Source: Nitrososphaerota archaeon
GTDB taxonomy: Archaea; Thermoproteota; Nitrososphaeria; Nitrososphaerales; UBA183
DNA length: 35,933 nt
Reading direction: 5' to 3'
Assembly: GCA_029784825.1 (NCBI GenBank)
Contig: JAFMAU010000019.1
Coordinates: forward strand, 1-35,933
Under the pieces are notes generated by a model. The model saw nothing but the letters and a program-made list of their open reading frames with translations. It was not told the DNA's origin and made no database searches. Below are positions 1 through 35,933 of the stretch, piece by piece (the first letter of the stretch is position 1; each line of letters begins with the position of its first letter). The position numbers and the translations under genes were made by a program.

Positions 1-1
1 A

Positions 2-1288
2 CAGGTCGCCATGCCAAGGAAGTACGTGCGCGAAGTGCTTGCGAGGGCCGGGCTGGAAGAGTCCGGCGCCGCCACTGACGCCGTCGGGAAGGCCGACGAG
101 ATCGCTGCCGAGATCGCAGGAATAATCGATGAGGCAAGGAACTCGCCGAGCCCCTGCCTCGCCAGGGCTCCCGACGGGGACGAACTGTTCGCGGTATCCC
201 CGACATCGGTGGATGTGGTCTGGAGGGCGCCCACGATGAGCTCACTCTGCGACCAGGTCTTCGTGGAATCGATGTTGCAGACGGCCACGGCGGAACCCAC
301 ACAAGAAGACAGGTGGCGCAGGGAGACCGAGGTCACCATCAACAGGCTGAAGGAACAGGAACGCGGTTTGGCAGAGCGGGCAAAGAACCTCAGGACCGCA
401 GCCGAGAGGGCACGCTCTTCGGCTGGCATGGAGGAGGCCCTGCAGATACTCGTTGACACCCTCCCAAGGGGCAGGGACAGGGGAACCCCAAAGTCGGTCG
501 AGGCAGTCGTATCAGCCCTCTTCACGGCTGCAAAGGAGGCCGACGCAAAGGCGAACGAGGCCAAGAAGGCAGCAGAGGCGCTCGCACGAAAGCGCCCGCC
601 CCCGGGGCTGGCTGGAAGAAAGACCACGTCAAGGCTGGCAACGAGGGAGGGGGATTGGTATGAGAAGTTCCGCTGGTTCTTCACGTCTGAGGGCAAGCTG
701 GCAGTCGGCGGGAGGGACGCCCAGTCCAACGCGCTCTTGATCAGGCGCCACCTGGAAGACGGGGACACGGTCTACCACGCCGACCTCTTCGGCTCGCCAT
801 TCTTCGTGCTGAAGCAAGGGATGGAGCAGAAGCCTGCCGAGACGCTAGAGGTGGCCCAGGCGACAGTGACGTTCAGCAGCGCCTGGAAGACAGGACTGGG
901 CTCGGCGGACGCGTTCTGGGTGACAAAGGAGCAGGTCGGAACGTCGGCTCCGAGCGGCGAATACCTTTCCAAGGGGAGCTTCATGATAAGGGGGAGGAAG
1001 AACCCGGTCCCGCACAACATGGTTCAGCTGGCGTTAGGCGTCGACACCAAATCCAGACTGGTCGCCGGTCCGGAGGGGGCAGTGATGGCTTCGTGCGGGG
1101 CCTACGTCGTGCTCCAGCCGCATCGAGAGAAGGCGTCGGAGACTGCGAAGAGAGTCGCCCACGAGCTCAACAGGATGCGCGGCGGAGAGCAGGCGCTCTC
1201 GGTCGACGATGTCCTCCGGGCACTCCCAGCGGGCGGGGGGAAGGTCGTGAGGACGAAGACGCAGCAGCGCGAAGATAAGTCGAAATAG
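2..1288 (+). CDS. RqcH/NEMF (NFACT) family protein, 3' part only
   Basis: This is the C-terminal two thirds of an NFACT-family protein, the archaeal relative of bacterial RqcH and eukaryotic NEMF/Rqc2. The family binds peptidyl-tRNA on split large ribosomal subunits in ribosome-associated quality control. The visible part begins at the end of the NFACT-N domain, continues through a long charged helical region (about residues 95-200 counted from the ATG at position 11) that looks like the family coiled-coil arm, and then reaches the NFACT-R (DUF814) domain at about 215-330. That domain is marked by WYEKFRWFFTSEGKLAVGGRD and HADLFGSPFF. The family is usually about 600-700 residues. The frame stays open upstream of the ATG to the window edge, so that ATG is unlikely to be the real start and the NFACT-N catalytic part lies outside. 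The gene ends 24 bp before the next one. The family assignment is firm; the role is inferred from the family. Confidence 0.85.
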   Translation, partial: QVAMPRKYVREVLARAGLEESGAATDAVGKADEIAAEIAGIIDEARNSPSPCLARAPDGDELFAVSPTSVDVVWRAPTMSSLCDQVFVESMLQTATAEPTQEDRWRRETEVTINRLKEQERGLAERAKNLRTAAERARSSAGMEEALQILVDTLPRGRDRGTPKSVEAVVSALFTAAKEADAKANEAKKAAEALARKRPPPGLAGRKTTSRLATREGDWYEKFRWFFTSEGKLAVGGRDAQSNALLIRRHLEDGDTVYHADLFGSPFFVLKQGMEQKPAETLEVAQATVTFSSAWKTGLGSADAFWVTKEQVGTSAPSGEYLSKGSFMIRGRKNPVPHNMVQLALGVDTKSRLVAGPEGAVMASCGAYVVLQPHREKASETAKRVAHELNRMRGGEQALSVDDVLRALPAGGGKVVRTKTQQREDKSK

Positions 1289-1312
1289 GCCGCCCACTCG
1301 ACCGTTAGAAGT

Positions 1313-3331
1313 TTGCCGGACACTCCGGTCAGGAACGTCCTCATCCTCAGCTACACGCCGTACGCCTACGTCGTGATGTACACTGTCTTCTTCGTCTGCG
1401 GCTGCATCATGCTCTACGGGCTCTACAGGCACCTGCACTCCTACGGCCTGGGCGTCGGGGAGTTCCTGAGGCTCGCAACCAAGGACGTCCGCAGGAAACT
1501 TGGGAGATTCCTCAAGTTCGGGATTGGGCAGAGGAAGGTCCTCGGCGACACTGGAGGCGGGGTCATGCACGGGGCACTGTTCTTCGGGTTCCTCTTTCTC
1601 TTGGCCTACACCACCCTGATCTTCATCCAGAGCGACATTCTCCCGCTTTTCACTCCGTTCGTCTTCATCCAAGGAGATGCTTACCTCACGCTTGAGCTGC
1701 TCGGCGACACGCTGGGAGCGGCCTTCATTGTGGGCCTGATGATAGCGATCTACAGGCGGTTCGTGGAGAGGCTGGACAAGCTTGAGACGAGGAGGGACGA
1801 CTACTTCATTCTCGGTATGCTTGTCTGGATCGGGGCATCCGGCTTCGTGGTCGAGGGGCTGAGGCTGGCGGTCGAGCCGGTGGGATGGGCCCTCTTCTCG
1901 CCGATTGGCAACGCGCTCTCCGGCATCTTCTCTTCACCTTCGCTGATTGCGGCAGCGCCGGTCCTTTACCAGGGCTTCTGGTGGGCGCACATGCTGTCCG
2001 TGATGGTGCTGATCGCGGCAGCACCCTACACGAAGCTGGTCCACGTCTTCACGGCAGGGGCCAACGTGGCGCTCGCCACGGTGAAACCCATGGGCAAGCT
2101 GGACACTCCGTTCAACCTGCAGAGGATGCTGGAGAGCGGGCAGATAGAGACGCCCAAGAACATCACTGCGAGTTCCGACTTCTCGCCACTGCAGCTTCTT
2201 GCACTCGACGCATGCACCAACTGTGGCAGGTGCGAAGAGGTCTGCCCTGCACACTCGAGCGGAAGAGACCTTTCGCCGAGGGTGGTTGTCCAGGACCTTG
2301 GAAAGGACGCGCGGGAGGGAAAGGAGGGGGACGCCTTCTCCAAGGGAGTGGTCAGGGATTCAGAACTCTGGTCCTGCACCATGTGCAACGCCTGCGTTTC
2401 GGTCTGTCCCGTCTTCATCGACCAGGTCGACTACATCGCCGAGTTCAGGCGGACCCTCGTCAGCGAGAACAGGCTGGACGGGAAGAAGCGCCTGTTCCTG
2501 GAGAGCGTGGCGAAGTATGGCAATCCTTTCGGGCTCCCGCCCGCTGACAGACAGTCCTGGCTCGCCGAGCTGGGCGTCAAGACGGTCAAGGAGAAACCCG
2601 GCGCCGAGTACCTGTACTGGCTAGGCTGCCAGTCCAGCTACGACCCGAGGGCGAGGAACGTGGCCAGAGCGATGGTGAGGATTCTGAAGGAAGCCAGAGT
2701 GGACTTCGCCGTGCTGGGAAGCGAGGAGACCTGCACAGGGGAGCCGGTGAGGCGCATGGGCGAGGAGGGCAGGTTCCAGGAGCTGGTGATGAAGAACACA
2801 GAGACCTTCGCGAAATACGGCGTGAAGAAGGTCATCGTCCACTGCGCCCACTGCTTCAACACGTTCCTCAACGAGTACCCCGAGTTCGGAGGCAGGTTCG
2901 AGGTGATTCATCACTCCCAGTTGATAGCGCATCTTGTCAGGGAGGGCAAGCTGAGACCTGGACAGATGGCCGAGAAGGTGACCTTCCACGACCCCTGCAA
3001 CTTAGGAAGGATTAACGGCGTGCTCGACGAGCCCCGGGAGGTGCTGGGTTCGATGGGGGGCATCAAGCTGGAGGAGATGGCCCGCTCGCGGATGAACAGT
3101 TTCTGCTGCGGCGGGGGAGGCGCCAACGTCTGGTACGAGGTTCAGGAGAAGAAGAAGGTCGGCGTCTTGAGGGCGGAGGAAGCGATGGCCACAGGCGCGG
3201 AGACTCTCGCGGTCGGCTGTCCGTTCTGCATAACGATGTTCGAGGACGCATTCAAGACGATCGGTGGAAAGGCGATGGACGTCAAGGACATAGCCGAGCT
3301 GGTGGCAGAGACGCTGGGTGATGGAAAGTGA
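1313..3331 (+). CDS. Membrane Fe-S oxidoreductase, HdrD/FadF-like (probable ETF:quinone oxidoreductase, EMO type)
   Basis: This is a fusion of a NarI/HdrE-like membrane cytochrome domain with an HdrD-like catalytic part. About five membrane helices lie at residues 18-40, 84-106, 126-148, 164-186 and 218-240, with histidines at 86, 226 and 244 that could bind heme b. Two ferredoxin-type 4Fe-4S motifs follow (Cys301/304/307/311 and Cys355/358/361/365). Then come two CCG domains (Cys439, Cys474, Cys511/514; Cys562, Cys598-599, Cys636/639), the signature of non-cubane clusters in HdrB/HdrD. The same architecture occurs in Bacillus FadF and in EMO enzymes that move electrons from EtfAB to menaquinone. 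EtfAB and an acyl-CoA dehydrogenase are encoded 2 kb away, which supports that role. The start is TTG; the next in-frame Met is at residue 22. The stop overlaps the next gene by 4 bp. A lactate or other 2-hydroxyacid oxidoreductase subunit is a weaker alternative. Confidence 0.85.
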   Translation: MPDTPVRNVLILSYTPYAYVVMYTVFFVCGCIMLYGLYRHLHSYGLGVGEFLRLATKDVRRKLGRFLKFGIGQRKVLGDTGGGVMHGALFFGFLFLLAYTTLIFIQSDILPLFTPFVFIQGDAYLTLELLGDTLGAAFIVGLMIAIYRRFVERLDKLETRRDDYFILGMLVWIGASGFVVEGLRLAVEPVGWALFSPIGNALSGIFSSPSLIAAAPVLYQGFWWAHMLSVMVLIAAAPYTKLVHVFTAGANVALATVKPMGKLDTPFNLQRMLESGQIETPKNITASSDFSPLQLLALDACTNCGRCEEVCPAHSSGRDLSPRVVVQDLGKDAREGKEGDAFSKGVVRDSELWSCTMCNACVSVCPVFIDQVDYIAEFRRTLVSENRLDGKKRLFLESVAKYGNPFGLPPADRQSWLAELGVKTVKEKPGAEYLYWLGCQSSYDPRARNVARAMVRILKEARVDFAVLGSEETCTGEPVRRMGEEGRFQELVMKNTETFAKYGVKKVIVHCAHCFNTFLNEYPEFGGRFEVIHHSQLIAHLVREGKLRPGQMAEKVTFHDPCNLGRINGVLDEPREVLGSMGGIKLEEMARSRMNSFCCGGGGANVWYEVQEKKKVGVLRAEEAMATGAETLAVGCPFCITMFEDAFKTIGGKAMDVKDIAELVAETLGDGK

Positions 3332-4080
3332 AGTGTGACTTCAAGAAGACGCTGCGTTCTGGGCGTGTCACCCTCGGCACCTGGGTCACCATAGGGCATC
3401 CGGACGTCCCCGACCAGCTGCAGGGGCTCGGCTTCGACTGGCTCGTGTTCGACACCGAGCACGCCCCCATCGGAAGAGAGACCCTGGCGCGTCTGATCCA
3501 GGCGGTCAACGGAGAGAGAGTCTGCCCCATAGTCAGGGTCGGGGCCATCGACCAGTACATGATCAAATCTGCCCTCGACATGGGCGCCCATGGAGTGGTC
3601 TGCCCGCTGGTCAACTCGAGGGAGGAAGCCGAAGCTGCGGTCCGGTTTCTAAAGTATCCACCGGTCGGCGTCAGGGGCGTCGCTCCGAGGAAGGCGTCGG
3701 ACTACGGCCTTACCGCGGCAGACTACATCAGAACAGCCAACGAGATGACCGTCCTTGTGGCCCAGGTCGAAACCCGCGAGGCCGTGGAGAACGTCGACGT
3801 CATGCTCTCGGTGAAGGACGTCGACATCGCGTTCGTCGGGCCCTCGGACCTCACGATGTCCCTCGGCCTTCTGGACGACAGGTCGAATCCCAAGGTCGTC
3901 GAGGCCATGAAGAAGGTGATTGCCAGCTGCGAGTCCCACGGCAAGGTGCCCGGCACCCTCGCAGCAACCCCCGAGGAGGCGAAGAGGGCGGTCTCGCTCG
4001 GCTTCAGGTTCATCGGGCTGGGCTCCGACACCCGATTCATCTCGGGAGGGGCGAAACCCTTCATCGAGGCAACGAAGTAG
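3328..4080 (+). CDS. HpcH/HpaI family aldolase (class II, metal-dependent)
   Basis: The 250-residue protein matches the HpcH/HpaI aldolase/citrate lyase family in length and motifs. This family cleaves or forms 2-keto-3-deoxy acids through divalent-metal enolate chemistry in a TIM barrel. The acid/base region FDTEHAPI is at residues 41-48. A glycine-rich VGVRGVAPRKASDYG loop follows, then the metal-binding Glu in QVETREA and the Asp in VGPSDLTMSLG. The natural aldehyde acceptor cannot be predicted; 2-keto-3-deoxy-rhamnonate, 4-hydroxy-2-oxoheptanedioate and macrophomate-synthase-like activities all occur in the family. The GTG start overlaps the TGA of the Fe-S oxidoreductase gene (GTGA), so the two are probably co-translated. 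Its last 20 bp overlap the convergent transporter gene. Confidence 0.85.
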   Translation: MKCDFKKTLRSGRVTLGTWVTIGHPDVPDQLQGLGFDWLVFDTEHAPIGRETLARLIQAVNGERVCPIVRVGAIDQYMIKSALDMGAHGVVCPLVNSREEAEAAVRFLKYPPVGVRGVAPRKASDYGLTAADYIRTANEMTVLVAQVETREAVENVDVMLSVKDVDIAFVGPSDLTMSLGLLDDRSNPKVVEAMKKVIASCESHGKVPGTLAATPEEAKRAVSLGFRFIGLGSDTRFISGGAKPFIEATK

Positions 4081-5317
4081 CCTCCGGCGGCGGGTTCAGC
4101 TTCCAGAGCGACTTCGCCGCGACTCCGGCTGCGCCGAAGACGAGTATGACGACTCCTGAAAGGAAGATTCCAGCGTCGACCCCGAGCATCATGTCTGCAA
4201 AGATCGCGAAGACGATGCCGGCCGGAATGGTGACGTAGTCGAAGAACTGCTGGAAGCCGAAAGCGCGCCCCATCATCTCCCTGGGGACCGTCTCCTGATA
4301 GTAGGTGTTCTGCACCACGCTGATCAGCGGGATGGCTGCGCCAAATGCTGTGACTGTGACCAGCGCCTCAGGGAGAGTCCGAGCGAATGCAGTCAGGGAG
4401 ACGAAGAACCCGAGAACGAAGATCGACGCGACTACCGAGAGCCTCCTTCTCCTGAGACCCCTGCGCCCGATGTACAACGACGTCGCGAGGATGCCCAAGG
4501 CCGCGAACGCGTTCAGCGCGCCGAATCCGGTGCTGCCTGCGTTCAGCACGTTCTTTGCCAGGACGAGGGCGTAGACGTACCAGAACCCGCCGAGCCCGAA
4601 GTTGATTCCTGCGACCAGGGCGCTCAGCCAGACCAGCTCTCCCTTCGACCTGAAGTAGGACCAGCCTCTGCGGAACTCCGCCCGCCAGCTTCTCGCCGTC
4701 TCGCCGATTCTGAGGTCCGCGGGAAGACGCAACATGGACAGCGCGACGACAAGGACGAAGAAGCTGGCGCTGTCAATCGAAAGCGAAGACGCCAGTCCCA
4801 CCGCATAGATGGCGACTCCTGCTGCCAATGGTCCTAGCACGCTGTCGACCTGGAAGGCCGCCGTCAGATAGGAGTTGGCCGCCAGCAGCATGGACGGTTC
4901 GACCGCCTGGGGGAGGATGGCCTGTGACGCGATGTCGAAGATGGCTCCGACCAGTCCGACCGAGAAAGAGACGACGTACACCAACGGGGCAGAGCTCAGC
5001 CCGAGCGTCACGGCTGCGGCGAGAAGCCCAAAGATCGCTCCCCTCACCGTCTCGGTCAAGATCATCAACGCCTTCTTGTTGAGCCTGTCCACGTAGACGC
5101 CCCCCCAGAGCCTCACGGCAGACCTGGGAATGAGGAAGAACAGCCAAGTCACCCCCAGGCTAAGGACAGAACCGGTGCCCGTGTAGACCAGCCAGGAGAT
5201 CGCGAGCTCGCCGAAGTAGTCTCCGAACTCGGAGAATCCCCTGCCGCCTAGGAGGTACAGGAAATTGCGGTTGCTTCGAAGCGCCGGGCTCCGTTGCAAT
5301 GCGGATGAAGGACCCAA
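4061..5317 (-). CDS. Major facilitator superfamily transporter
   Basis: This is a hydrophobic protein of up to 418 residues with about 12 predicted membrane helices. The N-terminal region FSEFGDYFGELAISWLVY and the cytoplasmic loop after helix 2 (GGVYVDRLNKKALM) resemble the MFS drug/siderophore exporter type (MFS_3, EntS-like). A second half follows a basic loop (RRGLRRRRLS). Substrate and direction are unknown. It is 56 bp downstream of etfA on the same strand, so it may belong to the acyl-CoA dehydrogenase operon or have its own promoter. The outermost start is the TTG at 5317. A second in-frame TTG at 5299 lies about 27 nt from a TATA-like stretch at 5323-5330 and fits the leaderless pattern seen elsewhere here, so the protein may begin with MQRSPALRSN. 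The 3' end overlaps the aldolase gene by 20 bp. Confidence 0.8.
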   Translation of the reverse strand: MGPSSALQRSPALRSNRNFLYLLGGRGFSEFGDYFGELAISWLVYTGTGSVLSLGVTWLFFLIPRSAVRLWGGVYVDRLNKKALMILTETVRGAIFGLLAAAVTLGLSSAPLVYVVSFSVGLVGAIFDIASQAILPQAVEPSMLLAANSYLTAAFQVDSVLGPLAAGVAIYAVGLASSLSIDSASFFVLVVALSMLRLPADLRIGETARSWRAEFRRGWSYFRSKGELVWLSALVAGINFGLGGFWYVYALVLAKNVLNAGSTGFGALNAFAALGILATSLYIGRRGLRRRRLSVVASIFVLGFFVSLTAFARTLPEALVTVTAFGAAIPLISVVQNTYYQETVPREMMGRAFGFQQFFDYVTIPAGIVFAIFADMMLGVDAGIFLSGVVILVFGAAGVAAKSLWKLNPPPEATSLPR

Positions 5318-5373
5318 GCCGCTAGATAAGCATAGTCGCGAACCTACGGTCTAGATTCGTGTATTCGCAAACT

Positions 5374-6306
5374 CTAGGAGGTCTTTGCGGAAACAAGTCT
5401 CTGGATAGCGGGAATGACCTGGTAGAGGTCGCCTACAACGCCGTAGTCCGCGGCCTGGAAGATGGGTGCATCCTTGTCGGAGTTGATCGCCGCGATGACC
5501 TTCGAGTCCTTTATTCCCGCGACGTGCTGGAGCTGACCGGAGATGCCGACCGCCAGATAGAGCTCTGGGCGGACGCTCACGCCCGTGAGACCTATGTGAC
5601 ACTCCTCGGGAAGCCAGCCCAGATCGGATGAGAGCGGCCGTGAGCACCCCAAGGCTGCGCCCATGGCCTTGGCCAATGCCTCGAGCATGGCCAGGTCTTC
5701 CTTCCTCTTGACGCCTCTTCCGGCGGATATGATGACCCTCGCCTTCCTCAAGTCGACGTTTCCAGATTCCTTCTTCGTCTCCCGAAGGATCTTGACTCTG
5801 GACGGAATCTCCCCCACTTCGAGTTCTTGGACCTCACCTCCGTTGGCCGCGGCTGCGGGATAGGCGCCCAACTTCACTGTCGCCACGCAAGGCATCGGAG
5901 CGCTCATCCGGGCGAGCACTCTCCCTGCGTAGACGTTCCTGCTTCCGGTCAGCATCTGGCCCGAGACCGCCAGTTCGAACGCGTCACTCATCGAGCCTGT
6001 GCCCATCTTGGCGGCCAGCCTTGCGGCGACTTCCCGCCCGCGCCTTGTCGACCCGACCAGGATGACCGACGGCGGGGACTTCTGGGCTGCCCTGTAGAGC
6101 ATCTCCGAAACGACGTCCGAAGGGTGAGGGGGCTGGGTGCCGGTCTTCAGGACTAGCTTGCTCGTCGCACTCACGCCGCTTCTCGGCCCTCCAATCTCGA
6201 GCATGACCGACTGTCCTCCGATGGCGTTTGCGATCTGGTTTGCTGCCGTGGAGAGCTCGTTTGCAGCCTCGTCGGACTCCGAGTAGGCCCATATCAGCGG
6301 AGTCAT
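5374..6306 (-). CDS. etfA: Electron transfer flavoprotein, alpha subunit
   Basis: The 310-residue protein has the normal length of EtfA. The N-terminal half is the ETF alpha/beta-type fold. The C-terminal half carries the FAD domain: VIISAGRGVKRKED, then a Ser/Asp-rich segment around CSRPLSSDLGWLP, GLTGVSVRPELYLAVGISG, and the closing NSDKDAPIFQAADYGVVGD. With EtfB it accepts electrons from acyl-CoA dehydrogenase and passes them to a membrane acceptor, here probably the EMO-like protein at 1313-3331. The ATG at 6306 overlaps the etfB stop (ATGA) and gives the expected N-terminus MTPLIWAYSES. A longer reading with about 90 extra residues would run through etfB and has no family support. Confidence 0.93.
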   Translation of the reverse strand: MTPLIWAYSESDEAANELSTAANQIANAIGGQSVMLEIGGPRSGVSATSKLVLKTGTQPPHPSDVVSEMLYRAAQKSPPSVILVGSTRRGREVAARLAAKMGTGSMSDAFELAVSGQMLTGSRNVYAGRVLARMSAPMPCVATVKLGAYPAAAANGGEVQELEVGEIPSRVKILRETKKESGNVDLRKARVIISAGRGVKRKEDLAMLEALAKAMGAALGCSRPLSSDLGWLPEECHIGLTGVSVRPELYLAVGISGQLQHVAGIKDSKVIAAINSDKDAPIFQAADYGVVGDLYQVIPAIQRLVSAKTS

Positions 6307-7073
6307 TTCGGAATGACTCCCTCCGACGCCAGCGCATCTACGAGCTTCTTGGCCGCCTCGTCTGGCGGTCCCTCGATTACGACTCGCTTCCTGTTCATGG
6401 GCTTGCCGGCCATTGAGACCACGCCGACGTTGCCACCTGACAGTCCCGCAGGTCCGAGCGCGCCGGCGGGAACTTCCAGCAACGGCTTCTTGGAAGCCTG
6501 CATTATCTGGATCAGTGTCGGGTATCTCGGCTCGTTTATCTCGCTCACGACGGAAGCGACCATGGGCAACGAGCACTCGACCGCGGCGACCGTGTCCTCC
6601 AGCGACTGCTCCAGATGAGCGGTGTGGTCAGCGATCTCTATCTTCCGCGCATAGCCGACAAAGGGGAGAGCCAGGAGCTCTGCAAGCATCGGAGGCACCT
6701 GCCCTGTGTAGGTGTCCGAAGAGCCTTCGGCACAGAGCACGAGGTCGAAGCCTCCGGCCATCTTCATCGCGCCTGCGAGCAGGCGGGCGGTTCCCAGGGT
6801 ATCGGCGGTCCCGAGCTCGGCGAAGACGTGGACCCCCTTGTCAACGCCCATGGCCAGAGCTTCTTTGATGGTCCGCTTCGCGTCGGCGTTTCCAACCGTA
6901 AACACCGTGACCTCACCTCCCCTGGCCGCCCTGATCCTGACGGCCTCCTCGACGGCATTCTTGTCGAAGGTGCTCATCTTCGAGGGAGAACCCTCGACCA
7001 TGGGAGTACCCGACTGGTCGATCTTCAGCTCCGTTTCATCCACAGCGTGCTTGACGCATACGGCGAATCTCAT
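6303..7073 (-). CDS. etfB: Electron transfer flavoprotein, beta subunit
   Basis: The 256-residue protein starts MRFAVCVKHAVDETEL, the usual EtfB beginning. It contains the family regions around VTVFTVGNADAKRTIKEALAMG and VLCAEGSSDTYTGQVPPMLAE, followed by the DHTAHLEQSLEDTVAAVECSLP segment (split here for length: residues after YARKIEIA). EtfB binds AMP or FAD and pairs with EtfA as a soluble heterodimer. It has the 4-bp ATGA overlap at both ends, with the acyl-CoA dehydrogenase upstream and etfA downstream, which implies one tightly coupled operon. The ATG at 7073 was chosen over an upstream in-frame start because the upstream 30 codons overlap the dehydrogenase gene and do not match the family. 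Confidence 0.93.
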   Translation of the reverse strand: MRFAVCVKHAVDETELKIDQSGTPMVEGSPSKMSTFDKNAVEEAVRIRAARGGEVTVFTVGNADAKRTIKEALAMGVDKGVHVFAELGTADTLGTARLLAGAMKMAGGFDLVLCAEGSSDTYTGQVPPMLAELLALPFVGYARKIEIADHTAHLEQSLEDTVAAVECSLPMVASVVSEINEPRYPTLIQIMQASKKPLLEVPAGALGPAGLSGGNVGVVSMAGKPMNRKRVVIEGPPDEAAKKLVDALASEGVIPK

Positions 7074-8140
7074 ACGGACCGCGCGAGCTCCCTTCTTGCT
7101 ATGAGCATCCGCAGGACCTCTGAGGTGCCTTCCCCGATGGTGAGGAGCCTGGCGTCGCGCCAATGCCTATGGATGTCATCCGTCGTGTAGCCGTGACCCC
7201 CGAATATCTGGATGGCTGCGTCGCAGACCTTGAGCGACATCTCAGTGGCGAGCACCTTGGCCTGGGAGGCCTCGGAAGAGTAGTCCTCGCGTGACTCCCG
7301 AAGGCGTGACGCGTGCAGACACATCAGCCTTCCGGCCGTGATGCCCGTCTTCATGTCGGCAATCTTCTCCCTCGTCAGCTGGAACTCCGCGATGGGCGCC
7401 CCGAATGCCTTCCTCTCCTTGCTGTAGGCGACGGCTTGGTCGAATGCTGCCTGGGCGATGCCAACGCAGATGGAGCCCATCACAATCCTGCTTGCGTTGA
7501 GCATCGTCTTTGCGTATTCGAAACCTTTTCCCTCCTCGCCGACCAGCATCTCCTTGGGCACGCGGCAGTCGGCGAACCTGACCTCCGCTGTCCTCGAGCC
7601 CCGCATGCCGAGCTTCGGAAGGTCGCTTCCAAAGTGAATCCCCGGGCTCTTCTTCTCGACGACAAAGGCTGAAGGTCCGTTCTCCGTGACAGCGAAGACG
7701 AAGTACACGTCTGCCTCGCCCGCATTGGTGATGAATGTCTTGGAACCGTTGAGCAAGTAGTCATTCCCGACCCGTTTCGCCTTGGTGCTCATCGCCTTGG
7801 CGTCTGACCCAGACGTGGGCTCCGTGAGGCTGAAAGAGGCGAGTCTCCTGCCCGAGATGATATCGGGGACGAATGCTTCCCTGATCCCTTCAGACCCGAA
7901 ATGCAACAGTCCCTCCGCGACCGTGTTGTGTATCCCTACACTGAGGGCTATGCTGGCATCCGCCGTGCCAACAAGCTCCATTGCCATCTCAAAGACGCCG
8001 AAGGGTAGGCCGAGCCCGCCGTACTTGGTCGGATACGCCATCTGCGTGATCCCCTTCTCGAAGAGCGACGCCCTCGCCTGCGCGATGCCTGCCTCGTGGG
8101 AGTCGAACGTCGCTGAGGACGGCGCGATTCGCTGATCCAT
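7070..8140 (-). CDS. Acyl-CoA dehydrogenase (N-terminus probably extends to about 8230-8236)
   Basis: This is an FAD-dependent acyl-CoA dehydrogenase, which makes trans-2-enoyl-CoA and reduces EtfAB. Clear family regions are ASFSLTEPTSGSDAKAMSTK (FAD/substrate loop), LNGSKTFITNAGEADVYFVF, the second signature in VCDAAIQIFGGHGYTTDDIH and the C-terminal GEGTSEVLRML, which holds the expected catalytic glutamate region. From the first ATG it is 356 residues, shorter than the usual 380. In-frame codons upstream still read as family N-terminus (FKSEHRQLL, then EALDAISKF directly before the ATG). There is no ATG, GTG or TTG in that stretch, so the real start may be ATT at 8230 or CTG at 8236. The coordinates given are the conservative ones. 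It is first in an operon with etfB and etfA. Chain-length specificity cannot be read. Confidence 0.9.
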   Translation of the reverse strand: MDQRIAPSSATFDSHEAGIAQARASLFEKGITQMAYPTKYGGLGLPFGVFEMAMELVGTADASIALSVGIHNTVAEGLLHFGSEGIREAFVPDIISGRRLASFSLTEPTSGSDAKAMSTKAKRVGNDYLLNGSKTFITNAGEADVYFVFAVTENGPSAFVVEKKSPGIHFGSDLPKLGMRGSRTAEVRFADCRVPKEMLVGEEGKGFEYAKTMLNASRIVMGSICVGIAQAAFDQAVAYSKERKAFGAPIAEFQLTREKIADMKTGITAGRLMCLHASRLRESREDYSSEASQAKVLATEMSLKVCDAAIQIFGGHGYTTDDIHRHWRDARLLTIGEGTSEVLRMLIARRELARSV

Positions 8141-8263
8141 GAACTTTGAGATCGCATCCAGAGCCTCTGCATACTCGTCCTTCCCCGGATAGTTGAGCGA
8201 AAGCAGTTGCCTGTGCTCGGACTTGAAAATGGTCAGAACGGTTCGACCGCGGTCGAGTCGCGC

Positions 8264-8276
8264 AGAATTTAATGAT
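8264..8276 (-). promoter_or_regulatory. TATA-like box for the acyl-CoA dehydrogenase operon
   Basis: An AT-rich run (ATCATTAAAT on the minus strand) stands out from GC-rich surroundings upstream of the dehydrogenase gene. A transcript starting about 27 nt downstream would begin near 8243, which supports translation from about 8230-8236 rather than from the ATG at 8140. Position and composition are seen; function is inferred. Confidence 0.45.
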
Positions 8277-8326
8277 TCTCTTGGGCGGAGGCGCCTGTCG
8301 GGGCAGGAATCGGGCGCGACGCCTCT

Positions 8327-8338
8327 GAAGCTTAACTA
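8327..8338 (+). promoter_or_regulatory. TATA-like box for the LLM oxidoreductase gene
   Basis: GAAGCTTAACTA is centred about 28 nt before the ATG at 8362. This matches a leaderless archaeal promoter. Confidence 0.4.
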
Positions 8339-8361
8339 CCCATGAGAGGCAACAACGCCTG

Positions 8362-9354
8362 ATGAGGCTCGCGCTAGGCTTCAACCCCATCTTCAGCGCT
8401 GCTGAGGCGGCAAAGACGGCAGCAAGCGCCGAGTCGCTCGGATACGACTCGGTCTGGATGCATGAGAGTCTCTTCCAGCGGGACATAGTCACATACATCT
8501 CGTCGATGGCCCTTTCCACGACGAGGATTCGGCTTGCCTCCGGGGTGATCAACACCTTCACGAGGCACCCGGTCACCGCAGCCACAACATTCGCCACGCT
8601 GTCGGAACTCTCCGAAGGGAGGGTCGTGCTCGGCCTGGGCCTGGGCAGCTTTCCCACAGTTCCGCTGATAGGCCACAAGATCTTTCCAGTGGCCGAGACG
8701 AAGCCCCTCAGAAGGATAAGGGAGTACGTCGAGGTGGTCAGGAAGGTCTGGAGCGGCGAGAAGGTCGAGTTCGAGGGCCAGTTCTTCAAGGTGCACAATC
8801 TGACGCTCGGCTTCAAGCCAAGGGCCCCCGTGCCGCTTTTCATCGCGTCACTCTCGCCCAAGACGCAAGAATACGCGGCGAGCGCAGCAGACGGCGTCAT
8901 ACTCTCCCCTGCCTTCAACACCGCCTGGGGGACGGAAAGGATGGTGGAGAACGTGAAGAGAGGGGAGGGACGGAGAGGGGCGAAGGTCGAACGTGCTTCG
9001 TACATTATGGCCTCGTTGGACCCCGACCCGGAGAAGGCCAGGGCGGTCATGCGGGACTACTATTTCTTCGTCTACCAGCTTTCCGAGGTCGTGAGGCCGG
9101 AAGTGCTGGCGCCATGCGGGGTGACAGAGGACATGCTGAAGCCAATGAAGGAGGCGTGGAAGAAGGGAGACCTGCCCGCTGCGAAGAGACTAATCCCCGA
9201 ACGCGCCATCGAAGTCCTCGCGCTTGTCGGGAAGGGAGACCACGCCCTCGACCGACTCACGGAGTACGAGAAGGCGGGGGTCACCCTGCCCATCGTTATG
9301 CCTGTGGGCAACGTCGAGTACGCCATGAAACAGCTCGCGCCCGGGCCTTCCTGA
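8362..9354 (+). CDS. LLM-class flavin/F420-dependent oxidoreductase
   Basis: This is a 330-residue TIM-barrel protein of the bacterial luciferase-like monooxygenase superfamily. Typical features are the N-terminal AESLGYDSVWMHE, then the RIRLASGVINTFTRHPVTAA segment, SEGRVVLGLGLGS, and FKPRAPVPLFIASLSPKTQE. The archaeal members closest in style (5,10-methylenetetrahydromethanopterin reductase-like) use F420H2, while others use FMN. The cofactor cannot be decided from the sequence. It stands alone on the plus strand, divergent from the acyl-CoA dehydrogenase operon, so it may act in the same lipid or aldehyde metabolism, but that is only a neighbourhood argument. The ATG at 8362 fits the upstream TATA-like box. 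Confidence 0.85.
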   Translation: MRLALGFNPIFSAAEAAKTAASAESLGYDSVWMHESLFQRDIVTYISSMALSTTRIRLASGVINTFTRHPVTAATTFATLSELSEGRVVLGLGLGSFPTVPLIGHKIFPVAETKPLRRIREYVEVVRKVWSGEKVEFEGQFFKVHNLTLGFKPRAPVPLFIASLSPKTQEYAASAADGVILSPAFNTAWGTERMVENVKRGEGRRGAKVERASYIMASLDPDPEKARAVMRDYYFFVYQLSEVVRPEVLAPCGVTEDMLKPMKEAWKKGDLPAAKRLIPERAIEVLALVGKGDHALDRLTEYEKAGVTLPIVMPVGNVEYAMKQLAPGPS

Positions 9355-9428
9355 AATCGAGCGTGGCCTGTCGCATGCCTTCGCGGTGCCGGTTCACTCC
9401 CCCGCGGCGGGCTCGCGACAGCGCATCA

Positions 9429-9437
9429 CATTTATGG
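9429..9437 (+). promoter_or_regulatory. TATA-like box for the CPBP-like protein gene
   Basis: CATTTATGG is centred 28-31 nt before TTG 9461 and ATG 9464. It favours a start here over any start further upstream. Confidence 0.45.
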
Positions 9438-9463
9438 CGCGCCCGGGTCGCTGTCCCGAATTG

Positions 9464-10075
9464 ATGCTGAACCGGCTGGCCGCCGGCGCTCTCCTGGTCT
9501 TCGCCACCATGGCGGCAATGCTGCTCTTGCCGCCCGACCTGTTCATCGCAGCCACCTTCGCGTCGACGACCTGCATGGTCTTGGCCAGCGCTGCCCTCGG
9601 AGGATTCAGGACGCTCTTTCGGCCGTCGCCGAAGTCGCTCGCATCCGGCCTGGCCGTGGCCGCGCTGCTGTATCTTGTCTTCCTGGGCGGCAACTTCGGC
9701 ATAACCGTCCTCCATCCCTTCGGCATCGGCGCTTCGAACGAGAACTCGATATACTCGCTGATAGCCGCGCCAGGGAACCCGTGGTACCTCCAAGCACTCG
9801 TCCTCGTATTCGACGCCGTGGGCTACGAATCGTTCTTCAGAGGGGTCCTCCAGAGGCGTCTCCGCCCCAAGGCGGGCGGAGCGGCACCCGTCGCCGCGGC
9901 CGCCATCGACGCAGCGGTCCACCTGCTGTCGCTGAACCCCCTCTGGGTCGTCTCCACGTTCATCGTAGACACAGTCTGGGGGATCAGCTACAAACGCACC
10001 GATGACCTGGCGGGCGTAATGCTCAGTCACTTCGTATGGGACATCCTGATCTTCGTCCTGTTCCCAATACACTGA
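9464..10075 (+). CDS. CPBP-like intramembrane protease family protein with altered first motif
   Basis: A 203-residue membrane protein with about six hydrophobic segments. The C-terminal half follows the CPBP (CAAX-protease and bacteriocin-processing) pattern. Motif 1, usually EExxxR, reads YESFFR at residues 121-126. A His is at 153 in AAIDAAVHLL, and a third motif, HFVWD, is at 189-193. The first of the two motif-1 glutamates is therefore a tyrosine, so protease activity is uncertain. An upstream in-frame start at 9386 exists, but those 26 residues lie before the TATA-like box and look non-coding. ATG 9464 (or TTG 9461) fits a leaderless transcript. Function in this organism is unknown. Confidence 0.65.
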   Translation: MLNRLAAGALLVFATMAAMLLLPPDLFIAATFASTTCMVLASAALGGFRTLFRPSPKSLASGLAVAALLYLVFLGGNFGITVLHPFGIGASNENSIYSLIAAPGNPWYLQALVLVFDAVGYESFFRGVLQRRLRPKAGGAAPVAAAAIDAAVHLLSLNPLWVVSTFIVDTVWGISYKRTDDLAGVMLSHFVWDILIFVLFPIH

Positions 10076-10102
10076 GCGGCTGGGAGAAACCCGCGGGGCA
10101 AT

Positions 10103-10112
10103 CGATAATTAT
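10103..10112 (+). promoter_or_regulatory. TATA-like box for the thiolase-like/DUF35 cluster
   Basis: CGATAATTAT is centred about 29 nt before the GTG at 10137, the first gene of the five-gene cluster. Nothing similar is obvious between the later genes, so one transcript for the cluster is plausible. Confidence 0.45.
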
Positions 10113-10136
10113 GGAGACGGAGAGGGGCTACCCAGA

Positions 10137-11258
10137 GTGACCGGCAGGGTCGGCATAGTCGGGGTCGGCTACGAGGGCTTCAGGCCAGCAATAACCGACC
10201 TCTCGACCAGGGAGCTGATGTTCCAGGCGGCGTCCAAGGCCTACGTGGATGCCGGCGTAGACCCCAGGAAGGACATTGGTTCCTTCATCTGCTGCACCGA
10301 AGACCTCTGGGAGGGCTGGAGCATCGCCGACGAGATGGTACCCGACCAGATCGGCGGGGCCAGGAAGCCTGTCTGCACAGTTCCTGCAGACGGAGTCACG
10401 GGCATCGGACACGCCGTCATGCACATCAGGGCAGGGATAGCCGACGTCGTGGCCGTCGAGGCCCACAGCAAGGTGGCGGACGTCCTTGACAAGCAGGCCG
10501 TCGAGAACCTCGCGCTCGACCCGGCATACCTTCGGGTTCCCGGAGCGAACAACGACCTTCTGGCAGGACTCGAGATGAGCGGCTTCATGAAACGGGCGGG
10601 TGTCTCAAGGGACGAGCTGAGCGGCCTGGTGGCGACCGAGAAGGCCGCGGCCATCAGGAACCCGAGGGCGAGCTACGGGCTGGCGCTTTCCCCTTCGCAG
10701 GTGAGCGCTGCTGAACCGATTTCGCTTCCCCTCAGGAAGTACGACAAGTCAGCGTTCGCGGAGGCGGGAGTTGTGGCCGTGGTGGCATCCGAGAGATGGA
10801 TCAGGAAGCGAAAGAAGGAAGCGGTCTTCGTCGACGGCATTGCCTGGCGCTCCAGCACGCCATGGCATGAGGGAGGCCCTGTCGCCATCGCGAGGTACGC
10901 GAAGGACGCGTTCGCTGGCGCAGCGAAGCAGGCGCGCCTGAAGTCGATGACTTCGATAGACTTCTTCGAGGTCGACGACACATACTCGTACAAGCTGATG
11001 CAGCACATCCTCTCCATGGGCATCACCAAGGCCGGCGCCATCAGGCTGGCGAAGGCGGGCAGGCTCAACCCGAGCGGCGGCTCGCTCGGGATCGGGAACC
11101 TCATAGAGGCGACAGGCCTCCGCCAGGTGCTGGAGTGCGTGATGCAACTCCGAGGGGAGGCGGGGAAGAACCAGGTGAGGGGTGCTAGGAGAGGAGCAGT
11201 GGTGAGCTGGCGCGGCAACCCGACGGCGACCGGAGCGGCGGCGGTGCTTTCCAGATGA
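10137..11258 (+). CDS. SCP2-thiolase-like protein A, catalytic residues substituted
   Basis: The 373-residue protein has the fold and length of SCP2-type thiolases: N-terminal GRVGIVGVGYEGF, and a C-terminal NPSGG...EATGLRQVLE followed by QLRGEAGKNQV. The three catalytic positions are changed. The nucleophile region (usually ACASG) reads PADGVTG, putting Asp85 where Cys is expected. The EVHDxF histidine is Asp280 (EVDDTY). The GHPxGATG histidine is Asn321 (IGNLIEATG). Normal Claisen condensation or thiolysis is therefore unlikely. The GTG start is about 29 nt after a TATA-like box. The stop overlaps thiolase-like gene B by 4 bp (ATGA), pointing to a heteromeric pair. Family knowledge: Cys-less SCP2 thiolases such as Ltp2 act as aldolases together with DUF35 proteins. 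Whether that holds here is inference. Confidence 0.85.
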   Translation: MTGRVGIVGVGYEGFRPAITDLSTRELMFQAASKAYVDAGVDPRKDIGSFICCTEDLWEGWSIADEMVPDQIGGARKPVCTVPADGVTGIGHAVMHIRAGIADVVAVEAHSKVADVLDKQAVENLALDPAYLRVPGANNDLLAGLEMSGFMKRAGVSRDELSGLVATEKAAAIRNPRASYGLALSPSQVSAAEPISLPLRKYDKSAFAEAGVVAVVASERWIRKRKKEAVFVDGIAWRSSTPWHEGGPVAIARYAKDAFAGAAKQARLKSMTSIDFFEVDDTYSYKLMQHILSMGITKAGAIRLAKAGRLNPSGGSLGIGNLIEATGLRQVLECVMQLRGEAGKNQVRGARRGAVVSWRGNPTATGAAAVLSR

Positions 11259-12412
11259 GAAGGGTCGCGGTAATAGGCGCCGGGATGACCAAGTTCAGAC
11301 GCAGGATGCTGGAGACAGGCAGAGAGCTCTCCTTCGAGGCGAGTCGCATGGCGCTCGACTCTGCCGGCATGGAGGTCAAGGACGTCGAATCGGTGGTCAT
11401 GGGGACCGCCCCCGACGCCTTCGACGGCATCCACATGAAGGGAGAGTACCTGATGGACGGGGCGGGCGGAACCAACAAGCCGTACAGCAGGGTATACGTC
11501 GGCGGAGGCACCGGGGTCTTCGTCCCTGCGGCGGCCTGGTGGCACGTCGCGTCTGGGCTCTTCGACAGCTGCCTCGCGGTGGCTGAGGAGAAGATGTCTC
11601 CTCTGCAGCCGCACCCCCAGTACGCCTTTTGGAGCATCTTCGACCACACCCTGGAGAGGCCCCTCGGCGTCAACCTGCTGTGGGTGTTCTCGCTCGAGAT
11701 GAGGAGGTACATGGCGGTCCACAACGTCAAGGAGGAGGACATCGCGCTAGTCTCGGTGAAGAACAAGGGGAACGCCATGGACCACCCGTGCGCCCAGATC
11801 CCCGCAAGGATCACCGTGGACGACGTGATGAAGAGCGAACCCATCTGCCTTCCTGTGAAGAGGCTGGACGTGTCGCCCGCCTCAGACGGCGCCGCTGCCG
11901 TCATGCTCGTGTCAGAGGACGTGGCAAGAAAGTACACCGACGACCCGGTCTGGATAGACGGAGTCGGATGGAACGTGGACACCCAGTACTGGACCAACAG
12001 AGACCTGTACTACCCCAGATACGTCGAGGAGGCGGCAAGAATGGCCTACAGGATGGCCAGGATAGACGAGCCGAAAAAGCAGATCGATTTCGCCGAAGTC
12101 TACGACCCCTTCGACTACAAGGAGCTGCACCACCTCGAAGGCGTACTGCTGGCAGACAAGGGAAAGGCGCCGCAGATGACGAGAGAGGGGATCACCCAGA
12201 GGGACGGCGACCTCCCCGTCAACCCGTCGGGCGGCCTTCTGGGAGTGGGGAACCCCATCGCTGCCGCAGGCATGATGAAGGTGTGCGAGTTGTTCTGGCA
12301 GCTCAGGGGGGAGGCAGGGAAGAGGCAGGTGAAGAAGGAGGTCGAGAGGGGGCTGGCCCAGGCGTGGGGCGACCTCCTGCAGGTCGGCACGGTAATCACG
12401 ATGAGACGATAG
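11255..12412 (+). CDS. SCP2-thiolase-like protein B, catalytic residues substituted
   Basis: A 385-residue SCP2-thiolase fold protein that begins MRRVAVIGAGMTKFRRR and ends with VNPSGGLLGVGNPIAAAG and QLRGEAGKRQV. It is clearly different from its neighbour A, so this is not a recent duplication. The nucleophile position is glycine in YVGGGTGV (residues 81-88). The EVHDxF histidine is Tyr283 (EVYDPF). The GHP histidine is Asn333 (GNPIAAAG). A tyrosine in the place of that histidine recalls what is described for the steroid side-chain aldolase Ltp2. I could not align them, so this is only a hint. It is translated from an ATG overlapping the stop of gene A and lies 21 bp before the acyl-CoA synthetase gene. 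Automatic annotation as acetyl-CoA acetyltransferase would probably be wrong. Confidence 0.85.
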   Translation: MRRVAVIGAGMTKFRRRMLETGRELSFEASRMALDSAGMEVKDVESVVMGTAPDAFDGIHMKGEYLMDGAGGTNKPYSRVYVGGGTGVFVPAAAWWHVASGLFDSCLAVAEEKMSPLQPHPQYAFWSIFDHTLERPLGVNLLWVFSLEMRRYMAVHNVKEEDIALVSVKNKGNAMDHPCAQIPARITVDDVMKSEPICLPVKRLDVSPASDGAAAVMLVSEDVARKYTDDPVWIDGVGWNVDTQYWTNRDLYYPRYVEEAARMAYRMARIDEPKKQIDFAEVYDPFDYKELHHLEGVLLADKGKAPQMTREGITQRDGDLPVNPSGGLLGVGNPIAAAGMMKVCELFWQLRGEAGKRQVKKEVERGLAQAWGDLLQVGTVITMRR

Positions 12413-12433
12413 CAGCGGCCGTTGTGAAGCTCG

Positions 12434-14395
12434 ATGGCGCGCGGAAAGCTGCTCTGGGAGCCGGATGAAGAGAGGATTCGCAGCGCCAACATCACCGGCT
12501 ATGCGCGCTGGCTGGAGCGCGAAGGCAAGCACTTCGAGAACTACGGCGAACTCTGGAGGTGGTCCGTTGACAACCTGGAGGAATTTTGGCAATCGATCTG
12601 GGACTACTTCCGAATCAGGTCGGAGGGAAGCTACCGCAGAGTGCTCTCGTCGCGAAGGATGCCGGGTGCGAAGTGGTTCGAAGGAGCTAGGCTGAACTTC
12701 GCAGAGCACGTCTTCGCCGGGAGGCGAAAGGGCCCCGCCCTCATCTCGCGCTCCGAGGACGGGGAGCTGAGGACGGCCAGCTGGAGCGAGATGGAGAGGA
12801 TGACGGGCTCGGTCGCGGAGAGCCTGAGGGAGATGGGCGTGAGGCCGGGCGACAGGGTGGCCAGCTATCTTCCAAATTCCATAGAGGCAGCGGTCGCATT
12901 CCTGGCCTGCGCGAGCATGGGGGCGGTGTGGTCGTCCTGCTCACCAGATTTCGGAGCGCCCAGCGTGGTGGACAGGTTCGCTCAGGTCGGCCCCAAGGTC
13001 CTCTTCGCGACCGAGGGGTACAGGTACGGAGGCAAGGCTCACGACAGGGCCGAGGCGCTGGACACGGCCCTCTCGGCTCTCCCGACTGTAAAGAGACTGG
13101 TGGTCGTCAGGAAGAGCTCGACGCCGAGGAGGCACGGAGAAGTCGCCTGGGAGGAGGTGTCGTCGGCCAGGGCACGCTTGAGGTTCCAGCGCTTTCCCGC
13201 TTCCCACCCGCTCTGGATCCTCTACTCTTCAGGCACGACCGGGCTGCCCAAGCCCCTGGTCCACAGCACAGCGGGCATCCTTCTGGAGCACATGAAGATC
13301 CTCTCGCTCCACAACGACCTGAAGGCGGGCGACCGCTTCTTCTGGTTCACGACCACGGGCTGGATGATGTGGAACTACCTGCTCGGGGGGCTCCTGCACG
13401 GGGTGACCTGCGTGCTCTACGACGGCAGCCCGAGCTACCCGGACTTCAACGCGCTGTGGGACGTCGCCGAGGAGACCGGGGTCTCCTTCATGGGCGCCAG
13501 CGCCGCCTTCATCTCGTCCTGCATGAAGGCCGAGGTCGCCCCGGCGCAGACGCACAGGCTCTCCAAGCTGAGGGGAATCGGCTCGACCGGTTCGCCACTG
13601 ACCGCGGACGCCTTCGAGTGGGTCTACGCCCGGGTGAAAGAGGACGTCTGGCTGGCCTCCATAAGCGGAGGAACCGACTTGTGCACGCCGTTCGTGGGCG
13701 GCTGCCCGACCCTTCCCGTCTTCTCGGGCGAAATCCAGTGCAGGTGTCTCGGGGCGAAGGTCGAGTCCTTCGACGAAGCTGGGAGGGCCGTGATCGGGAA
13801 GACGGGCGAGCTTGTGGTCACGGAGCCGATGCCGAGCATGCCCGTCCAGATGTGGGGAGACAAGGGCGGGAGCAGGTACAGGGAGAGCTACTTCGGGATG
13901 TTCCCTGGAGTGTGGAGGCACGGCGACTGGATCGAGATAACCGAGCGCGGCACCTGCGTCATCCACGGCAGGTCAGACGCGACCATAAAGCGGATGGGAA
14001 TCAGAATCGGGACCTCGGAGCTGTACAGGTCCGTCGAGTCGATGCCCGAAGTGGCGGATGTCCTCGCGGTGGACCTGGAGGGCCTGGAGGGCAGACCGGT
14101 GATGTTCCTCTTCGTGGCGACCACGCCGGGCGTCACTTTCAGCGGGGAGCTCTCGGGCAGGATAAGGCAGAAGATCGCTGGCGACGTCTCGAAGCGCCAC
14201 GTGCCCGACTTCGTGGTCCACGTCCGGAGCGTCCCCCGTACCCTGAGCGGGAAGCGGATGGAGGTCCCGGTCAAGAGGATATTCGAGGGGGGAGAGGTCG
14301 ACAGGGCACTGAACAGGGGCTCCATGGCCGACCCCGCCTCGGTGGACGAGTACGTCGAGCTGGCCAAGAGGTACAGGAGGGACGGGAAACTTTGA
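12434..14395 (+). CDS. Acetoacetyl-CoA synthetase-like acyl-CoA ligase
   Basis: A 653-residue ANL-superfamily enzyme of the acetyl-/acetoacetyl-CoA synthetase subgroup. The N-terminal ACAS extension (WEPDEERIRSANITGYARWL) and the NFAEHVF segment are typical of acetoacetyl-CoA synthetase. The adenylation motif YSSGTTGLPKPLVHS is at residues 264-278, followed by FFWFTTTGWMMWNYLLGG and SGGTDLCTPF. The C-terminal hinge HGRSDATIKRMGIRIG and the lysine in RTLSGKRMEVPVK complete the active site. It should make acyl-CoA from a short 3-oxo acid or related acid with ATP. Length and motifs favour acetoacetate, but the position between Cys-less thiolases and DUF35 genes leaves the true substrate open. 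The gene is complete, starts with ATG and lies on the same strand as its neighbours with short gaps. Confidence 0.88.
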   Translation: MARGKLLWEPDEERIRSANITGYARWLEREGKHFENYGELWRWSVDNLEEFWQSIWDYFRIRSEGSYRRVLSSRRMPGAKWFEGARLNFAEHVFAGRRKGPALISRSEDGELRTASWSEMERMTGSVAESLREMGVRPGDRVASYLPNSIEAAVAFLACASMGAVWSSCSPDFGAPSVVDRFAQVGPKVLFATEGYRYGGKAHDRAEALDTALSALPTVKRLVVVRKSSTPRRHGEVAWEEVSSARARLRFQRFPASHPLWILYSSGTTGLPKPLVHSTAGILLEHMKILSLHNDLKAGDRFFWFTTTGWMMWNYLLGGLLHGVTCVLYDGSPSYPDFNALWDVAEETGVSFMGASAAFISSCMKAEVAPAQTHRLSKLRGIGSTGSPLTADAFEWVYARVKEDVWLASISGGTDLCTPFVGGCPTLPVFSGEIQCRCLGAKVESFDEAGRAVIGKTGELVVTEPMPSMPVQMWGDKGGSRYRESYFGMFPGVWRHGDWIEITERGTCVIHGRSDATIKRMGIRIGTSELYRSVESMPEVADVLAVDLEGLEGRPVMFLFVATTPGVTFSGELSGRIRQKIAGDVSKRHVPDFVVHVRSVPRTLSGKRMEVPVKRIFEGGEVDRALNRGSMADPASVDEYVELAKRYRRDGKL

Positions 14396-14426
14396 AATCC
14401 CCGGCACGAAGAGGAGTGAAGCCAAA

Positions 14427-14933
14427 GTGAGCTCGAAGATCAAAGGCTACCCGGGCACAGAGATAGCGGGTTCTGACCTTGCGGCGGAGAAGTACCTGCT
14501 CACCGCCTACGAAACAGAGCTGCGCTACTCCTGGACGTCGGGCGTGGCCATCAGCAGGTACCTGAGGGGGCTGAAGGAAGGCCAACTGTGGGCAAGGAAG
14601 TGCAACAAATGCGGCAGGACGCTCATACCTCCGCGGATGTACTGCGAAGAGTGCTTCAGGTCCACGGACGAGTGGGTGAGGGTTGGGGACACTGGTACGG
14701 TCAACACTTTCTCGATAAGCTACGTGAACGTGGACGCGAGCAGGAGGACGGACCCGGTCCTGGTGGCTGTGATTGAGATCGACGGCGCATCGCCGGGCAT
14801 GGGGATACTCCACGTGCTGGGAGAGGTGGCCCCGGGCGACATACGCGTGGGTTTGAAGGTCAAGGCCCTGTGGAAGCCGAAGGACGAGAGGACGGGCGCC
14901 ATAACGGACATACGGTACTTCAGGCCCGGATGA
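14427..14933 (+). CDS. DUF35 zinc-ribbon/OB-fold protein A
   Basis: A 168-residue protein with an N-terminal helical segment (ELRYSWTSGVAISRYLRGLK), a rubredoxin-like zinc ribbon with Cys59/62 and Cys73/76 (CNKCGRTLIPPRMYCEEC), and a C-terminal OB-fold (GTVNTFSISYVNVD onward). DUF35 proteins are the obligate partners of many thiolase-fold enzymes. They bridge thiolase and HMG-CoA synthase in archaea, serve the benzoylsuccinyl-CoA thiolase BbsAB, and complete the Ltp2 aldolase. The CoA pantetheine arm is bound at their interface. The position two genes after the thiolase-like pair suggests the same here. The GTG start has a GAGGAG Shine-Dalgarno-like stretch about 11 nt upstream. The gene lies 4 bp before its paralogue B. 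Confidence 0.88.
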   Translation: MSSKIKGYPGTEIAGSDLAAEKYLLTAYETELRYSWTSGVAISRYLRGLKEGQLWARKCNKCGRTLIPPRMYCEECFRSTDEWVRVGDTGTVNTFSISYVNVDASRRTDPVLVAVIEIDGASPGMGILHVLGEVAPGDIRVGLKVKALWKPKDERTGAITDIRYFRPG

Positions 14934-14937
14934 GAGG

Positions 14938-15399
14938 ATGCCCATCGACGAGAGGATCACGAGCACGGAGGAATTGAGGAGCTGGACCGACAAGATCCCG
15001 CTCAGATACGAATACACGGCCGGAGTGGCGGGCGAGCGCTTCCTTCGGGGCCTCAGGGAGGGTAAGATCCTCGCGGGCCGCTGCGGGAAATGCGGAAGGA
15101 GGTACGTTCCGCCCAAGAGTTACTGCGTCGAATGTTTTGCGGCCATCAACCAGTTTGAGACGATCGGTCCGCGGGGAAGTGTCGCGGCCCTTACGGAGAG
15201 CTGGGTCGATTTCGCAGGCAAACGAATGAAGAGCCCGTCGATGTTCGCGTTCGTCGTGTTCAAGGGGGCTGAGGGCGGGATAATCCAGAAGGTCGAGGGG
15301 AAGGGCCTGAGGATCGGGTCCGCAGTGGAGCCGAGATTCGCCCCCGAGTCGGCGAGGAATGGCTCGCTGGCTGACATTGAGAAGTTCGTGGCAGTCTAG
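14938..15399 (+). CDS. DUF35 zinc-ribbon/OB-fold protein B
   Basis: A 153-residue paralogue of the preceding gene. The N-terminal helix (PLRYEYTAGVAGERFLRGLR) and zinc ribbon (Cys49/52, Cys63/66 in CGKCGRRYVPPKSYCVEC) match it closely, while the OB-fold part (GSVAALTESWVDFAGKRM) is divergent. Two DUF35 proteins beside two thiolase-like proteins suggests one partner each or a mixed assembly. The ATG follows a purine-rich GAGAGG and is 4 bp from the previous stop, so translation is coupled. Its stop codon lies in a CTAG that also serves as the stop of the convergent aminotransferase gene. Confidence 0.88.
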   Translation: MPIDERITSTEELRSWTDKIPLRYEYTAGVAGERFLRGLREGKILAGRCGKCGRRYVPPKSYCVECFAAINQFETIGPRGSVAALTESWVDFAGKRMKSPSMFAFVVFKGAEGGIIQKVEGKGLRIGSAVEPRFAPESARNGSLADIEKFVAV

Positions 15400-16319
15400 G
15401 CGCCCACCGGGGTGAGCCACTTCTCGTAGCGGCTTTCCCGCCCGTGAACGACGTCGTCGTAGAGCTTCTGGATCTTCGAGGTCACAGGGTAGTCGCCGTT
15501 CCCTACCTTCCTTCCGTCAACCTCCGCCACCTTCGCTATCCCCACGGCAGTGCCGCTGAAGAATATCTCGTCCGAAGTGTACAGCTCCTCTCTGGTGGAA
15601 TCGTTTCTGTAGAAGGTGACGTTCATGTCGTTGGCGAACTGGATGACGGTGTCCCTCGTTATGCCCCTGAGTATCCCGGAGCTCGCTGGAGGCGTGCTGA
15701 GTATGCCGTCCTTCACCCGGAATATGTTCTCCCCCGGCCCTTCGGCTACCACGCCGTTCTGGTTGAGCAAGATGGCCTCGTCGTATCCGCCAGAGATCGC
15801 CTCCATCTTCGCCAGCGCTGAGTTAGCGTAGTTGGCGGAGCACTTCGCCTGCGGCGGAAGAGATCTGGAGTCGACCCGAGCCCAGCTGGACACCATCGCG
15901 CGCACGCCGTGGTCTTGGCCCGCCTGGCCGAGGTATGCTCCCCACTCCCACGAAGCTATCGCCACCGAAATCTTGCTGTGGAGCGGATTGAGTCCCATTG
16001 CGCCGTACCCCGTAAACGCGATGGGTCTGAGGTAGGATTCCGCAAGACCGTTCACCCTCACCAGCTCCTTGCAGGCACCGGCCAGTTCCTTCGAGGAGAA
16101 CGGAATCGGCATCCTGTAGATCTTGGCGCTATTGAAGAACCTCTCCAGGTGCTCGTCGAGCCTGAAGATTGCCGGCCCCTTCCTTGTGGAGAAAGACCGC
16201 ATCCCTTCGAATACGGCCAATCCGTAGTGCAGCCCGTGCGTCAGGACGTGGATCTTCGCGTCATCCCAGGGCACAAACTTTCCATCCATCCAGATCTTGC
16301 TGAGCGGCTTCAGGCTCAT
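15396..16319 (-). CDS. ilvE: Branched-chain amino acid aminotransferase
   Basis: The 307-residue class IV PLP aminotransferase has the full length of bacterial/archaeal IlvE. The N-terminal KIWMDGKFVPWDDAKIHV and HYGLAVFEGMR are characteristic. The PLP lysine is Lys159 in QAKCSANYANS. The cofactor-phosphate and substrate region EGPGENIF follows, and FFSGTAVGI lies near the C-terminus. It interconverts leucine, isoleucine and valine with their 2-oxo acids. It is alone on the minus strand. The ATG at 16319 has a TATA-like box about 27 nt upstream. The link with the convergent DUF35 cluster is only positional: they share a stop-codon tetranucleotide. Confidence 0.92.
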   Translation of the reverse strand: MSLKPLSKIWMDGKFVPWDDAKIHVLTHGLHYGLAVFEGMRSFSTRKGPAIFRLDEHLERFFNSAKIYRMPIPFSSKELAGACKELVRVNGLAESYLRPIAFTGYGAMGLNPLHSKISVAIASWEWGAYLGQAGQDHGVRAMVSSWARVDSRSLPPQAKCSANYANSALAKMEAISGGYDEAILLNQNGVVAEGPGENIFRVKDGILSTPPASSGILRGITRDTVIQFANDMNVTFYRNDSTREELYTSDEIFFSGTAVGIAKVAEVDGRKVGNGDYPVTSKIQKLYDDVVHGRESRYEKWLTPVGA

Positions 16320-16342
16320 GCTTTTGAGGGCGAAATTTGATT

Positions 16343-16350
16343 GTATTTAG
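16343..16350 (-). promoter_or_regulatory. TATA-like box for ilvE
   Basis: CTAAATAC on the minus strand is centred about 27 nt before the ATG at 16319, in a short AT-rich window (16331-16350). Confidence 0.4.
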
Positions 16351-16356
16351 GCATAG

Positions 16357-16365
16357 GGTTTCACC
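16357..16365 (+). repeat. Direct repeat, left copy
   Basis: GGTTTCACC is identical to 17668-17676. It is a candidate target-site duplication of the TnpB element. Confidence 0.5.
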
Positions 16366-16367
16366 AC

Positions 16368-16379
16368 TCTGTCAACTCT
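16368..16379 (+). repeat. Terminal inverted repeat, left end
   Basis: TCTGTCAACTCT is the perfect reverse complement of 17653-17664. Similarity continues inward (TCGGCGG against CCGTCGG). Confidence 0.6.
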
Positions 16380-16416
16380 TCGGCGGCCGCCGTAGTGGCT
16401 ATTTCGCTGACGCGGA

Positions 16417-17640
16417 TTGAACTCGTTGCGAGCTACGAAGTGTGTGGTACAACGCTTCCAGGACGGCGCCATAGACGATCTCCTCGGCGACTGCCTCACC
16501 CTCACCTACAACGCTGTCCATTTTGCTGAAGTGAACGGAATCAGCAACCGTACACAGATGAAGCAGTTCTACCGAACCCTCAAGGGCGATCCGCTTCCAT
16601 CCTGCTACAAGGTCGCAACCATAACGAGAGCCTGCGCAGTCGTTCGGAGCAGGAAGAAAGGCGAGAAGCGACGCGTGAGTACGAAGCATCCCAACCCGCT
16701 CGGGCCGACGGTCTGCATCATCTCCGTGTTCTTCATCACCGCGAAGGGGAGGCTCTTCATTCCGCTGAGGCGAGACAAGTACGTCGACGTCCTTTTGAAC
16801 AATCACGTCCAGCAGACGCTCGCCGGTGAGGAGCTGAGGAGCCTCACCATGACGCCAGACTCCCTCTCTTTCTGCTACTCCGAGGATGTCGAACCCTCAC
16901 CCGTCAAGACCGCCTACGGGGTCGACAGGAACGAGAAGAACATGACCTTCGGAGACAGGGACGGCGTCATTCAAGTCGACATGGCCAAGGCCGTGACGGT
17001 CAGGCAGACGACCAGGGAGGTCCTGGGCTCCTTCAGGAGAGACGACGTCAGGGTCGGGCGAAGGCTCGCGCGCAAGTGCTGGAAGAGGGCGGATCAGAGG
17101 ACTGGCCAGATGCTCCACGCAGTGACGAACTTCATGGTGGGCTTCTGCGTCAAGAACGGCGCGGCGCTCGCCCTGGAGGACCTCACGGGTATAGGCAAGA
17201 TGTATCGCAGAGGCAGCGGACAGGGGGCTGACTATCGCTTCAGGCTCAACGCCCGGCGTCACTGGAAGGCCAAGCATATGCTCGAATACAAGGCAGCGTG
17301 GAAGGGAGTGACCGTCGTTCAGCTCAACAAGTCTGACACCCACGGCTCCGCGTCGAGGTGCTCGGCGTGCGGGGAGAGCCTCCGCGGTCCCGACAGGGAC
17401 GATGCAGAGCACAGGGGGACGCTGTGGTGCCAGTCGTGCAAGGGGTGGATTGACAGGGACGTGAACGCTGCCCTGAACCTCTCCGCCAGGGGGCTCACTC
17501 GGTTTGCGAGTTCCCTTCCTCTGAGGCCGAAGTCGCTCGCAACAACGGACGTCGCCGAGGGGGAGAAGGGCTGGCAGTTGAAGCGACGAGGGGGAACGAG
17601 ACGACTACTCCAATCCTCAGAGTCGATGCCAGCAAGTTGA
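16417..17640 (+). CDS. tnpB: TnpB, RNA-guided RuvC-like nuclease (OrfB family)
   Basis: The 407-residue protein has the complete TnpB catalytic apparatus. RuvC-I Asp170 lies in YGVDRNEKNMTFGD, RuvC-II Glu254 in LALEDLTGIGK, and RuvC-III Asp348 in IDRDVNAALNLS. A treble-clef zinc finger between them has Cys315/318 and Cys338/341. TnpB proteins of IS200/IS605 and IS607 elements cut DNA next to a target-adjacent motif, guided by an omega-RNA made from the element's right end. The start is a TTG just after an in-frame stop. The N-terminus lacks the usual short beta segment before the helical part, so a slightly trimmed N-terminus is possible. The gene appears intact, without frameshift, and codon use resembles its neighbours. 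No tnpA is adjacent. Confidence 0.88.
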   Translation: MNSLRATKCVVQRFQDGAIDDLLGDCLTLTYNAVHFAEVNGISNRTQMKQFYRTLKGDPLPSCYKVATITRACAVVRSRKKGEKRRVSTKHPNPLGPTVCIISVFFITAKGRLFIPLRRDKYVDVLLNNHVQQTLAGEELRSLTMTPDSLSFCYSEDVEPSPVKTAYGVDRNEKNMTFGDRDGVIQVDMAKAVTVRQTTREVLGSFRRDDVRVGRRLARKCWKRADQRTGQMLHAVTNFMVGFCVKNGAALALEDLTGIGKMYRRGSGQGADYRFRLNARRHWKAKHMLEYKAAWKGVTVVQLNKSDTHGSASRCSACGESLRGPDRDDAEHRGTLWCQSCKGWIDRDVNAALNLSARGLTRFASSLPLRPKSLATTDVAEGEKGWQLKRRGGTRRLLQSSESMPAS

Positions 17641-17652
17641 CTCGTCCGACGG

Positions 17653-17664
17653 AGAGTTGACAGA
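17653..17664 (-). repeat. Terminal inverted repeat, right end
   Basis: AGAGTTGACAGA on the plus strand is the reverse complement of the left end. It lies only 12 bp after the tnpB stop. Confidence 0.6.
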
Positions 17665-17667
17665 ACC

Positions 17668-17676
17668 GGTTTCACC
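17668..17676 (+). repeat. Direct repeat, right copy
   Basis: GGTTTCACC is identical to the left copy at 16357-16365. The right copy also sits in a small hairpin-like context (CCGGT TTC ACCGG), so part of the match could come from secondary structure. Confidence 0.45.
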
Positions 17677-17687
17677 GGCGTCGCGTC

Positions 17688-17697
17688 GTTTAATATC
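17688..17697 (+). promoter_or_regulatory. TATA-like box for the thiolase gene
   Basis: GTTTAATATC is centred about 27 nt before the ATG at 17720. It lies just outside the right direct repeat of the TnpB element, so the insertion left this promoter intact. Confidence 0.5.
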
Positions 17698-17719
17698 GAG
17701 GCTCGACGACTCGTGGTCG

Positions 17720-18898
17720 ATGGCGGACCCGGTGATTCTGTCGGCGTGCAGGACGGCTATAGGCAAGTTCGGCAGGAGCCTTGTCGGAGTCCCGGCCACC
17801 AGGCTGGGCGCGGCCACCATCAAGGAGGCTCTGAGGAGGTCGAGGGTGAGCGCTGATGAGGTCGACGAGGTGATAATGGGGAACGTCCTGTCGGCCGGAC
17901 TCGGACAGCACCCCGCGAGGCAGGCCGCAGTCTTCGCGGGCATCCCCCCGCACGTTGGCTCGCTCACAGTGAACAAGGTCTGCGGCTCCGGGCTGAAAGC
18001 GGTGATGCTGGCGGCGCAATCAATCAGGGCGGGGGACAACGACATCGTGGTCGCAGGCGGCATGGAGAACATGAGCAACGCGCCGTACCTGGTCAGGAAC
18101 CTGCGCTGGGGCCTCAAGTACGGTCACGCGCAGCTGCTCGACTCCATGATAGTCGATGGGCTCTGGGACGCCTACGAAGACTTCCACATGGGAGTGACCG
18201 GGGAGCTGGTCGCAAGGAGGTTCGGGATAACGAGGAGGGAGGCTGACGAGTTCGCCTTCGAGAGCCACATGAGGGCCGCCAGGGCGGCCAAGGCAGGGAG
18301 GTTCGGAGGGGAGACGGTCAGAGTCGAAATCGAGCGCGAGGGGGGCAAAGTCGACCTTTTCGGGAAGGACGAGTGCGTCAGGCCGGACACCACCATCGAG
18401 AAGCTTTCGGCCCTGAAGCCGGTCTTCAGGAAGGGCGGCATCCTCACCGCCGGCAACTCGTCCCAGCTGAGCGACGGCGCGGCTGCGCTCGTCGTGGCGT
18501 CGGAGGACGCGGCCAAGAGGCTCGGCGTCAAACCCCTGGCCCGCGTTGTCGCCTATGGGACGGGCGGGCTCGAGCCGTCCCGTGTCATGGAGGCACCGAT
18601 ACCCACCACCAAGGCTCTCCTCAGAAAGGCGGGCATGAGGATAGACGACATCGACCTGTTCGAGCACAACGAGGCCTACTCAACGGCGTCGATAGCAGTG
18701 AGGAAGGCGTTGGGGGTCGACCCCGAGAGGTTCAACGTGAACGGCGGGGCCGTGGCTCTCGGGCACCCCATAGGATGCAGCGGCGCCAGGGTCCTGACCA
18801 CCCTTCTCCACGAGATGAAGAGGAGAGGCGCTGCGAGAGGTCTGGCGACCCTCTGCCTCGGCGGCGGCAACGCAGTCTCTATGATTGTGGAGCGCTAG
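17720..18898 (+). CDS. Acetyl-CoA C-acetyltransferase / 3-ketoacyl-CoA thiolase
   Basis: A 392-residue classical type I/II thiolase with all catalytic residues: nucleophile Cys88 in VNKVCGSGLKAV, the FEHNEAYS segment, His in ALGHPIGCSGAR and the activating Cys in LCLGGGNA. It condenses two acetyl-CoA or thiolyses 3-oxoacyl-CoA at the last step of beta-oxidation. This complete enzyme contrasts with the two Cys-less thiolase-like proteins at 10137-12412. The ATG at 17720 fits the TATA-like box. A longer reading from 17657 would start inside the right inverted repeat of the TnpB element. The 3' end overlaps the convergent acyl-CoA synthetase gene by 20 bp, suggesting a beta-oxidation neighbourhood. 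Confidence 0.93.
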   Translation: MADPVILSACRTAIGKFGRSLVGVPATRLGAATIKEALRRSRVSADEVDEVIMGNVLSAGLGQHPARQAAVFAGIPPHVGSLTVNKVCGSGLKAVMLAAQSIRAGDNDIVVAGGMENMSNAPYLVRNLRWGLKYGHAQLLDSMIVDGLWDAYEDFHMGVTGELVARRFGITRREADEFAFESHMRAARAAKAGRFGGETVRVEIEREGGKVDLFGKDECVRPDTTIEKLSALKPVFRKGGILTAGNSSQLSDGAAALVVASEDAAKRLGVKPLARVVAYGTGGLEPSRVMEAPIPTTKALLRKAGMRIDDIDLFEHNEAYSTASIAVRKALGVDPERFNVNGGAVALGHPIGCSGARVLTTLLHEMKRRGAARGLATLCLGGGNAVSMIVER

Positions 18899-20552
18899 TC
18901 TCCCTCAGCTTGCGCCGCAGGACTTTGCCGATCAGCGTCTTCGGCAGCTCCGGGACGAACTCCACCTTCTTGGGGACCTTGAACTTCGAAAGCTTCGACG
19001 CGCAGAAATCGATGAGCTCCTTCTCAGTCACGCGGCCGTTGGGTTCCTTCAGCACTACGTACGCCCTCACCACCTCGCCCGAGAAACTGTCAGGCATGCC
19101 GACAACGGCCGCCTCCCTGACCGCCGGGTGCTCGAAGAGCACCTCCTCAACGTCCCTGGGGTAGACCTTGAGCCCGCCCACGTTGATCATGTCCTTCTTC
19201 CTGTCCACGATGTAGAAGTAGCCGTCCTCGTCCATGCGCGCGATATCCCCGGTAAGGAGCCAGCCGTTGTGCATCACCAGTCTCGTCTCGCCTTCCATGT
19301 TCCAGTAGCCCTTCATCACCTGAGGGCCCCTCACCGCGAGCTCCCCCACCTCTCCCGGCTTCAGGAAGACGTCGGGGTTGTCCAAGTCCAGCACCGCGGC
19401 GTCCGTCTCGGGGAAGGGCAAGCCTATGGAGCCGTCCTTCACCAATCCGTCGTGGACCGGGTTGCAATGGGTGACCGGGCTGGCCTCCGAAAGGCCGTAG
19501 CCCTCGACCAGGTTGCCTCCGGTCATCTCGATGAACTTCTTCCTCACGGCCAGCGGGAGGGCCGCTCCTCCGGATATGCACGCCCTCACCGACCTGAGGT
19601 TGTGGCTCTTCGCCTTCGGGTTGCTGATGATCGCGATGTACATGGCAGGGACAGCGCAGAAACTGGTGACGCCCAGCTTCTCGATAGTCTTCATCACCTG
19701 CTCGACGTGGAACTGGGGCAGCAGCACTATCTTGGCGCCCGCGGTCAGCGGGGCGTTCATGGTGGCCGTCATCCCATAGATGTGGTAGAGCGGCAGGACC
19801 GAGAGCGCGACGTCGGAGCCTGTGACGGGCAGAGCCATCGCTGTATAGATGGCGTTCGAGTAGAGGTTGTAATGTGTCAGCATGGCGCCCTTGGCGACTC
19901 CTGTCGTCCCTCCGGTGTACTGCAGCAGCGCTATGTCATTCTCGGGGTCGATTGCGACCGGCGGCTCGATGGGGCCCTGACGAAGCAGGGAAACGAAGTC
20001 GACGGTCTTGGGTCTCGAGACGTTCCTCACTCCGGCCAGCCGGGCGAGCCGCTTCTTGACCGGCGGGAGGTAGTCCGTGACGCTCGTCGCTATGATGTGC
20101 TTGAGGTCGAGCCTGTCCCTGCACTCCTCCAGGCTCCTGAACAGGTCGTTCCCCTTCACCACGTCCCGCGCCGCGACGACGATGGCTGCTCCGGAGTCCC
20201 TGATCTGGTGCTCCAGCTCTCGCTCCTTGTAGAGAGGGCTGCAGGTCACGACTATCCCGCCGGCCATCAACACGCCGAAATACGCGATCACGAACTGGGG
20301 AATGTTGGGCAGGAAGATGGCTACCCGGTCTCCCTTCTTCAATCCCAAGGAGACCAGGGCGGAGGCGAACCTTGAAGCCAAGTCCTCGACCCTGCCATAC
20401 TGGAGCTCCCTTCCCTGATAGTGGAGGCAGACGGCATTCGGGCTCTTGGCAGCAGCTTCGGTGAGAAGAGAGTAGAGCGGCTTCTTCTCGACTGGGGTGT
20501 CAGGGTTGAACTGCTTCGGCCAGGACTTCAGCCACGGACGCTCCAGCTGCAA
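18879..20552 (-). CDS. fadD: Long-chain fatty acid-CoA ligase
   Basis: A 557-residue ANL adenylating enzyme of the FadD type. It has the P-loop-like YTGGTTGVAKGAMLTHYN, then EGYGLSEASPVTHCNP, the hinge GYFYIVDRKKDMINVGGLKV and the C-terminal KTLIGKVLRRKL with the catalytic lysine. It activates free fatty acids with ATP and CoA for beta-oxidation. The convergent thiolase and the acyl-CoA dehydrogenase/ETF operon in the same window agree with this. The TTG start at 20552 is about 28 nt from a TATA-like stretch. That stretch is overlapped by a 14-bp perfect palindrome, a likely control site. Medium- versus long-chain preference cannot be told from the sequence. Confidence 0.9.
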   Translation of the reverse strand: MQLERPWLKSWPKQFNPDTPVEKKPLYSLLTEAAAKSPNAVCLHYQGRELQYGRVEDLASRFASALVSLGLKKGDRVAIFLPNIPQFVIAYFGVLMAGGIVVTCSPLYKERELEHQIRDSGAAIVVAARDVVKGNDLFRSLEECRDRLDLKHIIATSVTDYLPPVKKRLARLAGVRNVSRPKTVDFVSLLRQGPIEPPVAIDPENDIALLQYTGGTTGVAKGAMLTHYNLYSNAIYTAMALPVTGSDVALSVLPLYHIYGMTATMNAPLTAGAKIVLLPQFHVEQVMKTIEKLGVTSFCAVPAMYIAIISNPKAKSHNLRSVRACISGGAALPLAVRKKFIEMTGGNLVEGYGLSEASPVTHCNPVHDGLVKDGSIGLPFPETDAAVLDLDNPDVFLKPGEVGELAVRGPQVMKGYWNMEGETRLVMHNGWLLTGDIARMDEDGYFYIVDRKKDMINVGGLKVYPRDVEEVLFEHPAVREAAVVGMPDSFSGEVVRAYVVLKEPNGRVTEKELIDFCASKLSKFKVPKKVEFVPELPKTLIGKVLRRKLRETSAPQS

Positions 20553-20574
20553 TTGCCGTCTCGGGGCATCGGTC

Positions 20575-20585
20575 GCTTTACCCTT
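20575..20585 (-). promoter_or_regulatory. TATA-like box for fadD
   Basis: AAGGGTAAAGC on the minus strand is centred about 28 nt before the TTG at 20552. It partly overlaps the palindrome 20579-20592. Confidence 0.35.
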
Positions 20586-20592
20586 AAGGGTA
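20579..20592. promoter_or_regulatory. 14-bp perfect palindrome in the fadD/DUF373 divergent promoter region
   Basis: TACCCTTAAGGGTA is a perfect inverted repeat without spacer, lying 27-40 nt upstream of the fadD start and overlapping its presumed TATA box. The core CCTTAAG recurs at 20631-20637 in the promoter of the divergent DUF373 gene. Position and symmetry suit a dimeric repressor operator, perhaps an acyl-CoA-responsive one. The regulator is not in the window. Confidence 0.45.
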
Positions 20593-20628
20593 TCTGGGAA
20601 TCCTTCGGCCGTTTCTTCTTTCAGGTCT

Positions 20629-20640
20629 AACCTTAAGTAA
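20629..20640 (+). promoter_or_regulatory. TATA-like box for the DUF373-uppS transcript
   Basis: AACCTTAAGTAA is centred about 33 nt before the TTG at 20669. Confidence 0.35.
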
Positions 20641-20668
20641 CGTCAGCCGATGTTCATCAAAGAGCGAA

Positions 20669-21793
20669 TTGGCCGAGCAGACAGAGCGCTATCTTGTGCT
20701 TTGCGTGGACAGAGACGACGACCTCGGCGAGAAGGCAAAGGTCGGCGGCCTGGTCTCCGGTCGGGAGGCGGTCCTCAGCGCGGCGACCAAGCTCGCCCTG
20801 GCCGACCCTGAGGAGGCAGACGCCAACGCCATATTCGCCTCGGTGAAGAAGTACGACGAGCTGAAGGGAGAGGGCATCGACTGCGACGTGGCGATAGTCT
20901 GCGGGCACAAGGACAGGGGTTTCACCGCCGACCGGGCGATCAGGCGCGGCGTCGAGCGGCTGCTGAAAGAGCACCCCTTCGTCGGCATAGTCTTCGTTTC
21001 CGACGGCGGCGACGACGAGAACGTCATCCCGGTTCTCCAGAACATGAAGCCGGTCGTCTCGGTGGAGAGGGTGGCGGTCAAGCACAGCCAGACGGTGGAG
21101 GAGACCTACCTGGTCCTGGGAAGGTATCTCAGGATGCTCGTCTTCGACGCCCGCTACTCGAAGTGGTCACTGGGCGTTCCTGGCGTGATACTCCTCCTGG
21201 TAGGGCTTCTCGCCGTGTTCGGGGCCGTCCTCGCGGCCGAGATTGCAGCGCTCATCATAGTCGGGGGAGCCGCCCTGGTCCGGGGGTTCAACCTCGACCG
21301 GGCAGTCGCTGGCTTGTTCACCAGGGGCCCACACTCCTACATCAGACTCTTCTCGCTGGTGACGAGCGGTCTCGTTATCCTGGTGGGGCTGGCGACAGGC
21401 TACGACTACATGGAGGCAGAGGGGGGCAGCCTGGTCTCGCAGGTCCTCGCCCACCCCACGCTCTTCTTCGTATACGGTGCGCCGCTCATCGGTTATCTCA
21501 TCAGCGGCTCGCTGCTTCTGGTCTGGGTGGGGCTGGCGGTGGGCGCCACGGGCTCGATGCTGGCGCACGTTGCCAGAGAAAGCCCCAGGTGGAGGAGGGA
21601 CGCCTTCGTGCTGGTCATCCTCGCGCTGCTCTACTTCCCAGTGAACACCTTCTCGACCTTCCTGATAAGAGGCCAGGGACAGTCGACGATTCTGCTTGTC
21701 TCCTACGCCCTGGTCGGGCTGGCCATGATCTTCGGGCTGACGGTGGCTGTCTACCCGAGGGTCAGAGTAAGGACAGCAGCAGAAAGAGAGTAG
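20669..21793 (+). CDS. DUF373 family archaeal membrane protein
   Basis: A 374-residue protein with an N-terminal soluble domain (about 1-155). It begins with the family signature LVLCVDRDDDLGEKAKVGG and continues LALADPEEADANAIFASVKK and FVSDGGDDENVIPVLQNM. The rest is a membrane domain with about six helices (roughly 165-365). DUF373 is found almost only in archaea and has no established function. The soluble part looks Rossmann-like. The gene lies 5 bp upstream of the cis-prenyltransferase gene and is probably co-transcribed with it. A role in polyprenyl-phosphate or cell-envelope metabolism is therefore a reasonable guess. The start is TTG; no better start is visible near the TATA-like box. 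Confidence 0.85.
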   Translation: MAEQTERYLVLCVDRDDDLGEKAKVGGLVSGREAVLSAATKLALADPEEADANAIFASVKKYDELKGEGIDCDVAIVCGHKDRGFTADRAIRRGVERLLKEHPFVGIVFVSDGGDDENVIPVLQNMKPVVSVERVAVKHSQTVEETYLVLGRYLRMLVFDARYSKWSLGVPGVILLLVGLLAVFGAVLAAEIAALIIVGGAALVRGFNLDRAVAGLFTRGPHSYIRLFSLVTSGLVILVGLATGYDYMEAEGGSLVSQVLAHPTLFFVYGAPLIGYLISGSLLLVWVGLAVGATGSMLAHVARESPRWRRDAFVLVILALLYFPVNTFSTFLIRGQGQSTILLVSYALVGLAMIFGLTVAVYPRVRVRTAAERE

Positions 21794-21798
21794 CCGCC

Positions 21799-22581
21799 AT
21801 GATGGACTCCGTGCTTCGGCTCTTCGGGGCCTACAGGGTTTACGAAAGAAGGCTGAAGTCGCAGATTGCGCACGGCGAGGTGCCCAGCCACATCGGCATC
21901 ATACTGGACGGGAACAGGCGCTGGGCAGCGAGCCAGGGGAAAGCGAGGGGGATCGGCCACGAGATGGGCGCAGAGATAGCGGAGGAACTGCTGGACTGGT
22001 GCCACGAGCTGAAGATCAAGACAGTCACTCTCTACGTGCTGTCGACGGAGAACCTGAAGCGTACACCCGAGGAGGTCAGCGAGCTGCTGGCGCTGATAGA
22101 GGAGCGGCTCGCGAGGCTGCTCAACGACGAGCGCATCTACAGGTACGGGGTGAAGGTCACAGCAATCGGGCAGCTCGAGACGCTGCCGGAGTCCATCAGG
22201 ATGCTGCTCAGCGAGATAGAGAGCAGGACCGCGGGATTCGGGGACCACTATCTGAACATCGCCGTGGCTTACGGCGGACGGACTGAGATAAGGGACATGG
22301 TGAAGTCCGTCGCCCAAGACGTCAAGAGCGGCAAGCTCACTCCGGACCAGATTTCTGACGAGACCATAGAGAAGAAGCTCTATACGTCGTATCTTCCTCA
22401 GCAGGAGCCCGACCTGATCATCAGGACCTCCGGGGAGGAAAGGATGAGCGGCTTCATGCTCTGGCAGGGCGCCTACTCGGAGTTGGTCTTCATGGACGTC
22501 TTCTGGCCCGGCTTCCGGTTCATCGACCTCTTGAGGGCCATCAGGACCTATCAGAGAAGGCACAGAAGGCACGGCCGCTAG
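21799..22581 (+). CDS. uppS: Cis-prenyltransferase (undecaprenyl diphosphate synthase family)
   Basis: A 260-residue cis-prenyltransferase. Catalytic Asp37 lies in IILDGNRRWA. The family regions LYVLSTENLKRTPEEV, LNIAVAYGGRTEIRD and RTSGEERMSGFMLWQGAYSEL are all present. It elongates an allylic diphosphate with IPP to the long polyprenyl diphosphate that becomes the glycosyl carrier lipid for N-glycans and surface polymers. Two adjacent in-frame ATGs (21799, 21802) follow the DUF373 stop by 5 bp; the first is used here. The C-terminus ends in a basic RRHRRHGR tail. Product length cannot be read from the sequence. Confidence 0.92.
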   Translation: MMDSVLRLFGAYRVYERRLKSQIAHGEVPSHIGIILDGNRRWAASQGKARGIGHEMGAEIAEELLDWCHELKIKTVTLYVLSTENLKRTPEEVSELLALIEERLARLLNDERIYRYGVKVTAIGQLETLPESIRMLLSEIESRTAGFGDHYLNIAVAYGGRTEIRDMVKSVAQDVKSGKLTPDQISDETIEKKLYTSYLPQQEPDLIIRTSGEERMSGFMLWQGAYSELVFMDVFWPGFRFIDLLRAIRTYQRRHRRHGR

Positions 22582-22588
22582 CGAGAAT

Positions 22589-22598
22589 GATTATATCG
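22589..22598 (+). promoter_or_regulatory. TATA-like box for the eL22-like gene
   Basis: GATTATATCG is centred about 28 nt before the ATG at 22622. It is a very clear box for a leaderless transcript. Confidence 0.5.
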
Positions 22599-22621
22599 TC
22601 ACCGCGCGAGGGCCAGCAAGC

Positions 22622-23083
22622 ATGAAAGTCGAGCTCGGCACGCTGAAGGACAAGGCGGAGGAACTGGTCGCCTTCCTAGAGCCCAGGGTCGGGACCAAGC
22701 CCACAGTGTCGGGAAGCGCTGTCGAGATCGATGACGAGGGCATCAGGAAGGGCGTGAAGCCGAGGCACGTGAAGACCTACGTCAAACGGTTCCTTTTCAC
22801 TAACAAGCTGAGGAAGAACTACCGTGTCCTCGTCAAGGGACGGGAGCTGACGGTCCAGGAGCTCGAGCTGAGCGAGAAGGAGGAGGAAGAGAGGGAGAAG
22901 GTCAAGGAGAAGCTCGAGGAAGCGGAGAAGAAGGAGATGGAGGAGCGGGAGGAGGAGGGGCCGGAGCCGAAGAAGGAAGCGCCTGAGAAGGTCGAGGAGG
23001 CGCCCCCCGAGCCCGAGAAGAAAGCCGCGCCCAAAGCGGAGAAGAAATCCAAGGGCGGGGCCAAGAAGAAGACCAAGAGCTAG
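22622..23083 (+). CDS. Ribosomal protein eL22 (L22e)-like protein with long charged tail
   Basis: The 153-residue protein consists of a compact core (1-88) and a highly charged tail. The core follows the eukaryotic L22e pattern: a helix near EELVAFLEPRV, a beta strand SGSAVEID, the basic helix RHVKTYVKRFL, then TNKLRKNYRVLV and a final strand ending in acidic residues. Human eL22 has the comparable KKYLKKNNLRDWLRVV followed by an acidic tail. In most archaea this protein is absent. The tail (about 85-153) is Glu/Lys-rich and predicted helical, then Pro/Ala/Lys-rich, ending very basic. This is longer than the short acidic eukaryotic end. The gene has its own strong TATA-like box. Its stop shares a CTAG with the convergent gene. 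Identity rests on pattern similarity by eye. Confidence 0.6.
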   Translation: MKVELGTLKDKAEELVAFLEPRVGTKPTVSGSAVEIDDEGIRKGVKPRHVKTYVKRFLFTNKLRKNYRVLVKGRELTVQELELSEKEEEEREKVKEKLEEAEKKEMEEREEEGPEPKKEAPEKVEEAPPEPEKKAAPKAEKKSKGGAKKKTKS

Positions 23084-23496
23084 GCCGCCTTCTGGTCACG
23101 CAGTCGCCGGCGTCGGACCCTCTTGAGGAGCACCCTCAGATAGTTCCGCGATTCCCTGAGCTCTTTCAGGCTGGCCCCAAGGCCGCCGGCGTCGAAATCG
23201 TCAATCGCAATCTTCAGGTGCCTTCGGGCGAAGCCAATCGCCTGCCTCTCGTCGGGCACCGTGTACGGCCTCTGGCTGATGAAACGGCCGGGGTTCTCGT
23301 CGTCCAGCTCGATCTTGATGAACGCTGCGCTCTTCTCAACGAAGAGGTACGACTGCCATAGGACGTGTATCTGCTCCCGGCTGAGCGAGCCTGAGACCGA
23401 TGCGGCCAGCGAATCCAGGTTGCCGAAGGCCCGCTCCATGTCTCGTCTCGTCTCCTGGTGCCAGTCCGAATCGCGGCCGCGGCCCTCCTCAGACAT
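23080..23496 (-). CDS. Uncharacterised 138-residue protein
   Basis: I do not recognise this protein. It has an acidic N-terminus (MSEEGRGRDSDW), a predicted helical middle (ETRRDMERAFGNLDSL, EQIHVLWQSYLFVEKSAAFIK), a segment RPYTVPDERQAIGFARRH and a strongly basic C-terminus (LLKRVRRRRLRDQKAA) that could bind nucleic acid. There are no membrane segments and no cysteines. ATG 23496 was chosen because a TATA-like TTATAA lies about 32 nt upstream. An upstream TTG at 23562 would run across that box and into the divergent gene. It converges with the eL22-like gene through a shared CTAG. Confidence 0.65.
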   Translation of the reverse strand: MSEEGRGRDSDWHQETRRDMERAFGNLDSLAASVSGSLSREQIHVLWQSYLFVEKSAAFIKIELDDENPGRFISQRPYTVPDERQAIGFARRHLKIAIDDFDAGGLGASLKELRESRNYLRVLLKRVRRRRLRDQKAA

Positions 23497-23525
23497 GATA
23501 GAGTCATCCTCGCCCTCAACCAGAC

Positions 23526-23531
23526 TTATAA
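23526..23531. promoter_or_regulatory. Shared palindromic TATA box for two divergent genes
   Basis: TTATAA reads the same on both strands. It lies about 27 nt before the TTG at 23556 (plus) and about 32 nt before the ATG at 23496 (minus). No second AT-rich element is present in the 59-bp interval, so one box probably serves both genes. Confidence 0.5.
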
Positions 23532-23555
23532 CGGGCACGCGGAGTGCGCCCACGT

Positions 23556-24236
23556 TTGCCAAAGAAGGATGAGCGCAGCCTCAGCGGGGCCTGCTTCGTC
23601 AAGCTCGACTCTCTGACCGAGCTAGGAAGGCTCTCGTGTTTCCAGGAAAGGGCGCCCTTCCCTCTCTTCGCGATAACGAGGGGCGGGAGCCACTGGATCG
23701 CCGCCCAGGCCGACCTCTTCATGGGCGTTCCGATATTCTACTACGCAGAGACGAAGGAGAACGGCGAGTTCCTCGCTTACAGGAAGGACCAGGAGGGCGA
23801 GGAGGTGCGTCTGGTTGAGGGGGCCAACAACGCGTCATTCCTCTACGCGCCCGTGATCAAGACGGCAAAGATGCCTGGCCGCCTTGACCCGAAAGACGAC
23901 TTCCCTGACAGGTTCATGGCCATGGAGGTGAAGGACCTGCAGAGCCTGGCCAAGGTCGCGACCTACAAGATGTTCTTCGAGGAGCCCGCGCTGCCCCTCT
24001 TCGCCTTCAAGGACGGAGGCAGCTGGATAATCGGGACCTTCGCCAGGATAGACGACTACGAGGAGGCCTCCATCTTCTTCTACTGGAGGAGCAGCCAACA
24101 GCCCGTCTCCGGCTTCATAAGGTACGCGTCGGACAAGATCGGGGACACAGGATTCGTGGGCAAGACCGAGGAGCACGGATACCAGTTCGTCAAGGTGATC
24201 AAGCTGGCGGAGAAGCACCCGCTGGTTGCGCTCTAG
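23556..24236 (+). CDS. Uncharacterised protein with two internal repeats
   Basis: The 226-residue soluble protein is made of two similar halves (about 14-106 and 121-216). The best matching parts are PFPLFAITRGGSHWIAAQADLF against ALPLFAFKDGGSWIIGTFAR (quoted in parts), then VPIFYYAE against ASIFFYWR, and the ends APVIKTAK against VKVIKLAE. The pattern suggests two beta-rich domains with exposed aromatic residues. No catalytic motif, signal peptide or membrane helix is visible, and I do not recognise the family. TTG 23556 fits the TATA box; a GTG at 23544 is only about 15 nt from that box and less likely. The stop shares a CTAG with the convergent Nudix gene. Confidence 0.7.
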   Translation: MPKKDERSLSGACFVKLDSLTELGRLSCFQERAPFPLFAITRGGSHWIAAQADLFMGVPIFYYAETKENGEFLAYRKDQEGEEVRLVEGANNASFLYAPVIKTAKMPGRLDPKDDFPDRFMAMEVKDLQSLAKVATYKMFFEEPALPLFAFKDGGSWIIGTFARIDDYEEASIFFYWRSSQQPVSGFIRYASDKIGDTGFVGKTEEHGYQFVKVIKLAEKHPLVAL

Positions 24237-24664
24237 GCAGCCGGCTCGCCGGACTGCTTCGCGTCGTTCAGGAACTTCTCGGCCTCCCTGAGGATGGACT
24301 TTGAGTTCTCGTAGCTGGCCTTCTTCAGTGCTTCCTGGTAGGTGAACCAGCCGAAGCCCTGGTGCTCGTGGGATATGGTTATGCTCTCCTGAGAGGTCCC
24401 GCCGAGCAGGTAGACGACCCGCTTGTGGACGTTCTTGCCCTCTCTCCTGTAGAAGTACTCGACCACCCTCCGGAAACCCCTTGCGAGCTTGAGGTCCCTT
24501 ATCCCTGTCTCCTCCGCCACCTCCCTCAGGACGGTCTGCAGCTCCGTCTCTCCCTTCTCCATGTTGCCTTTCGGGAAGTCCCACTTCCCGGCGTTCAGGA
24601 GGAGGACGTAGCGTCTGCCGCCGTTCTCGTTGACCACGACCGCGCCGGCCGAGCGCTCCTCCAC
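24233..24664 (-). CDS. Nudix hydrolase, Ap4A-hydrolase-like
   Basis: The 143-residue protein has a complete Nudix box at residues 33-55 (GNMEKGETELQ followed by REVAEETGI), preceded by LLLNAGKWDFPKG. This layout is typical of bis(5'-nucleosyl)-tetraphosphatases (asymmetrical) of archaea and animals (MutT/NUDT2-like). The later HEHQGFGWFTYQEAL segment also fits that group. It would hydrolyse dinucleoside polyphosphates or related NDP-X compounds. It starts at a GTG about 28 nt from a TATA-like box and is monocistronic. Its 3' end overlaps the preceding plus-strand gene by 4 bp (CTAG). Confidence 0.85.
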   Translation of the reverse strand: MEERSAGAVVVNENGGRRYVLLLNAGKWDFPKGNMEKGETELQTVLREVAEETGIRDLKLARGFRRVVEYFYRREGKNVHKRVVYLLGGTSQESITISHEHQGFGWFTYQEALKKASYENSKSILREAEKFLNDAKQSGEPAA

Positions 24665-24686
24665 GCACGCGGTTCATCGCCCGTCG

Positions 24687-24696
24687 AATTATTAGG
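24687..24696 (-). promoter_or_regulatory. TATA-like box for the Nudix gene
   Basis: CCTAATAATT on the minus strand is centred about 28 nt before the GTG at 24664. Confidence 0.45.
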
Positions 24697-24699
24697 TTT

Positions 24700-24856
24700 C
24701 TGTCGCCTCCCGCGGCTCTGGTAAGATGGCTTGCCACGCCTCCGAAGGGAGGTCGGTGTTAAGTGGCCGGACATGGCCGTTTGGTTCAGTCTCTCAGGAA
24801 CGGGAGTCCAGAGATCTTCGCAGCGGGCTCCGTCCTATTGGTATTGGACATGCTGA
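24700..24856. other. Interval without recognisable gene
   Basis: Together with the transposase remnant this belongs to a stretch of about 460 bp with no intact gene between the Nudix and INO1 genes. The short open frames here show no family resemblance. It is probably degenerate remains of the same insertion, but no terminal repeats were found. Confidence 0.4.
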
Positions 24857-25046
24857 TTCACCAAACCATTTCGGGGCAGTTCTTCCGGAGTCCAGATCTA
24901 CCACAACTTCGTGAGACCGCGTGAAGGGCTGAACGGCAAGACCCCCGCCGAGGTCGCAGGAATCCAAGTCGAAGGGCGAAACAAGTGGCCGACTCATTCA
25001 GAACGCCTCTCATGTCCAGTCGCTTAACAGCGAGGAGTCGGGGTAG
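24857..25046 (+). pseudogene. Frameshifted C-terminal remnant of a DDE transposase
   Basis: Conceptual translation from 24857 gives VQIYHNFVRPREGLNGKTP followed by AEVAGIQVEGRNKW. This is the typical C-terminal end of rve/DDE-type insertion-sequence transposases (IS6/IS240-like in style). Right after NKW the expected T-LIQNAS ending continues in another frame (CTC ATT CAG AAC GCC TCT at 24993-25010). A frameshift therefore separates the last segment, which runs to a TAG at 25044-25046. Everything N-terminal, including the catalytic DDE residues, is missing. It is a dead, old insertion between the Nudix gene and the promoter of the INO1 gene. Confidence 0.75.
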
Positions 25047-25090
25047 GCGTGGCCAGCCACCTTACCAGCACCCCTCCCGCAGATGGAAAA

Positions 25091-25101
25091 CTGTTTATAC
25101 T
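25091..25101 (+). promoter_or_regulatory. TATA-like box for the INO1 gene
   Basis: CTGTTTATACT lies about 32 nt before the GTG at 25129. It also shows that the upstream 48 in-frame codons are not translated. Confidence 0.5.
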
Positions 25102-25128
25102 GAATTTCTATCGTCCTGTAAATTCAAA

Positions 25129-26190
25129 GTGCCAAAGATCAGGGTAGCCGTAGCCGGCGTGGGCAACTGCGCGTCGGCCATCATCCAGGGAGTCCACTAC
25201 TACACCAACAGAGGTGAAGACGACGGGATGACCTACTGGAACGTTGGCGGCTACAAGCCGGACGACATCGAGTTCGTGGCGGCCTTCGACGTATCGTCCC
25301 GCAAGGTGGGCAAGGACCTCTCAAAGGCGGTCTTCGAGGCTCCCAACAACACGCTGAAGATCGCAGACCTCCCGAACCTCGGCGTCGAAGTGAAGAGGGG
25401 CCCCGTGATGGACGGCATAGGCAAGTACCTGAAGGAGGTCGTGCCCGTAGCCGCTGCAAGGGAGGCGGACGTCGCCGAGGAGCTGAAGGAGGCAGGCGCC
25501 CAGATTCTTGTCAACTATCTCCCGGTGGGGAGCACAAAGGCGTCGCAGTTCTACGCGGAAGCGGCGCTCAAGGCCGGGGCGGCGTTCATCAACGCGATAC
25601 CCGTCTTCATAGCCTCTGACGCCGCGTGGGCGGAGAGGTTCGCAAAGGCCGGGCTCCCCATCGCCGGAGACGACGTGATGAGCCAGTTCGGTGCGACGGT
25701 CCTGCACAAGACCATGGTCAAGCTCGCAGTGGACAGGGGCGTGAAGGTCAACGAGACGTACCAGCTGAACATAGGCGGCGACACCGACTTCCTCAACATG
25801 CTGGAGGAGAGCAGGCTCAAGGACAAGAGGGAGAGCAAGACAAGCGCTGTGAGGGCCATGTCGCCCTACGAGGTGCCCACCAGAATCGGGCCGAGCGACT
25901 ACGTCCCGTTCCTCGGCAACGATAAGGTCTGCTACATCTGGCTGAAGGGGAAGTACTTCGGCGGCACCACGGTGAAGGTAGACGTCAAGCTCCACGTAGT
26001 CGACGCCTACGACAGCGGCGGCGTCATGGTGGACGCCATAAGGGGGACCAGGCTGGCGCTCGACAGGGGAGTGGGCGGTCAGCTGACGAGCCTGTCGGCC
26101 TTCTGCTTCAAGCACCCGCCGGTCCAGATGCCCTACAATGAAGCGAAGGCTGCCTTCGAAGAGTTCACTTCTGGGAAGAGGGAGCGGTAG
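25129..26190 (+). CDS. ino1: Myo-inositol-1-phosphate synthase
   Basis: The 353-residue protein has the NAD-binding start IRVAVAGVGNCASAIIQGV and the family regions VNYLPVGSTKASQFYAEAAL, NAIPVFIASDAAWAERF, PIAGDDVMSQFGATVLHKT and the lipid-type NIGGDTDFLNML. It converts glucose-6-phosphate to L-myo-inositol-1-phosphate using NAD+. In archaea this feeds archaetidylinositol lipids and, in some, di-inositol phosphate solutes. The length matches the compact archaeal/actinobacterial type rather than the roughly 500-residue eukaryotic one. GTG 25129 was chosen because the protein then begins exactly at the family N-terminus and follows a TATA-like box. The 3' end overlaps the convergent surface-protein gene by 26 bp. 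Confidence 0.92.
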   Translation: MPKIRVAVAGVGNCASAIIQGVHYYTNRGEDDGMTYWNVGGYKPDDIEFVAAFDVSSRKVGKDLSKAVFEAPNNTLKIADLPNLGVEVKRGPVMDGIGKYLKEVVPVAAAREADVAEELKEAGAQILVNYLPVGSTKASQFYAEAALKAGAAFINAIPVFIASDAAWAERFAKAGLPIAGDDVMSQFGATVLHKTMVKLAVDRGVKVNETYQLNIGGDTDFLNMLEESRLKDKRESKTSAVRAMSPYEVPTRIGPSDYVPFLGNDKVCYIWLKGKYFGGTTVKVDVKLHVVDAYDSGGVMVDAIRGTRLALDRGVGGQLTSLSAFCFKHPPVQMPYNEAKAAFEEFTSGKRER

Positions 26191-28891
26191 GGGCCGCCAT
26201 CCTCCTCACTTCGTAGGCAACTACTATCAGAGCCAGCACCGCCACCCCGATGGGCAGCATGTACCTAGTCGTGACGTTCTCCGATATCGCTATGCCTCCC
26301 GTTGGAAGGGTCCCGCCGAGAGTCTGGTTGGCATAGACGAATGTAAGGCTGCCGCCGGGCTTGAAGGGGATAGTCGTTCCGGAGCCCGCCGAGATCGTGG
26401 CGCGGGCTGAAGCTGACGAACCGGGCGCCAGGTCACCGACGGACATGGTCAGACCCCCGTTCTGGAAAGAGGCGCAGTTGCAGCCGTTGGTGAAGTTGGA
26501 GATGGTCACCCCGGACGGAATGGAGAGGAAGAACTTCGCGTCGGTGACCGCCACCGACGAGGGGTTTGTCACGTTGATATTCACTGTGAACGGGCTTCCT
26601 TCGACCGGGCTGGCCGGCGAGGTGGTAATCGTCGCCGCGAGAGGCTCGCTGAGGGTCAGGGCCGGAGTCGATGTGGAAATGGTGAAGGGCGTGCCGCCCA
26701 TGAAGAAGGCAGCCGTGGCAGGGGATGCCGACGGGCTCCCCCTGTAGCTGCCGACGGTCGCGGAGTATGCGAGCGTGAGATTCTCGGACCGGGCCAAGCT
26801 CTGGGCGCTCTTCACGGTCGACTGGTTGAGCGGGATGCTGTCGAACCCGTCTGCGGTCGTGGACAGAGTCGCGTTGAATATCGTGTAGGGACCGCCGTTC
26901 CGAGCAAGAGCCGTGACCTGGGAGACCATGCCGGGGAAGAGTGCCGAGGGGCGGAAGACCTTCGAGACGACCAGTCCGGTGGGCGCAGGCTGCGCGTTGG
27001 AGGACCCGGTCAGGAGATAGCCTGAGCTCTCGTAGGAGAAGCTGGAGGGCCAGAAGATGAAGCTCGTCGGCTGCGTCACCGTGAAGTTGACGCTGGCATG
27101 CTCGGTGGAGCCTGCCGCCACCAGAGGATAGGAGAGAGCGAGCGTCCCGCCGTTGCAGGTGAGGTTTGAGCTCCTCTCACCGCAGGACAGCCCTGGAGGG
27201 AGCGCGGTCAGTGCCGAGAACGACGTGAGGTCGGCAGCGCCCTTGTTGGCGAGGGCCATGGTCAGGGTCAGGTTGTAACCGCCTCCGGCCAGCTGTGAGA
27301 CAGTGGAATTCAGCGAAAGCATCCCCAGTCCGAGCCTCATTCCGGTCTGCGCGAAGATGATTGCGAGCGAGTTGGTGGTCTGATTGAGCGACTGGCCGCT
27401 CGGGGTGGTGTAGGAGACGGAGTAGGCCTTTGTCACGTTCACCCGGGTCAGGCCGGGAGCCGTGGCCGAAAGCGCCACCGTCGCCGACCCGCCGTCGGCG
27501 GCGAGCCCGCCCACCTGGTGTCCTTCGACGCTCACAGAGTTTGCGGTCCTTGTCCCGACGTTCTTGACGAAGACCTGGAGCGACTGATTGCCGCCCACGG
27601 GTGTCGGGAACGACGACGACGGCGCCACGTAGGCGAACACCACTGGCTGATCCGCGCCCAGGGAGAGCGTGATCGGATTCAGGTTCGCGTATCCGCGCAG
27701 CGAAGCGGGTCCCACGGTGTAGCTGTAGCCGACTGGAGCCGGGGGCACTGGGAGGGGGCCCGTCGCGTTGCCCGTGTACTGAAGAACGTACGTCGGGCTC
27801 GCGGACTGTCCGGCGCCTAGGCTTGAAAGGTCGACGAACGAATTGCCTCTCACCAGCTTGAAGCCGCCCGCGGACTGCCACCAGCTGTCATTGAGCTTCA
27901 GGTCGGTGACGGCGGTGGAATTGGAGAGGTTGGTCAGGTTGATTGTCACTGACATGTTGGTGCCCGGCCTGAGGACGCCGACGTCCACCACCCTCGTGGC
28001 GAGGAGTTCCGGGGGCTGCTCCACCACCGTCGCGTTGATCCTTGTGACCGCGGCGCCAGGCTTCAGCGTCAGCGTGTACGTGGAGCTGAACGCCGCCCTG
28101 TCAGTGGTCATGGTAGCGTTGTCCGAGGAAGCGACCAGTCCGTCGAGGAAGTGATAGTCGATGACCGAGGACGTGCTCGTGTTGGAGGCCCTGATTGACG
28201 CCTGCGCCTGCCCGAAGTAGTTCAGCAGGTTGGGCCTAGAGCTCGAGTCCAGCCCGGTGGTCGTTATGGAGCCGATTGAGACCTGATGGACAAAGCCTCC
28301 GCCCGAAGTCTTCTGGGCGCTGAGCGTCAGCATGGGCGAGGAGAGCGCCAGGAAGCCCGCGGCCGTAATGGGTGCGAGGAAGCCGCCGTCACTGAACGGG
28401 ACTAGCTTGAGCAGGGTCGACGGGACCACTGCCGCGAAGGACAGCGGCGCGAAGAACGTGTAGCTGCCGCTCGCGTTCCCGGTCGACCGGAAGGTAGTTA
28501 GCAGATACGAGCCCAGCTTGGAGGCCGCGCTGCTCGCGTCGGCGAAGGTCCCCGCACCGACGGTCAGGAAAGCGCCTTCGGGCGGCACCCTGGGGACGGG
28601 CAGCACGTTGTAGCCTTGCGGGCCGAAGATCTGGAAGTCGGTGCTCCAGCCCGTGGAGCGGATGGCGGTCAGGTTGTAGGAGGTCACCCCTGCGATGGCC
28701 TCGGCAGACTGTATCACTGGGTTGGTGACGTTCACTGCTCCGATGCTGATGAACCAGGCGGCGTTGGGGCCAGCCACGTAGACGGCGATTCTCTCGGTGT
28801 GGCTTCCCTGGGCGCTCACCTGGGGCGGCACCATGGGGATCAGCGACAGCGAGATGATGACCAGTAGCGCGAGTAGCTTGCTCTGCTTCAA
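26165..28891 (-). CDS. Large secreted, membrane-anchored surface protein with CARDB/DUF11-like domains
   Basis: The 908-residue protein has a Sec signal peptide (MKQSKLLALLVIISLSLIPM, probable cleavage after VSA), a long Ser/Thr/Asn-rich extracellular part and one C-terminal membrane helix (MLPIGVAVLALIVVAYEV) followed by a short basic tail. The outer part starts with an unfamiliar domain (about 30-290). Several Ig-like beta-sandwich segments of the CARDB/DUF11 kind follow: NMSVTINLTNLSNSTAVTDL, QSLQVFVKNVGTRTANSVSV, LTLTMALANKGAADL and FTVNINVTNPSSVAVTD. Many N-x-S/T sequons suggest heavy N-glycosylation. It may be an S-layer-associated or adhesion protein (COG1361-like). The start is TTG about 34 nt after a TATA-like box. 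It lies 49 bp downstream of radA. Confidence 0.8.
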   Translation of the reverse strand: MKQSKLLALLVIISLSLIPMVPPQVSAQGSHTERIAVYVAGPNAAWFISIGAVNVTNPVIQSAEAIAGVTSYNLTAIRSTGWSTDFQIFGPQGYNVLPVPRVPPEGAFLTVGAGTFADASSAASKLGSYLLTTFRSTGNASGSYTFFAPLSFAAVVPSTLLKLVPFSDGGFLAPITAAGFLALSSPMLTLSAQKTSGGGFVHQVSIGSITTTGLDSSSRPNLLNYFGQAQASIRASNTSTSSVIDYHFLDGLVASSDNATMTTDRAAFSSTYTLTLKPGAAVTRINATVVEQPPELLATRVVDVGVLRPGTNMSVTINLTNLSNSTAVTDLKLNDSWWQSAGGFKLVRGNSFVDLSSLGAGQSASPTYVLQYTGNATGPLPVPPAPVGYSYTVGPASLRGYANLNPITLSLGADQPVVFAYVAPSSSFPTPVGGNQSLQVFVKNVGTRTANSVSVEGHQVGGLAADGGSATVALSATAPGLTRVNVTKAYSVSYTTPSGQSLNQTTNSLAIIFAQTGMRLGLGMLSLNSTVSQLAGGGYNLTLTMALANKGAADLTSFSALTALPPGLSCGERSSNLTCNGGTLALSYPLVAAGSTEHASVNFTVTQPTSFIFWPSSFSYESSGYLLTGSSNAQPAPTGLVVSKVFRPSALFPGMVSQVTALARNGGPYTIFNATLSTTADGFDSIPLNQSTVKSAQSLARSENLTLAYSATVGSYRGSPSASPATAAFFMGGTPFTISTSTPALTLSEPLAATITTSPASPVEGSPFTVNINVTNPSSVAVTDAKFFLSIPSGVTISNFTNGCNCASFQNGGLTMSVGDLAPGSSASARATISAGSGTTIPFKPGGSLTFVYANQTLGGTLPTGGIAISENVTTRYMLPIGVAVLALIVVAYEVRRMAAPTAPSSQK

Positions 28892-28921
28892 GTAATACTC
28901 CGAGGCCCGCTGAGAATTCCC

Positions 28922-28929
28922 TATAAAAC
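28922..28929 (-). promoter_or_regulatory. TATA-like box for the surface-protein gene
   Basis: GTTTTATA on the minus strand is about 34 nt before the TTG at 28891, in the 49-bp gap after radA. This suggests separate transcription. Confidence 0.45.
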
Positions 28930-28940
28930 CGTTGGTTGTG

Positions 28941-29948
28941 TCAGCGTCTTCTCGTGGTCTCTTCCAAGGGGTCGTCGACCCCCTTCTCGTCCAGCATGAA
29001 GACCACGTCCCTCTCCGGATGGTATGGGCTGTCCACCATCCTCGCGATCCTGTTCTTGGCGGCCTTCCTCAGATATATCCTGTAGGTGCTGGTGTGGGCA
29101 ACGACGTGGCCGCCCGTGGGCCTCGTCGGGTCGCCGAAGAACGAGTCTGGCGCTGCCTGCACCTGGTTCGTCAGGACCACGGCGACGTTGTAGACCTCGG
29201 CCGTCCTCAGCAGAAGGTGCATGAACCTGTTGAGCCTCTGCTGCCGCTCTGCCAGGGTGCCCCTGCCCACGAACTCGGCCCTGTAATGGGCGACTGCGCT
29301 GTCGAGTATCAGCAGCTTGACCTTGTTGGCCTCTATCACCTTGCCCAGGTCCCTCACTATGAGCTCCTGGTGGGCGCTGTTGTAGGCTCTGGCCACCGTG
29401 ATCCTCGAGAGCACCTCCTCTGGTTTCAGGCCCCGCGATTCGGCTATCTCCGCTATCCTCTCGGGCCTGAACGTGCCCTCGGTGTCGATGTATATCGCCG
29501 ACCCGTCGAGCCCGCCCTTGCCGTGGGGCTGGGTGACCATCACGCACAGCGTGTGGCAGATCTGCGACTTGCCCGTCCCAAATTCCCCGAAGAACTCGGT
29601 CATCGCCCAAGTCTCGATGCCTCCGCCCAGAAGGTCGTCAAGATTCCTCGACCCTGTCGATATCCTGTCGATGGCCTGCCTCCTCTTCAGCAGGTCGGAA
29701 GCGCTGATGAAGTCCGGCTCCAGCCTGTGGAGTTCCACCAGCTTCTTTCTCGCCTTGCTGTTCAGCTCCACCGCCTTCGAAATGTCGACGTCGACTGCAT
29801 CGGAGATGTCCATGGGGCCGGCAGTCGCCAAGTCGAGAACGTTCAGGATTCCGGCGTCAATCAGCTTCTGCTTGGTGGCTGGCCCGACGCCTGGAAGAGA
29901 ATCGAGCTCTAGATCTTCGTCCTTTTCTTTGGCCTCAGTTTCAGTCAA
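28941..29948 (-). CDS. radA: DNA repair and recombination protein RadA
   Basis: A 335-residue archaeal RecA/Rad51-family recombinase. An N-terminal helix-hairpin-helix domain (SLPGVGPATKQKLIDAG, about 17-33) is followed by the Rad51 linker, Walker A GEFGTGKS at 121-128, Walker B in KLLILDSAVAHYRAEF and the L2 region around VLTNQVQAAPDSFFGD. It forms the ATP-dependent filament for homologous strand exchange. The length is close to the roughly 320-350 normal for archaeal RadA, and no intein is present. The TTG start lies about 28 nt from a TATA-like box (29971-29980). Its acidic N-terminal extension (MTETEAKEKDEDLEL) is short. Confidence 0.95.
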   Translation of the reverse strand: MTETEAKEKDEDLELDSLPGVGPATKQKLIDAGILNVLDLATAGPMDISDAVDVDISKAVELNSKARKKLVELHRLEPDFISASDLLKRRQAIDRISTGSRNLDDLLGGGIETWAMTEFFGEFGTGKSQICHTLCVMVTQPHGKGGLDGSAIYIDTEGTFRPERIAEIAESRGLKPEEVLSRITVARAYNSAHQELIVRDLGKVIEANKVKLLILDSAVAHYRAEFVGRGTLAERQQRLNRFMHLLLRTAEVYNVAVVLTNQVQAAPDSFFGDPTRPTGGHVVAHTSTYRIYLRKAAKNRIARMVDSPYHPERDVVFMLDEKGVDDPLEETTRRR

Positions 29949-29970
29949 CAGTTGGCCGACTCGCTCTCTC

Positions 29971-29980
29971 CTAATTAAAC
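29971..29980 (-). promoter_or_regulatory. TATA-like box for radA
   Basis: GTTTAATTAG on the minus strand is centred about 28 nt before the TTG at 29948, in the gap after asnS. Confidence 0.5.
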
Positions 29981-29985
29981 CTGAG

Positions 29986-31290
29986 TCAGGGGGAGATCCG
30001 TGAAACTGTTCTCGGAAACAGGCTCGCGGACCTGATGTGCTTCAGTCCCGCAATCCATCGGGTCGTCCTCTCTACTCCGATGCCGAAGCCCGAGTGCGGA
30101 GGCATACCGTACTTCCTTAGCTCAAGGTACCAGGCGAAGGACTCTGTCGGGAGGTCCTGACTCGCGATGCGGTCCATGAGCTGCTTGTGATCGTGAATCC
30201 TCTGCCCGCCCGTGGCCAGCTCCCCGACTCCCTCGGGGGCGATCAGGTCGGCAGACTTCGTCACCTTGGGCCTGTCAGCGTAGGTCATGTGATAGAAGGA
30301 CCTGGCAGAAAGCGGATAGTCGGTTATGAAGAATGGTGTCTGCTGGCTCAGGCTGACCGCGCGCTCCGCCTCGGTGGTGATGTCATCGCCCCACTCGAAG
30401 GGGAACCCTGCCTTGGCGGCTATGGACCTGGCTTCGTCGTAGGTTATCCTGGGAAGCGGAAGGGTGAGCTCCTTCAGGGTCCTGCCCAGCGTCTTCAGCT
30501 CGTCCTGCCTCCTTTCCACCACGCGCTTGACCATTGCCGCCAGGAGCCCCTCCAGGAGCCTCAGGTTGTCTTCCTGCTCCGCGAAGGCCTGTTCGGCTTC
30601 GATCATCCAGAACTCCGTGAGATGCTTCGCAGTCTTCGACTTCTCCGCCCTGAAGGCGGGCTGGAAGATCCAGACCTTCTTGAGAGCGGCCAGCGACGCC
30701 TCCTCGTAGAACTGGGCGCTCTGGCTCAGGTACGCCTTCTTGCCGAAGTAGTCCACCTCGAAGAGTGTGGACCCTCCTTCGACCGCGGCCCCGACGAAGG
30801 TGGGTGCGTTGATGAGATAGAAGCCGTTCTCGCGGAAGTAGTCGAATGCCGCGCCAATCACTTCGGTCCTCACCTTCATGGTCGCTACAGCCTTGGGTCC
30901 CCTGATGCTCAGGTGCCTCTTGTCGAAGAGGAAGGAGGGGGCGCGCGCCGCCGTCTTGGTGATCGGCCAGGTCTCGGCGAGGGATACGACCTCGAAGCCG
31001 CTGGCCGCGACCTCCTTGCCGCCCGGTGCCCTGGCGTCGCTGCGGACGACCCCCCTGACCACGACCGCTGACTCCTTGGTGGCGGACTTGACGGCGGCAA
31101 ACTCCCTCTCGGGAAGGGACCCCTTCTTGGCTGAGACCTGCACGTATCCAGCGCCGTCCCGCAGCAGCACGAAGACAAGGCCGCCGACCGTGTGCTTTCT
31201 TGCGACCCACCCGCGCAGCTCAACGGCCTGCCCCGGATTCCCACAGACGACCTCGGCCGAGCTGCTGGGGACGAAACCTTCCTCTTTCAC
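29986..31290 (-). CDS. asnS: Asparaginyl-tRNA synthetase
   Basis: A 434-residue class IIb synthetase. The N-terminal OB-fold anticodon domain (AVELRGWVARKHTVGGLVFV) is followed by motif 2 FRAEKSKTAKHLTEFWMIEA and motif 3 GFGIGVERTTRWIAGLKHIR ending in FPRT. The TEFWMIEAE variant and the FFITDYPLSARSFYHM segment favour AsnRS over AspRS, and the compact size matches archaeal AsnRS. It charges tRNA-Asn with asparagine. If so, this organism need not depend only on the transamidation route. A duplicated AspRS-type paralogue is the alternative. The GTG start is 27 nt from a TATA-like box. Confidence 0.85.
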   Translation of the reverse strand: MKEEGFVPSSSAEVVCGNPGQAVELRGWVARKHTVGGLVFVLLRDGAGYVQVSAKKGSLPEREFAAVKSATKESAVVVRGVVRSDARAPGGKEVAASGFEVVSLAETWPITKTAARAPSFLFDKRHLSIRGPKAVATMKVRTEVIGAAFDYFRENGFYLINAPTFVGAAVEGGSTLFEVDYFGKKAYLSQSAQFYEEASLAALKKVWIFQPAFRAEKSKTAKHLTEFWMIEAEQAFAEQEDNLRLLEGLLAAMVKRVVERRQDELKTLGRTLKELTLPLPRITYDEARSIAAKAGFPFEWGDDITTEAERAVSLSQQTPFFITDYPLSARSFYHMTYADRPKVTKSADLIAPEGVGELATGGQRIHDHKQLMDRIASQDLPTESFAWYLELRKYGMPPHSGFGIGVERTTRWIAGLKHIRSASLFPRTVSRISP

Positions 31291-31312
31291 GGGGCCGGCT
31301 GCGACTGGACGT

Positions 31313-31320
31313 GCTAAAAG
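31313..31320 (-). promoter_or_regulatory. TATA-like box for asnS
   Basis: CTTTTAGC on the minus strand is centred about 27 nt before the GTG at 31290. Confidence 0.45.
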
Positions 31321-31355
31321 TGTGATGCGAGGGTGCGGGAGTGGAATCGCACACC

Positions 31356-32528
31356 TCAGCGCAGGACGGTCCTGGTCGACGCGCCGTCCGACACCTCCTT
31401 CCCCTCGACTAGACTCACGATGGTCTTCGTGGCGTCGAAACGGGCGGCAATCCTCCCCATGCTCCTGACCCTGGACAGGTAGGGCCCGCTTCGCAGAGCT
31501 TCGACCGCGGTCCTGACCGATGCGATACCCAGCTTCTCCTGAGGAATGGTTATCGACACTCCCAGCTTGCTCGCCTTCGCTGCGTTGCCAGCCTGCTCGG
31601 TCTGGTTAGGAATCGGAACGAGCAGTGACGGCTTGGATGCCGTGATGGCCCGCGCTATCGACCCGTGGCCCGCCCTTGAGACGAGCACGTCGCAGGCGTC
31701 AAGGTAAGCCTGCGGAGAATCGCACCAGCCGAACCTCCAGCCCCACTTGTAGGATGCCGGAGACCGGGCGCCAGCCGGGTTCCCCTCGGTTATCACGAAG
31801 ACGTAGTGCTCGCCCAGTGCCCTGGCGATGGCCTCCCCGGCCTTCACCATGACAGCCCTGGTCTGGGGCGGCCCGGAGACCTGCCAGAAGACCTTGGGGC
31901 GCGGGTCCGACTCGAAGGCGGCGGAAGTGGCGTCCTGTTGGGCGCCCTCGTTGCCGTGGAGGAATCCGACGTATCGCACGTTCCTGTATCCCCCGCCCCA
32001 CAGGCTCGCCTCGCTGATCGTGTAGGGGGGAGGCAGGTCGGGGATCAGGATCGAGTCGCTCAGCTCCCAGATCTTCGAGAGGCCGGCCGTGGTCCCCCCC
32101 GAGAGGATCGCCGCACCCACCTTCCGCGAGGTTTTGGGAGCCGCCAGGTTGAGCTGGTTGATTATGGTGTAGACTTTGATCTTCAAGGTGCGCGCGGCGA
32201 ATACAGTCGCCACCGAGGAGTCGCTCAGGACCACGTCCGGCCTGAACCTCTTTATGTTCCCCAGTTCCATGTAAAGCTGCCTGTAGGTCCTGCCCAGTAT
32301 CTGCGGCGAGCCTACCATGGTGGCCTTCAGCGACATCCCGCCGTCCTCGCCGTACTTGACGTCGGCCAGGGGGAGCTTGTTGCATTCGTAGCTGCGCGCC
32401 CTGATGTAGTCCGCTACCTCACCGGAGCTGGAGAACCTGACCACGTTTCCGTCCTGCACGAGCTGCGCCGCGATTTCAAGCATGCGCGTGGCGTGGCCGA
32501 GCCCGGAGCCGAAACAGCCTAGGTACAC
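31356..32528 (-). CDS. MurG/UGT-like glycosyltransferase (GT-B fold)
   Basis: A 390-residue GT-B glycosyltransferase. The N-terminal nucleotide-sugar enzyme motif GCFGSGLGHATRMLEIAAQL and the C-terminal donor-binding region (DVLVSRAGHGSIARAITASK, then LLVPIPNQTEQAGNAAK) resemble MurG and the archaeal group typified by M. jannaschii MJ1255. No membrane helix is present. It probably transfers a sugar from a UDP-sugar to a lipid carrier or surface glycan; the substrate is unknown. A cis-prenyltransferase elsewhere in the window could supply the lipid carrier. The GTG start is 10 bp after the AMMECR1 stop on the same strand, so the two are likely co-transcribed. Confidence 0.8.
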   Translation of the reverse strand: MYLGCFGSGLGHATRMLEIAAQLVQDGNVVRFSSSGEVADYIRARSYECNKLPLADVKYGEDGGMSLKATMVGSPQILGRTYRQLYMELGNIKRFRPDVVLSDSSVATVFAARTLKIKVYTIINQLNLAAPKTSRKVGAAILSGGTTAGLSKIWELSDSILIPDLPPPYTISEASLWGGGYRNVRYVGFLHGNEGAQQDATSAAFESDPRPKVFWQVSGPPQTRAVMVKAGEAIARALGEHYVFVITEGNPAGARSPASYKWGWRFGWCDSPQAYLDACDVLVSRAGHGSIARAITASKPSLLVPIPNQTEQAGNAAKASKLGVSITIPQEKLGIASVRTAVEALRSGPYLSRVRSMGRIAARFDATKTIVSLVEGKEVSDGASTRTVLR

Positions 32529-32538
32529 TCTCGGCAGG

Positions 32539-33156
32539 TCAGCTCACCGGCAGGGCGACCGGTTCGACCTCTCCCCTGGGGGACTTCTCTCCGAAGATGT
32601 CGGCTTGGAAGGTCTGGACCTTGGTCGTTGGAAGCAGCCAGGCGTCGCTGCCTACGCCGGCCTTCAGGCACGCCTGGTTGAGGAACTGCTCGGCGTCCCA
32701 GCCCTGCTCGGTCGCGACCTGCGGCAGCAGCAGACCGCCGGCGGTGTCAGTGGAGATCATGAGACCGTCCTCCCCCACCTTGACCCTGGCGGGCAACCCC
32801 TTCCGCTGCTTCACCTTCAGCTCGACCGGTGTCGTCAGCACGCTTACCTCGACCACGATCTCCCCAAGCTCGTCCGCGCTCACGGGCATGAACCTCGGGT
32901 CGTCAGTCGCGGCGAGCACAGCCGCCTCCTGGACAGCCTCACCCAGCGGCTTGACCGGATACGGGAAGCCGATGCACCCCCGCAGCATCGCGTTGCCTCC
33001 CTCGACCACGTTGAGCGTCACGAAAACTCCCCTCTTCTCGGAGAGGTAGGCGTCTCCCTGGCCTGCCTTCCTGTACTCCCCGCTCTCCACGAAGGAGTCA
33101 AGGGTGGACCGTGCCATGGCGACAACCTGCCTTCCCTGTTCTAGAGTTAGGTGCAA
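32539..33156 (-). CDS. AMMECR1 domain protein
   Basis: A 205-residue AMMECR1-family protein with the invariant hexapeptide region LRGCIGF, followed by PLGEAVQEAAVLAATDDPRF and VEVSVLTTPVEL. The family is widespread in archaea and eukaryotes, and its molecular function remains unclear. Links to RNA or tRNA metabolism have been suggested from gene neighbourhoods. Here it lies between a Mut7-C nuclease-like gene and a glycosyltransferase, in a run that starts with tyrS. The TTG start is 18 bp after the upstream stop, with a GAGGT Shine-Dalgarno-like stretch. Confidence 0.9.
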   Translation of the reverse strand: MHLTLEQGRQVVAMARSTLDSFVESGEYRKAGQGDAYLSEKRGVFVTLNVVEGGNAMLRGCIGFPYPVKPLGEAVQEAAVLAATDDPRFMPVSADELGEIVVEVSVLTTPVELKVKQRKGLPARVKVGEDGLMISTDTAGGLLLPQVATEQGWDAEQFLNQACLKAGVGSDAWLLPTTKVQTFQADIFGEKSPRGEVEPVALPVS

Positions 33157-33174
33157 TTCGAATCCCCGCGAACC

Positions 33175-33669
33175 TCAGGACCTTGGATTCAATAGCGCTT
33201 CGAGCCTCCTTAACTGTTTCCAGTGGCCCCCCTTCCAGTACAGCTGCCCGCAGTTCGGGCATTCGCGGAAGACCCTGTGCCTGCGGGCCACAGAGCCCGG
33301 TACCCTCCCCCTCGCCTTCGACATCGTGATCCTGTCGAGCTTGCTGTTGCAGAGCGAGCACCTCGGCTCTCCTCGCTTCAGTCTCAGCCCGACATCTCCG
33401 GCGGCCCGCATCATGGCCGCCAGCCTCGCCCTGTCAGACTCGCCGGTGACAAGCAACGAGCTCAGGCCCAGCTTCCAGGCTCGGGCGGCGAGCTGGCGGT
33501 CGGCTGTCACGAGCACCCGCCCTTGGCGAGAAATGTCGGACAGAATCCCGGCGTCGCTGCCGCGGCCGTGGTAGGTCGAGTCGAATCCGAACGCGCGCAG
33601 CTTCCTTGCCAACGAGCCCAGCATCGCGTCCACCAGGAACCTGGTGGTCCCCCTTCCTCCGGCAGCCAT
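33175..33669 (-). CDS. Mut7-C RNase-domain protein (PIN-like) with zinc ribbon
   Basis: A 164-residue protein with a PIN-like Mut7-C domain. Asp14 lies in FLVDAMLGSLARKLRAFGFD, Asp39 in GRGSDAGILSD, and Asp57 in VLVTADRQLA. A four-cysteine zinc ribbon follows (Cys104/107, Cys137/140), with the usual RVFRECPNCGQLYWKG ending. The family is predicted to cleave RNA; archaeal members stand alone like this one. It is encoded 7 bp after tyrS and 18 bp before the AMMECR1 gene, suggesting one transcript concerned with RNA or translation. All acidic residues expected for metal binding are present as far as I can judge. Confidence 0.88.
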   Translation of the reverse strand: MAAGGRGTTRFLVDAMLGSLARKLRAFGFDSTYHGRGSDAGILSDISRQGRVLVTADRQLAARAWKLGLSSLLVTGESDRARLAAMMRAAGDVGLRLKRGEPRCSLCNSKLDRITMSKARGRVPGSVARRHRVFRECPNCGQLYWKGGHWKQLRRLEALLNPRS

Positions 33670-33676
33670 GGGCCCG

Positions 33677-34765
33677 CTACCTGGTCACTTCTGCAGACTT
33701 CACTGACTCGTAGAGCCTTCGGGCGGCCGGGTCCTTCTCGAAGTGAACGCGGATTGGAGCGACCACGGTTTCGAGCGCGGCAGCCACGCCCTGCTTGAGG
33801 TCGGTCGGATGCAGCTCCCCCTTCCTGAAGGCCCCTTCGAGGTCAGCGTAGGTGGCGAAGTCGACTGGGCCCCCGTACTTTGCCGGCCTCTCCACCCTGA
33901 GGACGCTCGACTTGCGGAAAACGATGTACTTCGCGTATTCGAGCACCGGGTTGCCAGCCACCAGCTTGGCCGGGCAGTATGCGCTGCCCATCTTCCGCGC
34001 TATCTCGTCTGCGGAGTCGTGAACGAATATGGAGGTCTCGGGTCTGCTCTTGCTCATCTTGCTGGCTATCTCCGAGTCGAACTTCGTGTTGTCGTCGTAG
34101 CCCTCGGGCTGCTTCGCGCCCTGGAGGCCCATCAGCATGTGGTGGTGAACAGCCACGGGTCTCTTCCAGCGGAGCTTTTCGGCCACCTCCCGCGCCAATA
34201 AGTTCGCGCGCCTCTGGTCGAGCCCCAGCTGGCAAATGTCGACGTCAAGCCAGAAGATGTCCGCCACCTGCATCATGGGGTAGAAGAGCTGGGCTGTCTG
34301 GACGAGCTCTTTCTCGGTCCTGCCCATTATGCTGATTGCCCTTCGGCTCCTCGCTAGCGTGACGTTCTGGGCGACCTTCACGACCTTCTTCCAGTATTCC
34401 TCTCCCTTCACCGCCTCGCTGGTCCACTGCACGTCGACCTTGGACATGTCAACGCCCGCCGCCTTCCAGACTTCAATGAAGTACCTGCCGACCTCCTGGA
34501 TGCGGTCCAAGTCGCCGCCCATCTTCCCGTTGAGCCACGCGAACCAGTCCGCCACCCAGAGCTTGAAGTGGACGCCCGCCTTCTGCAGGTCGGCTATGTT
34601 GGCTGCGCGGAGGGCCCCGAAGGCGATGTGCGCCAGTCCGCTGGGCTCGAAGCCGTCGTAGGCAGACGGATGGTCGTTGGTCGCGAGCAGGTCGCGGAGC
34701 TCCTGCTCGGTTATTATCTCCTCGCCGACTCTTCTGACGAGTTCCAGGCGTGCCTCAAGGTCCAA
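33677..34765 (-). CDS. tyrS: Tyrosyl-tRNA synthetase, archaeal type
   Basis: A 362-residue class I synthetase of the archaeal/eukaryotic TyrRS kind. The HIGH-equivalent HIAFG is at residues 46-50 and the KMSKS loop is exact (SKMSKSRPETSIFVHD). Tyrosine-site segments include PSAYDGFEPSG and YPMMQVADIFWLDVDICQLG. Subsequent AHHHM-like and KFDSEIASK segments also fit. No C-terminal S4 domain is present, as expected for archaea. It charges tRNA-Tyr. The TTG start lies about 32 nt from a TATA-like box. It heads the tyrS-Mut7-C-AMMECR1-glycosyltransferase run. Confidence 0.93.
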   Translation of the reverse strand: MDLEARLELVRRVGEEIITEQELRDLLATNDHPSAYDGFEPSGLAHIAFGALRAANIADLQKAGVHFKLWVADWFAWLNGKMGGDLDRIQEVGRYFIEVWKAAGVDMSKVDVQWTSEAVKGEEYWKKVVKVAQNVTLARSRRAISIMGRTEKELVQTAQLFYPMMQVADIFWLDVDICQLGLDQRRANLLAREVAEKLRWKRPVAVHHHMLMGLQGAKQPEGYDDNTKFDSEIASKMSKSRPETSIFVHDSADEIARKMGSAYCPAKLVAGNPVLEYAKYIVFRKSSVLRVERPAKYGGPVDFATYADLEGAFRKGELHPTDLKQGVAAALETVVAPIRVHFEKDPAARRLYESVKSAEVTR

Positions 34766-34793
34766 GCTTCTCGGCCCAGCTCTCCTGCCGACC

Positions 34794-34802
34794 GATAAAA
34801 CC
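34794..34802 (-). promoter_or_regulatory. TATA-like box for tyrS
   Basis: GGTTTTATC on the minus strand lies about 32 nt before the TTG at 34765. Confidence 0.45.
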
Positions 34803-34810
34803 GTTAGCGG

Positions 34811-35248
34811 CTAGCCCGCCCCGAAAGCAAGGGCTGCGACTGAGAACCCGAAGACCAGTATGGCGACCGCCTGGTGCAGGGCTACCAGGGGCGCCTCCAA
34901 CTCCTGGGCGACCACCAGCCCTCCCAGCACTACCTGCAACAGGACCAGAAGGGTGGCGATTGCGAGCGCCCTGGTCGCAGGGCTCGAGGCGGATTCCCCC
35001 CTCCAGTAGGCAACGGTCGTTATGAGAAGGAAGAGCGTCGAAAACGCGGCGAGTATCCTGTGGGTGTACTCGACTATGGCAGAGAAGTTTGGCGGCGGGA
35101 CCAGGCTACCGTTACAGAGCGGCCAGTCGGCCGGCACAGCGGAGCCGCACGCCTCGCCGAACCCGCCCGCGGCCACATAGGCGCCCACCACGATCAGCGA
35201 GAACAGCAGGAAGACGGTGAAGCCGAGAAGCGCTGCCTTGCCTTCCAA
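34811..35248 (-). CDS. ctaA: Heme A synthase, compact archaeal form (CtaA/COX15)
   Basis: A 145-residue protein with four membrane helices, half the size of bacterial CtaA. It has the extracytoplasmic cysteine pair (Cys34 and Cys45, around ACGSAVPADWPLCNG). The heme-ligand motif EYTHR (His63) is in helix 2, and His125 is in LVALHQAVAILV of helix 4. Compact half-size CtaA proteins of this layout are known from archaea such as Aeropyrum, where they work as dimers that oxidise heme O to heme A. Its presence implies an aa3-type oxygen reductase elsewhere in the genome and aerobic respiration. The TTG start is about 29 nt from a TATA-like box. Confidence 0.88.
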   Translation of the reverse strand: MEGKAALLGFTVFLLFSLIVVGAYVAAGGFGEACGSAVPADWPLCNGSLVPPPNFSAIVEYTHRILAAFSTLFLLITTVAYWRGESASSPATRALAIATLLVLLQVVLGGLVVAQELEAPLVALHQAVAILVFGFSVAALAFGAG

Positions 35249-35272
35249 CGCCCGCCGGGCTCCGGACGTTCG

Positions 35273-35281
35273 ACTTAAAGG
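35273..35281 (-). promoter_or_regulatory. TATA-like box for ctaA
   Basis: CCTTTAAGT on the minus strand is centred about 29 nt before the TTG at 35248, in the gap after the thioredoxin gene. Confidence 0.4.
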
Positions 35282-35290
35282 GTTAGCGAG

Positions 35291-35623
35291 CTAGGCTGCG
35301 ACCAGGGCTTCGAGCTTCTTCTTGAAGACGGCGGCGGGCACCGCGCCCACAACCATGTCCTCCACCTTTCCCTTGGAGAAGAACATCACGGTCGGGATGC
35401 TCATTATGCCGAACCCGCTCGCCAGCTCCTGGTTCTCGTCGGTGTTGACCTTCACGAACTTCACCTTGCCGGCGTACTCCTTGGAGAGCTGCTCGATGGT
35501 TGGCGCGATGGTCCTGCAGGGTCCGCACCAGTCGGCGTAAAAGTCCACGAGCACCGGGAGGTCCGAATGCACCACTTCCTTCTGGAAATCGTCCCCGTTC
35601 AGATGTCTTATCGTGTCAGACAT
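35291..35623 (-). CDS. trxA: Thioredoxin
   Basis: A 110-residue classical thioredoxin with active site DWCGPC (Cys33/Cys36), a buried Asp in LVDFYADW, the cis-proline segment MSIPTVMFF and the C-terminal helix. No signal peptide is present, so it is cytosolic. It reduces protein disulfides. Although it lies upstream of ctaA on the same strand, ctaA has its own TATA-like box, so a link to oxidase assembly is only positional. The ATG at 35623 is about 31 nt from a TATA-like box that overlaps the end of the upstream gene. Confidence 0.95.
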   Translation of the reverse strand: MSDTIRHLNGDDFQKEVVHSDLPVLVDFYADWCGPCRTIAPTIEQLSKEYAGKVKFVKVNTDENQELASGFGIMSIPTVMFFSKGKVEDMVVGAVPAAVFKKKLEALVAA

Positions 35624-35648
35624 TTCTTAGAAGCTCGCCCGGACGCCT

Positions 35649-35658
35649 GTTAATATTA
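35649..35658 (-). promoter_or_regulatory. TATA-like box for the thioredoxin gene
   Basis: AATATTAACA-type AT-rich run on the minus strand, about 31 nt before the ATG at 35623. It overlaps the stop codon of the upstream partial gene. Confidence 0.45.
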
Positions 35659-35933
35659 TTGACGTTCAGCGGCCGAGTTTGGGAGCGAAGTCTGGCTGGC
35701 CGCCCGCTTGGCTCGGAGTTTCCTCTCCTCGATGATTTGCTTCAACGGGGTCACCTGGGGCGCTTCAGTCCTGTGGTCGAAACTGGCCAGCGTTCCTTTG
35801 GAGATGCAGCGCCTCGCGAGCTCGTGGAAGTCCAACGTCTCAGAAAGCGAGTCTATCAGCTGGCGCTTGACCCGGGTCTTCGGGTACCTGGTGATAATGG
35901 CGCAGCAGTCCTTGTATTCCTCTATGGAGGGTT
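35656..35933 (-). CDS. Unknown protein, C-terminal 91 residues only (runs off the window)
   Basis: An open frame enters from the right edge on the minus strand and ends at a TAA (35656-35658). The visible part contains SIEEYKDCCAIITRYPKTRV, then LIDSLSETLDFHELARRCIS and a basic end EERKLRAKRAASQTS. The helix DFHELARRCISKGTLASF could be part of a helix-turn-helix, but no family is recognised. Codon composition resembles real genes here (GC-rich third positions), and the frame is free of stops, which supports it as coding. The start lies outside the window. Confidence 0.6.
   Translation of the reverse strand, partial: PSIEEYKDCCAIITRYPKTRVKRQLIDSLSETLDFHELARRCISKGTLASFDHRTEAPQVTPLKQIIEERKLRAKRAASQTSLPNSAAERQ

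Follow-up and report, generated by a model that had tools for sequence, protein, structure and literature searches.

What reaction would be served by two thiolase-like proteins, an acyl-CoA synthetase and two DUF35 proteins that are encoded in immediate succession? Such a set occurs in a Nitrososphaerota archaeon, within a window of 35,933 nucleotides (the whole stretch of contig JAFMAU010000019.1 analyzed here). The block looks like the parts of an old complex that does without the usual thiolase machinery and probably carries out carbon-carbon bond chemistry by a different route. Our tentative answer, to which we give a probability of roughly 0.4, is that the proteins here called A, B, D1 and D2 would form a heteromeric, aldolase-type lyase for beta-hydroxyacyl-CoA, supplied by a ligase of its own from the same operon.

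The gene block and its surroundings

ORF calls place the five genes at 10137-15399 on the plus strand, in the order A-B-ligase-D1-D2. Pfam finds a thiolase C-terminal domain in A (10137-11258, 373 aa, GTG start), thiolase N and C domains in B (11255-12412, 385 aa) and an AMP-binding domain in the ligase (12434-14395, 653 aa), an acyl-CoA synthetase of the acetoacetate--CoA ligase type. D1 (14427-14933, 168 aa, GTG start) is a DUF35 protein with zf-ChsH2 and OB-fold domains, and D2 (14938-15399, 153 aa), with zf-ChsH2, is a second DUF35 protein distinct from the first. A and B overlap by 4 bp and the remaining spacings are 21, 31 and 4 bp, exactly as a preliminary description of this one-strand cluster had it. 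That description also placed the cluster behind a single TATA-like box. The box, AATCGATAATTAT, lies at about 10100-10112 on the plus strand, 25-37 bp upstream of the start of A, and recurs in some close relatives. Among the 13 inspected (L002-L014), similar boxes (AACCAATAATTAT, AACCAATAATATC, AATCGATAATTAA) precede A in L003-L006 and a weaker one in L002, a box of another type (CTTTATTGG/CCTTATTGG-like) is found in L007, L011, L013 and L014, and no clear match was seen in L008, L009, L010 and L012. However, A is immediately preceded by two genes of its own strand, an LLM gene (8362-9354) and then a CPBP gene (9386-10075) that ends 61 bp short of A, so read-through from them is possible. A scan for bacterial-type terminators downstream of D2 found none. 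Plasmid carriage of the block was rejected, as the plasmid collection held no near match to it.

A minus-strand group at 5374-8140 encodes ETF alpha (5374-6576), a second ETF-domain protein (6303-7163) and an acyl-CoA dehydrogenase (7070-8140), and ETF/acyl-CoA dehydrogenase genes are also upstream of the block in 10 of 15 relatives. Convergent with D2 is the branched-chain amino acid transaminase IlvE (15396-16319, minus strand), found in the equivalent position in 7 of 15 relatives. An ordinary acetyl-CoA C-acyltransferase follows on the plus strand (17657-18898; TIGR01930, 456.9 bits against a cut-off of 240.55); it keeps the catalytic cysteine motif VCGSG, and an ordinary thiolase is found in the islands of 12 of the 15 relatives. 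Profile searches found no HMG-CoA synthase family member among the window ORFs scanned, and the standard mevalonate complex is rejected on that ground, in line with the earlier view.

The ligase scores above the cut-offs of both acetoacetate--CoA ligase models, PRK03584 (926.2, cut-off 639) and TIGR01217 (798.9, cut-off 520.9), and its best structure match is 4WD1 (E 9.3e-214); from these matches, it would charge acetoacetate-like acids with CoA. D1 and D2 each carry two CxxC pairs and score above the PF12172 (zf-ChsH2) cut-off, as expected for a four-cysteine zinc ribbon. The OB domain PF01796 is found in D1, while D2 gives no match to it even at E 1. The best PDB match of both proteins, over most of their length, is SSO2064 (3IRB), the first DUF35 structure (D1, E 3.8e-17; D2, E 7e-22, aligned to residues 13-129); a further match of D1 is the DUF35 chain in 9MYR, the complex of Sal (E 6.8e-9). 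The match covers the N-terminal stretch of SSO2064, which an excerpt of PMC6996347 describes as absent from other solved DUF35 proteins. The function of SSO2064, linked to acyl-CoA, is given in part of PMC2954200 as deduced from context.

Linkage of the genes across archaea

The order A-B-ligase-D1-D2 is kept in 12 of the 15 relatives fetched (B identity 77-92%), so the arrangement is not a product of chance. The homologue lists comprised the best 120 of 746 and the best 120 of 7096. Of 40 more distant regions, 35 loci were counted (L106-L136, L138, L139, L144 and L145), all picked for an A-B match rather than at random; L137 and L140 were left out as other thiolase-like pairs, and L141-L143 as further stretches of two counted genomes. 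A and B are adjacent in all 35 and on one strand in 34, being divergent in L145. The core of A, B and two DUF35 genes is linked in 30 of the 35. This gene set, conserved in archaea, makes the predicted multi-subunit thiolase-fold/DUF35 enzyme with ligase likely. Loss of linkage in relatives had been named as grounds for refutation; linkage holds in the majority, but the DUF35 pair lies apart from A-B in L009 and in 5 of the 35 distant loci, with a DUF35 tandem elsewhere in all six genomes.

The ligase is the loosest part of the block. The opened stretch contains a ligase match in 25 of the 35 distant loci, some on the opposite strand and nine of the acetoacetate type, while 26 of 35 have the core with another ligase type or none. 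The earlier idea of a dedicated acyl-CoA ligase needs amending: in the window two curated models make it an acetoacetate--CoA ligase, and among distant loci its attachment is loose. In 20 of the 35, an acyl-CoA dehydrogenase gene with the same orientation adjoins the block. No hydratase was found beside the block in the loci inspected; in L130 the small gene that separates the ligase from the acyl-CoA dehydrogenase encodes a methyltransferase. Matches to the PRK06066 model of at least 359 bits occur in 49 of 300 sampled genomes, 40 of them above cut-off, and the families recur in one archaeal phylum.

The altered active site of subunit B

Both A and B have the predicted fold of SCP2-type thiolases. 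NCBIfam assigns B to PRK06065 (679 bits, cut-off 455), while A comes nearest to PRK06066 (381.6 bits) below the cut-off of 516; both models are named thiolase domain-containing and specify no reaction. B departs from the SCP2-type thiolases in its residues, lacking the nucleophilic Cys, HDCF and GHP. When its columns are aligned to the Cys, HDCF/HDAF and GHP/GHA positions of solved thiolases, Gly84 takes the place of the nucleophilic cysteine, Tyr283-Asp-Pro-Phe replaces HDCF and Asn333 (GNP) replaces the histidine of GHP. Gly84, Tyr283, Asp284, Pro285, Phe286 and Asn333 are each invariant in 47 of 47 sequences (the window and 46 B-like ORFs of 350-450 aa and at least 55% identity, from 55 loci, leaving out L137 and L140). 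In a second set (n = 35) that includes two relatives at 41%, Gly84, Tyr283, Pro285, Phe286 and Asn333 are still invariant. The 41% B-like proteins of L137 and L140 read YNPF and TCGTTGG, the latter with a cysteine in the position just ahead of the Gly84 column.

Across the A set (the window and 47 A-like ORFs, 340-460 aa long, drawn from 55 loci), the Cys, HDCF and GHP positions vary. A has no cysteine at the aligned place. In a tree of 47 rows (every third sequence of the A and B sets, 12 others and the ordinary thiolase), the A-position genes of L135 and L136, labelled "other," group within the A clade, and for that reason A is not treated as a single group. That the altered site of B is invariant while that of A drifts may reflect selection on B for some function. 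B is the probable catalytic subunit, and A a probable degenerate thiolase-fold partner, structural or gating. The two non-identical thiolase-like proteins proposed as a pair are unequal in kind.

The same contrast bears on the least probable reading considered, that A and B bind CoA esters or regulate, without catalysis, and that the DUF35 proteins serve some other purpose. Neither A nor B has the classical catalytic residues, and an archaeal DUF35 precedent exists in Trf of Sulfolobus, which frees mRNA from aIF2 and acts in translation (PMC6996347, in part). Against this stand the invariance of the B site and the acyl-CoA link of SSO2064, which D1 and D2 match over most of their length.

An unlikely alternative is acetoacetate utilization, the ligase producing acetoacetyl-CoA and A/B/D1/D2 acting as an unusual thiolase to give two acetyl-CoA. 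The ligase model scores fit it, as does the finding that acetoacetyl-CoA thiolases are the nearest folds. However, neither the Cys nor either His is left in B, a Cys-bearing ordinary thiolase is present in the island, and 26 of the 35 distant cores have other ligases or none in the opened stretch. An ordinary acetoacetyl-CoA thiolase identity for A/B is disfavored by the active-site residues.

The aldolase-type lyase is favored because B has Gly and Tyr at the Cys and HDCF places, as reported for Sal, a DUF35-bound protein. In the portion of PMC12329534 at hand, Sal carries Gly where thiolases have Cys, with an essential Tyr302 in YDCY, and in Ltp2 a catalytic Tyr lies within YDHF; each of the two binds a DUF35 protein. 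By these published motifs, B resembles the steroid aldolases Ltp2-ChsH2 and Sal-Shy in thiolase fold, DUF35 partner, want of a Cys nucleophile (Gly in Sal) and Tyr at the HDCF position. Unlike the predicted A/B pair, the aldolases use two copies of one thiolase-fold chain and act on steroids; the second catalytic residue (Tyr344 in Ltp2; Cys304 in Sal, at whose place B has Pro285) probably differs too. The overall fold of B is nearer ordinary thiolases than aldolases. The archaeal HMG-CoA synthase/thiolase complex is the nearest fold for A and tied nearest for B, with a DUF35 subunit in common; it differs in its Cys/His thiolase site and HMG-CoA synthase partner. PhlABC acyltransferase likewise combines an active and an inactive thiolase-superfamily protein with a DUF35 protein, but is Cys-dependent and biosynthetic and has one DUF35 protein. 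A PhlABC-like transfer of an acyl group from A/B/D1/D2 to a non-CoA acceptor is very unlikely: PhlC-type enzymes use the Cys missing in B (a C88S variant appears in a PDB title), the neighboring genes encode acyl-CoA dehydrogenase and ETF, and no polyketide gene was found among the window ORFs scanned.

A candidate reaction and its possible substrates

In the aldolase-type lyase as we envisage it, the ligase would convert a short beta-oxo or beta-hydroxy acid to its CoA ester. A and B would form a thiolase-type dimer, clamped by D1 and D2, which would help hold CoA. With no nucleophilic cysteine, B would use Tyr283 as a base toward the beta-hydroxyl of its substrate, a beta-hydroxyacyl-CoA positioned near Gly84, and retro-aldol cleavage of the C-C bond would give a ketone or aldehyde and acetyl-CoA, or the reverse. 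The island's ordinary thiolase could then take up the acetyl-CoA, or acetoacetyl-CoA formed by the ligase. The B site, as judged from sequence, is consistent with the carbon-carbon cleavage or formation guessed at earlier.

Straight-chain beta-oxidation seems not to need A/B: 12 of 15 islands have an ordinary thiolase, all 15 relatives' genomes a crotonase, and 14 of these 15 a 3-hydroxyacyl-CoA dehydrogenase above cut-off. A beta-methyl branch is not crossed by ordinary beta-oxidation. A doubtful but specific reading gives A/B/D1/D2 tertiary beta-hydroxyacyl-CoA esters as substrates: as an archaeal lyase it would take acetyl-CoA off beta-methyl-branched acids; 3-hydroxyisovaleryl-CoA would yield acetone, HMG-CoA acetoacetate and longer isoprenoid acids methyl ketones. 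If this holds, leucine or isoprenoid lipids could be broken down without a carboxylase, and archaea lacking the carboxylase route would have a way past a beta-methyl branch.

One sub-case of the lyase, itself quite unlikely, is a substitute HMG-CoA lyase that splits HMG-CoA into acetyl-CoA and acetoacetate, which the ligase recovers. The retro-aldol chemistry is identical, the acetoacetate-type ligase in the operon is accounted for, and IlvE, acyl-CoA dehydrogenase and ETF genes are neighbors. The HMG-CoA lyase model finds nothing above cut-off in the 15 relatives (10 weak matches) and passes in 3 of 14 control genomes. However, the carboxyltransferase needed to take leucine to HMG-CoA is found in only 5 of the 15 genomes (drafts may miss genes), and HMG-CoA would be wasted, being also the mevalonate precursor.

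The lyase would give the thiolase/DUF35 complexes a member that lacks the cysteine and is built from two unlike thiolase-fold chains, and would assign a reaction to the families recurrent in one archaeal phylum; the residue pattern of B opens a direct mutagenesis test. The parts are known from databases (PRK06065, PRK06066, SSO2064), and what would be new is their arrangement as a cysteine-free thiolase-superfamily/DUF35 complex. The literature searched yielded no biochemistry of such a complex, in keeping with the undescribed pathway first supposed. Matches listed for acetoacetyl-CoA synthetase and thiolase in Sulfolobus, ketone use and ligase specificity included nothing on this cluster; a Sulfolobus acidocaldarius fatty-acid paper does not mention DUF35 or acetoacetyl, nor a Gagatemarchaeaceae paper "acetoacet" or thiolase.

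Ltp3/Ltp4 of actinobacteria, reportedly needed for C24-branched sterol side chains, are by description another pair of thiolase-like proteins that act where a carbon chain branches. Single knockouts are reported in one paper to have had no effect on a C22 product. Also in favor of the lyase reading, a Rhodococcus plasmid carries a row of acyl-CoA dehydrogenases, MaoC hydratases, A-like and B-like proteins and a DUF35 protein; its A-like protein is a weak match (best 36.8 bits), and its B-like protein has the motifs GGATG, YAPF and NPIGATG.

A compact block with more than one possible promoter

The five genes are present at the positions first reported, all on the forward strand at 10137-15399: the thiolase-fold proteins A (10137-11258) and B (11255-12412), an acyl-CoA synthetase (12434-14395), and the DUF35 proteins D1 (14427-14933) and D2 (14938-15399). 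A and B overlap by 4 bp, and the remaining gaps are 21, 31 and 4 bp. The TATA-like box of the preliminary description does exist at 10100-10112, 25-37 bp before A. Since genes for a luciferase-like (F420-type) oxidoreductase and a CPBP (Rce1-like) protease (8362-10075, forward strand) are oriented like A and lie just upstream of it, other promoters may act besides this box. Counterparts of the box precede A in four close relatives (L003-L006), with a weaker one in L002; other relatives have a different box before A, or none visible. Many relatives also have the oxidoreductase and protease genes next to A, on one strand or the other.

B belongs to PRK06065 (679 bits vs a cut-off of 455), while A is closest to PRK06066 yet under its cut-off (381.6 vs 516 bits). 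Two models call the synthetase an acetoacetate--CoA ligase, and its best PDB match is 4WD1, a solved enzyme of that name. SSO2064 is the nearest solved structure for both D1 and D2, each of which has two CxxC pairs; D2 has no Pfam OB match.

A cysteine-free site and its likely chemistry

HMMER alignment to solved thiolases places GGGTG of B at the nucleophilic Cys, YDPF at HDCF/HDAF, and GNP at GHP/GHA. These residues are invariant in B (47/47 sequences), whereas A varies at the same positions, with only Asp85 nearly fixed (47/48); B thus has a conserved non-thiolase site, and A looks like its degenerate partner. A broader alignment shows Cys, HDCF and GHP retained in a Natrinema relative, and Cys, HDAF and GHP in two archaeal neighbors. 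In a Halococcus relative Gly replaces the Cys, yet HDAF and GHP are retained; Gly is thus nonspecific when taken by itself, and specificity lies in its combination with Tyr and Asn.

One study (PMC12329534) describes the steroid aldolase Sal as carrying Gly where thiolases have Cys and as incapable of cleavage by thiolysis, with Tyr302 of YDCY essential; Ltp2, according to the same study, uses the Tyr of YDHF. Since B shares both Gly and Tyr with Sal, aldolase-type carbon-carbon cleavage or formation is, by analogy, the favored activity for an A/B/D1/D2 enzyme. B seems to lack the proton donor, Pro285 standing at the place of Sal Cys304.

The ordinary thiolase downstream of the block (17657-18898) retains its Cys, and the genomes of 15 close relatives encode crotonase (15/15) and 3-hydroxyacyl-CoA dehydrogenase over cut-off (14/15); straight-chain beta-oxidation therefore seems not to need A/B. 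HMG-CoA lyase passes its cut-off in none of the 15 (weak matches in 10), and MaoC is found in 4 and carboxyltransferase in 5, counts that may be too low if draft assemblies miss genes. With the same proviso, a carboxylase-free path past a methyl branch would fit, as speculation.

Databases already contain these proteins, and complexes of DUF35 proteins with thiolases have been described; Trf, one of the archaeal DUF35 proteins, instead has a role in translation (PMC6996347). Judging by sequence, the thiolase-fold chains of the present variant differ from each other, as do its two DUF35 chains, and its Cys-free site does not vary. The literature searched, in which subscription journals are thinly covered, yielded no biochemical study of this complex.

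Linkage among close relatives

The 15 relatives come from one scan, and contig ends cut some loci. A and B are adjacent in all 15, and the proposed A-B-ligase-D1-D2 linkage holds, in that order, in 12, with spacers of about 1 to 2 kb in L001, L004, L005, L012 and L014. It is split in two relatives: L008 carries its DUF35 genes in divergent orientation to A-B, with the ligase on a separate contig, and the stretch fetched for L009 has A-B only, the DUF35 pair and ligase being on other contigs. L015 is incomplete, stopping within the ligase. Every genome has a ligase match (fragmented in G015). Where the listed matches of A carry a name, they come from Nitrososphaerales and from other Thaumarchaeota or archaeon MAGs.

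Neighbors recur too: ETF and acyl-CoA dehydrogenase genes upstream (10/15), an ordinary thiolase and second ligase downstream (12/15), and IlvE downstream (7/15). A TnpB-like gene with a Cas12f1-like TNB domain (16417-17640, forward strand) separates IlvE from the thiolase in the window; these lie within about 160 bp of each other in the seven relatives with IlvE at that place, so the TnpB-like gene appears to have inserted within the lineage of the window.

Wider spread and history

Across 300 genomes of the same phylum, the PRK06066 cut-off is passed in 40 and a match of at least 359 bits occurs in 49; weaker matches, other thiolases among them, occur in 290. One A-like frame (L075, genome G292) has a single TAA inside its match. 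Among 35 distant loci opened and having an A-B pair, the two genes are always adjacent and on the same strand in 34; 30 have a linked DUF35 pair, and 20 have a same-strand acyl-CoA dehydrogenase next to the block. Five genomes without a DUF35 gene beside B have a DUF35 tandem elsewhere, with D1-like and D2-like members. A ligase match of at least 190 bits falls within the opened stretch at 25 loci, nine of them acetoacetate-type (at least 680 bits; opposite strand in 4/9), including L130, which passes both curated acetoacetate models. At L127 (9958-14156, reverse strand) A-B-D1-D2 comes immediately after a 2-oxoacid oxidoreductase pair of the indolepyruvate type.

B forms a single clade (100/100) in a 47-row tree. 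Rhodococcus plasmid pLP1 (L147) has acyl-CoA dehydrogenases in a row with MaoC hydratases, a weakly A-like gene, a B-like gene and a DUF35 gene (2095-5679 for the MaoC to DUF35 genes), and its thiolase-fold pair splits, one member to the A side and one to the B side. These forks are open (85/95, 82/94), and the A-side member has a very long branch and a weak family match (36.8 bits); the two-subunit split may, not firmly, predate the archaeal phylum. Two further loci (L137, 6941-9745; L140, 6660-9462) have a distinct thiolase-like pair with one DUF35 gene, in which TCGTTGG or TCGSTGG, YNPF and NPIGATG occur beside a degenerate partner.
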